DNA from: Winogradskyella flava
GTDB lineage: Bacteria; Bacteroidota; Bacteroidia; Flavobacteriales; Flavobacteriaceae
Direction of reading: 5' to 3'
DNA length: 64,000 nt
NCBI RefSeq assembly: GCF_014243395.1
Contig: NZ_JACLCP010000001.1
Span: 1,364,001 to 1,428,000, forward strand
Part shown: positions 1-64,000 of the stretch, in pieces
Layout of the letters: each line of letters opens with the position of its first letter
Numbering within the stretch: the stretch's first letter is position 1
Notes under the pieces: generated by a model
What the model was told of the DNA's origin: nothing
The model's database searches: none
The model's input: only the letters and a program-made list of their open reading frames with translations
Program-made: the position numbers and the translations under genes

Positions 1-73
1 TCTGAACAATCCAGAGAGTCTAAAGCATAAAGATGTTAAATGTAACCAGAATCTATGTAAAAAGTAGGTTTGG

Positions 74-118
74 CAGTATAGTACAGGATAGTGATAAATA
101 ATGTTATTCATATTATTG
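74..118 (+). promoter_or_regulatory. PUL promoter, site 1 (for the first susCD operon)
   Basis: Two direct repeats read CAGTATAGTACAGGATAG (74-91), with repeat starts 10 bp apart. A -7-like box TATTATTG begins at 111, exactly 27 nt after the second repeat start. The same arrangement recurs at 13 other places in the window. The predicted transcription start is near 123, giving a leader of about 70-90 nt before the susC start. The rest of 1-189 shows nothing else I recognise. Confidence 0.8.
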
Positions 119-189
119 TTAACATATCATTATGATTTGTCTTTAGTGCGTTAAAGTTTAATTATTTTGGTAAATGATGACTAACTATA

Positions 190-3100
190 ATGTTGAAACT
201 TAAACTGAATATGAAACAAAAATTAAAAAAGCAATTTCCTGTTTCTGGGTTTGCATTACTACTGGCAATCGTGTTTTCCAGTTTTACTGCGATTAATTTA
301 GAGGCTCAAGATAGGGTTTCTGGCGTTGTGATAGATGCTAGTGGGATGCCAATACCAGGTGTAAGTGTAGTGCAAAAAGGAACTACCAATGGTGCATCAA
401 CAGATTTTGATGGAAAATATTCGTTTGAATTAACTTTGGGTGAAGAAATTTTAATATTCTCTTATGTAGGTTTTAAAACACAGGAAATTCAAATTAATGG
501 TAGAACAACCATCGATATAGTCTTGGAAGAGGATGTCTCCGCTTTAGATGAGGTAGTCGTTATTGGTTATGGTACCCAGAAAAAAGAGAGTGTAGTAGCC
601 GCTATTACACAGATAAAAGGTGAGGAATTGATGGAAAGGAATCTTGGTATAGCTAATGTTGAACAAGCATTGCAAGGAAATTTACCAGGTGTTACCGCTA
701 TACAAGGTAGTGGTGTTCCTGGTGAAGATAATATTAGGATTTTTATTCGTGGTCGAAGTTCATGGAATGGTAATGGCGACCCTCTTGTACTTGTAGATGG
801 TGTTAAGAGGTCAATGAACGATATAGATATGAACGATATCGAAAATTTATCGGTGCTTAAAGATGCTTCTGCTACGGCGGTTTTTGGTGTAGAAGGTGCT
901 AATGGGGTAATTTTAATTACCACTAAGCGAGGTCAAACAGGAAAAGCGCAACTGTCGCTAAATGTTAACACAACCATTAAAACCGTTTCTCAGTTACCAA
1001 ATAAATTAGATTCTTATGATGCTTTATTAGAAGCAAATAGTGCTATTTTAAGAGGAATAGCTCAATCTCCAAATACATGGAATAATTATACGCCACTAGA
1101 TATTGTAGATAGATATCGTAATCCTGCTAGTTTAGAGGAAAGTTATATTTATCCTAATGTCGATTGGGAAGATGAATTATTGAAAGATTTCGCACAAGAT
1201 TATAGAATTAACTTGTCTATACGTGGTGGTAATAAAACGGCTAAATATTTTGGGAGTTTAGCTTATCAAACAGTAGAAGATATTTTTGATGGAGGAAGAT
1301 ACGATAGTGGAAGAGGCTATTTCGGTGAGTATCGATATGATAGATTTAACTTTAGAAGTAATATCGATTTTAATATTACAAAGACTACGGAGTTGTCCGT
1401 TAATCTTGCTGGCTTTTATGGTATTAGAGAGACGCCTGGTAGCTTAGGTAATGTAACTAATGGACTTTACCTAATAGCGCCAAGTCTTTACACACCGGTA
1501 TATCCAGATGGGTTGTATGGACATCCTTTTAGTTATTTTAATGTCTACAATAACCCTTTTGTTACTTTATCTGCTAATGGTTACAGTCAATTTAGAACCT
1601 TTCAAGTCAATACTGATTTTATACTAAAACAAAAATTAGATTTTATAACAGAAGGCCTGTCGTTTCAAGGACGATTTTCTCTAGATAATACTCAAAGAAG
1701 TAGACAAAACTTAAATGATGGAGGTTTAGGAGGTGTAATTTTTAGGATATACGATGGCGATATAGAGAACATTGAGCCTCTAGAAGATGAAGATACGCGA
1801 TTTGGTTATGTTCAACCACCATGGACTTTAGGAAATTCACAAGTAGAGGATAACACACGAAGACGAAGAATGGTTTATGATGCTTCATTGAATTATAATA
1901 GAACTTTTGATGAAAAGCATAACATAACTGGTCTATTTTTAGTGAGAAGACAGGAGGCTGCAAATGGTACTGGGATTTTCGCTTTTCCAACATACCGTGA
2001 AGACTGGGTAGGAAGAGTTACTTATAATTACGATTCTAGATACTTTTTAGATATTAACGGTGCTTACAATGGCTCTGAACAATTTGGTCCGGGATTTCGT
2101 TTCGACTTATTCCCATCTCTTGCATTGGGTTGGACAGTCTCAAACGAAGCCTTTATGGAAAATATAGATTGGTTAAATTTACTTAAATTTAGAGGGTCTT
2201 ATGGTATTGTTGGTGATGATACTTTTATCACGACTGATGAAGCAGCAAGATGGACTTATATTACGCAATGGGAGTCTGGTGATTCTGCATTTTTAGTACC
2301 AAGTGATTATCAAGGAAATTCTCCCTACACGTTTTACAGAGAAACTCTTGTTGGAAATCCAAACCTTCAGTGGGAGTCAGCTGTTAAATATAACATAGGT
2401 GCTGAGTTTAATTTATTTAATGGTTTGTTAACCGGTGAGGTAGATTATTTTGCAGAAGATCGCGATAATATTGTAATTGCTAATAGTCAAACTACACCAG
2501 ATTTTGTGGGAGCAACCCCTCCGTATGTTAATAGAGGTGTCGTTGAGGTAAGGGGTTATGAGATTGTTCTTGGTTCAAGTTATACTTTTGATAACGGTTT
2601 AACGCTATCTGGTGATTTTAATTTTACACAAGCTATAGATAAAGTAATTGTAAGAGATGACCCAGAATTGAGGGCTGCTTATCTTAATGCTGCTGGTTTT
2701 AATATTGGTCAAGGAAGAACAGGGATTCCTGCAGGTATATTGACTAATTGGGACGATATTTATAGTTCAACTCCGCTAAATGAAAATCAAAGTACTGTAC
2801 GTCCTGGGTATTATGATCTTGTAGATTTTGACGGAGATGGTGTTTATAATTCTAATTTCGATAATGCACCTTTCGGTTATCCAAATCAACCTCAAAGAAC
2901 TTGGGGCCTTACTTTGGGTGCACGATACAAAGGTTTTAGTATTTCAGGGCAGTTGTATGGTACCCAAAATGCGTCTAGATTGTTCAGTAACCAAACTTTT
3001 AGTAATTCAACACCGTTAATCTTTGAGCAAGATTTAGATTATTGGACCGTGGATACGCCAAATAATACAGATACTCAACCATCTTTTGGAGTTCCAGGAG

Positions 3101-3357
3101 CAGCAAATCCTAGAGATAATTGGTTAGATGCGTCATTAACAAGGCTTAGGGCAGTTACTTTATCTTATGATATACCAAGAGAGACCTGTGAAAAACTTGG
3201 ACTGAAAAAACTTCAATTCTTTGCAAATGGGAATAACCTGTTTTTATGGTCTAATTTGCCCGATGATAGAGAGTTCAACAGAGATGGAGGAGGACAATCA
3301 AGAGGAGATTACCCTACCTTAAGAACATTTAACTTTGGTTTTAGTATGAATTTTTAA
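190..3357 (+). CDS. SusC-like TonB-dependent outer-membrane transporter (first pair)
   Basis: This is a 1055-residue SusC/RagA-family porin that imports oligosaccharides across the outer membrane together with the SusD lipoprotein encoded 12 nt downstream. A signal peptide ends near LEAQ (about residue 40). A CarboxypepD_reg-like domain follows (about 42-115, RVSGVVIDASG...), then the SusC signature VVVIGYGTQKK (about 122-132), a plug with VLKDASATAVFGVEGANGVI, and a long barrel ending in an aromatic residue (FGFSMNF). Length is normal for the family. An in-frame ATG at 211 is an equally reasonable start. It is the first gene of a five-gene operon behind promoter site 1. The imported sugar is inferred to be ulvan oligosaccharide from the surrounding enzymes. 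Confidence 0.95.
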   Translation: MLKLKLNMKQKLKKQFPVSGFALLLAIVFSSFTAINLEAQDRVSGVVIDASGMPIPGVSVVQKGTTNGASTDFDGKYSFELTLGEEILIFSYVGFKTQEIQINGRTTIDIVLEEDVSALDEVVVIGYGTQKKESVVAAITQIKGEELMERNLGIANVEQALQGNLPGVTAIQGSGVPGEDNIRIFIRGRSSWNGNGDPLVLVDGVKRSMNDIDMNDIENLSVLKDASATAVFGVEGANGVILITTKRGQTGKAQLSLNVNTTIKTVSQLPNKLDSYDALLEANSAILRGIAQSPNTWNNYTPLDIVDRYRNPASLEESYIYPNVDWEDELLKDFAQDYRINLSIRGGNKTAKYFGSLAYQTVEDIFDGGRYDSGRGYFGEYRYDRFNFRSNIDFNITKTTELSVNLAGFYGIRETPGSLGNVTNGLYLIAPSLYTPVYPDGLYGHPFSYFNVYNNPFVTLSANGYSQFRTFQVNTDFILKQKLDFITEGLSFQGRFSLDNTQRSRQNLNDGGLGGVIFRIYDGDIENIEPLEDEDTRFGYVQPPWTLGNSQVEDNTRRRRMVYDASLNYNRTFDEKHNITGLFLVRRQEAANGTGIFAFPTYREDWVGRVTYNYDSRYFLDINGAYNGSEQFGPGFRFDLFPSLALGWTVSNEAFMENIDWLNLLKFRGSYGIVGDDTFITTDEAARWTYITQWESGDSAFLVPSDYQGNSPYTFYRETLVGNPNLQWESAVKYNIGAEFNLFNGLLTGEVDYFAEDRDNIVIANSQTTPDFVGATPPYVNRGVVEVRGYEIVLGSSYTFDNGLTLSGDFNFTQAIDKVIVRDDPELRAAYLNAAGFNIGQGRTGIPAGILTNWDDIYSSTPLNENQSTVRPGYYDLVDFDGDGVYNSNFDNAPFGYPNQPQRTWGLTLGARYKGFSISGQLYGTQNASRLFSNQTFSNSTPLIFEQDLDYWTVDTPNNTDTQPSFGVPGAANPRDNWLDASLTRLRAVTLSYDIPRETCEKLGLKKLQFFANGNNLFLWSNLPDDREFNRDGGGQSRGDYPTLRTFNFGFSMNF

Positions 3358-3369
3358 AAAAAAGAAATT

Positions 3370-5280
3370 ATGAAAAATTATAAAGTAAAACTATTAATAA
3401 TCTTAGGATTAGTATTCCCATTTTCATGCGAGGATTATTTAGATGTGGCGCCAGATGCTGTCATAGATGAAGAGGTTGTTTTTTCCACCTTTAATAATGC
3501 GCAAGGTTTTGTTGAAGAAATGTATGCCTTGGTGGTGTCATATGAACAACAGACGCATACCTTTCAAGACTTTCTTTTGGGAGATGATGGATTTGTTGAT
3601 AGACCTACAAAAGCAAGTGGTGACATTGATGCCGGAAGATTCAATGATGTTATAAGAGATAATTTTTGTTACTTAAATAACCATTATAATGCTGATTATG
3701 GATCTACAGGGACTAACTCCGCTAATGTCGCAAACACTAATGCGTTTAATAGACAAAGACCAGGGTTATATGATGGAAGCTTACGCGGTATCCGTAAGGC
3801 TAATATTGTAATCGAGAATGTTGAGAATAGGGATTTAATGGTAAATGCAACTCAAGCAGAAAAAGATGTTATTCTTGGACAAGCTTATTTTTTTAGAGCA
3901 TTTTTCCATAATGAGATTATGAAATTTTGGGGACGTTATCCATATATTGATAGAGTTATAATAGATGATTTTAGAATACCACGTCCAGAGACCTACAAAG
4001 AAGTTGCTTTACGTGCTAATGAAGACTATATAAAAGCCATTCAATTATTGCCTGTAAATTGGGACCTTGAGCCTTATGGACAACTTACGCAAGGCGAAAA
4101 TAGAGGTAGGCTTACTAAAGGTACAGCATATGCTTTTCAAGGCAAAAACTTGCTTTTAGCAGCAAGTCCATTAATGAAAGGTAACAATGTAAGTATAAAT
4201 ACATATGACTATGATACAGAGTTATGTGATATGGCTGTTGAAGCTTTTTCTGGAATTCTTCAATTAGCCGACCAAGGCCGTTATGCCTTAGCGTCTTGGG
4301 AAAACTACGATGATGTGTTTTGGAGATCACCTGCACCTGGTACATGGCCGGGAAGTACAGAATTTATATTTTCTGCAACTGGTGGTAGTCGAGGACAAGC
4401 CACAAGATTCATGGCATCAGGAGTAAATAGAGCGATTCATACCACTTCTGCTGGATATGAAGTTATTAGTCCTACACATAATTTTATTCACAACAATTTT
4501 GGTATGGCTAATGGACTGTCTATAGAAGATGATCTTAGTGGTAATTTTGGCCCACCAACGTACGACCCTACTCAGCCTTTTGAAAACCGTGATCCACGTT
4601 TTTATAGATGGCATATTATCGATGGACAAATTATAGATCCCGGAGCTGGAGATCCAAATCATGTAGCTGCTCAACTTTGGTTTGAAAATTCCAGTCAAAA
4701 AGGTTTCCACCGCAGTACTGGTGCTGAAAACATCAAAATAGTAAATAATACAGGGTATATGTGGACAAAATTTTACCCTAAAGTTGATGGTAAGTATCAT
4801 ACTAGATGGAATCCTATTATAGATCAATACGTTGGAGTACGAATGCATATGAGACTAACAGATGTTTATTTAATGTATGCTGAAGCATTACATGCCTCTA
4901 GGGGTGCAACAGCAGTTCCTAGTTCTTATGGGTTGTCGGCTGAGGGCGCTATTAATTTATTGCGTAATAGAGCTGGTATACCTAATGTACACCCTAATAT
5001 AGTTGGAGATAACAACAAGTTCATGGATGAATTAAGAAGAGAAAGATCGGTTGAATTAAGTTATGAAGCACACCGATGGGTCGATATTAGACGATGGGGA
5101 GTAGCTCATTTAGATAAATATAGAAGAAAATTAGCCTTAGATTTTCCTCAAGACAGAAGTAATTTCACAGAAACACTTCTTGTAGACAGAATTTGTGAGT
5201 TCCCTCAGCATTATTGGTTACCATTTCCCGCTGAACAAACACAAATTTACGAAGGCTTCCCTCAAAATCCAGGATGGTAG
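3370..5280 (+). CDS. SusD/RagB-like glycan-binding lipoprotein (first pair)
   Basis: This 636-residue SusD-family outer-membrane lipoprotein acts as the lid and binding partner of the SusC encoded just upstream. The signal peptide ends in a lipobox (FPFSC, Cys20), followed by EDYLDVAPDAV, a typical SusD N-terminus. The C-terminal RagB motif is present (RRERSVELSYEAHRWVDIRRWG region), as is the usual NPGW-type end. It is 12 nt from susC and 44 nt from the preferred start of the next susC, so all are probably co-transcribed. Sugar specificity cannot be read from sequence. Confidence 0.95.
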   Translation: MKNYKVKLLIILGLVFPFSCEDYLDVAPDAVIDEEVVFSTFNNAQGFVEEMYALVVSYEQQTHTFQDFLLGDDGFVDRPTKASGDIDAGRFNDVIRDNFCYLNNHYNADYGSTGTNSANVANTNAFNRQRPGLYDGSLRGIRKANIVIENVENRDLMVNATQAEKDVILGQAYFFRAFFHNEIMKFWGRYPYIDRVIIDDFRIPRPETYKEVALRANEDYIKAIQLLPVNWDLEPYGQLTQGENRGRLTKGTAYAFQGKNLLLAASPLMKGNNVSINTYDYDTELCDMAVEAFSGILQLADQGRYALASWENYDDVFWRSPAPGTWPGSTEFIFSATGGSRGQATRFMASGVNRAIHTTSAGYEVISPTHNFIHNNFGMANGLSIEDDLSGNFGPPTYDPTQPFENRDPRFYRWHIIDGQIIDPGAGDPNHVAAQLWFENSSQKGFHRSTGAENIKIVNNTGYMWTKFYPKVDGKYHTRWNPIIDQYVGVRMHMRLTDVYLMYAEALHASRGATAVPSSYGLSAEGAINLLRNRAGIPNVHPNIVGDNNKFMDELRRERSVELSYEAHRWVDIRRWGVAHLDKYRRKLALDFPQDRSNFTETLLVDRICEFPQHYWLPFPAEQTQIYEGFPQNPGW

Positions 5281-5324
5281 AGGTAGTCTTTTACAAATTC
5301 GTTATAATTAATTTAAAGAAAAAA

Positions 5325-8300
5325 ATGAAGATTGATAAATTATCTAGGTTGCTTACTTTATTAAGCATAATGCTGTTTTGCATATGCAATGTTGCAATGG
5401 CTCAAACAAATGATAAACAAGTAATTGCAAATGTGGTTGATGAGCAAGGTAACCCCATAGAAGGAGTTAATGTTTCTAGCCCAAGTGGAAATAAGACATC
5501 TTCGGATGTTAATGGACAGTTTAAAATTGCATTATTAGATGATGAGTCCGTTTTACTTGAAAAAAAGGGCTATATATCAGCCATTATTACTATGTCTGAT
5601 TTAACTGATAATATTATCATGAAAAAATCTCCTTTTCTCGCTTCGGAAGATGACGAATTAAAAATGGGAGTTGCCACTAAATACAGGCGTAATATTGTTG
5701 GTGCAGTATCTTCAATTAACACGAAAGACCGATTAACTTATGACAATACCCAAGTGGTTAGAGATTATATTAACGGATTGATGTTAGGGGTTAGAGGTTC
5801 TGATAATATTAGAGGTATAGGAGGTGTAGGCGATGCTGTTTTTGTTATTGATGGTGTCATTGGTCGTGATCCTAATATCCTAAATATGGAAGAGGTAGAG
5901 CAGATAACTGTACTTAGAGATGCTAATTCTGTCGCCCTCTATGGTAGTCAAGGAAGAAATGGTGTTATTGTTATTAATACCAAACGTGGAGAAGCTAATA
6001 AAAAAGAAGTTAACGTAAATATTCGTTCTGGTATTAGAACACCCATCTCTTTGCCTAATTATTTAGGTTCAGCGGCGTATATGACACTTTTTAATGAAGC
6101 AAGAAATAATGACGGGTTAGATAATTTTTATAGTCCAGCACTTATCCAGGAGTTTAGAACAAGTTCTAATATTTATAAAAATCCAGATGTAGACCTTTAT
6201 TCTAAGGAATACGTTCAACGTTTAGTCAATTTCACAAATGTTATAGCTGAATTTTCAGGTGGTAATGATAAAAATCAATATTATGTTAACGCAGGATGGA
6301 ATAGTGAGGGAGCATGGGTGGATATTAATGAAGATATAAATGCAGGAACTAACCGTTTTAATATAAGAGGTAACTTGGATTTTAAAATAAACGATTGGAT
6401 TACAAGCAGTCTTGATGGAATTGCAGTTATAAGCAAAACTAGAGGGTCTAGAGCCGATTTATTAAGCGCAGGTACTACGTTCAGACCAAACGCTTATTCA
6501 CCATTATTACCTGTTGATTTAATAGATACAAGCGACCCTACAGTTGCAGGACAATTACAAGCAGCAAACATCTTTGATGGGTTTCTTTTAGGTTCAACTC
6601 AACAGTTTGGGTCAGATGCACCCATAGCTTTAGCTATTGGAGGTGGTTATCGAGATACCGTTTTTCGTTCTACGCAGTTTAACAACACAATCAATTTTAA
6701 TTTAGATAGGATAGCAAAAGGTTTATCAGCTAAAACCTATGTTAGTTTTGATTTTTTTGATTCTTATAATTTATCTATAGAGAACCAATTTAAAACCTAT
6801 GAACCAATTTGGGATGGTGACCGTATAACAGGTCTTAATGTTTTTGGTGAAGATAGACAAGATCAAAGACAAGAGACTACTACCAATGGTTTTTTATCCC
6901 GATTTGGTTTTTATGGACTTATAAACTATGATACTACTTTTGCCAAGGACTATTCTTTAAATACCACTTTATTGGGTTTTTATAATTCACAAAGGCGAAA
7001 TGATGTTATTCAAACAGATGTTAATGCGCACTTAGGCTTTCAAACGGCTTTTGATTACAAAAAGAAACTATTTTTTGATTTTACAGGAACCTATGTCAAT
7101 TCAATAAAACTACCGAAAGGAAATAGAGGAGCATTTTCACCAACGTCAGGTATAGCTTACATTATAAGTGAAGAACCTTTTTTGAAGAATAGTAAATTTA
7201 TTAATTACCTTAAGTTAAAAGCGTCTGGTGGTGTTTTAAAGTCAGATCGAGGTATTACTGCTCTTAATGCTGGAGGTACTGTTGATAATGATGCTAGCGC
7301 TTACTATTTATATGATGTAAACTATTCTTTTGGCAATAATGTTAGTTGGGCGGATGGTAATACTAATCGAAGAATAGATATTACACAAGGAGAAAATCTT
7401 GATTTAACATTTGAAGAACGTATAGACTTAAATTTAGGTTTCGAAACGTATGTGATGAATTCTCTTTGGATAGAAGCTAACTATTTTAAAACAGAATTAG
7501 ACAAACAAATAACATTTATTCAAGATCAATACCCGTCTTTTTATGATACGTTTAGACCATATAATAATTTCAATAAGAATTTATACACTGGTTTCGAAAT
7601 CGGTATGAATTTTAATAAAACTTATAAAGATTTGTCAATTACTTTAGGTGCAAATGTGCTATATAGCCAAACTGAAAGGTCCATAAGATCTGAAGTATTT
7701 GCTGAAGATTATCTACAAACACAAGGAAGAGAGATTTCTACAATTTTTGGATTAGTTGACCAAGGTTTTTATGCTGAAGCAGATTTTGATACAGATGGTA
7801 ATTTAAATGCTGGTTTACCTGTTCCTCAATTTGGTAATGTTCAACCTGGAGATATAAAATACGAGGATCTAAATGGGGATAATATTATAGATAATGATGA
7901 CAGAAGAGCAATCGGGCAATCTAGTAATCCATGGACTTATGCGCTAAACCTTAACTTAAATTATAAAAGATTCAACTTATTTATTTTGGGTGTAGGTCAA
8001 TCAGGAGCTCATGGTAATAAGTTAAATAGTAGTTTTAACGAATATTATTCAGTAGATGGGGCGGATAAATATTCAGAAGTCGTTCTTGGACGATGGACAC
8101 CACAAACAGCAAGTACGGCAACATTTCCAAGATTATCAGCACAAACAAATCAAAATAATTTTAGACAATCTACATTTTGGCTTTTCGACACAAGTTACTT
8201 TAACATTAACCGCGCACAGTTAACATATGAATTTGAGGATGCTCTTTGTAAAGATTTAGGCATGGACAATTTTAGTCTAAATCTGTCTGGAACTAATTTG

Positions 8301-8396
8301 TTTGAAATAGGTAAAAATAAAGATATTCGTAGGTTAAGAATAGGCAGTACACCACTATCTAGATCTTTTACTTTAGGTATAAGAGCATCCTTTTAA
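5325..8396 (+). CDS. SusC-like TonB-dependent transporter (second pair)
   Basis: This is a 1023-residue SusC-type transporter starting at ATG 5325. An upstream in-frame ATG at 5274 would overlap the preceding susD and add 17 residues with no signal-peptide character. From 5325 the protein opens with a clean signal peptide (MKIDKLSRLL...AMAQ). A carboxypeptidase-regulatory-like domain (about residues 25-95) follows, then a plug with DAVFVIDGVIGRDPNILNMEEVEQITVLRDA and a barrel ending FTLGIRASF. The usual VVGYGTQKK segment is replaced by a divergent one (MGVATKYRRNIVGAVSSIN). It differs clearly from the first pair, so this second importer in the same operon probably takes a different oligosaccharide. 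Confidence 0.92.
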   Translation: MKIDKLSRLLTLLSIMLFCICNVAMAQTNDKQVIANVVDEQGNPIEGVNVSSPSGNKTSSDVNGQFKIALLDDESVLLEKKGYISAIITMSDLTDNIIMKKSPFLASEDDELKMGVATKYRRNIVGAVSSINTKDRLTYDNTQVVRDYINGLMLGVRGSDNIRGIGGVGDAVFVIDGVIGRDPNILNMEEVEQITVLRDANSVALYGSQGRNGVIVINTKRGEANKKEVNVNIRSGIRTPISLPNYLGSAAYMTLFNEARNNDGLDNFYSPALIQEFRTSSNIYKNPDVDLYSKEYVQRLVNFTNVIAEFSGGNDKNQYYVNAGWNSEGAWVDINEDINAGTNRFNIRGNLDFKINDWITSSLDGIAVISKTRGSRADLLSAGTTFRPNAYSPLLPVDLIDTSDPTVAGQLQAANIFDGFLLGSTQQFGSDAPIALAIGGGYRDTVFRSTQFNNTINFNLDRIAKGLSAKTYVSFDFFDSYNLSIENQFKTYEPIWDGDRITGLNVFGEDRQDQRQETTTNGFLSRFGFYGLINYDTTFAKDYSLNTTLLGFYNSQRRNDVIQTDVNAHLGFQTAFDYKKKLFFDFTGTYVNSIKLPKGNRGAFSPTSGIAYIISEEPFLKNSKFINYLKLKASGGVLKSDRGITALNAGGTVDNDASAYYLYDVNYSFGNNVSWADGNTNRRIDITQGENLDLTFEERIDLNLGFETYVMNSLWIEANYFKTELDKQITFIQDQYPSFYDTFRPYNNFNKNLYTGFEIGMNFNKTYKDLSITLGANVLYSQTERSIRSEVFAEDYLQTQGREISTIFGLVDQGFYAEADFDTDGNLNAGLPVPQFGNVQPGDIKYEDLNGDNIIDNDDRRAIGQSSNPWTYALNLNLNYKRFNLFILGVGQSGAHGNKLNSSFNEYYSVDGADKYSEVVLGRWTPQTASTATFPRLSAQTNQNNFRQSTFWLFDTSYFNINRAQLTYEFEDALCKDLGMDNFSLNLSGTNLFEIGKNKDIRRLRIGSTPLSRSFTLGIRASF

Positions 8397-8423
8397 GATA
8401 ATTAGAAAATTAAGATAAATAAA

Positions 8424-10154
8424 ATGAAGAATTTAATAAAATTTATAATGGTTATGTCGGTTTTAACCGGCATGATTTCTTGTGATCTTGATCCTATTGA
8501 AGAAAATAGGTTGGATTTTGATTTTATTCTCACGAATCCAAATGCAGCAGAAGGTGTATTATTAAATGGATATGCGGGTTTAGTGAATCAATATTCATTT
8601 TCTGAAGCAGCTACAGATGATGCTGTTAATAATATTTTAAATAACAACTTTAAAAGAATGGCGCTTGGTGAGTTAAATGCACAATTTAACCCTGCAGCCC
8701 GTTGGGGTAGTTTTGAACGTGTATTCTGGGTAAACAGATTCTTAGACGTTATTGATACAGGAGAAACACAATGGAGCAGAGACACATTAATTAACACAAT
8801 GTTTGAAATGCGCATGAAGGGAGAGGCCTTGGCATTAAGAGGATTACATCATTATTATGTACTTCAAGCGCATGCTGGTATTGGACAATCTGGACAACTA
8901 CTAGGTATTCCATACTATACTGAGTTTATTGAACCTGATGGTAACTTTAATGTACCGCGTTTATCATTTGAAGCTTCTGTTCAGGCTATTATGGCAGATT
9001 TTGATGAAGCACTTAATTTATTACCAACAGATTATGGTTTAAGCGCAGGACAAGTAGATCCGTGGTATTCAGAATTAGAAAACTTTGATTTTGATAAATA
9101 TGGAATAGTAAATGACAACTTTTTTGATTTGCGTATTTCTGGGAGAATTGTAAGAGCATTAAAAGCACGTTTGGCACTTTTTGCTGCGAGCCCATCATTT
9201 TTAGATAGTCAAAGCTATTATGATATGGCAGCAACTAATGCCGCTCAAATTTTAAATACTATTGGTGGTACTGCAGGTTTAGATCCAACAGGTAATGAGT
9301 TTTATATATCTGATGACAATATTCAGAGTAGTGAATCACTTTGGCGCGGTTCTATTGGGGGTAATACTTTTAATTATGAAGAACGTATGTTTCCACCTTC
9401 AATTAATGGAAATGGTGAAATTAATCCAACACATAACTTTGTAATGGCATTTCCAATGCAAGATGGTTTTCCTGCAACCGAGGCTAATGGTTTTGACCCT
9501 CAAAACCCTTATAACAATAGAGACCCAAGATTAGAAAAATATGTTATTGTTAATGGTGCTTCCTTTGGAGCTGGTGGTGATATAATTAATACCGGTGTTG
9601 GTGGAGGAAATGATAGGTTAGATTCTATTCCTGAGCAGTCTACAACTACTGGATATTACCTTAAAAAGTTATTACGTCCAGATGTTCTTATTAATGATAA
9701 TGGAACTGCTCAAGGTCAGAGCCATGCTAATGTGTATTTTAGATATACTGAATTGTTTTTAATATTGGCTGAAGCAGCTAATGAAATTGGTGGTCCTGAC
9801 AACCCAGTTGATGGTATTACTGCTCGTGATGTGATTGCAGCAATACGCAATAGAGCAGGAATTACGCAACCAGATAATTACTTAGCATCTATTGCATCTC
9901 AAGAGGATATGCGAGAGCTTATTAGAAATGAACGCCGTATAGAGCTAAGTTTTGAAGGACATAGGTTCTGGGATATGAGAAGATGGGGATTACCATTAAA
10001 TGGACCAGCTAAAGGTTATTTTTTCGACGGAAATAATTATGCTGAGTTACCATCTGTGGAAGTTAGAAATTTTCAACCATTTGCTACTTATATGCCTATT
10101 CCAAATTCGGAGATTTTAAAATTTTCTGAACTTGAGCAAAATATGGGCTGGTAG
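8424..10154 (+). CDS. SusD/RagB-like glycan-binding lipoprotein (second pair)
   Basis: This 576-residue SusD-family lipoprotein is the partner of the SusC 27 nt upstream. The lipobox is GMISC (Cys20). The C-terminal half carries the RagB motif (RNERRIELSFEGHRFWDMRRWG region) and a PIPNSEI...NMGW ending. It is clearly diverged from the first SusD of the operon. The role in capturing oligosaccharide at the cell surface follows from the family. Confidence 0.94.
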   Translation: MKNLIKFIMVMSVLTGMISCDLDPIEENRLDFDFILTNPNAAEGVLLNGYAGLVNQYSFSEAATDDAVNNILNNNFKRMALGELNAQFNPAARWGSFERVFWVNRFLDVIDTGETQWSRDTLINTMFEMRMKGEALALRGLHHYYVLQAHAGIGQSGQLLGIPYYTEFIEPDGNFNVPRLSFEASVQAIMADFDEALNLLPTDYGLSAGQVDPWYSELENFDFDKYGIVNDNFFDLRISGRIVRALKARLALFAASPSFLDSQSYYDMAATNAAQILNTIGGTAGLDPTGNEFYISDDNIQSSESLWRGSIGGNTFNYEERMFPPSINGNGEINPTHNFVMAFPMQDGFPATEANGFDPQNPYNNRDPRLEKYVIVNGASFGAGGDIINTGVGGGNDRLDSIPEQSTTTGYYLKKLLRPDVLINDNGTAQGQSHANVYFRYTELFLILAEAANEIGGPDNPVDGITARDVIAAIRNRAGITQPDNYLASIASQEDMRELIRNERRIELSFEGHRFWDMRRWGLPLNGPAKGYFFDGNNYAELPSVEVRNFQPFATYMPIPNSEILKFSELEQNMGW

Positions 10155-10193
10155 AATAAATTTGTATATTTAAAAAGATTAAAAAATTTTGAC

Positions 10194-11354
10194 ATGAAAA
10201 TAAAATATTTAATAATATGCGCAATTGCCTTTAGCGTAATGGCCTGCGAGAATCAGGAAAATGATTTTGACGACTTTGGCTCAACTTCAGTGTATTTTCC
10301 GTTTCAAACGCCCGTAAGAACATTAATTCAGGGTAAGTATGATTTGGGTTTTAACGAAAACGATAATAATGGACGATTTGAAATTGGTGTCATCATGTCA
10401 GGAGTTTACAATAATGATAAAGACCGAAGAGTACATTTTGAGTTAGCCCCTGATTTAATAGATGCAGCTGCTCTAGGTGTAGATACTGTAAATGTTAAGA
10501 TCTTGCCAGCTTCTTACTATACCATTGAACAGGAAAGCCCAGTAACAATTCCTTCGGGTTCTATAGATGGACGCATTCCGGTGCAGCTTTCAGATGCTTT
10601 CTTTGACGATCCACTGTCATTTGCAGAGTTTGAAGAAGTGCATTATGTAATCCCATTAAGAATTACAGATTTTGAAGAACTAGATTCGCTTTTAACAGGT
10701 GTTCCTTTGGTTGACAATCCTATTAAAATAAGAGATGAAGACTGGGATCCCTTACCAAAAGATTATACGCTTTTCGGTATTAAATTTATCAATAAATATG
10801 ATGGTATATATTTAAGACGTGGTGAGGATGCAGCTACGGGATTTAACGAATCAGTAACAGTTTTTGAAAATGGAGATCCCACAGAAACAGTATCAGAGAA
10901 CATTGAAGGCTCTACAGTTTATAGAGCAGATTTTGTTGTACAAGATGAACTTCTTCCATTAGCAACTTCAGGAAGGAGTGAAGTAACTACCACTATTGAC
11001 GTTCGACGACCTGGTATTGCTACTGATGTTCAGTTGTCTTTACGATTGACATTTAACGGTAATGAAGAAATTACTGTTTCCAATGCTGATCCGGATAGCA
11101 ATATTGTCGTAACGGGCACAGGCAGCTTTGTAGAAGATGGAGATGAATGGGGAGGAGAAAGTAGAGACGTAATTTACTTAGATTTTCAGTATTTAGAACA
11201 AGATGTTGAAGTAACTGAGGTAAGGTCATTTGGTACATTAATATCAACAACAACATCAACATTTGAATTAATGCATCAGGTAAATGATACAATTGTTATT
11301 AGAGACAGAAACGTGAGATTTGAAGAATTTGTAGTTGATTTAACAGTGGACTAA
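10194..11354 (+). CDS. surface lipoprotein in SusE position, DUF1735-like
   Basis: This is a 386-residue lipoprotein (VMAC, Cys18) following the second susD by 39 nt. The N-terminal part (about residues 30-180) has the beta-sandwich pattern of DUF1735/BT_3987-type N-terminal domains: VYFPFQTPVRTL, then FEIGVIMSGVYNN, then ITIPSG/GRIPVQLSD-like strands. The C-terminal half (about 190-386) is also beta-rich and unassigned. Proteins in this position are commonly extra surface glycan-binding proteins. No catalytic motif is visible. It is the last gene before a strong terminator. Confidence 0.7.
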   Translation: MKIKYLIICAIAFSVMACENQENDFDDFGSTSVYFPFQTPVRTLIQGKYDLGFNENDNNGRFEIGVIMSGVYNNDKDRRVHFELAPDLIDAAALGVDTVNVKILPASYYTIEQESPVTIPSGSIDGRIPVQLSDAFFDDPLSFAEFEEVHYVIPLRITDFEELDSLLTGVPLVDNPIKIRDEDWDPLPKDYTLFGIKFINKYDGIYLRRGEDAATGFNESVTVFENGDPTETVSENIEGSTVYRADFVVQDELLPLATSGRSEVTTTIDVRRPGIATDVQLSLRLTFNGNEEITVSNADPDSNIVVTGTGSFVEDGDEWGGESRDVIYLDFQYLEQDVEVTEVRSFGTLISTTTSTFELMHQVNDTIVIRDRNVRFEEFVVDLTVD

Positions 11355-11414
11355 AAGTTCTTTGTATTTGGTCATTAGACTCTAATTTTAACTAAGTAGT
11401 TATAAGTATAATTC

Positions 11415-11449
11415 AAACCCTTCATTATAAGCTATATAATGAAGGGTTT
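11415..11449 (+). terminator. intrinsic terminator of the double susCD operon
   Basis: A perfect 15-bp inverted repeat (AAACCCTTCATTATA, 11415-11429, against 11435-11449) with a 5-nt loop lies 61 nt after the last operon gene. The right arm ends in TTT and is followed by a weak T/A-rich tract. The stem could also act in the other orientation, but no gene converges here. Confidence 0.85.
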
Positions 11450-11535
11450 CTTAATAAACCTTATCTTATACCAATCATCAATTTCTATTACAGTAATTTA
11501 AAATGGCAAATGGTATTAACTAAAAATAATTTCAA

Positions 11536-12927
11536 GTGAGAAAATTTCAATTCATTACAACAATAATCAGTTGCATTCTTATTAGTCTAGTTTTATATTC
11601 TTGTAAGGAGCAAAAAGAAGACATACCGTGGACAAATCTTATTAATAACAATTCCTTAGAGGGATGGAATATTAAAGGCGGTGAAGCAAAGTATATAGTT
11701 GAAGACGGAGTCGTTATAGGAACAACAGCCGCTAATACACCAAATACATTTTTAACTACTAATGAAATGTATGGAGATTTTATTTTTGAAATTGATTTTA
11801 AAGTCGATTCCACCATGAATTCAGGGATTCAGATTCGTAGTAATAGTGTGCCATATTACAGAGATGGAATGGTTCATGGGTATCAAGTAGAGATAGACCC
11901 ATCAAAGCGTGCATGGAGTGGTGGGATTTATGATGAAAAACGACGTAAATGGCTACATACTCTAGAGAATAATCCAGAAGCGCAAAAGGCCTTTAAACAA
12001 AATGAATGGAATCACTACAGGGTTGAAGCCATAGGCAATACTATAAAAACTTGGATTAATAGTATTCCTGCATCTTATTTAATTGACGATAAAACGGCAA
12101 GCGGCTTTTTTGGCTTACAAGTCCACTCTATTGGTAAAAGCAAGGACAAAATCGGTAAGCAAGTGATGTGGAAGAATGCTAAGATTTTGACTGAGAATCT
12201 TTCTCAATATACTACAGAATCACCTTTAAAACCTATAATTACAAAAAACAACTTAACGGTTAACGAACAAAAATCAGGTTGGAAAATGCTTTGGGATGGT
12301 AAAACCACCAACGGATGGCGAGGTGCTAAACTAGAGGCATTCCCAGATAAAGGTTGGGTCATGGAAAATGGAGAGCTTATTGTCTTAGCATCAGGAGGCG
12401 GAGAATCTGAAGCGGGTGGTGATATCGTAACAACTCAAGATTACGATAATTTCGAACTGCTAGTCGATTTTAAATTAACACCTGGTGCTAATAGTGGCAT
12501 TAAATACTATGTAGATACCGAAATTAATAAAGGTCCAGGTTCATCAATTGGTTTAGAGTATCAAATCTTAGATGATGAACGTCACGAAGATGCTAAAAGG
12601 GGGTCTCATAAAGGCAGTAGAACCGTATGTTCTTTATACGATTTAATTCAAGCAAATACTGACAAACCCATCAAACCCATCGGAGAATGGAATACAGCCT
12701 ACATAAAGTCTATTGATAATCATGTAGAACATTGGATTAACGATGTCAAAGTTTTAGAGTATGAGCGAGGAAGTGATGACTTTTTAAAATTAGTTTCAGA
12801 AAGTAAATACGAGAAGTGGCCAAATTTTGGAACTTTAGAAAAAGGACAGATTTTATTGCAAGACCATGGTGATAGGGTAGCATTTAGAAATATTAAAATT
12901 AAAGTTCCAAAAGCAAAAAACGAGTAA
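11536..12927 (+). CDS. periplasmic lipoprotein with two DUF1080 (3-keto-glycoside hydrolase-type) domains
   Basis: This is a 463-residue lipoprotein (YSC, Cys23) with a GTG start. Two tandem concanavalin-like DUF1080 domains are visible: about residues 28-215 (TNLINNNSLEGWNIKGGEAKY..., FEIDFKVDSTMNSGIQIRS) and about 245-460 (KMLWDGKTTNGWRGAK..., LLVDFKLTPGANSGIKYYV). DUF1080 proteins are annotated as 3-keto-disaccharide hydrolases, which cleave sugars already oxidised at C3. The two genes that follow encode exported Gfo/Idh/MocA oxidoreductases, which fits an oxidise-then-cleave route. There is no recognisable PUL promoter repeat upstream. The substrate is unknown. Confidence 0.85.
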   Translation: MRKFQFITTIISCILISLVLYSCKEQKEDIPWTNLINNNSLEGWNIKGGEAKYIVEDGVVIGTTAANTPNTFLTTNEMYGDFIFEIDFKVDSTMNSGIQIRSNSVPYYRDGMVHGYQVEIDPSKRAWSGGIYDEKRRKWLHTLENNPEAQKAFKQNEWNHYRVEAIGNTIKTWINSIPASYLIDDKTASGFFGLQVHSIGKSKDKIGKQVMWKNAKILTENLSQYTTESPLKPIITKNNLTVNEQKSGWKMLWDGKTTNGWRGAKLEAFPDKGWVMENGELIVLASGGGESEAGGDIVTTQDYDNFELLVDFKLTPGANSGIKYYVDTEINKGPGSSIGLEYQILDDERHEDAKRGSHKGSRTVCSLYDLIQANTDKPIKPIGEWNTAYIKSIDNHVEHWINDVKVLEYERGSDDFLKLVSESKYEKWPNFGTLEKGQILLQDHGDRVAFRNIKIKVPKAKNE

Positions 12928-12928
12928 G

Positions 12929-14272
12929 ATGGGAAATAACCGTAGAGATTTTATTAAAAAGACAACTGTAGCAGCAATTGGAGTTAGTTTAACAGGTGGT
13001 GTTAATGCCATGTCTGCTAGAAGTTATGGGAATATTATCGGCGCAAACGATCGCTTAAACGTTGCCATTGCTGGTTTGGGAAGACGTTTAAATGCGTTTA
13101 AGTCTCCAATAGCTTCAAAGGAAAGTAATGCCAAATTACTCTACTTATGTGATGTTATGGAAAACCAACGTTCAAAGGCCTTAAAAGGGTTTAGAGAACA
13201 CATCGATTATGACCCTGCTTTGGAGAATGATATTAGAAAAGTATTAGACGATAAAAATGTAGATGTCCTAATAAATGCCACACCGGACCATTGGCATACA
13301 CCAGGTTCAATCATGGCAATGAAAGCGGGTAAGCATGTATACGTCGAAAAACCTTGTAGTCATAACATGTATGAGAATGAACAGCTTGTGCAAGCAGCCA
13401 AGCATTTTAATAAAGTGGTTCAAATGGGTAACCAACAACGTTCTTCAGGTCATACCAGAGAAATTATAAGAGAAATCCATAATGGAGTCATAGGTAAACC
13501 TTACAAGGCTGTTGCATTTTATAATAATGGACGAGGTAAAGTACCTGTTCAGAAAAGTGCCGCCATACCAGAAGGTTTAGATTGGGATTTGTGGCAAGGG
13601 CCAGCACCAAGACGAGATTATACCTCTGAGACTTGGAACTACAATTGGCATTGGTATGGTTGGGACTATGGAACAGCCGAAGCTGGTAATAATGGAACTC
13701 ATGAGTTGGATGTAGCACGTTGGGCTTTACAGGTCGATTTTCCGCAGCATGTATATGTAGAAGCAGAAAAACGTCATTTTTTAGAGGATGGTTGGGAAAT
13801 GTACGATGATATGGAGGCAATGTTTAAGTTTGCCGACAATAAAGTGATTAAATGGGACGGAAAATCTAGAAATAGTTATAGCACCTATGGAACCGGCAGA
13901 GGCACCGTGATTTATGGTACAGAAGGCTCTGTATTTGTAGATAGAGGTAAGTATCTATTATACGATCGTAAAGGCAAGGTAGTAAAAGAGTATAATTCAG
14001 CATCAAAAGAAGCAGGAAACGCTTTAGGTGGTGGTGGAGATATGTCAACAAAACATGTTCAAAATTTGTTTGATTCTATTAGAGGTAAAGCCAAACTAAC
14101 AGCTCCAATTGATGATGCCAGTAAAAGTATGGCTATGGTGCATTATGCCAATATTGCTTACAGAATTAATGATGGATTTGATATTGATGATAAAACAGGT
14201 AAAATGTACAACAGAGAAGCCATGAAGTTGTGGACTAGAACTTACGAACCAGGCTGGGAACCTAAACTATAA
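12929..14272 (+). CDS. Tat-exported Gfo/Idh/MocA-family oxidoreductase
   Basis: This is a 447-residue NAD(P)-dependent sugar oxidoreductase with a twin-arginine signal (NRRDFIKKTTVAA), so it acts in the periplasm with tightly bound cofactor. The Rossmann motif is VAIAGLGRR (about residues 45-53). The family lysine lies in VEKPCSHN (Lys141). The GTHELDVARWAL motif carries the His and Asp typical of the active site. It begins 1 nt after the DUF1080 gene stop, implying translational coupling. The likely role is oxidation of a glycoside or uronide hydroxyl to a keto sugar. Substrate is not determinable from sequence. Confidence 0.9.
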   Translation: MGNNRRDFIKKTTVAAIGVSLTGGVNAMSARSYGNIIGANDRLNVAIAGLGRRLNAFKSPIASKESNAKLLYLCDVMENQRSKALKGFREHIDYDPALENDIRKVLDDKNVDVLINATPDHWHTPGSIMAMKAGKHVYVEKPCSHNMYENEQLVQAAKHFNKVVQMGNQQRSSGHTREIIREIHNGVIGKPYKAVAFYNNGRGKVPVQKSAAIPEGLDWDLWQGPAPRRDYTSETWNYNWHWYGWDYGTAEAGNNGTHELDVARWALQVDFPQHVYVEAEKRHFLEDGWEMYDDMEAMFKFADNKVIKWDGKSRNSYSTYGTGRGTVIYGTEGSVFVDRGKYLLYDRKGKVVKEYNSASKEAGNALGGGGDMSTKHVQNLFDSIRGKAKLTAPIDDASKSMAMVHYANIAYRINDGFDIDDKTGKMYNREAMKLWTRTYEPGWEPKL

Positions 14273-14275
14273 AAT

Positions 14276-15475
14276 TTGAAAAGACGCGCATTTATTAAGA
14301 AAACGACTGTGGCAACTGCAGGTATAGCTGGTACTTCATATTTATATGGGAATATACTATCTAATATAAATGCTAATACAACTATTAATATTGGTGTTAT
14401 TGGTACAGGAGTTCGAGGAAGTGGACTCATGTCAATGATTAACGGAATTGACCATGTAAATGTAATTGCTGGTTGCGACGTTTTACCATTTAGATTAAAT
14501 AAAGGTTTAGCCAAAGCGAATTCAAAACCCAAAGGCTATTCAGATTACCGAAAGCTACTGGATAATAAGGATATCGATGCTGTCATTGTCGCAACACCTT
14601 TTAATACCCATTCTAAGATTACAATTGATGCACTCGATGCAGGCAAGCATGTATTTTGCGAAAAGACATTGGCTAAAGGTTATGACGGCATTCGTGATTT
14701 GGTGAATAAAGCAAAGCACTCTAAAAACATATTTCAAACAGGGCATCAATATCATAGTTCAAGGCTTTATACGCATGTTGTTGATTTAATTAAAGAGGGA
14801 AAAGTTGGGGATATTACTGCATTTGAATGTCAATGGAATAGGCATGGCAATTGGAGAAGACCAGTTCCTGATCCAAAGTTCGAAAAAGCAATAAATTGGA
14901 GAATGTACCGAGAATTTTCTGGAGGACTTACCGCCGAATTAGGCTCGCACCAAATCGATTTTGTCAATTGGGTACTTAATGAAACCCCAAATCAAGTGAT
15001 GGGTATCGGAGGTGTTGATTACTGGAAAGATGGAAGAGAAACGTATGATAATGTACATCTTATATATAGCTACCCAAATGGAGTTAAAGCGAATTTCACT
15101 TACTTAACTAGTAATGCTAAAGATGGTTACCAAATAAAGGTCATTGGTGATAAGGGCACCATAATCATTGATATGAAAAATGCATGGTTTTATCCAGAGG
15201 GTAAAAAGAAGAATAAAGTTCTTGGAGATGTAGATGGTGTAAGCGGAGCTACCGTTCAATGGGATAAAGATAAAGGCTATAAAATTGATGTTGAGCATTT
15301 AGATCCAAGTAAACAGGCATTACTTGATTTTAAGTCGTCAATAACGAATAATAAAATTCCTGAATCAAACGTTGTGACTGGTGCAAAAGCTGCCGTCTGT
15401 GTTCAAATGGGACTTGATGCTATGTATAAGAATGATATTGTTAAATGGGATGAGACCTTATTTAAAAATAGTTAA
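14276..15475 (+). CDS. second Tat-exported Gfo/Idh/MocA-family oxidoreductase
   Basis: This 399-residue paralogue of the previous gene starts with TTG 3 nt after its stop. The Tat signal is KRRAFIKKTTVATAG. Rossmann fold: INIGVIGTGVRGSG (about residues 37-50). The family lysine is in CEKTLA (Lys130), and GSHQIDFVNWVL carries the catalytic His/Asp pair. It is about 50 residues shorter than its neighbour and only moderately similar. Tandem pairs of this family often do successive oxidation and reduction steps on the same sugar. That reading is inference. Confidence 0.9.
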   Translation: MKRRAFIKKTTVATAGIAGTSYLYGNILSNINANTTINIGVIGTGVRGSGLMSMINGIDHVNVIAGCDVLPFRLNKGLAKANSKPKGYSDYRKLLDNKDIDAVIVATPFNTHSKITIDALDAGKHVFCEKTLAKGYDGIRDLVNKAKHSKNIFQTGHQYHSSRLYTHVVDLIKEGKVGDITAFECQWNRHGNWRRPVPDPKFEKAINWRMYREFSGGLTAELGSHQIDFVNWVLNETPNQVMGIGGVDYWKDGRETYDNVHLIYSYPNGVKANFTYLTSNAKDGYQIKVIGDKGTIIIDMKNAWFYPEGKKKNKVLGDVDGVSGATVQWDKDKGYKIDVEHLDPSKQALLDFKSSITNNKIPESNVVTGAKAAVCVQMGLDAMYKNDIVKWDETLFKNS

Positions 15476-15481
15476 TTAAAA

Positions 15482-16900
15482 ATGAATTTCAGGTTTTTTT
15501 TACTTCTTTTTTTTCTTTGTAGTGCATTGTTAAATGCACAAATAGAGTTGCCATCATTTTTTGGAGACAATATGGTTTTACAACAAAATGGGCAGGTTCC
15601 AATTTGGGGTAAGGATGTTCCTGGGACTGCAATACGTATAAACTCAAGTTGGGGGAAAAGTGTTACAGTTGTTGTAGATAAAAACGGATTTTGGTATGCC
15701 AAAATTAAGACAAAAACGGCTTCTTTTAATAAAGAAACCTTAGAGATTATAGGAAGTGCCACGGTAAAAATAAAAAATATTCTTATCGGAGAAGTTTGGC
15801 TCTGTTCGGGCCAATCCAATATGGAAATGCCTATGAAAGGTTTAGGTAAATCCAAGGTTTTAAATGCTGAAGAGTATCTTGATAATTCAACTAATGAATT
15901 TATTAGGTTATTCAACAATCAAAGGACCGCAAGTGTTTCTCCAAGTTTTGATGTTAATGGTGAATGGGAAGTATCAAATAAAGCGTCCGCGCATTCATTC
16001 AGTGCAATTGGATATATTTTTGGAGTAAAATTATTTGAACAACTCAATGTCCCTATCGGAATTATTGAATCTGCTTGGGGAGGTACAAGAATAGAATGTT
16101 GGATGCCAAAGGAAAAATTATTAGAGTATGAAGACGTAAAATTTTCAAAAACTTTACCTGTAGAACAGAATAAACAAAAGAAACCTTCTTTTCTTTATAA
16201 TGCCATGATTTATCCTTTTAAAGACTTTAAAATCAAAGGATTTCTTTGGTATCAAGGAGAGTCAAATAGAACTAATCCGTTGCCTTATAAGAACTACATG
16301 AAAGATTTAATTTCTTCATGGAGGCATCAATGGAAAGATAATAAATTACCCTTCTATTTTGTGCAAATAGCACCTTTCGACTATGCCATCCATAAAAATG
16401 CTCCAGGAATGGGAGCTAATTTAATTCGTGAGGCTCAATTGAAAATTTCCCAAGAAATATCAAATACTGGAATGGTTGTAAGCACCGATGCTGGAGACTG
16501 TAATGATATTCACCCTTCAAAAAAAGAGATAGTAGCTAAAAGGTTAGCAAATATGGCACTTACGAATCAGTATAAATTAAAGGATTTGAAATACAGAAGT
16601 CCAGAGTTTCGCTCAATGTCGGTTGAAAAAAATAAGTCAGTAGTGCTTTCTTTTAACTTTTACGATAATGATATTTTCATAGAAAATAAAAATATCAAAG
16701 GTTTTGAGGTTGCTGGTTCAGACAATATCTTTTATGAGGCACGCGCCATTACAGACAAGAACAATAAGAAGATAATTCTACATAGTCAAAATGTTGCTAA
16801 GCCAATTGCCGTTAGGTATGGTTTTGAAGATTGTTTTGAAAACAACTTAATGACTAAATCAGGATGGCCTGTTTCTGTTTTTAGAACTGACGATTGGTAA
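15482..16900 (+). CDS. secreted sialate O-acetylesterase-like SGNH esterase
   Basis: This is a 472-residue exported carbohydrate esterase (signal peptide ending LLNAQ). The SASA/DUF303 SGNH signature is LCSGQSNMEMPM (about residues 107-118), with Ser112 in GQSN as the likely nucleophile. A late DIHPSKKE segment supplies the catalytic His of a DxxH motif. An N-terminal beta-sandwich (FGDNMVLQQN...VPIWG) is typical for the family. It follows the oxidoreductases by 6 nt, so it is in the same operon. It implies an ester-decorated substrate, or promiscuous use of the family. Sialic acid itself is unlikely here. Confidence 0.85.
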   Translation: MNFRFFLLLFFLCSALLNAQIELPSFFGDNMVLQQNGQVPIWGKDVPGTAIRINSSWGKSVTVVVDKNGFWYAKIKTKTASFNKETLEIIGSATVKIKNILIGEVWLCSGQSNMEMPMKGLGKSKVLNAEEYLDNSTNEFIRLFNNQRTASVSPSFDVNGEWEVSNKASAHSFSAIGYIFGVKLFEQLNVPIGIIESAWGGTRIECWMPKEKLLEYEDVKFSKTLPVEQNKQKKPSFLYNAMIYPFKDFKIKGFLWYQGESNRTNPLPYKNYMKDLISSWRHQWKDNKLPFYFVQIAPFDYAIHKNAPGMGANLIREAQLKISQEISNTGMVVSTDAGDCNDIHPSKKEIVAKRLANMALTNQYKLKDLKYRSPEFRSMSVEKNKSVVLSFNFYDNDIFIENKNIKGFEVAGSDNIFYEARAITDKNNKKIILHSQNVAKPIAVRYGFEDCFENNLMTKSGWPVSVFRTDDW

Positions 16901-16933
16901 GGATTTTTCTAATATTTAAAATTAGCAAGCTTT

Positions 16934-16978
16934 CAGGACACAGCAGGACAGAATTTACTTTGCGAAATTTTATTTTTA
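16934..16978 (+). promoter_or_regulatory. PUL promoter, site 2 (sulfatase-GH78 gene)
   Basis: Direct repeats CAGGACACAGCAGGACAG (16934-16951) are followed by a -7-like box TATTTTTA at 16971-16978, 27 nt after the second repeat start. Both copies carry C instead of T at the sixth base, making this one of the weaker sites. The next start codon is at 17041. Confidence 0.72.
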
Positions 16979-17040
16979 GCTACTTTGATTTAAGAGTACA
17001 ATAATCGTAAATACAACAACTTGATTTAAGATCACCTCCT

Positions 17041-20000
17041 ATGCGAAAAAAGAGTTTTTTAATCCTAATTACCGGCATTTTATATGCTTTGAGCCCATTA
17101 AATGCGCAACAAAAGAATGGTAACGAAAAGCCTAATATAATATTTATTCTTACAGACGATCAGCGTTTTGACGCAATCGGCTATGCTGGGAATAAGTTTG
17201 TTGAAACTCCTGAAATGGACAATTTAGCTAAGTCAGGAACGTACTTCAATAATGCCATAGTAACAACACCAATTTGTGCGGCAAGTAGAGCGAGTATTTT
17301 AACGGGTTTGCATGAGCGCGCTCATAACTTTAACTTTCAAACAGGAAACATTAGAAGCGAATATATGGATGATTCATACCCAACGCTTCTCAAAAATAAT
17401 GGATATCACACAGGTTTTTATGGTAAGTATGGCGTGCGTTATGATGATTTAGATAAGCAGTTTGACGAGTTTGAATCTTACGACAGAAATAACCGATATA
17501 AGGACAGAAGAGGCTATTATTATAAAACACTAGATAATGATACGGTGCATTTAACACGTTATACAGGTCAAAAAGCACTCGATTTTATTGATCATAATGC
17601 GACGAATGAAAAGCCATTCTGTCTGTCATTAAGTTTTAGTGCACCTCATGCTCATGATGGAGCTCCAGAACAATATTTCTGGCAGAATACTACAGATAAA
17701 CTTTTAGAAAACGCAGTGATTCCTGGACCACAACTTGGAGATGATAAATATTTTGATGCGCAACCAGACATTGTAAAGAAAGGATTTAATTGGTTACGTT
17801 GGACATGGCGTTACGATACTCCAAAAAAATATCAACACAGTTTAAAAGGCTACTACCGTATGATTTCTGGAATCGATTTAGAAATCAAAAAAATCAGAGC
17901 TAAATTAAAAGAAAAAGGACTCGATAAGAATACAGTCATCATAGTTATGGGTGATAATGGTTATTTTTTGGGAGAACGTAAATTGGCTGGAAAATGGTTA
18001 ATGTATGATAACTCCATTCGTGTGCCACTAATCGTTTTTGATCCTAGAGCAAATACCCATCAAGATGTTAGTGATATGGCACTAAATATTGATGTGCCAT
18101 CTACAATCGTTGATTTAGCGGGAATAGAAGCTCCGGAAACATGGCAAGGAAAGAGCCTCATGCCTATCGTTAATAAAGAAACAAAAACCATCGATAGAGA
18201 CACTATTTTAATCGAACATATTTGGGACTTTAGTGAAATTCCTCCAAGTGAAGGTGTTAGAACTAAAAAATGGAAATACTTCAGATATGTTAACGATAAG
18301 TCCATTGAAGAGCTCTATGATTTAGAGAAGGATTCACAAGAAATTAAAAATCTTGTTGGTAAGAAGAAATACAAAGACATCTTAGATAACTTAAGAGCTA
18401 AAACGGATGAGCTAATCAAAAAAAACAGCAACAAATTTAGAGCTGCACCTACAGATTTAACGGTAGAATTAATAAGAGAGCCAAGTAAAGATGTAAAGAT
18501 TTTCGATTTAAAACCAGAATTCGGGTGGACAGTCCCTTTAGGTGCAAAATACCAAGGAGCTTATCAAATTTTAGTAGCATCAAATAAGACTGATATTGAT
18601 AATAATAATGGAAATGTTTGGGATAGTGGTAGAGTGGCATCTATAAAATCTACGGATGTTGAGTATGAAGGTAAAGCTTTAGAAATTGGAAAAACCTATT
18701 ATTGGAAAGTTAGAATTTGGGATGAAGCCAACAGATTAGTTGACTATGCAGAAGCACAACAGTTTACTACAGGAAAGAGCGATAGTTACATCATTTCAAC
18801 AGAAAATAAATTCGTTACCACAGAAGTTAAACCAGCAAAGTTTGAAAAAAGAGGTGATTTTTATTTCATTGATTTTGGGAAAGCGGCTTTTGCAACCATG
18901 GATTTTACCTATAACGCTAAAACACCGCACACCTTAACCATACATGTAGGTGAAATGGCCGATGATAATGGGAACTTAAATAGAACACCACCTAAAAAAA
19001 GTAATATTCGCTATCAAGAAATTAAAGTGGATGTAAAACCTGGTCAGACGAAATACCAGATTAAAGTTCATGAAGACGAACGTAATACCAGAGCGAATAA
19101 AGCCGTGCCTTTACCAGACGGTTTTCCACCTCTAGTACCATTTAGATACGCAGAGGTAGAAGGTGCTCAAAACGACCTTAAAGCTGAAGATTTTACGCAA
19201 TTAGCATTTCATACCTATTGGGATGAAGAAACCAGTAGTTTTGAGAGTAATAACGATATTTTAAATCAAGTTTGGGATTTATGTAAATACTCAATTAAAG
19301 CTACCACATTTAATGGGCTTTATGTAGATGGTGATAGAGAACGTATTCCTTATGAAGCTGATGCCTATTTAAATCAATTAAGCCATTATACAACAGATAG
19401 AGAGTTTGCCATTGGCAGACGAACTATTGAGTATTTTATGAAGAATCCTACATGGCCAACAGAGTGGCAACAACATGTCCCTTTATTGATTTATGCAGAC
19501 TACATGTACACAGGTAATACCGAACTTATTGAGCGTTATTACGAACCTTTGAAACATAAATCATTATTCGAATTATCTAATGAGGATGGTCTCATAACAT
19601 CGACTAAGGTTGATGCGGAATTCATGAAAAAATTAGGTTTCCCAGAGGGTTATAAAAAGCCATTAACGGATATAGTGGATTGGCCTGGAGCGAACTTTAA
19701 TGGAAGCAAAACTAAAGGGGAACGCGATGGTTTTGTGTTTAAACCTTATAGTACGGTAATTAACTCATTCTTTTATGAGAACATGAAAATCATGGCAGAG
19801 TTTGCAAAGATTCTTGGGAAAACACAAGAAGCTTTGGACTTTGAATATAGAGCAGTCAAAGCTAAAAAAGCAGTTAATGAACAGATGTTCGATGCAGAAC
19901 GTGGTATCTACGTCGATGGTATAGGTACAGACCATGCCTCGCTTCATGCTAATATGATGCCTTTAGCCTTTGGATTAGTTCCAGAAGAGCATTTTGAATC

Positions 20001-20568
20001 TGTTGTAAATTATGTAAAATCCAGAGGGTTGGCTTGTAGTGTATATGGTGCTCAATTTTTGATGGATGGTTTATATAATGCTGGTGAAGCTGATTACGCA
20101 CTAGATTTATTAACGGATACCTCTGATAGAAGTTGGTATAATATGGTGAAAATTGGTTCTACGATTACGCTAGAAGCTTGGGACAACAAATACAAGAATA
20201 ATCTAGATTGGAACCATGCTTGGGGAGCCGTACCTGCAAATGTCATCCCAAGAGGATTATGGGGAATTAAACCTAAAACACCAGGATTTGGTGTGGCAAC
20301 AATTAAGCCGCAGATGAGCAAATTAAAATCGAGCGAGATAGAAGTACCAACCGTTAGAGGCACAATCAAAGGTAAATACACTTATAACGGAGCCAGATTA
20401 CAGACCTACGAAATTGAAATTCCAGGAAACATGGTTGCCGAATTTTCTCTAAACGGTTTAGATGGAAAGGACTTAATTCATAATGGAGAAAAAGTACCAT
20501 CTGCTTTTGAATCTATTAGATTATCACCAGGAAAGCACACGATACAACTAAAAATAAATTCGTTTTAA
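17041..20568 (+). CDS. sulfatase-alpha-L-rhamnosidase (S1-GH78) fusion protein
   Basis: This is a 1175-residue exported two-enzyme fusion (signal peptide ending LNAQ). The S1 sulfatase domain covers about residues 28-470: [12 protein letters not shown] metal site, then the formylglycine motif ICAASRAS with Cys79. Position 3 is Ala rather than the usual Pro of CxPSR. An Ig-like linker (about 472-580, [13 protein letters not shown]) leads to a GH78 domain (about 600-1100) with the [13 protein letters not shown] motif (763-775) and a C-terminal beta-sandwich. It would remove sulfate and then cleave rhamnose from the same chain end. Similar sulfatase-GH78 fusions are known from ulvan loci. It sits alone between promoter site 2 and a terminator. 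Confidence 0.93.
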
Positions 20569-20574
20569 ACAAGC

Positions 20575-20601
20575 AATGCCAGTAAAATTATTACTGGCAT
20601 T
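20575..20601 (+). terminator. intrinsic terminator after the sulfatase-GH78 gene
   Basis: A perfect 11-bp stem (AATGCCAGTAA, 20575-20585, against 20591-20601) with a 5-nt loop runs straight into TTTT. It begins 7 nt after the stop codon. The next gene starts at 20617 without its own promoter repeat, so read-through probably supplies some of its transcription. Confidence 0.85.
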
Positions 20602-20616
20602 TTTATCTAATAATGT

Positions 20617-22722
20617 ATGAAAAAATTCTACTTAATATGGATACTGTGTTTTTTTTCATTCTTAAATTGGGGACAAGAACAGCAACTTGCAGCCAACTTA
20701 GAAGAATTATCAGAAGTAACAGGAGCTGGTGAAGGAGGTTTATTTTTCGCAGGAACTAAAGATGTCAATTATAGATTTTCACAAAGAATTTCACCTCATG
20801 GTGATTGTGTAGATGTTGTAAATGGGTATGCATTTGTGACTTGGTATAAAGGCGGAATGGATACGCGTAACTTAATGTTATCAAGAAAAAATTTAAGCGT
20901 GCCAAACTCAAGTTGGGTAACCATAGAGTTTCCACATCAACATGTTGGACAAAATGGAGAGCTTTTAAATGGTACAGGCATTAGAGGCGATTCTCACAAT
21001 ACAGCTGCAATAGGAATTAGTACAATAGACAATACAATTCATATCATATACGATATGCACGCATATACTGCAGCAGCTTTGCCTAATGATTTTTTTAATT
21101 ATTCTGTCTCATTAGCCAATGCTGCATTTGTTCCAGATGCACAGTTTAATTTGAGTTTATTCAACGCTAAACAGAATTATTTAAAGATCGGACAAGATTA
21201 TGAAAGGATGACTTATCCTATGATTCATAGAGCAGACGATGGAAGTTTAATAGCTCGATATAGAAAAGGAGGTTCTGGTAATGGAGATATTTTGATGGCG
21301 CATTACAATGGAACCGGATGGACTAATAATTGGTTATTCCATGACGGGACGTTACCATTACCAAATAGAAACAATATGTATGGAGGTGAACGGTTTTTAA
21401 ATGGCAAGTTTTATTCTGGGTTTTCAATAAGATACTCTACTAATAATGATGCAAATACCAGCAATGGCTATATGTTAAATAGTGGACTATATTATGCTTA
21501 CACCAACGGTATACCACAAAATCAGTCAACGCAGTGGTACGATGTAGATGATAATCCAATTTCTTTACCAATAGTAAATAACATAGACCCAAACTTAGAT
21601 CCTGTACAAATAGCACAGCCGGGAGATGATTACGGCACGGAAACTAATCCAAGAAGCAATAGTGATCCGGCTTGGACTGTTACTGAGAATGGTGCGATTC
21701 ATTTTGTACAACGCGTTGATAATAGAAACGTACACTATTATAAGTTGGCTACTGATACTAATTTCTCTAGTAATTTAGATGTTTTGATTCCACACCCATC
21801 AGTTCGTGGCGAAATATATAGTTATATGAACCATGTTTTTATGGTGGAATTATTAGGTGGTAAAGTAAATATTAAAACCACTTTAGAAGGAGAAAATGAC
21901 TGGAAAATTATATATACCAATACGGATGCTATAAATTATTCACATTTTGATGCCTTTGTTGAAGGAGATAAATTGTACGTGTATTTAATGGAAAATACGG
22001 GTAATAACACACCAGGCGTCGGCGACAAACGTCCATTATATTTTATGGAATTTACCTTGTCCGAAGAGGATGTGACAGATACCACTGATAATATATCGTT
22101 GGAAGCAGAGGACTTTACAACAGCATCAACTGATATTAATATAGGTACAAATCCTGTGGCATCAGGTGGTGAATATATAGATTCGTTTTCGTCAAATCAG
22201 TTTATTGAGCACGTATTTGAAGTAACTGAAGCAGGGACTTATGATTTTATTCTTTTTGCTGCAAATAGAAATAGAGATGATTCCATCATGGATATTGAAA
22301 TTAATGAAACCTTGTTCGATGATGTCTTAATTACCCGAACATTTGACTGGAGTGTGTATTTAGAAACCAGAATTCCAGATATTACGCTGAATCTAGGTTT
22401 AAATACCGTAAGATTAACACAGCGAAGATCATTATCAAGTGAACCAGATAAAATTGAATTTGAACTAATAGCACCTCTAAGCATTAATGAATTTGACGCT
22501 CAAAATATTTCAGTTTACCCAAATCCTAGTCATGGCGTTTTCAATATAAAATCTAAGATTAATAATCTAGAATATAAATTAGTGAGCTTACATGGTCAAG
22601 TTTTGGAAAAAGGAAAAGTGTCTCAAAATATAGTAGATTTTTCTAAGATTGCTAAAGGCCTTTATTTTTTAGAGCTATATAATGAAGCGAATAGGCTTTT
22701 CAAAAAAATTGTTATTAAATAG
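20617..22722 (+). CDS. secreted beta-propeller polysaccharide lyase, PL24/PL25-like ulvan lyase, with CBM and T9SS domain
   Basis: This is a 701-residue secreted protein (signal peptide ending NWGQ). Residues about 25-480 form a BNR_4-type seven-bladed propeller with HGDCVDVVNGYAFVTWYKGG, GDSHNTAAIGI (His127) and YDMHAY (His148). The 21-residue spacing of these histidines fits the catalytic pair I recall for PL24 ulvan lyases. A carbohydrate-binding module follows (about 490-625, ISLEAEDFTTAS...). The end is a T9SS sorting domain (VYPNPSHGVF, about 635-701), so it is placed on the cell surface or released. Lyase action would make unsaturated uronyl ends for the GH105 enzyme. The family call is by motif, not by search. 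Confidence 0.82.
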   Translation: MKKFYLIWILCFFSFLNWGQEQQLAANLEELSEVTGAGEGGLFFAGTKDVNYRFSQRISPHGDCVDVVNGYAFVTWYKGGMDTRNLMLSRKNLSVPNSSWVTIEFPHQHVGQNGELLNGTGIRGDSHNTAAIGISTIDNTIHIIYDMHAYTAAALPNDFFNYSVSLANAAFVPDAQFNLSLFNAKQNYLKIGQDYERMTYPMIHRADDGSLIARYRKGGSGNGDILMAHYNGTGWTNNWLFHDGTLPLPNRNNMYGGERFLNGKFYSGFSIRYSTNNDANTSNGYMLNSGLYYAYTNGIPQNQSTQWYDVDDNPISLPIVNNIDPNLDPVQIAQPGDDYGTETNPRSNSDPAWTVTENGAIHFVQRVDNRNVHYYKLATDTNFSSNLDVLIPHPSVRGEIYSYMNHVFMVELLGGKVNIKTTLEGENDWKIIYTNTDAINYSHFDAFVEGDKLYVYLMENTGNNTPGVGDKRPLYFMEFTLSEEDVTDTTDNISLEAEDFTTASTDINIGTNPVASGGEYIDSFSSNQFIEHVFEVTEAGTYDFILFAANRNRDDSIMDIEINETLFDDVLITRTFDWSVYLETRIPDITLNLGLNTVRLTQRRSLSSEPDKIEFELIAPLSINEFDAQNISVYPNPSHGVFNIKSKINNLEYKLVSLHGQVLEKGKVSQNIVDFSKIAKGLYFLELYNEANRLFKKIVIK

Positions 22723-22728
22723 AATACA

Positions 22729-22788
22729 ATGTTCAGGTATATCACAACTTTCTTTTTATGTCTTACATTATTTGATTCTTGTAAATAA
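22729..22788 (+). pseudogene. 19-codon lipoprotein-signal stub
   Basis: An ATG at 22729 opens a 19-codon frame that looks like the first part of a lipoprotein: a short charged start, a hydrophobic stretch, then a lipobox-like FDSC and Lys before TAA. It starts 6 nt after the lyase stop. It is most simply the remnant of a deleted lipoprotein gene. A chance ORF cannot be excluded. Confidence 0.35.
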
Positions 22789-22802
22789 AACAACAAATAA
22801 TA

Positions 22803-22847
22803 CAGGATAGGACAGGACGCTTGCCAAAAGGTCAAATCCTATATTTA
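22803..22847 (+). promoter_or_regulatory. PUL promoter, site 3 (GH43-GH3-GH105-sulfatase operon)
   Basis: Direct repeats CAGGATAGGACAGGACGC start at 22803 and 22813. The first copy is perfect and the second weak. The -7-like box TATATTTA is at 22840-22847, again 27 nt from the second repeat. The predicted transcription start near 22852 excludes the longer TTG start at 22821 for the next gene and supports ATG 22893. Confidence 0.75.
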
Positions 22848-22892
22848 TTCAATTATAAATCCATTAACTATTTGGATCTAAAGTCACAGCGC

Positions 22893-24236
22893 ATGCATTT
22901 AAGGTTTTCATTAGTTGTCTTCTTTTTTTTGTATGCTTTTTCGCTTTACGCTCAAAACCCAATAGTACCCAACAAAGGCTTAAACGACCCTCATATTCAT
23001 ATTTTTAATGATACTGCATATGTCTATGCTTCGCATGATAAATCTATAGAAAATAATAAATTTATTATGGAAGATTGGTGGGTGTGGTCCTCACGAGATT
23101 TAGTCAATTGGACAAAACGTAGTGTGCTTCATCCAAAAGACACGTATATAGGAAAGGATTATTCAAGATGTTGGGCAACAGATGCAGCCTATAATAACGG
23201 AAAGTACTATTGGTATTTTTCCGAGGGTAACGAGCAAACGGGAGTTGTAGTTGGTGACTCTCCTGTTGGGCCATGGAAAGACCCATTAGGGAAACCGTTA
23301 TTAACGTCAGATTTAACTCCAACCCACGAGTATGACATGTCCATTTTTGAAGAGAATGGAGAACATTATATCTTTTTTGGAGTATGGGATTATTATGTGG
23401 CTAAGCTCAATGACGATATGATAAGTTTGGCAGAAAAGCCAAAAAAAATTATCATAAATAACCCACAAGGACCATATAACAGAGACGGAAAAAATAACGT
23501 CATGCCAACGGATGATAAACCATTTGTGCATAAGTATAAGGGAAAATACTATTTATCTTGGGGCTGTTTTTATGCCATATCTGATAATTTATACGGCCCT
23601 TATGATTATGTAGATACAATTATCAAGGAAAGTAGTTTTGCAAAAAGTTACGATAGTCCAACTTGGCCAAATGGTTTTTTACAAGGTCGTCATGGTAGTT
23701 TTTTCGAATGGCACAACCAATCGTATTTTGTGTATTGCGATATTAGCCAGACAGGAAACAGATGGTTTAGGGATTCCTTTATAAGTTATGTCCATTATAA
23801 GGATAATGGTGAAATCGCTACCATAAGAGTAGATGGTGTTGGTGTAGGCCGGTATGATGCAAACAATGGTGCTATTGAAGCTGAAGATTTTTTTAAAGCA
23901 AATAATGTCCTTAAACTAGAAAATGTAATAGGTGGTTTTTCTATTGAGTCCAATAAAGTCAATAGTTTTGTCACGTATCCAAATATTCAGAATCTAGATA
24001 AAAAAAGTAGTATTGAATTCGAGTTTTTATCCAAGATAGATACTGAAATTGAAGTTAGAGAAAGTAATCCAAGCGGGAAACTTTTGGCGACCTGCAAGTT
24101 TGAGTCAAACAACACAAAAGCCTTTAAAACTAAAAGTTTCAATACGAAAGAATTGCACAATGGTCAAACCATATGTTTGGTATTTAAAGCAGCTTCAGTT
24201 GAAAATTTAAAAATTAATAGATTTAGATTTAAATAA
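22893..24236 (+). CDS. GH43-like glycoside hydrolase with C-terminal CBM6-like domain
   Basis: This is a 447-residue exported enzyme (signal peptide ending LYAQ). The start at 22893 is chosen because an in-frame TTG at 22821 lies upstream of the predicted transcription start and adds 24 residues before the signal peptide. The five-bladed-propeller GH43 pattern is present: LNDPHIHIFND with the probable catalytic base Asp32, WSSRDLVNWTKRS, a repeated blade pattern and GRHGSFFEWHNQ. Residues about 328-447 resemble a CBM6-type module (AIEAEDFFK). GH43 in ulvan loci is expected to remove xylose, but other linkages are possible. It heads a four-gene operon. Confidence 0.85.
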   Translation: MHLRFSLVVFFFLYAFSLYAQNPIVPNKGLNDPHIHIFNDTAYVYASHDKSIENNKFIMEDWWVWSSRDLVNWTKRSVLHPKDTYIGKDYSRCWATDAAYNNGKYYWYFSEGNEQTGVVVGDSPVGPWKDPLGKPLLTSDLTPTHEYDMSIFEENGEHYIFFGVWDYYVAKLNDDMISLAEKPKKIIINNPQGPYNRDGKNNVMPTDDKPFVHKYKGKYYLSWGCFYAISDNLYGPYDYVDTIIKESSFAKSYDSPTWPNGFLQGRHGSFFEWHNQSYFVYCDISQTGNRWFRDSFISYVHYKDNGEIATIRVDGVGVGRYDANNGAIEAEDFFKANNVLKLENVIGGFSIESNKVNSFVTYPNIQNLDKKSSIEFEFLSKIDTEIEVRESNPSGKLLATCKFESNNTKAFKTKSFNTKELHNGQTICLVFKAASVENLKINRFRFK

Positions 24237-24270
24237 AACAAATACATCCGCTAATATTATTACACCAACA

Positions 24271-26538
24271 ATGAAAAGAAAGTCAATCATATTATTTACA
24301 GCTCTAGTAGTATCAGTATTATCTTGTTCTGATTCCGTAGAAAAAGATTATAAAGATGCGTCCTTATCCATAGACGAACGTGTTGAATCTTTGCTTCCGA
24401 AGTTATCGCTTGAAGAAAAAGTAGCACAAATGCGAATTTTTCATGCCAATATTGGAGCAAAACCAGATGAAAATGGTAATTTAAAATTGTCTGATAAAGT
24501 CATTGAGAAATTAAAATTAGGTATTGCCGGAATCAAAAATCCGGGAGAGCATATTGACCCTTTGGCAGCCGCTAAATTAAATAACGAACTTCAAAAATAT
24601 ATTATTGAAAATAACCGTTGGGGAATTCCAGCGTTGTTTGTTACGGAATCTTATAACGGAGTAGATGCTGAAGGCTGTACCAGATTTGGGCGCCCAATGA
24701 CATCTGCAGCATCGTTTAATCCTGAGCTTGTACAACGACAATGGGATGTGGTAGGTAGAGAAGCCAGATTAAGAGGCATGCACATGTGTCACTCACCAGA
24801 GGCAGATATTGTACGCGACCCTCGATTTGGTCGTATGAGTGAGGCTTTTGGTGAAGATACTTATTTAACAACACAGATGGTTAAAAATGCTATAATCGGT
24901 GTACAAGGTAATTACGAAGGTTTAGGAAATAGAACGCATATTGGAGCCGTGGCGAAACATTTTGCAGGTTACGGACAAGTTCTAGGAGGCTCTAATTTTG
25001 CAGCTGTAGAGATTTCTGAAAGAACGCTTATAGATGAAATTTATCCACCGTTTGAGGCTGCAGTAAAAGAAGCACGATCTTTGGGTATTATGGCATCACA
25101 CGGAGATTTAAATGGTGTTGCAAGCCACGGAAACCCAGAATTATTAACAGGTGTGCTACGAGACCAATGGGGATTTGAAGGTTATGTAGTATCAGATTCT
25201 AATGACATTGCACGTTTATACTACTTTATGGGAGTGGCAGAGTCGCCAGAAGCTGCAGCACAAATGGGATTAGAAGCAGGGATTGATATTGATTTGTATG
25301 CAGAGGATTCCTATTCATATTTACCAGAAATGGTAAAGAAAAATCCAGAGTTAGAAAAACTAATTGACAGATCTGTAAGACGTGTTTTGAGAACAAAATT
25401 CATCCTTGGGCTTTTCGATAATCCATATATCGATATAGAAGAAACGAAAAAAGGTGTGCGTGCTGAATCGTCTCTAGAATTAGCAAAAGAGTCAGATTTA
25501 GAATCCATTATTTTATTAAAAAATGAAAATAATGCATTACCACTAAGTAAAGATAAGTCGACTAAAATTGCACTATTAGGCCCATTATTAAGTGATGATA
25601 CTAAAGCGATGTTTGAGTCTGTTTCAGGTTCCAATATTAAATATGTAGCTGAAAAGGGTTTCAACCTCACTAACGAAAAAGGTGGTGCGCCAAAGCTGTT
25701 GGAAAAAGATCCAAAAGCTATTGCTAACATGGTCAATATGGCTCGAGGTGCTGATGTAACAATCTTGTTTTTAGGTGGTGATAAGTTTACCGCAAAGGAA
25801 GCTTATTTTAGTAACAGCACTAAAGGTGATCGCGCAACTATTGACCCAGTTGGGCCACAAGACGAACTTGTTGAAAAAATCAAAGCCTTAGGAAAACCTG
25901 TAATCGTTGTTTTAAAACATCGTCGAACCTTATCTATTAATACAATTGCTAAGGAAGCTGATGCCATTTTAGACACCTGGGATTTAAGTGAATTTGGAGA
26001 TGAGTCCACAGCAAAAATTATATTTGGAGAGGTGTCACCATCTGGTAAATCACCTGTTACCATTCCGAGGTCTATTGGGCAATTACCGTTTCATTACAGT
26101 ATGAAGGAGATTAATTATAAAAAAGAATATTTATTTTTAGAAGATGGACCAATTTATCCGTTTGGTCATGGTTTAAGCTATGGTGATTTTAAATATTCGG
26201 ACATTTCAATTTCTAGTGGAGAAATAACACCAGAGACAGAACTTGAGGTGAGTGTTAAGGTGACCAATGAGGGCAGCATGAAAGCAAAAGAAGTCGTTCA
26301 ACTATACATTAAAGACGAAATAGGTTCCGTAACAAGACCAGATAAAGAACTCAAAGGTTTCGAAAAAATAGAATTAGACGCTGGCGAAAGTAAAACTGTC
26401 ATCTTTACGATTACACCTAAAATGTTAGAGTTTACAGGAATTTCAATGGAAAAAGTGTTAGAAGCTGGAGATTATACTGTTAAAATAGGAACTTCATCAC
26501 AAGAGTATTTAGAAACAACATTTAAATTAAAAAAATAG
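24271..26538 (+). CDS. GH3 family glycosidase lipoprotein
   Basis: This is a 755-residue lipoprotein (LSC, Cys19) with a GH3 TIM barrel (about 30-400), an alpha/beta sandwich (about 410-640) and a fibronectin-III-like C-terminal domain (about 665-755, [20 protein letters not shown]). The likely nucleophile is Asp309 in YVVSDSND. The second domain is divergent: the usual GRP segment reads KHRRTL, and the usual ExxDR loop reads STKGDR, with a Glu further upstream (KEAYF) as a possible acid/base. It probably trims short oligosaccharides in the periplasm. Sugar specificity is uncertain, perhaps xylose or glucuronate. Confidence 0.92.
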
Positions 26539-26545
26539 ACTTCAA

Positions 26546-27679
26546 ATGAATAAATCAATCTTAGCAATTGCAACAGCATTAATTCTTTTTACTTGTTCTG
26601 AAGCTCAAAAAACAACCTTAGAACAAAAGGATGTTTTTAACGAAACTCAGATTAAAGAATCTATGATTAAGGCCTTAGAATGGCAAGAAGCACATCCTAT
26701 TTTTGCATTACATCCTTCAGATTGGACCAATGGTGCCTATTACACAGGTGTTGCACGAGCGCATAATACAACAAAAAATATGATGTATATGGCAGCTCTA
26801 AAAAATCAAGCCGTAAAGAATAATTGGAATACATTCAAACGCTTGCACCATGCAGATGATGTCGCTATTTCATATAGCTATCTGTATGTTGCTGAGAATG
26901 AAAAACGAAGAAATTTTGCAGATTTAGAGCCTACAAAACAATTTTTGGATGCACATCTTTATGAAGATAATAATTGGAAAGATGGAACCAATAAAAGTAA
27001 AGAAGACAAAACCATTCTATGGTGGTGGTGCGACGCCCTGTTTATGGCACCACCAGTAATCAATTTATATGCTAAGCAAACAGAGCAGCCAAAGTACTTA
27101 GACGAAATGCATAAGTACTATATGGAAACCTATAATAGATTGTACGACAAAGAAGAAAAATTATTCGCAAGAGATATGCGCTTTGTTTGGAAAGGCAATG
27201 ATAATGATAGAAAAGAACCAAACGGTAAAAAAGTGTTTTGGTCTAGAGGAAATGGCTGGGTAATTGGTGGTTTAGCATTACTGTTAGAAGATATGCCAGA
27301 AGATTATGAGCATAGAGGATTCTATGTGAATTTGTTTAAAGAAATGGCTGCTAAAATATTAGAAATTCAGCCAGAAGATGGCTTATGGAGAACAAGTTTA
27401 TTGAGTCCAGAATCTTACGATCATGGCGAGGTGAGTGGCAGTGGCTTCCACACATTTGCGTTAGCATGGGGAATTAACAATGGTTTGTTAGATAAAAAAT
27501 ATACACCTGCTGTTAAAAAAGCGTGGAAAGCTTTAGCTGCATCTCAACACGAAGATGGTCGCGTAGGATGGGTACAAAACATTGGTGCTTTCCCAGAGCC
27601 AGCTTCAGTAGATTCATGGCAAAACTTTGGAACAGGTGCATTTTTATTGGCAGGAAGTGAAATATTGAAGTTAGAATAA
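26546..27679 (+). CDS. GH105 unsaturated uronyl hydrolase lipoprotein
   Basis: This is a 377-residue lipoprotein (FTC, Cys17) with the alpha/alpha-six barrel pattern of GH105: [28 protein letters not shown] with probable catalytic Asp163, [18 protein letters not shown], and [19 protein letters not shown]105 enzymes hydrolyse the 4,5-unsaturated uronic acid left at the non-reducing end by polysaccharide lyases. Here it would act after the PL24- and PL28-type lyases. It starts 7 nt after GH3. Length and motifs are normal. Confidence 0.95.
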
Positions 27680-27703
27680 ATTGAAATCTAAAAAAAGAAA
27701 AAT

Positions 27704-27728
27704 AGGATATTGAATTCATTATTATCCT
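27704..27728 (+). terminator. weak hairpin after GH105, possible partial terminator
   Basis: AGGATA (27704-27709) pairs with TATCCT (27723-27728); with one mismatch the stem extends into a flanking A-rich and T-rich stretch, and a T-rich run follows. It could reduce transcription into the downstream sulfatase, which has no promoter repeat of its own. Confidence 0.35.
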
Positions 27729-27753
27729 TTTTATTTTTTTCAACTGTTACGAT

Positions 27754-29496
27754 ATGAAATTTTTTCAAGCATTACTTATAATATTTGTCTTTTTGGTAGG
27801 GTGTCAATCAAAAGATGGGTCCAATGCACAAATTAAAGATGAAGCCACTTTGGAGTTACCCAAACGCCCAAATATACTTTGGTTAGTCACCGAAGATATG
27901 GGAGCTTATATTCCGCCTTTTGGAGATACTACCGTTGCAACACCTAACCTGAGTAAATTAGCTGAAGAGGGCGTAATATATCCGAACCTGTATTCTACTT
28001 CAGGAGTTTGTGCACCAAGTAGAGCAGCTATAGCAACAGGTATGTATCCATCGAGTATTGGTGCAAACCATATGCGAACTAATTCCTATAACGATGAAAT
28101 AGGAGTGCCAAAATATGAAGCAATACCGCCGTCTGATGTGAGGATGATAAGTGAATTACTTCGTAAAAAAGGCTATTATTGCTCTAACAATTATAAAACC
28201 GATTATCAATTTAAAGCACCAGTTACATCCTGGGACGAGAGTAGTCCCTATGCCCATTGGCGAAATAGAAAGCATAATCAGTCTTTCTTTTCAGTGATTA
28301 ACTTTACCGAAACACACGAATCGGGTTTGTTTGAGCCGTATGGATTTCGAGAAATTGAAACACGATTGTATCATGCTGGAGATAGCTCTTATAATTGGAA
28401 AAATAAAGGAGCTTCGCATGCTAATAATCGTATGATCGAAGAAGAAACACCTGTACATATTCCTAAGGATACTAAGTTTAACATTCCGCCTTACTTAGTA
28501 GATAATGAGGTAACCCAACGTGACATGTGGAAACTGTACAATAATATTGCGGAAATGGATAGGCAAGTGGGAGCAGTTTTAAAACAATTGGAAGATGATG
28601 GTTTACTTGAGAATACCATTGTGTTTTTTTACGGAGATCATGGAGGGCCATTACCTAGAGAAAAGCGATTGATCTACGATTCAGGTTTAAACACACCTAT
28701 GATTATTCGATTTCCTGAAAAATTGCAAGCAGGTACCAAAGACAATCAGTTAATTAGTTTTGTAGATTTTGCACCAACTTTATTGTCGCTTATTGGCGAA
28801 GAACCAAAATCGTATATGCAAGGCCAATCTTTTTTAGGCGATTATAAAGCTGAGAAACGCAATTATATTCATGCAGCTGCCGACCGTTTTGATGCCGAAA
28901 CCGATGTCATCAGGGCGGTAAGAGATAAACAGTTTAAATACATAAGAAATTACAGACCAGAACAAGGCTATTATCTGCCCATAACATATAGAGAACGCAT
29001 TCCGGCTATGCAAGAATTATTGAAACTGCGAGACGAAGGCAAACTCAATGAAGCTCAAAAGCAATGGTTCAGAGACAACAAACCCAAAGAAGAATTATTT
29101 GACTGTAAGACAGACCCTTTTGAATTAAATAATTTAGCTGGTAATCCTGAGTATAAAGAAAAGCTTAATGAATTGAGTACAGAAATGGATCGATGGTTAA
29201 ATGAAATTAAAGATACTCCAAACCTTGAAGAAAGAACACTGGTGGATAGTTTATGGTCCGGAAAAGACAGCAAACCTAAAACTTCAGAACCTATTTTGAA
29301 TTTTGAAAATGGGAAACTAAGCATCAGTTGCGAAACTGAAGGGTCTTCCATTGGTTATAAAATTATTAAAGATGAAAAAATACCGAAGTCTTGGAGGGTT
29401 TATCAAAATCCAATAGAGCTTTCAGAAGGCCAAAAAGTACAAGTTCAAGCACATCGTATAGGTTTTGAGCCGAGCAGAACTATTGAATTCGATTAA
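27754..29496 (+). CDS. S1-family sulfatase lipoprotein
   Basis: This is a 580-residue lipoprotein (VGC, Cys17). The metal and substrate site begins RPNILWLVTEDMG. The formylglycine motif is VCAPSRAA with Cys86, a canonical CxPSR. Later conserved segments include FFYGDHGGPLPREK, which supplies further metal ligands. A C-terminal beta-sandwich (about 505-580) ends the protein. It removes sulfate from a sugar, probably rhamnose-3-sulfate in ulvan. A maturase is required but none is encoded in the window. It closes the site 3 operon and converges with the minus-strand gene at 29546. Confidence 0.93.
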   Translation: MKFFQALLIIFVFLVGCQSKDGSNAQIKDEATLELPKRPNILWLVTEDMGAYIPPFGDTTVATPNLSKLAEEGVIYPNLYSTSGVCAPSRAAIATGMYPSSIGANHMRTNSYNDEIGVPKYEAIPPSDVRMISELLRKKGYYCSNNYKTDYQFKAPVTSWDESSPYAHWRNRKHNQSFFSVINFTETHESGLFEPYGFREIETRLYHAGDSSYNWKNKGASHANNRMIEEETPVHIPKDTKFNIPPYLVDNEVTQRDMWKLYNNIAEMDRQVGAVLKQLEDDGLLENTIVFFYGDHGGPLPREKRLIYDSGLNTPMIIRFPEKLQAGTKDNQLISFVDFAPTLLSLIGEEPKSYMQGQSFLGDYKAEKRNYIHAAADRFDAETDVIRAVRDKQFKYIRNYRPEQGYYLPITYRERIPAMQELLKLRDEGKLNEAQKQWFRDNKPKEELFDCKTDPFELNNLAGNPEYKEKLNELSTEMDRWLNEIKDTPNLEERTLVDSLWSGKDSKPKTSEPILNFENGKLSISCETEGSSIGYKIIKDEKIPKSWRVYQNPIELSEGQKVQVQAHRIGFEPSRTIEFD

Positions 29497-29545
29497 TCAA
29501 AATACCACATAGATTACAGATACCCGTAATGTTGTATAGCAATGG

Positions 29546-30463
29546 CTAGCTTTTATTGAATTCCATTTTAAACTCCGCTAGCATTTCTTTGATAATCTCC
29601 TTAGGGTTACCATCGGATAGGCTTTCAAACGATACATAACCACGAAAATTATGTCGTTTTATCATGGCTGCCATCTTTGCCATGTCGGTAGGTCTTTTCA
29701 CTTGATTGTGATATACATGTTCTTTAATAAACCAATAATTGGCATAAGGCGCCAATTTTTCTGCCTCAGCATAAGGGTCGCTCGTGGTCCTAAGACCAGA
29801 AATATCAAGAATAAGACCGAACCATTCAGAGTCTACGCGTTCAATGATACTGATAACTTCATCTGCCGTAAATAAGAACTCATTATGGTTTTGTAAAGCA
29901 GCAATTACACCAACGTCTGCACCATGCTGAGCACAATCTTTAAAGGCATCGACCAACCACGTTTTTACTTGTTCTTTAGTGTATCCTTCAAGTTGGTTTC
30001 TCCCTGTAAAAATCCGTAAAATAGAGGAGCCAATGGTAGAAGAAATATCTAGCCAGTCTTTAATCATTTTCAAATCTCGATTTCTTGCTTCTACATCTGC
30101 GGTTACGAAATTGTTTCGTATCCCAGTCCAGGAGATGTTAAGACCTAGTTCCAACGCTCGCTTTTTTAAAGCAAAAAGTTCAGATTTTTTTGGGAGTTTG
30201 GGATAGGATGAGAAATAGTAAGCGGTCAGATCCACTGCATTGAGACCAATATCCGAAGCAAATTCCATCATATCAAAGAGGTCCATTTCACCACTTCGAA
30301 ACTCATCATTAAAGGAATAGGCGTTAACGCTGTATTGCAATCGTTTTGAAGATGCAGTTTCAGTTCTTCCTGTAGAAGAAGAAGCACTCCATAATGCAGG
30401 AAAAGATAACAGGAGAGGTGCCATTATGAGCTTCTTAATGGCATCTCTCCTGTTGTTTTTCAT
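29546..30463 (-). CDS. Tat-exported xylose-isomerase-like TIM-barrel (sugar isomerase/epimerase) protein
   Basis: This is a 305-residue protein with a twin-arginine-type signal (NNRRDAIKKLIMAPLLLS). The AP-endonuclease-2/xylose-isomerase-like barrel shows the metal-ligand pattern QNHNEF, LDISGL and a late FESLSDG. Exported members are commonly annotated as sugar phosphate isomerase/epimerase, but a phosphate substrate is unlikely in the periplasm. Together with the DUF1080 and Gfo/Idh/MocA genes at 11536-15475 it could act on a keto-sugar intermediate. It lies 44 nt downstream of the PL28 lipoprotein gene and shares its promoter. Confidence 0.85.
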   Translation of the reverse strand: MKNNRRDAIKKLIMAPLLLSFPALWSASSSTGRTETASSKRLQYSVNAYSFNDEFRSGEMDLFDMMEFASDIGLNAVDLTAYYFSSYPKLPKKSELFALKKRALELGLNISWTGIRNNFVTADVEARNRDLKMIKDWLDISSTIGSSILRIFTGRNQLEGYTKEQVKTWLVDAFKDCAQHGADVGVIAALQNHNEFLFTADEVISIIERVDSEWFGLILDISGLRTTSDPYAEAEKLAPYANYWFIKEHVYHNQVKRPTDMAKMAAMIKRHNFRGYVSFESLSDGNPKEIIKEMLAEFKMEFNKS

Positions 30464-30507
30464 AATAACTTAATGATTGCTAATTTTAAAGTATTTATAA
30501 AATTAGA

Positions 30508-31461
30508 CTAATTATAATCAAGTGTGGTGTTGGCCCATCTAATTTGTGCTCTACCTCCTCTAACACGGTAAGCACCATATCTCATTTTTGATTGCGTACC
30601 TCTTTCTGGTTCTGGGATATTCCAATTAAATGCTTCTCCTCCAATTACAGCATTGCAATAATGTATTTTTAAAGCAGGATTACTAGGGTCTTCTCTAAAT
30701 CCTACTTCTAGTTCAAATGAAACTATTTCGTTTTTATTTACTTGCTTTAGAAAAACAACTTCTCTACCGGTACCTGATCCACCGCGTTCTAAGATGCGTT
30801 CTGCATAAATATCGAACGCCACTTGTTTGTCAGCATTAATACCAGTACCGTAAACAGGATGTGCTCTATATAAGCAAATAGCAGGGTCAGGAGAGCCGCC
30901 TCCGCCTGTATGTTGCCCTTTAGCCTGTGCTATGTAAGTTCCATCTTGACCAAAAGATCCTGCATCCGCTACTTCAAGGATTCTGAAATCTCCGTTAAAT
31001 TTAACAAATGACCCTACATTAGCGTTTGCTACGGCTGATGCGCGTTCTATTCGAGGTTGTAAGGTGCCTGGTGCATCCCAGTGATTAGACCCATCAGTAA
31101 TATTATAAATTCCCCAAGTAGTACCATCAATAATACTTTCTGAGTAATCCGAGTAACAACTTCTATCATCAACCCCACCCACATTAGCAGGATTTTGCAC
31201 ATCTACATTTCTAGTATTGTCGTTTTGAAATTCACCTGAAGATGGACAAGCTAAATCTGTGCTTGTATCTTCATCCTCAGCTACAACTACAGCACTTGGA
31301 TCTGGGTCTGGATCTGGATCTGGGTCTGGGTCTGGGGTTTCATAAACAATTATGTCTTCAGAGTACACTTCAAGCCCATCTTTTGTACAAGAAGAGAAAG
31401 CTACAAAAACGATTAATGCAACAATTGATAAGAGTTTGTATATAAGTTTTGGTTTTTTCAT
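30508..31461 (-). CDS. PL28-like ulvan lyase lipoprotein
   Basis: This is a 317-residue lipoprotein (SSC, Cys25) with an Asp-Pro repeat linker (about residues 42-54) and one jelly-roll lyase domain (about 68-317). The core is nearly identical in stretches to the secreted protein at 35302-37305: [37 protein letters not shown], then [19 protein letters not shown] at the end. The AQAK.H and YR.RGGRAQ strands match the positions of catalytic strands in PL7-type jelly-roll lyases. I assign PL28 (ulvan lyase) from recall of that family. A lipid anchor plus rigid linker suggests display on the outer membrane. Confidence 0.78.
   Translation of the reverse strand: MKKPKLIYKLLSIVALIVFVAFSSCTKDGLEVYSEDIIVYETPDPDPDPDPDPDPSAVVVAEDEDTSTDLACPSSGEFQNDNTRNVDVQNPANVGGVDDRSCYSDYSESIIDGTTWGIYNITDGSNHWDAPGTLQPRIERASAVANANVGSFVKFNGDFRILEVADAGSFGQDGTYIAQAKGQHTGGGGSPDPAICLYRAHPVYGTGINADKQVAFDIYAERILERGGSGTGREVVFLKQVNKNEIVSFELEVGFREDPSNPALKIHYCNAVIGGEAFNWNIPEPERGTQSKMRYGAYRVRGGRAQIRWANTTLDYN
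31298..31333 (-). repeat. hexanucleotide tandem repeat encoding the Asp-Pro linker
   Basis: Six consecutive copies of GGRTCT on the plus strand (GGATCT or GGGTCT) encode the alternating Asp-Pro linker of the minus-strand lyase lipoprotein. Gain or loss of a unit keeps the reading frame and changes linker length by two residues. Confidence 0.8.
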
Positions 31462-31481
31462 AAGTCAATATAATTTTCAAT

Positions 31482-31526
31482 CAAAGATAAAGCTATTATA
31501 TGATTCAACTGTTCTGTAGTATCCTG
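31482..31526 (-). promoter_or_regulatory. PUL promoter, site 4 (minus strand, PL28 lipoprotein operon)
   Basis: On the minus strand the repeats read CAGGATACTACAGAACAG (31526 down to 31509), the first copy perfect and the second weak. The -7 box TATCTTTG (31489-31482) is a perfect TAnnTTTG match and lies 27 nt from the second repeat start. The predicted leader is about 15 nt. This is the best -7 box of the set and confirms orientation. Confidence 0.82.
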
Positions 31527-31628
31527 ACAGATAAGTATTTCAACATAAGGAAGTTATATTTTTAGTTAACAAGGAAACTTTAATAAATGACTAACGTATA
31601 TTAAAATAGGTTTTACAAATATTTTCTA

Positions 31629-31673
31629 CATGATTCAGCAGGATACTTTTAATAAAAAAAAACAGTTACTTTA
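31629..31673 (+). promoter_or_regulatory. PUL promoter, site 5 (GH106-like gene)
   Basis: Repeats CATGATTCAGCAGGATAC (31629-31646) are followed at the standard 27 nt by TTACTTTA (31666-31673), the only one of the 14 boxes lacking TA at its first two bases. It is divergent from site 4, with about 100 bp between the repeat pairs. Confidence 0.68.
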
Positions 31674-31693
31674 TTTTTTAAAAGATTCGTAAA

Positions 31694-34600
31694 ATGAAGA
31701 TCAAATTTTTCAATTATATTATACTAGTTTCAGTTTTAAGTTGCCAACCTAAAATATCGGAAACTTTAGATGTGAAATCTGAAATTAGTTTTGAAGAATT
31801 ATCAGAGAATTTCAAATCACCATCAATAAATTACCACCCAGAAACTTGGTTTCATATTAACGGAAATAACATTAGTAAAGAAGGTTTAACCTTAGATTTA
31901 GAAGCTATAAAAGCTGCTGGTTTACAAGGTATTCATCTTTTTAATAAAAACGGACGACCATTCCCAAATGTAGATCCCATTAAAATTCTATCACCAGAAT
32001 GGGAAGACATGATTCGGCATGCAGCAGATGAATGTAAGCGTTTAGGTTTAAAATTCACCATGCAAAATTGTCCAGGTTGGTCCATGACTGGTGGTCCTTG
32101 GGTGCCTGTGGAAGAGGCACAACGCGAGGTGGTTGAGTCAGTTTATAGAGTTTCAGGTGGAAAAACCTATAATGAGGTATTAGAATTAGATTCGTTATAC
32201 ACAACACCAGATTATAACTATCAAGATATTCAAGTATTAGCTTTTCCAACACCTGAAGGTGATGATTTAGAACCTTTAAATCCATCAAAAATTGAAACGA
32301 ATAATAAGATAGTGCCTTGGGAAGCTATCTTCAATCCATATTCTAAGCTAATCGTTACAAGAAAAAACACGTATTTAGATAAGCCTTTAAAGACCTTTAG
32401 AACTCAAGGGATTTCAAAAGTAAACGATGCTAATTCTTGGGTGAAAACGGTTTTTGATAATGCAGTGACATTACGCACTATTACCTTTCCGCAACTACGT
32501 CATATCATTGTAGGTACGCAATATCCAAAAGTAGATGTAGCTCTTAAAGTTGAAGCCATAATTGATGGCCAACTAAAAACAATTACAACGGTAAAGCTAC
32601 CTGATGCCAACTGGAACGATCGACGGAAACATCTCACATTAGCAATTCCTGAAACCACATCAAATACATTCGTTTTTACGTTTCAAGGCAATCATAATAT
32701 TGCGCCAGAATTTGTTCGATTGAGTTCAAATCCAAAACTACATAATCACCAAGCTAAGGCAGCTAAAGTATTGCGTCGTCTTAAAGACGATGTACAAATT
32801 GATTATTCCCAAAATACCATAATTAAATCTGAATCGATTATTAACCTCTCTGATAAAATGACTTCCGAAGGCCAATTAATTTGGGACGTTCCCGAAGGCA
32901 ACTGGACCATTGTACGTTTTGGACATATCAACATGCGATTAACCAATAAACCTGCAGTACCCGAAGCTACGGGTTGGGAATCTAGTAAGTTGGATAAAGT
33001 TGCCATTGAAAACCATTTAAGAAACGGCATGATTGGAAACTTAATTAAAGATGGAGGTCCAATTGGTGATGGAAAATTACACGGTTTGTTAATTGATAGC
33101 TGGGAAAGCCATGTGCCTACTTGGACTATGAATTCAGAGGATATGTTTGCCGAGTTCGAAAATCGTAGAGGGTATAGCATGAAAACCTATTTGCCTGCTA
33201 CAATGGGTAATATTGTTGAAAGCCCTGAAATAACGACTAAGTTTTTAAGAGATTTACGTCATACGATGGATGAAGTGTTTATTGATAATTTCTTTAAGCA
33301 CTTTGCAACGGTTGCGCATGATATGGGAGCGGAAGTGTATACCGAAGGAGCAGGTGGCGAAGTGCTACCTATAGATCCCATGCGGTATTATGGTGTTAGT
33401 GATATTCCTATGACTGAGTTTTGGTATCCTAAAGCACCATCGGATCAAAATGAGTATGCGAAGCCTATTTATAATGCTGCATCTGCAGTACACCTATATA
33501 ATAAGCCAGTTTTGGCTGCTGAAGCTTGCACACAATTGGGTGTGAAATGGAATGAACATCCGTTTTCGGTTAAATATTTAATCGACTATAATTTTACCAA
33601 GGGTGTCAATCATTTGGTGTTTCATACCTTTTCGCATACACCACAAACCGATGTATTTCCTGGCTCTAGTTTTGGTGGTAATATTGGTTTTCCTTTAGTG
33701 CGTCAACAAACTTGGTGGCCATATATGAAAGATTGGACGGATTATTTAGCTCGAAACCAGTATGTTTTGCAACAAGGTGAATATGTTGCCGATGTATTGA
33801 GATACTATGGTGACCATTTTGAGCGACCACCTTTTGACTTGGATGAATTTCCTAATGGTTATCGTTTTGACTATTTAAATGCTGAAATATTACACGATAA
33901 GTTGAGTGTTGAAAATGGTAAAATTCATGTTGAGAATGCTGGAGATTACCGTGTTATTACACTAAGAGATTCGCAAAGCATGTTATTATCTACAGCAAAG
34001 AAACTTAAAGAATTAGTGTTGGATGGCGCTGTAATTCTAGGAAATAAACCATTGGATTCACCTAGCTTAATGGATGATGAAAATGATTTACAAGAACTAG
34101 CTACAATAGCTAACGAATTATGGGGCGCTTCAGAAGAAGGCGTAAAGCAAGTAGGAAAAGGAAAAGTATATTGGGGAAAATCACTTGATGAGGTTCTAGA
34201 AGCTGAGCGCATAGAACAAGACGTTATCGTGCCAGAAACATTAGACATTAATTGGATACATCGTGAAACTGCTGATGCTCATATCTACTTTATAGCATCA
34301 AATCATGATAGACCAGTCGATGCAACCTTAAGTTTTAGAATAAACGATAGGAATCCACAGATTTGGAATGCTTTTAATGGAGAACAACAAGAAGCAAAAG
34401 TTTGGAGTACATCAAATGATAGAACAAATGTGACCTTATCTTTTGCACCAAGTGGCAGTGCAATTGTGGTGTTTTCAAAAGGAGATAAATTGCCTTATGC
34501 TTCAAAAGTAACTTTTGATAATGAAGTTATTTTAAATGCGGAAACAGGATGGTACAACATTCATGATACAGAAGATTTTCCGAGTATATTTTGGAAAGAC

Positions 34601-35152
34601 GATAATTTGCTTGCTTCAAAAGCAGGAGTATATACGTTTTATCAAAATGGTAAGAAAACATCTAAAACCATTGTAGTAAATGAGCAATCACTTCAAACCA
34701 ACTGGCAATTAAATTTTGATGACGGTTGGGATACTCCGAAGTCGATTCAAATTCCAGAATTAAAATCGCTTCCCGAATTAGACAATTATGCTGTTAAGCA
34801 CTATTCAGGAACTACAACATATTCCAAAACCTTCAATTTACAATCTTCAGGTAAACAAACTATTATCGAATTAGGAGCTGTTTCGGATATAGGAGAGCTT
34901 TGGTGTAATGATAAGAAAGTCGGTGTAAAATGGACACCTCCTTTTACTTTTGATATTAGTGAATTTGTGACCAATGGTGAAAATCGATTAGAGATAAAAG
35001 TGACCAATACATGGCGTAATCAGCTCATTTTTGATAATCAAAGACCAAAAGGCAAAAAGAAATCTTGGACAACCAATCCACCTAAAAAAAATGAAACTGA
35101 ATTAGACGGTTCTGGTTTAATCGGACCAGTAGTTATAAAAACACTTAATTAA
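31694..35152 (+). CDS. GH106-like alpha-L-rhamnosidase lipoprotein
   Basis: This is a 1152-residue lipoprotein (LSC, Cys17). The N-terminus has the GH106 pattern: SINYHPETWFHINGNNISKEGLTLDLEAIKAAGLQGIHLFNK, then WEDMIRHAADECKRLGLKFTMQNCPGWS. A catalytic barrel extends to about residue 750 with FWYPKAPSDQNEYAKP and AEACTQLGVKW. The C-terminus (about 1040-1140) is a galactose-binding-like beta-sandwich (GELWCNDKKVGVKWTPPFTFDISE). Family members cleave alpha-L-rhamnosides, fitting a rhamnose-rich target. It is monocistronic behind promoter site 5. Confidence 0.82.
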   Translation: MKIKFFNYIILVSVLSCQPKISETLDVKSEISFEELSENFKSPSINYHPETWFHINGNNISKEGLTLDLEAIKAAGLQGIHLFNKNGRPFPNVDPIKILSPEWEDMIRHAADECKRLGLKFTMQNCPGWSMTGGPWVPVEEAQREVVESVYRVSGGKTYNEVLELDSLYTTPDYNYQDIQVLAFPTPEGDDLEPLNPSKIETNNKIVPWEAIFNPYSKLIVTRKNTYLDKPLKTFRTQGISKVNDANSWVKTVFDNAVTLRTITFPQLRHIIVGTQYPKVDVALKVEAIIDGQLKTITTVKLPDANWNDRRKHLTLAIPETTSNTFVFTFQGNHNIAPEFVRLSSNPKLHNHQAKAAKVLRRLKDDVQIDYSQNTIIKSESIINLSDKMTSEGQLIWDVPEGNWTIVRFGHINMRLTNKPAVPEATGWESSKLDKVAIENHLRNGMIGNLIKDGGPIGDGKLHGLLIDSWESHVPTWTMNSEDMFAEFENRRGYSMKTYLPATMGNIVESPEITTKFLRDLRHTMDEVFIDNFFKHFATVAHDMGAEVYTEGAGGEVLPIDPMRYYGVSDIPMTEFWYPKAPSDQNEYAKPIYNAASAVHLYNKPVLAAEACTQLGVKWNEHPFSVKYLIDYNFTKGVNHLVFHTFSHTPQTDVFPGSSFGGNIGFPLVRQQTWWPYMKDWTDYLARNQYVLQQGEYVADVLRYYGDHFERPPFDLDEFPNGYRFDYLNAEILHDKLSVENGKIHVENAGDYRVITLRDSQSMLLSTAKKLKELVLDGAVILGNKPLDSPSLMDDENDLQELATIANELWGASEEGVKQVGKGKVYWGKSLDEVLEAERIEQDVIVPETLDINWIHRETADAHIYFIASNHDRPVDATLSFRINDRNPQIWNAFNGEQQEAKVWSTSNDRTNVTLSFAPSGSAIVVFSKGDKLPYASKVTFDNEVILNAETGWYNIHDTEDFPSIFWKDDNLLASKAGVYTFYQNGKKTSKTIVVNEQSLQTNWQLNFDDGWDTPKSIQIPELKSLPELDNYAVKHYSGTTTYSKTFNLQSSGKQTIIELGAVSDIGELWCNDKKVGVKWTPPFTFDISEFVTNGENRLEIKVTNTWRNQLIFDNQRPKGKKKSWTTNPPKKNETELDGSGLIGPVVIKTLN

Positions 35153-35236
35153 TTGGCTCTTTATTATTCTTTTATACATTTCGTTTATCCTTAAATATTG
35201 ACTTTAAAAAAAATAAAATGTCATTATGGTTCAATT

Positions 35237-35281
35237 CAGCATAGTTCAGGATACTTTTTTTAGCTAAATTTAATACCATTA
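35237..35281 (+). promoter_or_regulatory. PUL promoter, site 6 (secreted PL28 gene)
   Basis: Repeats CAGCATAGTTCAGGATAC (35237-35254) are followed by the -7-like box TACCATTA (35274-35281) at the standard 27-nt spacing. The start codon at 35302 gives a leader of roughly 15 nt. Confidence 0.75.
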
Positions 35282-35301
35282 GACAAAAATTAAAAAAAGC
35301 T

Positions 35302-37305
35302 ATGAAAAAAATTACGTTTAAGGCCATATTATTTTTGGTTGTTATGTTATGCTCACTAAGCATAACTGCGCAAGACGCACCACCTTCTGATGATATTTTT
35401 AGGTTGAGAAATGTAGAGACTGGGCAATTTTTAACTGATGCAGGAGTAAGTGCCACAGCAGTTACTATGACAAATTTAGGTGAAGAAGATCAAAGTACCC
35501 ATTTTACTTTTGTAGAAAGTGGTGCATTTTATAATATAGATAGTGAAATTTTGGGAATATTACGCGGACCTGGTGCTGGTGGGCCAGGAGGTCCTTATGT
35601 TGTTGTTAGTACGGCTACATCTGCACCAGCAGCTGATGCTGATAAAGTGTGGACAATACAACATAACACAACGAATGATACCTATAGATTTCAATCAGGC
35701 AATAGTGGTAGATTTATGTATCATGATGCCAACGGAACGGTTACCCATGTTGTTGTTCCGGAAACGGATGATAGAAGTAATTGGGAGCTCATTCCTTTTA
35801 CAGAAACACCTGTAGAAACAGCTCCGGATGAAGATACAAATCCAGATCTAACTTGTCCTGCTTCAGGTGAATTTGAAAACAATAATACTAGAAATGTAGA
35901 TATACCGAACTCTGTTAATGTTGGAACTGCTGACGACAGAAGTTGCTATTCCGATTACTCAGAAGTTGATTTATATGGAAAAACTTGGGGTGTTTATAAT
36001 ATTACCGATGGGTCAAACCACTGGGATGCTCCAGGTACCTTACAACCCAGAATAGAGCGTTCTTTACCTAGATCACAAGAAACAGGTGTGGGAAGTTATG
36101 CAAGATTCACTGGAGTTTTTAGAATTCTTGAAGTTGGTGATGGTGGCTCTTTTGGCCAAGACGGAAGTTACTTAGCGCAGGCCAAAGGAAAGCATACTGG
36201 TGGTGGAGGTCCTCCAGATCCTGCTATCTGTTTATATAGAGCACATCCTGTTTACGGTACAGGTATTAACGCAGACAAGCAAGTGGCGTTCGATATTTAT
36301 GCCGAACGCATCTTAGAACGCGGTGGATCAGGTAGTGGGAGAGAAGTTGTTTTTCTAAAACAGGTCAATAAAAATGAAGAAATAGATTTTGAGCTAGAGA
36401 TAGGTTTTAGAGAAGACCCTAATGACCCAGCTTTGAAAATTCATTATTGTGACGCGGTAATTGGAGGAGAAGCATTTAATTGGAATATTCCAGATCCAGA
36501 AAGAGGTACAGAATCTGGTATTAGATATGGAGCATATCGTGTAAGAGGAGGTAGAGCGCAAATGAGATGGGCAAATACGACTTATGAGAAAGTTGAAGTT
36601 GTAGATAACTCAGGTCCACCACCTAGTGATGACGTTTTTAGATTTAGAAATGTAGCTACAGGCCAATTCTTAACTGATGCAGAAGCGTCAGCTACACCAG
36701 TTACGATGACAAATTCTGGTGAACCGCTAAACACACATTGGACATTTGTGCAACAAGGCGCATTTGTAAATATAGATAGTGAAGTTAACGGTATATTACG
36801 TGCGCCAGGTTCTGGAGGTCCAGGAGGTCCATATGTAGTTTTAAGCACAGGTACAACTACAAGTTCTGGTGATAAAGTGTGGACTTTACATTATAACGAT
36901 GTTGATGATACCTATAGATTTGAATCTGGTACTAGCGGTAGATTTATGTATCATGAAATGGATGGAACTGTAACACACATTCCAGTTCCTGAGTCAGATA
37001 CTAGAAGCGTATGGGAAGCCATACCTACAAGTGAATCTTTAAGTATTGAGGATAATGAATTAAGTGCGACTTCGATAAAAGTATATCCAAACCCGGCAAA
37101 TAGCGAGTTTACCATAGCATTAAATGACAATGTTAATGCAGAGGTTAAAATATACAATTTGTTAGGAAAGGTAGTTTATCAAGGATTAACTACTAACGGA
37201 AAAATTGAAGTTAGAAATAATAGAAATTTAACTTCTGGTTTATACATCGTAACTGCTACAACGGATGATAATAAAACCGTTCAGACTAAACTGATAATAA
37301 ACTAA
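35302..37305 (+). CDS. secreted PL28-like ulvan lyase flanked by two beta-trefoil-like modules, T9SS
   Basis: This is a 667-residue secreted protein (signal peptide ending ITAQ). Module A (about 30-163) and module B (about 443-575) are internal repeats with matching segments ([15 protein letters not shown] against [15 protein letters not shown], then DTYRF.SG.SGRFMYH). They look like ricin-type beta-trefoil carbohydrate-binding domains. Between them is the jelly-roll lyase core (about 178-432) with [12 protein letters not shown] and [12 protein letters not shown]. The end is a T9SS sorting domain ([11 protein letters not shown], about 593-667). This is the released counterpart of the lipoprotein at 30508-31461. 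It is a single-gene unit with its own promoter and terminator. Confidence 0.82.
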
Positions 37306-37325
37306 TATTTATGATTAATTAAAAG

Positions 37326-37352
37326 AGGCTGTCTTACAAGACGGCCTTTTTT
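37326..37352 (+). terminator. intrinsic terminator after the secreted PL28 gene
   Basis: AGGCTGTCT (37326-37334) pairs with AGACGGCCT (37339-37347), including one G-U pair, with a 4-nt loop and a run of six T (37347-37352). It lies just before promoter site 7. Confidence 0.85.
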
Positions 37353-37363
37353 GTTCAAAACTA

Positions 37364-37408
37364 CAGGACAAAACAGGATAGTTTATGTGAGGTGTTTTTT
37401 TAAATTAC
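37364..37408 (+). promoter_or_regulatory. PUL promoter, site 7 (unrecognised Tat lipoprotein gene)
   Basis: Repeats CAGGACAAAACAGGATAG (37364-37381) and the -7-like box TAAATTAC (37401-37408) are at the standard spacing. The start codon follows at 37431. The site begins 12 nt after the preceding T-run. Confidence 0.72.
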
Positions 37409-37430
37409 ACATATGCAAAACATATACTAA

Positions 37431-39347
37431 ATGAAAAGACGCAACTTTATTCAACTATCAACACTTGCAGGAGTAGGTTTGTCGCTTCCCATGTCTGGAT
37501 TATTAAATGCTTGTGCTGAGCATCCAGAACATTCTTTAGAATTTAAAAACTTAATCTCAAGTTTATTAAAAGATTGGTCAGATGGCATGTTGAAAGTACA
37601 AATCAATAATCCATCAAATATAGATGAACATGGCGCATTAGGTTGTCCGTCTTGTACGCATATCCATGGGCGTTGTATGGATGCTGTGTATCCTTTTTTA
37701 TATATGGCTGACAAAACAGGAGATGAAAAATATGTTGAAGGGGCTAAGTTAGTTATGCTTTGGGCAGAAAATAATGTGTCTCAAGACAACGGAGCTTGGA
37801 CGGTTATTAAAAACCCAAAATCTTGGAAAGGCATTACCATTTTTGGAGCCATCGCTTTGGCAGAAGCATTACACTATCATGGTCATGTTTTAGATGAAGT
37901 CACACGAACAGCTTGGACGAAGCGACTAGAAAAAGCAGGGCAGTACATTTACTATACATTCACCATTGATTTCACTAATATTAATTATCCTGGGACAGCA
38001 GTTTATGGTTTGGATTTAGTAGGAGACGTTGTAAAAAGAGATGATTTTAAAGCAAAGAGTAAAGAACTGGCGGAACAAGTAAAAGCTTATTTTACACCTA
38101 ATGAAGGATTACTATTTGGCGAATGCAAAAAGAGTTCCAGTAAACTGAGTGAAAAAGGGTTCCATGGCGTAGACTTAGGATATAATGTAGAGGAAACTTT
38201 AAACAGTTTGGTCATGTATGCACTTAAAAAGAATGATAAAGAACTACTTGAAATTTTAACCAAATCTTTAAATAGCCATTTAGAGTTTATGTTGCCAGAT
38301 GGTGGTTGGGATAATAGTTGGGGCAACAGAATGTATAAATGGACGTATTGGGGAAGCAGAACCTGTGATGGCAGTCAACCAGCCTTTGGCATGATGTCGC
38401 ATATTAACCCAGCATTCGGAACTGCAGCCGTGAAAAACACAGAATTATTACAACGTTGTACAGCAGATGGTTTAATTCATGGCGGACCCGGTTTTATAGA
38501 GGCAGGCATTCCACCATGTGTGCATCATACATTTACACATGCAAAACCTTTAGCAGCACTGTTAGACCATTGGGACCATTTACCAGAAATTAATTCAAGT
38601 ACGAGTTTACCAAGAATGACAGCTGATGGTGTAAAACATTTTAAAGACCTAGATGTTTTTCTATTCGCAAGAGGCGATTGGAGAGGGACTGTAAGTGCTT
38701 ATGATGCAGAGTATCATTATGAATATGATTATCGTCAGGCTTCAGGTGGAGCATTAGGTCTTTTATATCACAATAAGGTAGGATTGTTGTGTGCTGCGAG
38801 TATGGCAGAATATGCTTTGGTTGAAAAGAATAATCAACAACCTCAACCAGGAAAAGATATCTGCTTAACACCCAGAGTTGAGGTTTATAAAGAAGATGTT
38901 TGGTACACCAATTTATACGATTTACCAGCAACAATCACTTCAAAAGATGAAAATGGACCGATTGAATTATTAGCTGAAGTTAAGTTGAAAAATGTAGGTC
39001 GAGAAGAAGTGACAGAAACGGCCTCTGATTTTGATATTACATACAAGTGTTCTGCGGATATAACACAAATAAAGGTCAGTTCAAAACAAGATATTACTGA
39101 GCCAACAGCATTTGTACTGCCTATCGTTTCGCCAAATACCGAAGTTGTTACCAAAATTTCGGATAGAGAAATTACGATTGAAAAACCAGATGGTTTAGTG
39201 ACCATAAATGCTAACGTGCCTCTAAAAATAAAAGACATTGAAGGCGCTAGAACCTTTAATATGGTGCCTGGTGTTGAAGCCATTCCTTTTGAAATATTCT
39301 TTGAAAAAGATGTCAATGAATTGCTTATTTCAATAGCTGTCAGTTAA
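37431..39347 (+). CDS. Tat-exported lipoprotein of unrecognised family, possible toroid-plus-beta-sandwich lyase
   Basis: I do not recognise this 638-residue family with certainty. A twin-arginine signal (KRRNFIQLS) ends in a lipobox (LLNAC, Cys28). Residues about 35-400 look alpha-helical with toroid-like repeats (GCPSCTHIHGRC at 71-82, ALAEALHYHG, PDGGWDNSWGNR, PPCVHHTFTHAK with His365, His366 and His370). Residues about 400-638 look beta-rich. This layout resembles polysaccharide lyases with an alpha/alpha barrel and beta-sandwich (heparinase II/III-like; PL40 is a possibility I cannot test). Its promoter shares the PUL operator, so a role in substrate breakdown is likely. Confidence 0.6.
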   Translation: MKRRNFIQLSTLAGVGLSLPMSGLLNACAEHPEHSLEFKNLISSLLKDWSDGMLKVQINNPSNIDEHGALGCPSCTHIHGRCMDAVYPFLYMADKTGDEKYVEGAKLVMLWAENNVSQDNGAWTVIKNPKSWKGITIFGAIALAEALHYHGHVLDEVTRTAWTKRLEKAGQYIYYTFTIDFTNINYPGTAVYGLDLVGDVVKRDDFKAKSKELAEQVKAYFTPNEGLLFGECKKSSSKLSEKGFHGVDLGYNVEETLNSLVMYALKKNDKELLEILTKSLNSHLEFMLPDGGWDNSWGNRMYKWTYWGSRTCDGSQPAFGMMSHINPAFGTAAVKNTELLQRCTADGLIHGGPGFIEAGIPPCVHHTFTHAKPLAALLDHWDHLPEINSSTSLPRMTADGVKHFKDLDVFLFARGDWRGTVSAYDAEYHYEYDYRQASGGALGLLYHNKVGLLCAASMAEYALVEKNNQQPQPGKDICLTPRVEVYKEDVWYTNLYDLPATITSKDENGPIELLAEVKLKNVGREEVTETASDFDITYKCSADITQIKVSSKQDITEPTAFVLPIVSPNTEVVTKISDREITIEKPDGLVTINANVPLKIKDIEGARTFNMVPGVEAIPFEIFFEKDVNELLISIAVS

Positions 39348-39351
39348 AATA

Positions 39352-39396
39352 CAGTAAGGTACAGGATACAAAATAATCATAAGTTAATTATACTTG
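39352..39396 (+). promoter_or_regulatory. PUL promoter, site 8 (cytochrome/DUF1501 operon)
   Basis: Repeats CAGTAAGGTACAGGATAC (39352-39369) begin 5 nt after the stop of the upstream gene. The -7-like box TATACTTG (39389-39396) sits 27 nt from the second repeat start. The start codon at 39401 is only 5 nt after the box, so the transcript should be leaderless or nearly so. Confidence 0.76.
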
Positions 39397-39400
39397 ACTT

Positions 39401-42238
39401 ATGGAAAACTCAAATTGGATTCTTCAATTTCTTGGGCGCTTACATCCTTTATTGGTGCATTTTCCTATTGGACTTTTATTCACGGGTTTTATTTTAGAAT
39501 TGCTAACCTTAAAAGGAAAGCGAAAAGGACTTAGAGATGGCATCAGTTTTATGGTTTGTATTGGTGCAGGTTTTGCTGTTCTCTCGGCACTGTTTGGCTG
39601 GTTCTTAAAAACTCAAGAAGACTATACAGGCAATTTAGTAGATAATCATCAATACACAGGAATCGCCACTGCAGTTTTAGCTTTGATTACTGCCTTAGTT
39701 TTAAAATCAAGCTTAAAAAAATCACCTGTAAATTTAAAAGCCTATCGCATTGTATTTTTCATGACAGTCGTTTTATTGACTATTGCAGGACATTTAGGGG
39801 CGAACTTGACGCATGGAGAAGGTTACCTTGCTTCAGTATTACCTGGAAATAAAGATAATTATACAAGTAAGGAATCTGGAGCTTTACTGGCCGAACTTAA
39901 ATCGGTAGATACATTATCAGAATTACAAAAAGATAAATTAAACCTAGAAGTGAGAGGGCTTTTTGCACATAGATGCTACCAATGTCATAGTGAAAATAAA
40001 CAAAAAGGTGAACTCATTCTCGAAACAAAAGCAGGTGTTTTTAAAGGAGGAAAAACAGGATTAGCAGTCGTGCCAGGTAAGCCAGAAGAAAGTGAAATTT
40101 ACAAACGCATTTCGCTTCCAGCAAATCATAAGGACGTGATGCCAACAAAAGGTAAATTGCTAACATCAGATGAAATAGCACTTGTGAAGCTTTGGATAGA
40201 CGAAGGAGCACATTGGTCAGATCAGGCTGTTAAAATATTTCCAGAAGCTGAATTGGCTTTAGTAAAACCAGAATTACCAAAAGTTTCTGAAGAATCGCAT
40301 CCCATAGATAAAATTGTAAGTACTTATTTTGATGACAACGATGTGTCTTGGCAAGCCTTAATCGATGATCGTAAGTTTATTAAAAGAGCCTACATGGATG
40401 TTATTGGTTTACTGCCAGAACCTGAATTTATAGATGCGTTTGTAGCGGATAATAATTCTAATAAAAGAGAACGTTTAATTGATGACTTATTAAATGATTC
40501 CGAAAATTACACACAACATTGGTTAAGCTTTTGGAATGATTTATTACGAAACGATTACAGTGGTACAGGTTTTATAACTAAAGGTAGATTTCAAATTACA
40601 GAATGGTTGTATAATGCTTTAAAGGATAATAAATCTTATGACCACATGGTAACCGAATTATTGAATCCAGACAAAGAATCTGAAGGGTTTATAAAAGGAA
40701 TTCAATGGAGAGGTGTGGTAAATTCCAGTCAACGTACAGAAATGCAAGCAGCTCAAAATATTGGTCAATCGTTAATGGGTGTCAATGTAAAATGTGCGTC
40801 TTGTCATAATAGCTTTGTGAGTAATCTAACTTTAGATCAAGCCTATGGTTTTGCTTCAATTTTTGCGGAAGAACCTTTAGAACTCAATAGGTGTGATAAA
40901 CCTATTGGTAAAATAGCAAAAGTCAATTTTTTATATCCTGAACTTGGCAGTGTTGAAGGCACAACTCTAAAAGAACGTCTCTTTAAGCTTTCTAAAATAA
41001 TGATTGACAAAAAGAATGGGAGGTTGTACAGAACCATTACCAACCGTATTTGGGAACGTTTAATAGGTAGAGGCATTATTGAACCTGTTGATGAAATGGA
41101 TAACGACCCTTGGAATGCTGAATTGCTCGATTGGTTAGCTGCGGATTTTATTGATTCGGGTACAGACTTAAAGCATTTAATAAAGCGAATCATGACCTCT
41201 AAGGCATACCATTTACCTGCGGTCAATTATAAATCATCAGAACATCTAAAGCAAAACTATGTTTTTGAAGGACCTGTTTTAAGACGCTTAAGTGCAGAAC
41301 AATTTTCGGATGCTATTAGTCAGGTAATTGCACCAGTTTATGTAGCGGTAGAATTTAATCCTAATGAAGAAAAAATGCGAGCGTTACGTATTTGGCATCA
41401 TGAAAAGGATTTAACAAACACAGTATTACCATTACCTGGTAAACGGTATTTTAGAAAGGAATTCAAGCTATTAAAAGATGATATAAAACAAGCTTCAATT
41501 TTAATTTCTGTGGATGATGCTTATAAATTATTCATTAACGGAAAGCCAGTAGGAGAGGGCAATAATTGGACTGATGTTGGGAAATTTGATATTACTAAAC
41601 TTTTGACAAAGGGAAATAATGTAATTGCGATAGAAGGTAATAACCTAGGAAAGATTGATAATCCTGCCAGTATATTATTTGCAATGAAAGTAGATTTTGA
41701 AGATGGTAAAACGTTTAAGGTATTTTCAGACAAAACTTGGGTAAGTACAAACAAAGCGCCTCAAAGTAACTGGGTAAATTTAAATTTTGATGATAGTAAA
41801 TGGATGGAAGTTCGTGATTACGGAACAAATAATTGGAGTAAGCTATTAGAATTTACATTTAAAGAACATAAAGAGACCTTTGTAAGAGCAAGTTTGGTAA
41901 AACAACATCCGTTTTTAAAAGCTTTAGGAAGACCTAATCGAGAAATCGTCGCTACGACAAGAGAAGAGCAAGCAACGTTATTGCAAGCTTTGGAACTTAC
42001 AAATGGTGCTTTTTTCAATGGTATTTTAGAAGAAGGAGCAAAACAATGGCGCGATACCTATGGAAATGATAGCAATGCAATTATAGATATGCTGTATCAG
42101 AAATTATTAGGAAGGCATCCATCTTCTGACGAACAAAAGATTTTAATTGAGGCTTTAGGGAATGAACCAAGCATAGCACAAGTACAAGATGTGATTTGGT
42201 CGGTTTTGATGTCGCCTGAATTTCAATTTATAAACTAG
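39401..42238 (+). CDS. membrane-anchored cytochrome c-DUF1549-DUF1553 protein with sugar-binding-like insert
   Basis: This is a 945-residue protein. The N-terminus (about 1-145) is a DUF2231-type four-helix membrane domain (LGRLHPLLVHFPIGLLFTG, then three more hydrophobic segments). A planctomycete-type cytochrome domain has the heme motif CYQCH (192-196). DUF1549 (about 300-500) has a second CxxCH (465-469). DUF1553 begins about 540 and resumes to the end. Between about 655 and 815 a beta-sandwich resembling galactose-binding domains of GH2/GH78 enzymes is inserted (FRKEFKLLKD, AYKLFINGKPVGEG). Function is unknown. The heme motifs suggest redox chemistry on a glycan at the membrane. It is followed 19 nt later by DUF1501. 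Confidence 0.85.
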   Translation: MENSNWILQFLGRLHPLLVHFPIGLLFTGFILELLTLKGKRKGLRDGISFMVCIGAGFAVLSALFGWFLKTQEDYTGNLVDNHQYTGIATAVLALITALVLKSSLKKSPVNLKAYRIVFFMTVVLLTIAGHLGANLTHGEGYLASVLPGNKDNYTSKESGALLAELKSVDTLSELQKDKLNLEVRGLFAHRCYQCHSENKQKGELILETKAGVFKGGKTGLAVVPGKPEESEIYKRISLPANHKDVMPTKGKLLTSDEIALVKLWIDEGAHWSDQAVKIFPEAELALVKPELPKVSEESHPIDKIVSTYFDDNDVSWQALIDDRKFIKRAYMDVIGLLPEPEFIDAFVADNNSNKRERLIDDLLNDSENYTQHWLSFWNDLLRNDYSGTGFITKGRFQITEWLYNALKDNKSYDHMVTELLNPDKESEGFIKGIQWRGVVNSSQRTEMQAAQNIGQSLMGVNVKCASCHNSFVSNLTLDQAYGFASIFAEEPLELNRCDKPIGKIAKVNFLYPELGSVEGTTLKERLFKLSKIMIDKKNGRLYRTITNRIWERLIGRGIIEPVDEMDNDPWNAELLDWLAADFIDSGTDLKHLIKRIMTSKAYHLPAVNYKSSEHLKQNYVFEGPVLRRLSAEQFSDAISQVIAPVYVAVEFNPNEEKMRALRIWHHEKDLTNTVLPLPGKRYFRKEFKLLKDDIKQASILISVDDAYKLFINGKPVGEGNNWTDVGKFDITKLLTKGNNVIAIEGNNLGKIDNPASILFAMKVDFEDGKTFKVFSDKTWVSTNKAPQSNWVNLNFDDSKWMEVRDYGTNNWSKLLEFTFKEHKETFVRASLVKQHPFLKALGRPNREIVATTREEQATLLQALELTNGAFFNGILEEGAKQWRDTYGNDSNAIIDMLYQKLLGRHPSSDEQKILIEALGNEPSIAQVQDVIWSVLMSPEFQFIN

Positions 42239-42257
42239 TAAGAATCGCTTTTGAATT

Positions 42258-43736
42258 ATGAAGGATAAAAATAGCAAGGTTAATTCGCGTAGAGAATTTA
42301 TAAAAAAGATGACTGCAGCAAGTTTGGCGGCTTCTGCAACAAGCATTCCTTTAGCAAGTTTTTTAAGTTCCTGTTCGCCCGAAGTTCAGAAAAGAGCAGC
42401 CACAGCAGATAGTGTTATTTTACTTTGGATGGCTGGCGGTATGGCGCATACCGAAACATTTGACCCTAAAGCTTATGCACCTTTCGAAAAAGGTTTAGAG
42501 ACCAATAGAGTATTAAGTACATTTCCAAAACATCCCACAGTAGTTGATGGACTAGAGTTTTCCGAAGGATTACAATCTATTGGAGATGTAATGGACAAAG
42601 GAGCTATTATAAGATCATATAAAGCAGCCGATTTAGGACACATTTTACATACAAGACATCAATTTCATTGGCACACTTGTTATGAACCACCGCAATCGGT
42701 TCAAGCACCTCATATTGGAGCATGGATTGCAAAAGAATTAGGGCCAGCAAATCCTGTAATCCCACCTTTTATTTCAATGGGACAACGTTTTACAATGGGC
42801 GAAGCCGAAGAATTAAAAGCGTTTCATACAGCCGGATTTTTAGGAAGCGAATACGGGCCATTTTTAATTCCAGATCCATCTGAAGGTTTAGATAGTGTAC
42901 GTCCACCACAAGGCATGTCCTTAAAACGTTTTGAAGCACGCTACAAACTTTATAAAGAATTGGCTAATAAAAGTGAAGTGATGGAGCAGGCTGGCGACTA
43001 TCAAAGAGAATCGCTAATGCGCTCTATGGAACAGTCGTACCGACTTTTAAATTCGCCAGAAGCCAAAGTATTTGATTTATCTCAAGAATCTAAAGAAAAA
43101 TATGACACCTACAATACAGGTCGTTTTGGGTTGGGTTGTTTATTAGCAAAACGTTTGATTGAAAACGGAGGACGATTTATTAGTGTGTCAACAGAATATG
43201 AGCCATTTTTAGGTTGGGATACACATGCTAACGGACATACCAGAGCAAAACAAATGAAAGCTTTAATTGATAGACCAGTGGCACAATTAATTAAAGATTT
43301 AGATGAATCTGGTCACTTAGATAGAACCTTGGTTATTTTGGCGAGTGAATTTAGTAGAGATGCCATTATGGAAGGAAGGCCAGGAGAAGAAGTTAAGGAT
43401 CAAGCAAGTAGACAACCAGATAAAATAGAGCATATTCGCCATTATGGGATGCATCGTCATTTTACAGATGGTGGTTCCATATTAATTTGGGGAGGTGGTG
43501 TTCAAAAAGGATTGGTTTACGGAAAAACAGCAGATGAAAGACCCTGTGTTTCTATAGAAAATAAAGTGGTAATAGATCAAGTGCATCAATCTATTTATCA
43601 CGCATTAGGTATCGATTCTCAAACCCATTACGAAATCGAAGGCAGGCCATTTTACACCACACCAGATGGAAAGGGTCAGCCTATATTGGATTTGTTCGGA
43701 AAAGAAATAAAATCATCAAAAGAAAATGTCGCTTAA
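42258..43736 (+). CDS. Tat-exported DUF1501 protein (alkaline-phosphatase-fold)
   Basis: This is a 492-residue protein with a Tat signal (NSRREFIKKMTAASLAAS). Typical DUF1501 segments are LLWMAGGMAHTETFDPKA, GWDTHANGHT and GGVQKGLVYGKTADE. The usual EFGR motif reads ASEFSRD. DUF1501 proteins have a predicted alkaline-phosphatase/sulfatase-type fold and accompany DUF1549/DUF1553 proteins, especially in Planctomycetes. The reaction is not established. Candidates are desulfation or a step coupled to the upstream cytochrome. It is the middle gene of a three-gene operon. Confidence 0.87.
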   Translation: MKDKNSKVNSRREFIKKMTAASLAASATSIPLASFLSSCSPEVQKRAATADSVILLWMAGGMAHTETFDPKAYAPFEKGLETNRVLSTFPKHPTVVDGLEFSEGLQSIGDVMDKGAIIRSYKAADLGHILHTRHQFHWHTCYEPPQSVQAPHIGAWIAKELGPANPVIPPFISMGQRFTMGEAEELKAFHTAGFLGSEYGPFLIPDPSEGLDSVRPPQGMSLKRFEARYKLYKELANKSEVMEQAGDYQRESLMRSMEQSYRLLNSPEAKVFDLSQESKEKYDTYNTGRFGLGCLLAKRLIENGGRFISVSTEYEPFLGWDTHANGHTRAKQMKALIDRPVAQLIKDLDESGHLDRTLVILASEFSRDAIMEGRPGEEVKDQASRQPDKIEHIRHYGMHRHFTDGGSILIWGGGVQKGLVYGKTADERPCVSIENKVVIDQVHQSIYHALGIDSQTHYEIEGRPFYTTPDGKGQPILDLFGKEIKSSKENVA

Positions 43737-43751
43737 AAATGTATTGCAATC

Positions 43752-44852
43752 ATGACAAAGTCTAAAATCGGTCGTAGAACATTTATCAACACCACAGCCA
43801 AAGCAGGTATAGGTTTAGCGATTGTTCCTCATTTTAATATTTTAAAGTCGAAGCCGAAAATGTATGATACCATTATAGGTCATGGAGATTTTAAATATAA
43901 AGTGCATAAATCATGGGGAGATTTAGATAGAGCCGTAACACCTGTGAAAAATTGTCATGAAATGGTTATGGACTCTAAAGGCCGATTGATTATGGTAGGT
44001 GACAACACCAAGAATAATATTTTGATTTATGACAAATCAGGAAAGCTTCTCGATTCTTGGGGAATTCGTTATAAAGGTGGTCATGGTTTGTCGTTATGGA
44101 ATGACGGTTCCGAAGATTTTTTATTTATCTGTGATGCTAAAGGAGAAAGCGTCATTAAAACAACAACAGACGGCAGAGAGTTGATGATTATCGGGCATCC
44201 CTCTAAATACGGAGCTTATGAAAAAAAAGATGCGTTTAAGCCAACGGAGAGTGCCATTGGTCCTAATGGCGATATTTATATAGCAGATGGCTATGGCTCA
44301 AATTATATTCTTCAATTTACAAAAGATGGTGAGTTTATTCGAAAAATAGGAAGTGGTAGAGGTACGGAAAAAGACCAATTTCAAACGGCACATGGTGTTT
44401 GTATCGATTACAGAGGTGATGGCGAGCCCACTTTACTAATCACATCGAGAGCTGCAAATTGCTTTAAACGGTTTACACTAGATGGTACATATATTGAGCA
44501 AATAGATTTGCCAGGAGCCTTTGTATGTCGTCCTGTAATTCATAATAAAAACTTATACTCTGGCGTGTGTTGGTCTTCAGAAACCGATTATGTAGAAAGC
44601 GACCAAAGTACACATCCATTTAAAACAAGTCCTAAATCAGGTTTTGTAACTATTTTAGATGAAAAAGGAAAAGTAGTGTCTAATCCAGGCGGAACAAAGC
44701 CTAAGTATAAGAAAGGAAAGTTACAACGCATGGTTCAGGACCGACCTATTTTTCGTCATTGCCACGATGTCTGTGTCGATAATGATGAAAACGTATACGT
44801 CTGCCAATGGAATGCCAACAAGGCCTATCCTATAAAATTAGAACGTGTTTAA
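43752..44852 (+). CDS. Tat-exported NHL-type six-bladed beta-propeller protein
   Basis: This is a 366-residue protein with a Tat-type signal (IGRRTFINTTAKAGIG). NHL/6-bladed propeller repeats are visible: DSKGRLIMVGDNTKNNILIYDKSGKLLDSWG, GPNGDIYIADGYGSNYILQFTKDGEFIRKIGSG, and FRHCHDVCVDNDENVYVCQWNANK at the C-terminus. This pattern also occurs in the peptidyl-glycine lyase-like propellers. It is the third gene of the cytochrome/DUF1501 operon (15-nt spacing) and probably a binding or enzymatic partner. The exact role is unknown. Confidence 0.82.
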   Translation: MTKSKIGRRTFINTTAKAGIGLAIVPHFNILKSKPKMYDTIIGHGDFKYKVHKSWGDLDRAVTPVKNCHEMVMDSKGRLIMVGDNTKNNILIYDKSGKLLDSWGIRYKGGHGLSLWNDGSEDFLFICDAKGESVIKTTTDGRELMIIGHPSKYGAYEKKDAFKPTESAIGPNGDIYIADGYGSNYILQFTKDGEFIRKIGSGRGTEKDQFQTAHGVCIDYRGDGEPTLLITSRAANCFKRFTLDGTYIEQIDLPGAFVCRPVIHNKNLYSGVCWSSETDYVESDQSTHPFKTSPKSGFVTILDEKGKVVSNPGGTKPKYKKGKLQRMVQDRPIFRHCHDVCVDNDENVYVCQWNANKAYPIKLERV

Positions 44853-44877
44853 GAATACTTCTAAGACGAGCTTTAAG

Positions 44878-44909
44878 AAAAGGAGACTGTAGTTAAAGAG
44901 TCTCCTTTT
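44878..44909 (+). terminator. intrinsic terminator between convergent genes
   Basis: An 11-bp stem (AAAAGGAGACT, 44878-44888, against 44899-44909) with a 10-nt loop runs into a T-tract, 25 nt after the propeller gene stop. It ends the cytochrome/DUF1501 operon, and its A-rich left arm may also serve the minus-strand gene ending at 44949. Confidence 0.85.
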
Positions 44910-44948
44910 TTATTATATAATTAGTATTGCTTATTTTGAAATTCTGTT

Positions 44949-45812
44949 TTAATCTCTACAATGATTAATGTCTTTAAATTGAATATGTGCAGTTTTATCT
45001 CCAGTATCACTTGTGCCATAAGCACCATATCTTGTATAAACTCTTTCAGTAGTATGGTTATGTACTATGTGTTTTTCTGTACCTCCAACTTTTATTTTCG
45101 AAAATGCTGTGTTAGATGAATTATATCCTGTTTCATATCTAAAAGTATATTCTTGCCCGTAGTTAATGGTTTTGAAATTTGTTATTGTTCGACCTCCTCC
45201 ACTTGGTGTGTAAGGATTTGTCGTTACATGAGTTTCTAATCTAATTTTATCAACACCTTTTTCTGTAACTTTTCTGGCGTATAATAAAAATTGTGCACTA
45301 CTATTCTTTTTAAGTGCCTCAACCCCTTTTTTAATTATACCGCCTGCATGAGATTGAATAATACATGTATTGCCATCGCTTAAATCATAAATTCTAAACC
45401 TGCCAGTAAGTACTGTTTCTTTATTGGGGCTGCGAGAAAGGTTGTTGAAAAATCGTTCCACTCTAGTTTTAGTATTATTATATCTTATAGTGCCTCCTAT
45501 AATTTTGTATCTACCCCAACCTCCTGAAATATTATCATAACCTCCATAACTTTCACTAGTTCTACAGTCTAGGGTTCCCTTATTATTAGGACTCGATACA
45601 TCAGAACAGGACTGAGGTGATCCTGGACCAAGGTTTGGAAACGATGTGTCACAACTTGCTTTTGCATGTAATTCCGTCAAGTCTGTTGATTCTTGTAAGG
45701 TAGATTCATCAACTGATGAATCTATTACGTCATTTGTAGAGCAAGAAATAGAAATAGTTAATAATAGAATTAAAGCTATATTTTTTAGATTTAGTAGATT
45801 ACTTTTTGTCAT
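44949..45812 (-). CDS. divergent jelly-roll lyase-like lipoprotein
   Basis: This is a 287-residue lipoprotein (SISC, Cys24). After a Cys-rich linker (about 50-85) comes a beta-rich domain whose motif order resembles the PL28-type proteins in this window: GGWGRYKIIGGTIRYNNTKTRVERF, TGRFRIYDLSDGNTCIIQSHAGG, then YTRYGAYGTSDTGDKTAHIQFKDI at the end. QSHAGG sits where the lyases have QAKGKH, and YGAYG.. matches the final strand. Overall similarity is low. It is probably a PL7/PL28-superfamily enzyme, but it could be a binding-only relative. It is monocistronic, driven by minus-strand site 9. Confidence 0.6.
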   Translation of the reverse strand: MTKSNLLNLKNIALILLLTISISCSTNDVIDSSVDESTLQESTDLTELHAKASCDTSFPNLGPGSPQSCSDVSSPNNKGTLDCRTSESYGGYDNISGGWGRYKIIGGTIRYNNTKTRVERFFNNLSRSPNKETVLTGRFRIYDLSDGNTCIIQSHAGGIIKKGVEALKKNSSAQFLLYARKVTEKGVDKIRLETHVTTNPYTPSGGGRTITNFKTINYGQEYTFRYETGYNSSNTAFSKIKVGGTEKHIVHNHTTERVYTRYGAYGTSDTGDKTAHIQFKDINHCRD

Positions 45813-45879
45813 TTTAATTTGGTATTAAAGTTTATATTGGTTCTTTGAGACTTTGCTACAAAAAATCTTGTTACTTCCT

Positions 45880-45924
45880 TAAAATTAAGATATTCATAAA
45901 ATTTTGCCATCCTGTACTTACATG
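45880..45924 (-). promoter_or_regulatory. PUL promoter, site 9 (minus strand, jelly-roll lipoprotein)
   Basis: On the minus strand the repeats read CATGTAAGTACAGGATGG (45924 to 45907) with the -7-like box TAATTTTA (45887-45880) at the standard 27-nt spacing. The predicted leader is about 60 nt to the start codon at 45812. Confidence 0.72.
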
Positions 45925-45950
45925 ATTTTGATAGTTTTCTTTTTCTCTAA

Positions 45951-45995
45951 CATCATAGTACAGGATAGCTCTTTTAGTGTTTTCTAATATCTTTA
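45951..45995 (+). promoter_or_regulatory. PUL promoter, site 10 (GH78 gene)
   Basis: Repeats CATCATAGTACAGGATAG (45951-45968) are followed by the -7-like box TATCTTTA (45988-45995), one base from TAnnTTTG. It is divergent from site 9 with only 26 bp between the two repeat pairs, so regulators on both could touch each other. Confidence 0.8.
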
Positions 45996-46042
45996 GTTTT
46001 TAAATAATACACAAAATCAATATCCATCCATGTAATATTATA

Positions 46043-48916
46043 ATGGTAAACAAACAAGCCCTATTTTCAATTTTTTTAATAGCTGTTTTCTCTATATCCT
46101 GTAAACAGGGTTCTACCTTAACAACACCAATATCTTTAGAAAAATTAACTGTTGATTCAAAAGAAAATCCATTAACTATAGAAAGTGAACAACCATTGTT
46201 TTCATGGATTGTTAATGCTGAAGGTTACAATAAATCACAATCGGCTTATCATATTTTGGTAGCGTTATCAGAAAAAAAATTAAATGAAAATGACGCTGAT
46301 ATATGGAATTCAGATAAAGTAAGTAGTGAGCAATCCACTTTTGTTAAGTACAAAGGCAACTCAATAGAACCAATGAAAACGTACTATTGGAAAGTGAAAA
46401 TTTGGGATGAAACTGGAGCAACTTCAAATTGGTCAAAAGTTCAAACATTCGAAACTGGATTGATGACTTCTGATAATTGGGGAGATTCAAAATGGATTAC
46501 CTTGAATGAAGATACACGAACTTCAGAACACCGTTTTAGAGATTACAAAACAGGAAGAATGGAAAAACCAGAACCTGTTGATGGATTTGCAGCTAGTTAT
46601 TTTAGAAATGAGGTTGCTATTGAAAAAACCATTAAAAATGCACAAGCGTATATCTGCGGGTTAGGCTATTATGAGTTGTACCTAAATGGAGAAAAAGTAG
46701 GCGACCATGTTTTAGATCCTGCACCTTCAAACTACGATAAGCAAGCCTATTATGTTAACTATGATATTACCGAAGAACTAAAATCTGGAAAGAATGCCTT
46801 TGGAATTATTTTAGGAAACGGGTTTTACGGTCAAAATATTTCTTGGAACCGAGATCCAGAATCAAATAAAAAAGGTGTGTCTTATGGTTCACCAGCGGTT
46901 AAGCTTTTGGTAAAATTGAAATATACAGATGGCACATCAGCAGATTTCTACACAGACGAAACCTGGAAAGAAACTACAGGTCCAACTGTATTCAATAATA
47001 TTTATGGTGGTGATACTTACGATGCACGTTATGAATTAGGTGATTGGACGACAGTTAACTATGATGATAAAACCTGGGGAAATGCTAAAGTAGCATTACC
47101 AAAGGTTAAAAAAATAAGTGCGAGTCAAATTCCGCCAATTAAAAGATTAAAAGAATTTGAACCTCAAAAGGTGTTTAAAGGAGCAGATGGAGAATGGATT
47201 GTCGATTTTGGCCAGAATATTGCGGGTTGGGTAAAATTAAATGTTCAAGAAAAAGAAGGGCAATTGATTGAAGTCATCACAACAGAAGCCTTGCTAAGTA
47301 ACGGTAAAGATATTTTCCAAGGTTCAACAGGTGGTGGGGCCAATGGGATGCCTCAAATATATAAGTACATCTGTAAAGGGGATGGCATCGAGTCTTGGGA
47401 ACCAAAATTTAGTTACCATGGTTTTAGATATGCCAAAATTAAAGGTATTTCATCTAAACCCGATGCTACTATGATTAAAGCAGTTTTGGTGGCGACAAAC
47501 ATTCAGGAGACAGGAAGCTTTACATCTTCAGATGAATTATTAAACAAAATGCACAGCATCAGTAAATGGACCATTGTAGATAACTTACATGGAATTCCTG
47601 AGGATTGTCCACACCGCGAAAAATGCGGATGGTTGGGAGATGCACATGCGTTTTGCGAGTATGCGTTGTACAATTACGATATGTACGATTTCTACAAAAA
47701 ATATATGGAAGACATTCGCACACAAATGCGACCAACCAAGGGTCATAATAATCCAGAAATTAAGTTTCAAGTGCCAACAATGATTGCACCTGGCAAACGT
47801 ACATCAACCTATGCAAAAATAGATTGGGGAGTGGCTACCATGTATTTGCCTTGGTATAATTACAAGTATTATGGTGATGATGCTATCGTAACGGAATACT
47901 ATGAGGACATGAAAAACTTGACCGATTTCTACTTGAATTTTAAAGACGAAAATGGGATCATGCAAGATGGTATGGGTGATTGGTGTCCACCGCTCTGGGA
48001 TAGACGAAAGAATCCAAGTGCCATGGAGTGCGACCCTATTATTTCTGCAAATGCGTATTTCTATGATGTTTTGGGTATTATGGAAATGTTCGCTAAAATG
48101 AATAATGATGATCAGTACGAGGCTAAAATGAATGCTGAAAAAGAAGCCTTAAAGAAAGCCTTTAATAAAGAGTTTTTAGTTAGTATTCCTAATACAAAAT
48201 ATAAATGGTATCAAAGTCAAACAGCTACGGTTCAAGCTTTGCAATTTAATATGGTGCCCGAAAAACAAATTGAAAATGTAGTGAACGGATTGGTTCACGA
48301 TGTAGTTGTAGTGAAAGGAGGACATCATGCTACAGGAATTCATGGTAACAGATATATATACACTGTTTTAAGTAAGTATGGAAGAGCAGATTTAGCATAC
48401 CGAATATTGACAACGCCAGATTTTCCGAGTCAGGCTTATGTGATGAATTCAGGATTCACTACCTGGCCAGAACGCCAATTTGTTTGGGAAGAAATGGAGG
48501 GGCCAACTAATTCACTTAATCATCCTATGCATAGTGGTTTCGCAGCTTATTTTTACGAATCTTTAGGAGGTATAAAGTCTTCGGAATCAAACCCCGGATA
48601 CAAGCTGTTTCTGGTTAATCCAGAATTTCCGAGTAACATAACAAATACAGAGGTGTCTATCCCAACACCTTATGGCAATATTATCAATAAATGGAATGCT
48701 AATGATAACGTGTTAAATATGAATTTGGAAGTGCCTTTTAACACCAAAGCTAAGCTTGTAGTCACGTCTTCTGAACTTGAAACCCTAGAAATAAATGGTC
48801 AATCAGTTAAAGATTTCAAAAAGCAAAATTCACTCGAAATTAAGGGAGGTGCAGTAATTATAGGTTCAGGAAACTATAAGATTGAATACAGAATTATAAA
48901 ATTAAAGGATTTATAA
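46043..48916 (+). CDS. GH78 alpha-L-rhamnosidase lipoprotein
   Basis: This is a 957-residue lipoprotein (SISC, Cys20). Domain order: N-terminal Ig-like domain (about 30-140, YYWKVKIWDETGATSNWS), Bac_rhamnosid_N sugar-binding domain (about 180-340, GLGYYELYLNGEKVGDHVLDP), and the alpha/alpha barrel (about 470-850) with DCPHREKCGWLGDA (521-534), where Glu526 is a candidate catalytic residue. A C-terminal beta-sandwich closes the protein. It removes alpha-L-rhamnose from oligosaccharides, likely in the periplasm or at the surface. It is a stand-alone GH78, unlike the sulfatase-fused one at 17041-20568. Confidence 0.94.
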   Translation: MVNKQALFSIFLIAVFSISCKQGSTLTTPISLEKLTVDSKENPLTIESEQPLFSWIVNAEGYNKSQSAYHILVALSEKKLNENDADIWNSDKVSSEQSTFVKYKGNSIEPMKTYYWKVKIWDETGATSNWSKVQTFETGLMTSDNWGDSKWITLNEDTRTSEHRFRDYKTGRMEKPEPVDGFAASYFRNEVAIEKTIKNAQAYICGLGYYELYLNGEKVGDHVLDPAPSNYDKQAYYVNYDITEELKSGKNAFGIILGNGFYGQNISWNRDPESNKKGVSYGSPAVKLLVKLKYTDGTSADFYTDETWKETTGPTVFNNIYGGDTYDARYELGDWTTVNYDDKTWGNAKVALPKVKKISASQIPPIKRLKEFEPQKVFKGADGEWIVDFGQNIAGWVKLNVQEKEGQLIEVITTEALLSNGKDIFQGSTGGGANGMPQIYKYICKGDGIESWEPKFSYHGFRYAKIKGISSKPDATMIKAVLVATNIQETGSFTSSDELLNKMHSISKWTIVDNLHGIPEDCPHREKCGWLGDAHAFCEYALYNYDMYDFYKKYMEDIRTQMRPTKGHNNPEIKFQVPTMIAPGKRTSTYAKIDWGVATMYLPWYNYKYYGDDAIVTEYYEDMKNLTDFYLNFKDENGIMQDGMGDWCPPLWDRRKNPSAMECDPIISANAYFYDVLGIMEMFAKMNNDDQYEAKMNAEKEALKKAFNKEFLVSIPNTKYKWYQSQTATVQALQFNMVPEKQIENVVNGLVHDVVVVKGGHHATGIHGNRYIYTVLSKYGRADLAYRILTTPDFPSQAYVMNSGFTTWPERQFVWEEMEGPTNSLNHPMHSGFAAYFYESLGGIKSSESNPGYKLFLVNPEFPSNITNTEVSIPTPYGNIINKWNANDNVLNMNLEVPFNTKAKLVVTSSELETLEINGQSVKDFKKQNSLEIKGGAVIIGSGNYKIEYRIIKLKDL

Positions 48917-49012
48917 AAATACGACGAGATGTTTTTTATGTCACTTTTCTAGTCTTTACCGTTTACTCACATTAAGCTTCACATGCATCTTGATTGCCCT
49001 TATACAATAGAG

Positions 49013-49057
49013 TAGGATAGAACAGGATAGTTTTCAAATATTTTCATAATAATTTAG
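49013..49057 (+). promoter_or_regulatory. PUL promoter, site 11 (third susCD pair)
   Basis: Repeats TAGGATAGAACAGGATAG (49013-49030) are both near-perfect. The -7-like box TAATTTAG (49050-49057) lies at the standard 27-nt spacing. The susC start codon is at 49087. Confidence 0.8.
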
Positions 49058-49086
49058 AAGACTAATAACAATCAAACAATATTTTT

Positions 49087-52000
49087 ATGAATTTATTAAT
49101 CAAATTGAACAAATGTTTGGGTTTTCCTAAAACATGGCTGTGTCTTATGGTTGCATGCTCATTTATTGCAATGTCGGGCGCGCAAACCGTTAGCGGTACG
49201 GTTACAGCAGAAGGACTCCCTCTTCCTGGTGCTACAGTCTTAGTTAAAGGAACCACAACAGGAACAAGTACAGATCTTGATGGTAGTTACACTATCACGG
49301 CAAGCGAAGAAAGCACACTCGTGTTTTCTTATGTCGGTTATCTCTCAAAAGAGATAGTCGTAGGAAATCAACTTACAATTAATGTCAATTTAGAACCAGA
49401 CAACAAACTAGATGAAGTAGTTGTCATTGGTTATGGAACCCAAAAAAAATCTGACTTAACAGGTTCTGTTTCTTCGGTTAGTGCTCAAGATGTAGCTGAT
49501 GTGCCAGTTTCAAGAGTTGATCAAGCCCTGCAGGGTAGGGCAGCAGGTGTACAAGTAACGCAAACTAGTGGTGCACCAGGTGCTGGTACCGCCATCAGAG
49601 TGCGTGGAGGTAATTCCATTACTGGTAGTAACGAACCACTTTGGGTTATTGATGGTATTATTGTTGGAACAAACTTTAATTTAAACAATCTTAATGCAAA
49701 TGATGTCAAATCTATTGAGGTCTTAAAAGATGCCTCATCTGTTGCTATTTATGGGTCAAGAGGTGCGAATGGCGTAATTTTAGTAACCACAAAAAGTGGT
49801 GCTAATATTGGTGGTGGTAAACCACAAATTAATGTAGGTATTTTTACAAGCACACAGTTAGTACCTGAAAGACCAGACTATTTAAGTCAGGAACAACAAA
49901 TTGAATACACCAATCAGGATGCTATATTAAGAGGTGTAGCCGAGCCATTTCCTGGGGATCCAACGGATTACCCAGATAATGACTATTTAGACCTTTTATT
50001 AGATCCATCACCTATTACGAATGTAGATGTTTCTATAGCTGGTTCTTCAGAAAACGGAAGTGTAAGTTATTATAATTCGTTAAATTTTTTCGATCAAGAT
50101 GGTCTTATTGAGAATTCAGGAATACAAAAATATATCTTTAGGTCTAATTTAGATTTTAAAATAACTGATAATTTAAAAGCGGGAACTCGTATTAATTATT
50201 CAAGAATTAAACTGGACAATGGTGTAGTTGGATATAGCGGTCTTCTAGGTATTTTGCCAACCCAACCTGTTTACAACGACGATGGTTCTTTCAATGGGGC
50301 TAATGAAGTAACCGGAAATCCATTTAACAATCCTGTTGCAACAGCAAAACTAGATATAGATGAGACTATTTCTAGCAATTTATTAGCAACGATATATCTA
50401 GAATATAGTCCTATAAAAAATTTAATTATCCGCTCTACTTTTAATCCAGATATTACCAATTCTAAAAGGAACGAATTTACGTCTAGCCAAAGACCAGATT
50501 TACAAGTTGGAGACAGTAATGCTAGAATAAGTACTATATCAACTATTAATTGGAATAACGAAAATACCGTGCAGTATTCTGGAACAGTCGGAGAGGATCA
50601 TAGTTATACGGTTTTAGGTGGTGCCTCTTTCCAGAAAGATGTTATCGAAACTGCTTCAGCTCAGGCTTTTGGGTTTACTACGGATGCCACATCATTCAAC
50701 TCTTTAGGATTAGGAACTGATCCTACAAGAAATATAGTGAGTTCTGGTTATAGTCAAAGAACACTTGTTTCTTTTTTCGGTAGGCTTAATTATACATATA
50801 AAGACAAGTATTTGTTAACATTGGTTGGTAGAAGTGATGGTAGTTCTGTGTTTGCACCTGGTAATAAATATAATTTTTACCCCTCTATAGCGGCTGCATG
50901 GAAAATTAGTGAAGAGTCATTTATGCAAGATCAAGACATATTTAGTGATCTAAAACTAAGAGCTAGTTATGGTCAAGCAGGTAACCAAGCTATAGATCCA
51001 TACAGCACTTTAGCCGTTTATGCCGAGGCAAACACATCCACTAATGGCATTGAGCTTCCTGGTCTTCTCTTAGGTAGACCAGCAAATCCTAATTTAATTT
51101 GGGAAACAACAACGTCTTTTGATATTGCTTTAGAAGCTTCGCTTTTCGGAGGTAGAGTTTTTACAGAATTTAATTACTATTATAAAAAAACAGAAGATTT
51201 ACTATTAGATGTTACTATACCTAGACAAACAGGGTATACAAATCAATTACAAAATATAGGTTCTTTAGAAAATAAAGGATGGGAATTTCTAGTAAATTCT
51301 ACTAATATCAATAACGATAATTTTAATTGGAATTCTACATTGACGCTTTCTTCTAATAAAAATAAGGTGTTAGATCTAGGAGGTGAGGAGTTCATTGACG
51401 TAGTTGTAGACGAGATTTTAGGTGCTGGAAACCTAAGGTTAATCGTTGGAGAAACGGCACCAGTGTTTACGGGAGTCCAGTTTTTAGGAACTTGGAAGAG
51501 TCAAGAGGAAATTGATGCTTCAGGACAAGATGCCGCTACAAATTTTGTTGGGGGTCCAAAATATAAAGATACAGATGGAGATGGTTTTATAACTAATGAA
51601 GACTTTGAGGTACTTGGGAATCCTTTTCCAGATTTAATTTTTGGATTTGAAAACAATTTTTCTTACAAGAACTTTGATTTAAGTATTTATATTCAGGGAA
51701 CGGTTGGTAATGAAGTTTATAATTTAAGAACACGTAATAGTTTTTTCATTCGTGGGGAGCTTCCAAAGTATGCAGAAGTTGCTAATTATTGGTCGCCTGA
51801 TAACCCAACTTCTAATATTCCTAGACCTGGATTTGTTGAGGGTGCTTATCAGCCCAATTCTTTTGATGTCGAGGACGCTACACACTTGCGTCTAAAAAAT
51901 GTTAGATTTACTTATAATGTACCAGTTAAAGAAATGGGCTGGAAAGGTATAGATGGCATGGCGATTTATGCAACTGGAACCAATTTACTATTACTTTCAG

Positions 52001-52131
52001 ATTTTAGATTAATTGACCCTGAGACCAGTGCTTTTGGTAGGCAAGGATTAGGTAACCTAGCCCAAGGATTTTCAAGAGGAGAGTATCCTAATGCCAGTGT
52101 TTTAAGTTTAGGACTTAACGTAACTTTTTAA
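49087..52131 (+). CDS. SusC-like TonB-dependent transporter (third pair)
   Basis: This is a 1014-residue SusC-family transporter with a signal peptide ending MSGAQ. The carboxypeptidase-regulatory-like domain (about 37-110, VSGTVTAEGLPLPGATVLVKGTT) precedes the canonical DEVVVIGYGTQKKSDLTGSVSSV and the plug (VLKDASSVAIYGSRGANGVILVTTKSG). The barrel carries the acidic loop DTDGDGFITNEDFEVLGNP seen in many SusC proteins and ends LGLNVTF. It is of standard type, more canonical than the two upstream SusC proteins. The partner SusD starts 12 nt downstream. Confidence 0.95.
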   Translation: MNLLIKLNKCLGFPKTWLCLMVACSFIAMSGAQTVSGTVTAEGLPLPGATVLVKGTTTGTSTDLDGSYTITASEESTLVFSYVGYLSKEIVVGNQLTINVNLEPDNKLDEVVVIGYGTQKKSDLTGSVSSVSAQDVADVPVSRVDQALQGRAAGVQVTQTSGAPGAGTAIRVRGGNSITGSNEPLWVIDGIIVGTNFNLNNLNANDVKSIEVLKDASSVAIYGSRGANGVILVTTKSGANIGGGKPQINVGIFTSTQLVPERPDYLSQEQQIEYTNQDAILRGVAEPFPGDPTDYPDNDYLDLLLDPSPITNVDVSIAGSSENGSVSYYNSLNFFDQDGLIENSGIQKYIFRSNLDFKITDNLKAGTRINYSRIKLDNGVVGYSGLLGILPTQPVYNDDGSFNGANEVTGNPFNNPVATAKLDIDETISSNLLATIYLEYSPIKNLIIRSTFNPDITNSKRNEFTSSQRPDLQVGDSNARISTISTINWNNENTVQYSGTVGEDHSYTVLGGASFQKDVIETASAQAFGFTTDATSFNSLGLGTDPTRNIVSSGYSQRTLVSFFGRLNYTYKDKYLLTLVGRSDGSSVFAPGNKYNFYPSIAAAWKISEESFMQDQDIFSDLKLRASYGQAGNQAIDPYSTLAVYAEANTSTNGIELPGLLLGRPANPNLIWETTTSFDIALEASLFGGRVFTEFNYYYKKTEDLLLDVTIPRQTGYTNQLQNIGSLENKGWEFLVNSTNINNDNFNWNSTLTLSSNKNKVLDLGGEEFIDVVVDEILGAGNLRLIVGETAPVFTGVQFLGTWKSQEEIDASGQDAATNFVGGPKYKDTDGDGFITNEDFEVLGNPFPDLIFGFENNFSYKNFDLSIYIQGTVGNEVYNLRTRNSFFIRGELPKYAEVANYWSPDNPTSNIPRPGFVEGAYQPNSFDVEDATHLRLKNVRFTYNVPVKEMGWKGIDGMAIYATGTNLLLLSDFRLIDPETSAFGRQGLGNLAQGFSRGEYPNASVLSLGLNVTF

Positions 52132-52143
52132 AAAAATTGAATT

Positions 52144-53709
52144 ATGAAAACAAATAAATTATTTTTATGTATTTCCTTAATTATGTTCACATGTTTTGGT
52201 TGTGAAGAATTTTTAGAGGAAGACCCAAGAGATATTATTACTCCAGAAAATTTCTTTGCCACTGATGAGGATGCAAAACAGGGTATTACCGGTATATACT
52301 CGCTAATTAAAAACAACTCTATTTATGGACAAGCAGGGTTAGATAATTGGTATGATAACGGAGTCGATATTATAGAGCCAAATCGTTCACATCCAATTTT
52401 TGAGGTAATGGGTAATTACAGTTTAAGTGCGGCTACCGCTGATATTTCAAACCAAAAAATGAGTGTGTCTGATACTTGGCAGAATCTGTATAGAGTTATC
52501 TTAAATACAAATGTTTTTATTGATAGGGTTTCAGGAAATGAAGCCATTTCTGAAGATGTGCAGACCAATACTATCGCAAATGCGAGATTTCTGCGCGCTA
52601 TGGCTTATTGGCATATTACCAACCTTTGGGGTGATGCTCCTTTTTATACAGAAGTTCTTACCCTAGAAGAGATTGGTTCACTAGGAAGAACTGATAAAGA
52701 TATTATTTTGGCAAGCGTATTAGATGACTTGGAGTTTGCACAAAATAATTTGCCATCTGTTTTACCAGATGAAGATAGAGGAAGAGCCTCTAAGTGGGCA
52801 GCGGCTGTTATTGAGGCAAAAATACATATGAAAGCTGAAGAATGGCAAATGGGCTTAGATAAATGTTTAGAGATTGTCAATGGATCTCCTCATATCGTAT
52901 TACCAACTTATGCGGAAGTGTTTGACCCTTCTAACGAATATAATGCAGAAATTATTTGGTCATTAGATTTTGCTAAGGATGTTACAGGACAATTTGAGCC
53001 AGCATTTCCAGGCCGTGCATTTGCTGGAAATAATTATTGGAGACCAAGTCTCTTTAATCCACGTATAAGAGATGAGCCAGCAAATTCAGATGATAGAGAT
53101 CCTCTGAGGGCAGCTCTAACTGCAAATGGAGAAGAATTTAATGGTACTGGACTTCAGATTGCATCATTAGACTTTGCTAATAAATTTCCTGCTAATGATT
53201 TAAGAAGACCATTAAATATTATGGATTCTTATGAGGGTTTTCAATTGAATCATACATATATACCTAAGTTTATGAGTCTTAATTTTGAGACTTCCCCAAG
53301 ATTTAATCACGGAGATAATAGATTAGTATTCAGAATGGCGGATGTGTATCTAATGGCTGCAGAATGTGAAAACGAACGTCCAGGTGGTAATGCTAATACA
53401 GCTTTTGAGTATATTAGGAGTATACGAGAGCGTGCTTATGCGACTGTAGGAGAGGCTGAAGCTATTTTAGGTCTAAGTCAACAAGCGTTTAGAGAGGCTA
53501 TTTATGATGAGCGTAAATGGGAGTTGGCAGCGGAAGCACACAGAAGATACGATTTAATAAGATGGGGTATTTATTTAGATGTTGTTCGTAATGCGGAATT
53601 CATAACTTATAATCCTGATGAAAATATACAGGATTATCACGTTTTATTGCCAATTCCATTAAATGAATTACAGCTAAATCCAAATTTAACTCAAAATCCA
53701 GGTTATTAA
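52144..53709 (+). CDS. SusD/RagB-like glycan-binding lipoprotein (third pair)
   Basis: This is a 521-residue lipoprotein (FGC, Cys20) with the SusD-like start EEFLEEDPRDIITPENFF and tetratricopeptide-like helices (ANARFLRAMAYWHITNLWGDAPFYTE). The C-terminal motif (YDERKWELAAEAHRRYDLIRWG region) and LNPNLTQNPGY end are typical. It pairs with the SusC upstream and is the last gene before a terminator. Confidence 0.95.
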   Translation: MKTNKLFLCISLIMFTCFGCEEFLEEDPRDIITPENFFATDEDAKQGITGIYSLIKNNSIYGQAGLDNWYDNGVDIIEPNRSHPIFEVMGNYSLSAATADISNQKMSVSDTWQNLYRVILNTNVFIDRVSGNEAISEDVQTNTIANARFLRAMAYWHITNLWGDAPFYTEVLTLEEIGSLGRTDKDIILASVLDDLEFAQNNLPSVLPDEDRGRASKWAAAVIEAKIHMKAEEWQMGLDKCLEIVNGSPHIVLPTYAEVFDPSNEYNAEIIWSLDFAKDVTGQFEPAFPGRAFAGNNYWRPSLFNPRIRDEPANSDDRDPLRAALTANGEEFNGTGLQIASLDFANKFPANDLRRPLNIMDSYEGFQLNHTYIPKFMSLNFETSPRFNHGDNRLVFRMADVYLMAAECENERPGGNANTAFEYIRSIRERAYATVGEAEAILGLSQQAFREAIYDERKWELAAEAHRRYDLIRWGIYLDVVRNAEFITYNPDENIQDYHVLLPIPLNELQLNPNLTQNPGY

Positions 53710-53895
53710 TAGTTCATTTTGGATGTTGATGATAACATGGAATACAAAATTTATAATTCAAATAAAAACATAAAATATTATGTGACCAATTTATTTGAAT
53801 AAGTAATATTTAAACCCAAATTTATTGGAGTCAGATCCAACAAATAGTGGATATAGATAAGAATTAGTATTTGAGTTAGCTAGTTTTTAAACAAT

Positions 53896-53927
53896 AGAAG
53901 ACCGGAATATTTCAATTTCGGTCTTCT
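53896..53927 (+). terminator. intrinsic terminator of the third susCD operon
   Basis: AGAAGACCGGAA (53896-53907) pairs with 53916-53927 over 12 bp including one G-U pair, with an 8-nt loop and a short T-run. The 333-nt gap 53710-54042 also holds promoter site 12. The rest of the gap (53710-53895) shows nothing I recognise beyond very short frames. Confidence 0.75.
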
Positions 53928-53971
53928 TTGCTAAACAATAATTTTTTAATAAAATCCTAAGAACATAAATA

Positions 53972-54016
53972 CAGTATAGTACAGGGTACAAATACTATTT
54001 ATGAAACTTATCTTGT
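53972..54016 (+). promoter_or_regulatory. PUL promoter, site 12 (GH5-GH3-CBM-sulfatase operon)
   Basis: Repeats CAGTATAGTACAGGGTAC (53972-53989) match site 1 over 13 consecutive bases. The -7-like box TATCTTGT (54009-54016) keeps the 27-nt spacing. The start codon is at 54043. Confidence 0.75.
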
Positions 54017-54042
54017 TCTGCTATTAGGTAATACCTTGTTTA

Positions 54043-55437
54043 ATGAAATCAAAAGTTGTTTTTTGGATATGTATTATAGCACCATTTCTGGCCTACTCGC
54101 AAATTAAACATGGACTTAGGGATGAGCAAGGTCGGCATATCATTCCTCGAGGTTTTGTTATTAATACAAATGATCATAAGGGTGAAGTATTTTTTAACGG
54201 TGATGACTATGCGCGAATGGTAAGAATGGGTGCCAATACTCAAGTCATTCGTTTAGAATTAGGTAAGCTAAGTAACTTTCCTGGAGGCAAACTTGAACCA
54301 AATTACCTTAAAAAACTCGACACACTTGTTGATTTAGGGAGGCACCATGGTATAAAAACGGTTTTTAAAATGACGGTTTATGGTGTCGATAAATTTGTGT
54401 GGGAAGCGTTTTGGCAGAATAAAAAAAACGAATACGAGACCTATATTGACGCATGGAAAGTCATTTGGAAGCGATTTACTAATGATGATTCAGTCCTAGG
54501 TTATGATGTAGTTAATGAACCTCGGAAGCTAACTATGGATATTTCTTATGACGATTTAACCAATACATATCTCATTCCATTATATCAAGAAATTATTGAT
54601 GAAAGCCAAAAAATCAATGCAGATAAGATGATATTGTTTCAATCTATCTTTATGAATAAAGGACATAAAATAGATAATAATCAATATTCAGAAATAAAGT
54701 CACCAATCAACAGAAAGAACATCATTTTTGCTCCACATATATACCAAAACGATATTGACTTTATCAAACGTAATATGGATCGGTTTGATAAAGAATCAGA
54801 CATGTTAAATGCACCAATTCTTATAGGTGAATGGGGTTTTCCAACCTTTGCAATCACAGATACGCTGATTGAAGGTAAATTAGGTCAGTTAAAATATCGC
54901 GAGCTCTATATTAGAACCGCTGAGGTTTTTGATCGTATGGGAGTAGGTACAATCAAAGCCTGGTTTTTAGGGAACAGAACCATGCAGCATTTTCTACCTG
55001 GTGGGCCATCAACATGGTCAATCTTTAGTGATAGTACAGATGCTGGTACTGTGGAACGCAAGTACATTACCGATGTTATATCAAGACCATTTCCGCAAGC
55101 GATAGCAGGCGATATCCGCTCATTTTTCTTTAATCATGCAACGCGAACGCTTGATTTAAAAATTAAAACTGACAACAGTAATGGCGCCTCAAAAATATTC
55201 GTTGGCGCTAATCGACATTATCCCGATGGATTTTCAATCCTCATAGATTCGGATATTGTTATGTATTATAATCCATTAAAAAATGTGGGGTTAGAAACTT
55301 ATAAATCAACAAATTATTTTGATCCAACTAATTATATTTGGGATGCTAATACACAAAAATTAGTGATTTTAAAATGGCCAAAGAATCAAGACTATCTCAA
55401 TATTAAAATTGTACCAGGAATACGAAATTTTGACTAA
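54043..55437 (+). CDS. GH5-like glycoside hydrolase with C-terminal beta domain
   Basis: This is a 464-residue exported enzyme (signal peptide ending LAYSQ). The GH5 clan-A barrel (about 20-355) has the acid/base Glu159 in DVVNEPR and the nucleophile Glu263 in LIGEWGFP. FMTVYG- and FAPHIYQN-like strands are also present. A beta-sandwich (about 365-464) resembles the C-terminal domain of endoglycoceramidase-like GH5 proteins. GH5 is not a classic ulvan family, so it may cleave a minor backbone linkage or a different cell-wall glycan. It is first in a four-gene operon behind site 12. Confidence 0.86.
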   Translation: MKSKVVFWICIIAPFLAYSQIKHGLRDEQGRHIIPRGFVINTNDHKGEVFFNGDDYARMVRMGANTQVIRLELGKLSNFPGGKLEPNYLKKLDTLVDLGRHHGIKTVFKMTVYGVDKFVWEAFWQNKKNEYETYIDAWKVIWKRFTNDDSVLGYDVVNEPRKLTMDISYDDLTNTYLIPLYQEIIDESQKINADKMILFQSIFMNKGHKIDNNQYSEIKSPINRKNIIFAPHIYQNDIDFIKRNMDRFDKESDMLNAPILIGEWGFPTFAITDTLIEGKLGQLKYRELYIRTAEVFDRMGVGTIKAWFLGNRTMQHFLPGGPSTWSIFSDSTDAGTVERKYITDVISRPFPQAIAGDIRSFFFNHATRTLDLKIKTDNSNGASKIFVGANRHYPDGFSILIDSDIVMYYNPLKNVGLETYKSTNYFDPTNYIWDANTQKLVILKWPKNQDYLNIKIVPGIRNFD

Positions 55438-55455
55438 TAAACTAAAAGATAAAAA

Positions 55456-57630
55456 ATGAAGAAATTACTGCTAGTCGCATGTATTGTTACAACTTTTTTC
55501 TGCTGTAAATCAGAAACGAATAACCAGCAAACGAAGAGTAAGAAAGATGCTGAAATTGCTAAAAAAGTGGAAAGTCTTATCAGCAAAATGACTTTGGAGG
55601 AAAAGATTGCTGAAATGACCCAAGATGCACCAGCTAATGAACGCTTAGGAATTCCGTATATGAAGTATGCAGAAGCATTGCACGGTATGTGGCTTGTTCT
55701 TGACTATTATGGAAACACCACGGTTTATCCTCAAGCTATTGCCGCTGGTTCTACTTGGGAACCCGAGCTGGTCAAAAAAATGGCCTCTCAAACAGCACTA
55801 GAAGCGCGTGCTTTAGGTGTTACACATTGTTATTCACCTAATTTAGATGTAATTTCTGGTGATCCAAGATATGGTCGGGTTGAAGAATCTTATGGGGAAG
55901 ACCCCTATTTGGTGTCTAAGATGGGTGTTGCATTTATCGAGGGTTTACAGGGTACTGGTGATGAGCAATTTGATGAAAATCATGTGATGGCAACGGCTAA
56001 GCATTTTATTGGTTATCCAGAAAATCGACGTGGTATCAATGGTGGTTTTAGTGATATGTCTGAGCGTCGTTTGCGAGAGGTTTATCTTCCACCCTTTGAG
56101 GCCGCTGTGAAGGAAGCAAAGGTAGGTTCTGTTATGCCAGGGCATCAAGATTATAATGGCGTGCCAAACCATATGAATACATGGTTACTAAAAGATATTT
56201 TACGAGATGAGCTAGGCTTCGACGGTTTTATTGTTTCTGATAATAATGATGTTGCAAGGTTAGGAACCATGCATTTTATTGCTGAAACTAGAGCCAAGTC
56301 GGCTATCTTAGGTTTAAAAGCAGGTGTAGATATGGATTTAGTAATAGGAAAAAATGAAAAACTAGCAGCATATCATACCAATGTATTGAAGGATACGATT
56401 ATACAAAATCCTGAATTGATGACTTATATTGACAAAGCAACGTCTCGTATTTTAACTGCAAAATATAAATTGGGTTTATTTGATACAGAACCAAAAGAGA
56501 TTGACACGGAAACTGTAAATGCTGGTAGAAAAGAGCATCAAGACTTTTCTTATGAAATGGCAAAAAAGGCCATGATTTTATTGAAAAATGACAATAACTT
56601 ATTGCCACTAGATATCAATAATATTAAATCCTTAGCAGTAATTGGACCTAATGCTCATGAAGAACAACCAAAAAAAGGGACTTATTCTCTATTAGGAGGC
56701 TATTCTGGATTACCACCGTATTACACGTCAGTTTTAGAAGGCTTAACGAGTAAAACTGAAGGCAAAGTACAAATAAACTACGCCAAAGGTTGTGATTTAT
56801 TGAGCAATTCAAAAGAAGGATTTTCGGATGCTATTGCAGCCGCAAAAAAGTCAGATGCTGTTGTGCTTGTGGTTGGTGGTTCTCGCAAGACAGGTGGTGA
56901 AGGTGCAGACCGCTCAAATTTAGATTTATATGGAGTCCAAAATGAATTGGTGGAAGCTATCCATAAAACAGGAAAACCAGTAATTGTGGTTTTAATAAAT
57001 GGTCGTCCTTTAACAATTAACTATATAGCAGAAAATATTCCATCGATACTGGAAACTTGGTACTTAGGAATGCGTTCTGGCGATGCCATTGCCGATGCTA
57101 TTTTTGGAGATGCCAATCCAGGTGGTAAGCTTACAGTGTCGTTTCCTCGCGATGTAGGTCAGTTGCCTGTAACGTATTTAGAGCGACCGGATTTTATAGG
57201 TTCTGGTAAAGGCTTATATAAAGATGCAGATAAATCGCCATTATATCCATTTGGTTTTGGGTTGAGTTATACCACTTTTAAGCATGGTATACCTAAACTT
57301 GAGAGCACAACCATCAATGCAGATGGTTCAACTACGGTTTCTGTAGATGTTACAAATACAGGGCAAAGAGAAGGCGATGAAGTGGTGCAAATGTATGTGC
57401 GAGATGATTATGCTTCGGTTGGGCGTTACCTAAAAATGCTTAAAGGTTTTGAGCGTATCACTTTAAAACCAGGAGAGACAAAAACGGTCAGCTTTAGTTT
57501 AGGTTTTGATGAGCTTAATATTTTAAATCAAGAGATGAAGAAAGTAGTTGAGCCTGGAACATTCACAATTTCAGTTGGTTCATCTTCCTCAGAAAAAGAC
57601 TTGCAAAAAGTGACGCTTAAAGTTAAATAA
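55456..57630 (+). CDS. GH3 family glycosidase lipoprotein
   Basis: This is a 724-residue lipoprotein (FFCC, Cys16 or Cys17) with a complete GH3 domain set: barrel (about 35-355), alpha/beta sandwich (about 365-600, with the usual GEGADR and NGRPLTINY segments) and fibronectin-III-like domain (about 635-724). The nucleophile is Asp262 in FIVSDNND. Unlike the GH3 at 24271-26538 it keeps the standard acid/base loop. It is likely an exo-acting beta-xylosidase or beta-glucosidase/glucuronidase on released oligosaccharides. The substrate cannot be fixed from sequence. Confidence 0.93.
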   Translation: MKKLLLVACIVTTFFCCKSETNNQQTKSKKDAEIAKKVESLISKMTLEEKIAEMTQDAPANERLGIPYMKYAEALHGMWLVLDYYGNTTVYPQAIAAGSTWEPELVKKMASQTALEARALGVTHCYSPNLDVISGDPRYGRVEESYGEDPYLVSKMGVAFIEGLQGTGDEQFDENHVMATAKHFIGYPENRRGINGGFSDMSERRLREVYLPPFEAAVKEAKVGSVMPGHQDYNGVPNHMNTWLLKDILRDELGFDGFIVSDNNDVARLGTMHFIAETRAKSAILGLKAGVDMDLVIGKNEKLAAYHTNVLKDTIIQNPELMTYIDKATSRILTAKYKLGLFDTEPKEIDTETVNAGRKEHQDFSYEMAKKAMILLKNDNNLLPLDINNIKSLAVIGPNAHEEQPKKGTYSLLGGYSGLPPYYTSVLEGLTSKTEGKVQINYAKGCDLLSNSKEGFSDAIAAAKKSDAVVLVVGGSRKTGGEGADRSNLDLYGVQNELVEAIHKTGKPVIVVLINGRPLTINYIAENIPSILETWYLGMRSGDAIADAIFGDANPGGKLTVSFPRDVGQLPVTYLERPDFIGSGKGLYKDADKSPLYPFGFGLSYTTFKHGIPKLESTTINADGSTTVSVDVTNTGQREGDEVVQMYVRDDYASVGRYLKMLKGFERITLKPGETKTVSFSLGFDELNILNQEMKKVVEPGTFTISVGSSSSEKDLQKVTLKVK

Positions 57631-57664
57631 TGCAGAGATAATTATTTTCTAATATCATAAAATT

Positions 57665-58672
57665 ATGAAAAAAAAAATATCCAAAATTGCGCTTCTATTT
57701 ATACTTTCAATAGTATCCAATCAAACGTTTTCTCAAACCGCAACTTGCGATGGTATATTACCTTTTGAAGAGGAGAATGGGTTACTAACTATTGAAATGG
57801 AATCCGGTATCTTACCTTCTGGGTCAGATTGGCAAACTGGTAGTGAAGCTGATCCCAATTTACCTGGATCGACCATAAATTATATATATTGGGATGGGCC
57901 ACAGTCTTTCAATGCATTAAGTGGAGCTCCTATTACTTACAATATAAAAATTAATAATCCTGGTACTTACAGACTCGCATGGCGCGGAAGAATAGGTACA
58001 GGTACCTCAGGAGGAGAACACAATGATGCATGGCTTCGTATAGTAGCTGATGACTTTTATGCTACTAATCAAAACAATGCAACGGCTACTCCTCAGTTAG
58101 AGCCAAGGCCTAGTTGTGTCAGTAATCCAGATAGAGATTGTCCAGCAGGTTCTAGTACTAATGGGTATTTTAAAGCCTTTATGAATAGACACCCTGTAAA
58201 TCTCCCTGTCGATCAGCGTTGGGGTTTCGTTACAAATACAAACGATGGTAGTTCTTTTAGGTTTATATGGGCCACTTTTAATGCTCCAGGTAATTATTCC
58301 GTTATTGTAGATGCTAGGTCTAGTTTCTTTTTTATGGATAAAATGGTATTGCGCAGAACGGATGTTTCTGATAGTACAGCATTTAATTTAAATAATCCAG
58401 AGTCTTCCTGCTACGACGCTTTATCTATAAATGATGTAAACAAATCAGAAACAAAAATTTACCCAAACCCAACAATGGGGGAAATAGAAATTAGCAACCT
58501 ACCTATAAATTCTAATTTAACTATTTTTAATTTTTCTGGAGCCATCATCAAGGAGATACACACAACAAAATCATTAGAAATTATTGATGTTAGTGATTTA
58601 GAAAGCGGTATTTATTTTATATCCAATTCTGATAAAAATAATTATTTTGTAAAAAAAATCATTAAAATATAA
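57665..58672 (+). CDS. secreted carbohydrate-binding-module-like protein with T9SS domain
   Basis: This is a 335-residue secreted protein (signal peptide ending TFSQ). Residues about 30-235 form a beta-sandwich of CBM type (LLTIEMESG, GTYRLAWRGRIGTG, FRFIWATFNAPGNYSVIVDARSS) with no hydrolase motif that I can identify. The C-terminus (about 260-335) is a T9SS sorting domain (KIYPNPTMGEIEIS). It sits between GH3 and a sulfatase in the site 12 operon. A glycan-binding or scaffolding role at the surface is the simplest reading. An uncharacterised enzyme family cannot be excluded. Confidence 0.75.
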   Translation: MKKKISKIALLFILSIVSNQTFSQTATCDGILPFEEENGLLTIEMESGILPSGSDWQTGSEADPNLPGSTINYIYWDGPQSFNALSGAPITYNIKINNPGTYRLAWRGRIGTGTSGGEHNDAWLRIVADDFYATNQNNATATPQLEPRPSCVSNPDRDCPAGSSTNGYFKAFMNRHPVNLPVDQRWGFVTNTNDGSSFRFIWATFNAPGNYSVIVDARSSFFFMDKMVLRRTDVSDSTAFNLNNPESSCYDALSINDVNKSETKIYPNPTMGEIEISNLPINSNLTIFNFSGAIIKEIHTTKSLEIIDVSDLESGIYFISNSDKNNYFVKKIIKI

Positions 58673-58689
58673 CCTCCCTAAATTGTAAG

Positions 58690-60273
58690 TTGATTAAGGT
58701 TTTTAGAAGTTTATTATTAAGTGTAATCCTTTTTTTTAATTGTAGAAACGAGGAGGTAAATAAACATGGTAAACCCAATATTCTTTTTATTCTTGTTGAT
58801 GATTTAGGGTATCATGATTTGGGTATTACTGGAAGCACGTTTTACGAAACTCCAAACGTAGATAGATTGGCTACTGACGGGGTGATGTTTACTAATGGTT
58901 ATGCTTCAAGTCGGGTTTGCAGCCCTTCGAGGGCTAGCATCATGACAGGTAAATTTACAGCACGCCATGGTATTACGGATTGGATTGGTGCCAAAGCTGG
59001 AGAAGATTGGCGCACAAGAAACCGACATGATAAACTGTTGCCCGCCGAATATGTTAGGCAATTGCCACAAGGCGAAATTACAATTGCGGAAGCTTTTAAG
59101 GAAAACGGTTATACAACATTCTTTGCAGGGAAGTGGCATTTAGGTGGTGAAGGGTCTTATCCAGAAGACCATGGTTTCGATATTAATATTGGAGGCACAG
59201 AAGCAGGTTCGCCTAGAGGTGGTTTTTTTTCACCTTGGAACAATCCTAAGTTGTCAAACAAAGCGAAAGGAGAAAACCTATCGATGCGATTAGCTAAGGA
59301 AACAGCCAATTTTATCAGTCAAAATAAAGATTCAACCTTTTTTGCTTTTTTATCCTTTTATGCCGTGCATGCACCTATTCAAACTACAGAAGAGAAGTGG
59401 AATAAATACAGGAATAAAGCAGATAGTATAGGAATTGTAGATAAAGGTTATATGATGGAGCGCGTTTTACCCATTCGTCAAGTTCAAGACAATCCTATTT
59501 ATGGTGGTTTAGTAGAAACTATGGACGACGCAGTTGGGCTAGTACTAGAGGCTCTTGAAGCCAATGGAATCGCAGATAATACTATTGTGGTTTTTACATC
59601 AGATAATGGTGGCGTCGCTTCTGGAGATCATTACGCTACGAGTAATTTACCACTAAGAGGGGGCAAAGGCTATCAATGGGAAGGTGGTTTAAAAGAGCCT
59701 TTTATTATTAGAGTACCTTGGTTGAATAATGTTGGTGCTAAAACAGATTATCCAGTTATTGCAACGGATTTTTACCCAACACTATTAGATTTAGCAGATT
59801 TATCGCTTAATGAAGATCAACATGTAGATGGTTTAAGCTTAAAACCCTTATTGACTGATGAAGATTTGAAAATAGAAAGACCCTTGTATTGGCATTATCC
59901 GCATTACGGTAATCAAGGTGGAGAACCAAGTTCTGTAATTCAACTAGAGGGTTGGAAATTGATTCACTATTGGGAAGATGGACGTCAAGAGCTTTATAAA
60001 TTACCATCAACAGAACATGATACTTTAAATGTAATTTCTAAACATTCAGAAATTGCCAAAAATCTCAGCGACAATTTAATATCGTGGTTAAAAGAAGTCA
60101 ACGCAAAGTTTCCAACTGAAGATCCTGAATTCGATAAGGCAAAAGCTGAAAAGAGAAGACTTAATACCATAAAGAACAAGTGGCCATCATTAGAAAGACA
60201 TAGAATGGAGGTGCTTTCAGAAGATTTTCAACCTAACAAAACGTGGTGGAAAAGTAAAGTGAATAACGATTAA
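58690..60273 (+). CDS. S1-family sulfatase lipoprotein
   Basis: This is a 527-residue lipoprotein (FNC, Cys18) with a TTG start 17 nt after the preceding stop. Sulfatase segments: KPNILFILVDDLGYHDLG metal site, formylglycine motif VCSPSRAS (Cys77, canonical CxPSR), GKWHLGGEG, and VFTSDNGG. Length and order are typical of arylsulfatase-A-like S1 enzymes. It probably desulfates rhamnose sulfate in the oligosaccharides. It is the last gene of the site 12 operon. The following gap, 60274-60573, holds promoter site 13 and otherwise nothing I recognise. Confidence 0.94.
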   Translation: MIKVFRSLLLSVILFFNCRNEEVNKHGKPNILFILVDDLGYHDLGITGSTFYETPNVDRLATDGVMFTNGYASSRVCSPSRASIMTGKFTARHGITDWIGAKAGEDWRTRNRHDKLLPAEYVRQLPQGEITIAEAFKENGYTTFFAGKWHLGGEGSYPEDHGFDINIGGTEAGSPRGGFFSPWNNPKLSNKAKGENLSMRLAKETANFISQNKDSTFFAFLSFYAVHAPIQTTEEKWNKYRNKADSIGIVDKGYMMERVLPIRQVQDNPIYGGLVETMDDAVGLVLEALEANGIADNTIVVFTSDNGGVASGDHYATSNLPLRGGKGYQWEGGLKEPFIIRVPWLNNVGAKTDYPVIATDFYPTLLDLADLSLNEDQHVDGLSLKPLLTDEDLKIERPLYWHYPHYGNQGGEPSSVIQLEGWKLIHYWEDGRQELYKLPSTEHDTLNVISKHSEIAKNLSDNLISWLKEVNAKFPTEDPEFDKAKAEKRRLNTIKNKWPSLERHRMEVLSEDFQPNKTWWKSKVNND

Positions 60274-60467
60274 AGTGAAAAGTTATATCCTTACTACAAT
60301 ATGTTCTTTTTAAAATGATTATTCCCTAAGCAGTATAAAAATCGATTTGACCCCACATAGTGTTAAGTTGATTGAATTAATACCGCAATAAAAATTGTGC
60401 ATGTTTTACAGTATTCAACCAAAACTAAAAAATAGTAATCTTAATAGTAACTCATTTAAGATAGGTG

Positions 60468-60512
60468 CAGGTAAGTGCAGGATACTATACTGACATTATA
60501 TATATAAATTTA
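60468..60512 (+). promoter_or_regulatory. PUL promoter, site 13 (secreted T9SS protein)
   Basis: Repeats CAGGTAAGTGCAGGATAC (60468-60485) are followed by the -7-like box TAAATTTA (60505-60512) at the standard spacing. The predicted leader to 60574 is about 55 nt. Confidence 0.76.
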
Positions 60513-60573
60513 TCTTTTAAAGGGTTAGTGTTCTTGTAACTGACTAAATTTTAATTAACTAAAACAATAAATT

Positions 60574-61428
60574 ATGAAAAAAATTACTTTAAAAATTAGC
60601 GCATTTGTATTATTTGCAATGTCTGCGCTTCAAGTACAGGCTCAGAATTGTCCTGAACTATGGCTTGAACCAGGTGTTTATAAACTTGCAACGTGCGGTC
60701 TGACTACGGAATTTTATATGACCATTGATGGTACTTCTGGCGAGTTAGTATGGGCTGAAGAATTAGCAGGTGATGATGCAACACAACTTTGGACTGTAAT
60801 AGACCATAGAGAGCCAGCTTCTTCTGGATATGTGGAAATTACTGCAGACATCACACCTGGTCCTGGAGCCTTTACCATGATTGTAGATCAATCAACTTAT
60901 GATGGGTCTGGAGCAGATCCTGAAATTAGAGTTAATGTTAGACCTGGTCTGCCGGTAAGCGATACAAATGATGCAAACTACGGTTATGACCAGTTTCAAA
61001 GAAGAAAAGCGACTGGTTGGAGCGGTGCTGGAAATAATGCATTGTTCGCTAAACCTGTAGGACAAGGAAACTTAAGATATAGTGTAGCTCCAACGGCAGC
61101 AGGTGATCAAGTACTGTTTCAAAATGGGGGTACAATTAACGATATTCGTTTCATTCTTGTTGAAGCATTAAGCACTGAAGAGTTTGATGCGAGTTCTGTT
61201 TTTATCTCAAACCCTGTGAAAGATGAATTAAAAATAGAGGGCTTGAATCAAAGCATTAAACAAATTTCTGTGTATGACTTACTTGGAAAACAAGTAATTA
61301 ATAGTAATCTTGTAGATGATACAACTTCAGCTAATTTAGATGTAAGTTCATTAAATAGTGGTTTATACATTGTGAAATTAGAAGGAGAAAACGGTCAGAG
61401 TCTCACCAAAAAAATAATAAAAGAATAA
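60574..61428 (+). CDS. secreted T9SS protein of unknown function, possible binding module
   Basis: This is a 284-residue secreted protein (signal peptide ending VQAQ). Residues about 25-200 are a single beta-rich domain starting CPELWLEPGVYKLATCGLTTEFYM, with QLWTVIDHRE and GNNALFAKPVGQGNLRYS. The spacing of strands is reminiscent of a beta-trefoil, but I cannot assign a family. Residues about 205-284 are a T9SS sorting domain (ISNPVKDELKIEGLN...SGLYIVKLEGENG). The dedicated promoter and terminator suggest it is made in quantity, perhaps as a secreted substrate-binding protein. Confidence 0.7.
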   Translation: MKKITLKISAFVLFAMSALQVQAQNCPELWLEPGVYKLATCGLTTEFYMTIDGTSGELVWAEELAGDDATQLWTVIDHREPASSGYVEITADITPGPGAFTMIVDQSTYDGSGADPEIRVNVRPGLPVSDTNDANYGYDQFQRRKATGWSGAGNNALFAKPVGQGNLRYSVAPTAAGDQVLFQNGGTINDIRFILVEALSTEEFDASSVFISNPVKDELKIEGLNQSIKQISVYDLLGKQVINSNLVDDTTSANLDVSSLNSGLYIVKLEGENGQSLTKKIIKE

Positions 61429-61460
61429 ACATTATATATTTGATATAACATGTTTTTTAG

Positions 61461-61500
61461 AATCATCCCATCTTTTCTAATTATAAAAGATGGGATGATT
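61461..61500 (+). terminator. strong hairpin between the T9SS protein and rhaM
   Basis: A perfect 16-bp stem (AATCATCCCATCTTTT, 61461-61476, against 61485-61500) has an 8-nt loop. It ends 29 nt before the rhaM start codon, and no T-run follows except TGTTTATT. It may be a terminator, a partial attenuator or an RNA-stability element. Confidence 0.75.
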
Positions 61501-61529
61501 TGTTTATTACAAGAATAAAAAATAGAGAA

Positions 61530-61844
61530 ATGCAAAGACTAGCCTTTAAAATGAAATTAAATAAGGGTCAAAAAGAAGCTTATATTCAAAGGCATAGTGA
61601 TTTATGGCCAGAACTTAAAGCGCTTTTAAAAGCTAATGGTGTTAGTGAGTATTCCATTTTTTTAGACGAAGAAACTAATATGTTGTTCGCTTTTCAAAAA
61701 GTCTCAGGTTCTGGAGGTTCTCAAGATTTAGCATCAAATACTATCGTGAAAAAATGGTGGGATTTTATGGCAGATATTATGGAGGTGAATCCAGATAATT
61801 CACCAGTTTCTATTCCTCTGGAAGAAGTATTCTTTATGGAGTAA
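61530..61844 (+). CDS. rhaM: L-rhamnose mutarotase
   Basis: This 104-residue cytoplasmic enzyme interconverts alpha and beta anomers of L-rhamnose. Start 61530 is chosen over an in-frame upstream start at 61500: it gives exactly the length of the E. coli protein, places the conserved histidine at residue 22 (QRHSDLWPEL), and matches the N-terminal MQRLAFKMKLN. The C-terminal KWWDFMADIMEVNPDNSPVS...EVFFME closely matches the family. Its presence ties the locus to rhamnose use. The other rhamnose-catabolic genes are not in the window. It lies between a hairpin and promoter site 14 and has no promoter repeat of its own. Confidence 0.95.
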   Translation: MQRLAFKMKLNKGQKEAYIQRHSDLWPELKALLKANGVSEYSIFLDEETNMLFAFQKVSGSGGSQDLASNTIVKKWWDFMADIMEVNPDNSPVSIPLEEVFFME

Positions 61845-61861
61845 GTTTTTTAACTATTTCT

Positions 61862-61906
61862 CAGGATAGAGCAGGATACTGTGAATCGCTTTTCTAACTA
61901 TTTTTA
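61862..61906 (+). promoter_or_regulatory. PUL promoter, site 14 (second propeller lyase)
   Basis: Repeats CAGGATAGAGCAGGATAC (61862-61879) are the best-formed pair in the window, both copies being CAGGATA. The -7-like box TATTTTTA (61899-61906) keeps the 27-nt spacing. The start codon is at 61947. Confidence 0.82.
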
Positions 61907-61946
61907 TAACGTTCTTCAACTTGAAGACAAAAAGAAAAAGAAAAGC

Positions 61947-64000
61947 ATGAAAAAAAATACACTAAGCATAAGGCTTTTAAGAAAAAACTTATGCCTTCTT
62001 CTTACGTTGTGCTTTGTTCAACTCCAATTTGGACAAGTAGTTTTAGAAAATGAAGTACATATTACTGATTTTGGTTTGCACTTTAATGGAAGCAAAGTGG
62101 CAAATACATCATCTGATAATGGAAGTACCACTACTTACGATTATGTTTTCGGACGGAACATTTCTGCCCATGGCGATTGTATAAAGACTTACGGGGATTA
62201 TGTTTTTATGACTTGGTATCGTGGAGGAAAAACAGATAGACATGTCATGCTAACGCGGTACAACACCGTTACTGGTACGATGGCGACTATTGAGTTTCCG
62301 CATACGCACACTGGTTTTCAAAATAAGTGGTGGCTCGGAGAATCTCACAATACTATTGCTGTTGGTGTAAGCCCTTTAGACGGAACCATACACTTATTGT
62401 ACGATATGCATGCCTATAGTGCAACAAGGCCATCAGATGGGAGTTTAGCCAATGATTATTTTAGATATTCCTATTCAATTGCAAATACTGCAACACTTCC
62501 TGATGTAGATTTTACCTTAGATAAATTTGTCCAAAACGGAAGTGGTGGCTACAAGCATTTAAAGTTAACGGGTAACGAAAATCAAAATGAATTTGATGGA
62601 TTAACCTATCCATCTTTTTTTCTAAACGATGCAGGAGAACTTTTGATGAACATGCGTGAGGGTGGTCATACTAATGGTAAATATAAATTTACTACTTATA
62701 ACGCCAGTACTAGTACATGGTCTAATTTTACGGATTTTAATGCATTAAATGCCAGTAGCCAACCAGGTATTAACTATAATTGGGGGCTTTATGGTAGTTT
62801 AAAGTATGTTAATGGTAAAATGCGTGTGGGTTTCCAAAGAAGATCTGCTAATAGCAATGATAAGTACCAATTACAAAATGGGGTATATTATGCCTACTCT
62901 GATGACCAGACGGGCGCTTCTAATTGGAAAAATCATCAAGGACAGAGTTTTAGTCTACCACTCTACGATGCTGATTTTATAGAAGTTATAGAACCTGGAG
63001 ATTATGTGCAAACTACCCAGACTGATCAAGTTTACATCGTACAAGGTTTTGATTGGACGGTTACCGATAATGGCGATGTGCATATCATTAGTCGAGTAAG
63101 AGATCTCGAATTTAATGTGACGAAGAATTTACATACTTATAAACCGGCTGGTGCTACCGATTTTATAACCTCAGAAAACTTTTCTGGTGCGGATGCTATT
63201 TACACTGCCGGAGATGATGTATTTATCATTAGTTTAAGTAACGGTAGAGTTAAAGTTGAAAAAACGGAAGGTGGCACTAATAATTTTACAACCGTATATC
63301 AGGCTACAACAGGTAAAACTTTTGACCATGGGCGTGTACATGTTAATAACGGTAAATTATACTATTATTTAATGGAAAATGCCTCAGGCAGTGCGCAACC
63401 GTTATACCTACAAATCATTGATTTAGATATTGTTCAAGAGCCATTTAGAGTATCATTAACATCACCATTTGATGGTGAAACTTATGATATAGGAGAAACT
63501 ATTCAAATATCAGCCGATGCGATTGATGAAAATGGAAGTATATCTAAAGTGGATTTTTTAGTTAATGGTACTTTGTTCGGAGAAGATACCACAGAACCTT
63601 ACACTTTAGATTGGACACCAACTACGGAAAGTGCTTATGATATTCAAGCTGTAGCTTATAGCGCGAGTAATGAAACTGTGAATTCTGCCGAAATTACAGT
63701 TAATATTCAAGTTTTTGATCCTAACGATTTAACAGGTGATATTTATCGCATCAAGAATTTCGTCACGGGGAAATACCTACATTCTGTAGGTGCAGATGTG
63801 GTTGAGGCTGATGATGGTACCAATGTCGCTCCTGGAGATAAAGAATGGGAGTTTGTGCTGGCTGGTGCTTATTATAATATCGAAAGCAAAAGATCTGACC
63901 GAGGAATTTTAAGGTCAGCAGGAAATCCAGCAAATGATATCATCAATACTGGTTTTGCCGCACCAAGAGAAGATTCCGATAAACAATTTACAGTAGTCTA
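61947..64000 (+). CDS. second secreted beta-propeller lyase, PL24/PL25-like (partial, cut by window end)
   Basis: The open frame from ATG 61947 runs without a stop to the window edge (684 codons visible). The signal peptide ends LQFGQ. The propeller (about 35-490) has AHGDCIKTYGDYVFMTWYRGG, GESHNTIAVGV (His134) and YDMHAYS (His155), the same 21-residue spacing as in the lyase at 20617. An Ig-like domain follows (about 498-588, VSLTSPFDGETYDIGE), then the start of a beta-trefoil-like module (about 590 on, IYRIKNFVTGKYLHSVG) related to the modules flanking the secreted PL28 enzyme. A T9SS domain is expected downstream but not seen. Confidence 0.85.
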   Translation, partial: MKKNTLSIRLLRKNLCLLLTLCFVQLQFGQVVLENEVHITDFGLHFNGSKVANTSSDNGSTTTYDYVFGRNISAHGDCIKTYGDYVFMTWYRGGKTDRHVMLTRYNTVTGTMATIEFPHTHTGFQNKWWLGESHNTIAVGVSPLDGTIHLLYDMHAYSATRPSDGSLANDYFRYSYSIANTATLPDVDFTLDKFVQNGSGGYKHLKLTGNENQNEFDGLTYPSFFLNDAGELLMNMREGGHTNGKYKFTTYNASTSTWSNFTDFNALNASSQPGINYNWGLYGSLKYVNGKMRVGFQRRSANSNDKYQLQNGVYYAYSDDQTGASNWKNHQGQSFSLPLYDADFIEVIEPGDYVQTTQTDQVYIVQGFDWTVTDNGDVHIISRVRDLEFNVTKNLHTYKPAGATDFITSENFSGADAIYTAGDDVFIISLSNGRVKVEKTEGGTNNFTTVYQATTGKTFDHGRVHVNNGKLYYYLMENASGSAQPLYLQIIDLDIVQEPFRVSLTSPFDGETYDIGETIQISADAIDENGSISKVDFLVNGTLFGEDTTEPYTLDWTPTTESAYDIQAVAYSASNETVNSAEITVNIQVFDPNDLTGDIYRIKNFVTGKYLHSVGADVVEADDGTNVAPGDKEWEFVLAGAYYNIESKRSDRGILRSAGNPANDIINTGFAAPREDSDKQFTVV

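Follow-up and report, generated by a model that had tools for sequence, protein, structure and literature searches.

A planctomycete-type cytochrome/DUF1501/NHL gene trio in an ulvan PUL of Winogradskyella flava, a possible periplasmic redox unit

A planctomycete-type gene set in a flavobacterium

Planctomycete-specific cytochrome/PSD proteins share a PSCyt1-PSCyt2-PSD1 architecture and, in reports on Rhodopirellula (PMC2754498) and freshwater Verrucomicrobia (PMC5615132), are accompanied by adjacent partner genes and nearby sulfatases. According to PMC2754498, Rhodopirellula baltica carries 41 copies of each of two domains of these families. Bac_rhamnosid_N and other CBM-like domains are on record for this group of proteins, and a redox function and a role with mono- or oligosaccharides have been proposed as a hypothesis. 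In the literature on DUF1501, DUF1549/DUF1553/PSCyt, DUF1800 and DUF2231 we found no activity-tested member.

Here we analyzed a 64,000-nucleotide stretch of the W. flava genome (the window), in which a cytochrome gene (CYT), a DUF1501 gene and an NHL propeller gene follow one another with gaps of 19 bp and 15 bp (Table 1). CYT has the planctomycete-type architecture; unlike those proteins, it carries an N-terminally fused DUF2231 domain, and its PSD1 domain is split by a CBM67-type lectin. Its DUF1501 partner has HRHF where the planctomycete type has RDHH, and a PUL operator lies in front of the unit. The protein set as such is known but functionally unexplained. CYT is the only PSCyt2/PSD1 gene found in the genome. 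Because this sole copy has a defined polysaccharide context, shares its operator with the PUL, contains a lectin insert in which one residue varies by clade and is accompanied by a propeller whose active site can be proposed, the question posed by the family is directly testable in a cultivable flavobacterium. Psychroserpens algicola Dm15, a relative that can be cultured, has genes 93-98% identical to these.

Table 1 Positions in the window of the trio, the lectin insert and the adjoining operator sites
Feature	Position	Strand	Evidence
Operator site before the 638-aa gene (37431-39347) upstream of and abutting the trio	37364..37382	+	matrix
Operator site 5' of CYT, direct repeat of period 10, CAGTAAGGTACAGGATACA	39352..39370	+	leave-one-out matrix
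CYT (945 aa)	39401-42238	+	ORF with ATG start; Pfam
CBM67/Pleurotus-lectin type insert in CYT (aa 653-814)	41357..41842	+	VIA; phmmer
DUF1501 protein (492 aa)	42258-43736	+	ORF with ATG start; Pfam; model; VIA fold comparison
NHL propeller protein (366 aa)	43752-44852	+	ORF with ATG start; Pfam; PDB alignment

Domains and conserved residues

In CYT, the Pfam models for PSCyt1 (3.6e-14), PSCyt2/DUF1549 (8.6e-44) and PSD1/DUF1553 (2.4e-40) exceed the cut-off and assign the protein to these families; DUF2231 (5.7e-12) and Bac_rhamnosid_N (2.3e-7), neither named in the initial annotation, were also found. The second protein matches DUF1501 (4.4e-74) and the third NHL (1.4e-7). The ORF and Pfam check therefore showed the trio announced by the initial annotation to be real and intact and confirmed its three protein families. 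Membrane anchoring of the first protein, also claimed there, is supported by DUF2231, which has four predicted membrane helices (aa 14-137), and by a structure model of moderate quality (pLDDT 75, pTM 0.58). The two CxxCH heme motifs are indeed present, C192-H196 in PSCyt1 and C465-H469 in DUF1549, and Met247 is conserved beside Cys192, Cys195 and His196, which makes PSCyt1 a predicted His/Met c-heme domain. CxxCH and Met247 are kept in all 55 proteins compared, 20 with fused and 35 with separate DUF2231. Five DUF2231 histidines (His15, His20, His83, His131 and His138) occur in 20/20 fused proteins and 35/35 separate ones, except His138 (34/35), and could hold b-type heme. The model search gave no fold match for DUF1549/DUF1553, a region its matches barely cover since only aa 9-133 and 653-808 are spanned by at least one fifth of them.

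The lectin insert interrupts DUF1553 at aa ~653-814. Its best fold match is the rhamnose-binding CBM67 (VIA Z 18.1, rmsd 2.4, 138 aligned), with 25% identity to residues 131-294 of 3w5m in the VIA alignment, and phmmer relates it to 3w5m (8.9e-15) and 6t0q (1e-22), so that fold and sequence agree on the CBM67 relation. The insert thus shares the fold of the Streptomyces avermitilis Rha78A module (3w5m/3w5n) and the Pleurotus ostreatus lectin (6t0q); in contrast to Rha78A, it is inserted in a cytochrome protein. We take the CBM67 ligand residues to be Asp179, Asn180 and Trp203. Asp705 and Trp723 of CYT, invariant in 29/29 full-length fused CYT proteins, fall at the presumed Asp179 and Trp203 positions, while the Asn180 position is Asp in the window protein. 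This position, 706, is Asp or Asn in 10 of the 11 CYT proteins at least 68% identical to that of the window (the ulvan-type group) and His in all 17 other flavobacterial full-length fused CYT proteins; because the switch follows clade lines, it may have been a single event. A truncated relative outside the set of 29 (L020) has Ser at 706 and lacks the Trp. We infer that the insert would bind rhamnose-ended ulvan oligosaccharides, rhamnose binding itself being a prediction.

The DUF1501 and NHL proteins, initially annotated as Tat-exported, have Tat-type twin-arginine starts, SRREFIKK and GRRTFINT respectively, read by eye from the sequence. The alkaline-phosphatase fold attributed to DUF1501 is supported by its model (VIA Z 20.4 to 7cba, rmsd 3.4, 252 aligned). 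The protein has a partial metal site of Asp321, His323, Glu364 and His401; the Asp-His pair of the second alkaline-phosphatase metal site is not present in the sulfatase alignment. For the propeller, we compared peptidyl-alpha-hydroxyglycine amidating lyase (PAL, 3fvz), whose zinc ligands we take to be His585, His690 and His786 and whose catalytic residue is presumably Tyr654. His111, Tyr181 and His214 of the NHL protein align with these zinc-ligand and Tyr positions in one significant 33-bit segment, and His338 aligns with a zinc-ligand position in a non-significant segment only. All four are invariant in the 41 NHL homologues examined. TRIM-type propellers give better total E-values than PAL, and the PAL substrate arginine, which we assume to be residue 533, is apparently not kept. 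Apart from the single 33-bit segment, the NHL protein also differs from PAL in its bacterial Tat-type start and in having no amidation context.

Operator, ulvan context and related loci

For the operator matrix, sites were picked by eye and the one before CYT was withheld. That site scored 19.1 and ranked 10 when every position of the 64 kb was scored on either strand; no site scoring as high was found in five Markov-shuffled windows or in 19 kb elsewhere in the same genome. The higher-ranked sites lie 5' of TBDT, PL28, GH78, GH5 and other PUL genes. An identical 19-mer precedes the CYT orthologue at three loci (L011, L012 and L024), and at the remaining loci the operator is weaker or absent. 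The claim that the trio lies behind the same operator as the glycan enzymes of the PUL therefore holds, and both co-location and the common operator place the trio in the ulvan PUL. None of the 30 best sites belongs to the operon at 11536-16900, an observation counted against the redox unit discussed below.

The initial annotation had called the combination common in Planctomycetes; it is not only planctomycetal. In a sample of 299 Flavobacteriaceae genomes, 82 contain PSCyt2, in varied neighbourhoods. A recurring, classical cassette in this family reads CYT-DUF1501-(NHL)-(DUF2231 cytochrome), with a CHB_HEX lipoprotein optionally following NHL (L091-L130). Its gene order is that of the window, its NHL proteins are 42-55% identical and its CYT gives a profile match of E 1.9e-52; a Pfam scan of two of its PSCyt2 proteins gave no CBM67-type match. 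DUF1501 follows CYT in 40/40 classical loci, and NHL was found in 29/40 but not in the other 11. The membrane DUF2231 cytochrome is a separate gene in 35/40 classical loci, whereas it is fused in the window; these parts therefore work together. The trio is thus not ulvan-specific; what the ulvan locus carries is a fused version of a wider cassette.

Within the genus, CYT is present in 3 of 4 genomes with PL28 (ulvan lyase) and in 0 of 64 others, which supports the proposed link to ulvan use. In the family sample 11 of 17 PL28 genomes lack CYT, and the trio is therefore accessory to ulvan use. The NHL protein is at least 87% identical in 6 of the 8 genomes with both CYT and PL28, the contig ending inside the unit in the remaining 2, and at most 63% identical in the 12 PL28 genomes without CYT; NHL thus tracks CYT.

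Some classical cassettes adjoin GH92/GH20 or sulfatase genes. A first count of glycan genes (21/40 versus 9/40 controls, Fisher p 0.01) was discarded, its references having come partly from cassette loci; references derived from the window alone gave 11/40 versus 8/40, with no clear enrichment. A less biased Pfam tally covered 226 neighbour proteins (from 392 ORFs after removal of cassette genes and ORFs below 150 aa) and 251 control proteins (ORFs of at least 150 aa from the initial 9.3 kb of every control stretch). It gave sulfatases in 12/226 against at least 3/251 and GH92 in 10/226 against at least 2/251, each control count being at most 1 higher; the GH92 loci resemble one another and so are not independent. 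DUF1080 was not enriched (1 versus 2 in controls). SusC/D was rarer near classical cassettes (3/40 versus 10/40 controls), which was also counted against the redox unit.

Possible roles of the trio

We tentatively favor, at somewhat less than an even chance, a self-contained periplasmic redox unit that acts on rhamnose-containing oligosaccharides and exchanges electrons with the quinone pool. The heme-linked oxidation proposed initially stands only as a direction, the chemistry being what we infer. In such a unit the lectin insert would hold rhamnose-ended ulvan oligosaccharides, CYT and DUF1501 would jointly form an oxidizing centre acting on the sugar, and electrons would leave c-heme and reach the quinone pool by way of DUF2231. 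In a lyase or lactonase step, the propeller would then cleave or hydrolyze the oxidized product. The trio would be an add-on that helps to finish certain oligosaccharides, while ulvan breakdown at its core would not depend on it. In favor of this unit we count the conserved histidines and c-heme residues, the CBM67-type insert, the electron-donating enzymes beside other copies (listed below) and the tracking of CYT by NHL and of PL28 by CYT within the genus. Against it count the PL28 genomes that lack CYT, with or without Gfo1, and the DUF1501-DUF1800 pairs described below.

An unlikely alternative limits CYT-DUF1501 to an electron-acceptor hub, with separate periplasmic dehydrogenases (Gfo/Idh/MocA, GMC or molybdenum hydroxylase) oxidizing the sugar and passing electrons to CYT, and DUF1501 and NHL as assembly or docking partners. 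Such dehydrogenases do adjoin other copies: GMC dehydrogenase with gluconate-2-dh3 at L114 (1/40 classical loci), a 2Fe-2S and molybdenum hydroxylase pair at L234 and L236, and Gfo1-type proteins at 6/40 cassette loci versus 1/40 controls (Gfo2-type, 0/40 versus 1/40); the PUL itself holds two Gfo/Idh/MocA genes with Tat-type starts, plus DUF1080. However, at 34/40 classical loci a BLAST search of the stretch detected neither a Gfo1-type nor a GMC-type gene, and the PAL-like residues of NHL suggest an enzyme. Gfo1 of the window PUL is kept (at least 79% identity) in 7 of 12 PL28 genomes without CYT, and CYT is therefore not its obligatory acceptor. This phyletic pattern does not support CYT as acceptor for the Gfo/Idh/MocA enzymes of the PUL, and in the same 7 of 12 genomes the co-occurrence of trio and Gfo/Idh/MocA oxidoreductase expected of a 3-keto-glycoside pathway was not found. 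It is quite unlikely, in our estimation, that the trio is an oxygenase-lyase as in peptide amidation, in which quinol electrons would travel via CYT, O2 would be activated at the DUF1501 metal to hydroxylate a C-H beside an ether or sulfate ester, and the PAL-like propeller would split the hydroxylated product. The PAL-like zinc and Tyr positions (41/41), the membrane cytochrome and the conserved Asp/His/Glu/His set of DUF1501 fit this, but there is no match to a known oxygenase family, the DUF1501 metal is putative, and NHL, not found in those 11 classical loci, adjoins the fused pair at 0/16 sister-clade loci. Distinctly doubtful, too, is the wider proposal that the whole planctomycete-type set serves to cleave glycans oxidatively, on the plan of peptide amidation, and is tuned here to ulvan rhamnose: a heme/metal step would activate a C-H of the bound oligosaccharide, the PAL-like metal propeller would break the ether or sulfate ester, and exchangeable lectin inserts would set sugar specificity.

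That DUF1501 is a sulfatase or phosphatase, with the cytochrome accessory, strikes us as highly improbable. Its fold, its profile homology to 30 sulfatases (probability 95% over 100 columns) and the sulfatases nearby speak for hydrolysis, but the formylglycine motif C-x-P/A-S/A-R is absent from the window protein and from 40/40 classical relatives, and the sulfatase DHG aligns to Glu364-Phe365-Ser366, whose Glu and Phe are invariant in 27/27 aligned sequences. These residues weaken the unusual desulfation suggested initially, which on sequence grounds is unlikely for DUF1501; moreover, the PUL already has three sulfatases (CAPSR, CSPSR and CAASR). We also regard as very unlikely a non-catalytic membrane sensor or scaffold that would bind oligosaccharides and report redox state: the lectin insert, the propeller, the LRR and Fn3-like domains of cassette partners and the HTH_18 regulators near classical copies (16/226 versus 5/251 control proteins) would suit it, yet the heme, His and metal-like residues are conserved and regulator genes are common near PULs.

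DUF1501 also has a second kind of partner. For DUF1800-DUF1501 pairs, PMC5122149 reports a Tat motif, and two such pairs lie elsewhere in this genome. As in the window, DUF1501 is directly 3' of the larger partner gene; unlike CYT, the DUF1800 partner has no CxxCH, and DUF1501 therefore need not be redox-active. Homology of DUF1549/DUF1553 to DUF1800, which would unify both partners, was rejected at profile comparison probabilities of 0.8% and 5%. A C-terminal Pfam match to DUF1800 is present in the window protein (1.3e-4) and in a sister genome (6.5e-4).

The CYT-DUF1501-NHL operon in the ulvan PUL

A family scan showed that the window is an ulvan PUL with PL28 ulvan lyase, GH88/105-type, GH78, GH106, GH43, GH3 and GH5 genes, together with three sulfatases, three SusC/D-type pairs and one SusC under the cut-off. 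The consulted part of PMC8511951 gives rhamnose-3-sulfate as a component of each major ulvan repeat. The three ORFs of the initial annotation, here CYT (DUF2231, PSCyt1, PSCyt2/DUF1549 and PSD1/DUF1553), DUF1501 and NHL, were correctly positioned, each intact and separated by small gaps. CYT was the single PSCyt2/PSD1 gene found in a whole-genome search, which also turned up two further DUF1501 genes, each 3' of a DUF1800 gene that lacks CxxCH.

A direct repeat of period 10 around CAGNATAGTACAGGATA is common to intergenic regions of the window. The operator annotated 5' of CYT was borne out, as its site ranks 10th in the window under a matrix built without that site; equally good sites were absent from five shuffled windows and from 19 kb elsewhere in the genome. 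Further sites occur in the flanks of the window; two of them score at least as high as that before CYT, and one of these two precedes a putative xylulokinase gene (read by eye). Upstream of 12 ulvan-type CYT genes (products at least 68% identical to the window's), the operator score was at least 14 in five and weaker (5 to 10) in five, and the operator was absent in two.

Coordinates and strands of the trio and associated features (window positions unless a relative's locus is named)
Position	Strand	Feature
11536-16900		One gene run: two stretches of DUF1080, two Gfo/Idh/MocA oxidoreductases (both with a Tat-type start), SASA esterase
17041-20568	+	Sulfatase-GH78 fusion protein, 1175 aa
29546-30463	-	AP_endonuc_2 TIM barrel, Tat-type start, 3' of PL28 lyase bearing operator site
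37431-39347	+	638-aa protein, Tat-type start, immediately 5' of CYT
39401-42238	+	CYT, 945 aa
42258-43736	+	DUF1501, 492 aa
43752-44852	+	NHL, 366 aa
44949-45812	-	Divergent PL28-like protein (8e-10)
57665-58672	+	T9SS-tailed protein, no other Pfam domain found
60574-61428	+	T9SS-tailed protein, no other Pfam domain found
L013:5583-14317		Polaribacter, two ulvan-type CYT-DUF1501 pairs in tandem
L041:8503-9459		MAG titled Opitutus sp., ApbE flavin transferase directly 3' of CYT-DUF1501-NHL-DUF2231 cassette

Distribution and gene neighbourhoods

PSCyt2 is encoded by 82 of the 299 Flavobacteriaceae genomes sampled. In classical cassettes, whose Pfam composition was taken from two loci, DUF2231 resides in a separate cytochrome. 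Among 40 such neighbourhoods, one per genome and drawn from high-scoring classical hits, DUF1501 was present in all 40, NHL in 29 and the DUF2231 cytochrome in 35; none of the three occurred in 40 control stretches from the same genomes. Fused, ulvan-type CYT, with DUF2231 joined N-terminally, was found in 22 of the 299 genomes, PL28 in 17 and both in 6 (phyletic counts throughout are raw, uncorrected for kinship). These six are exactly the genomes with CYT at least 69% identical to the window's, the other 16 showing 59-66%. Within the genus, CYT was found in 3/68 genomes and PL28 in 4/68, all three CYT genomes lying within the four.

The ulvan-type trio is intact as a unit in all ten long-enough stretches (L011-L016, L018, L226-L228), and one ulvan-type trio adjoins the rhamnose transporter RhaT. 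In the sister clade, NHL lies directly 3' of the fused pair in none of 16 loci and 3' of a second, classical pair in three. Next to some sister-clade pairs are genes for SusC/D, sulfatases, DUF1080, AP_endonuc_2 or molybdenum hydroxylase, and for the rest no partner gene was recognised. L017, L019, L020, L023 and L025 showed no glycan-type neighbour by eye (N-termini only). Around classical cassettes, the result for neighbourhood enrichment in glycan genes shifts with the choice of reference set.

GH92, GH20 and asparaginase-type genes adjoin the classical cassette in L100, L109, L112 and similar loci, which we read as N-glycan-type. The ApbE gene after the L041 cassette hints at a flavinylated partner there.

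Domains and conserved residues

The DUF2231 domain of CYT (residues 14-137, Pfam) consists of four long helices in the predicted structure, one of two structure predictions made. Histidines 15, 20, 83, 131 and 138 are kept in 20 fused and 35 separate DUF2231 forms, the sole exception being one sequence at 138, and we infer a b-heme, quinone-facing role for the domain. By profile comparison, PSCyt1 is similar to FoxE (5.2e-8) and to hydrazine synthase alpha (6.1e-6). The DUF1553 insert matches the CBM67 region of 3w5m in a fold comparison that chiefly covered residues 9-133 and 653-808 of CYT (Z 18.1, rmsd 2.4, 138 aligned), and a fungal lectin by sequence search (1e-22). D705 and W723 correspond to CBM67 Asp179 and Trp203, with numbering and residue roles that we assume, and are present in all 29 full-length fused CYT sequences, incomplete copies being excluded. 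The position we take as Asn180 is D in five, N in five and Y in one of 11 copies at least 68% identical to the window's, H in 17 other flavobacterial fused copies and D in one Bacteroidia outgroup. The incomplete CYT of L020, outside the count, carries S at this position and no Trp at the other; one of the tandem L013 pairs has Y at the lectin residue, and the extra pair is without NHL.

DUF1501 has an AP fold (structure comparison, Z 20.4), and its profile aligned to 30 sulfatases (probability 95%) with the sulfatase DHG falling on E364-F365-S366. D321, H323, E364, R367 and H401 are invariant among 11 proteins of the window's DUF1501 subfamily and 40 classical ones, and E-F (364-365) occurs in 27/27 members of alignment A1. 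HRHF in place of RDHH is a subfamily trait, seen in 13 relatives, one a Candidatus Hinthialibacteria MAG. The formylglycine motif is absent from the window's DUF1501 and from all 40 classical proteins. Our reading is that the metal site is reduced and probably mononuclear.

NHL aligned to the peptidyl-alpha-hydroxyglycine amidating lyase (PAL) 3fvz over one significant segment (33 bits, i-E 2.5e-7) that places H111, Y181 and H214 on chain positions 94, 163 and 199; H338 falls on position 295 in a weak second segment below significance. A single offset turns these positions into His585, Tyr654, His690 and His786, presumably the PAL zinc ligands and tyrosine. H69, H111, Y181, H214 and H338 are conserved in 41/41 NHL homologues. 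Because TRIM-type propellers gave better total E-values than PAL, this apparent kinship is a lead, not proof.

Proposed function and adjoining genes

The domains, conserved residues, operon and distribution of the trio are directly observed, and dehydrogenases adjoining other copies support an electron-linked function. The trio would oxidise a sugar and provide an electron route, and a lyase or lactonase step may be included; our confidence in this mechanism as a whole is moderate at best. Homologues of Gfo1, a Gfo/Idh/MocA oxidoreductase of the PUL, are present at 79% identity or more in 12 of 19 other PL28 genomes searched, and Gfo1 may perform a core 3-keto-type ulvan step. It is retained in 7 of 12 PL28 genomes without CYT and thus does not co-track with CYT, which is why we would place the oxidising centre inside the trio itself. 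A redox function was proposed earlier for these domains, without testing, in the consulted part of PMC2754498; that of PMC5615132 suggests, also without a test, that they act on mono- or oligomers, and it names Bac_rhamnosid_N as one of their domains. The DUF2231 fusion, CBM67-type placement, PAL-like residues and ulvan phyletic pattern go beyond those parts of the two papers.

The gene run containing the oxidoreductases has no strong operator site. The 638-aa protein, similarly placed in L011, L012, L024 and L228, has no match in Pfam or NCBIfam and could be a candidate P29-type oligosaccharide dehydratase, and the PL28-like protein is possibly a binding protein or an altered lyase. One in-frame TGA is reported in each of the AP_endonuc_2 homologues of genomes G145 and G132, and one TAA breaks the DUF1800 reading frame in L142 (G157). 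The T9SS-tailed protein of 57665-58672 has 70-74% identical homologues in L013 and L228.
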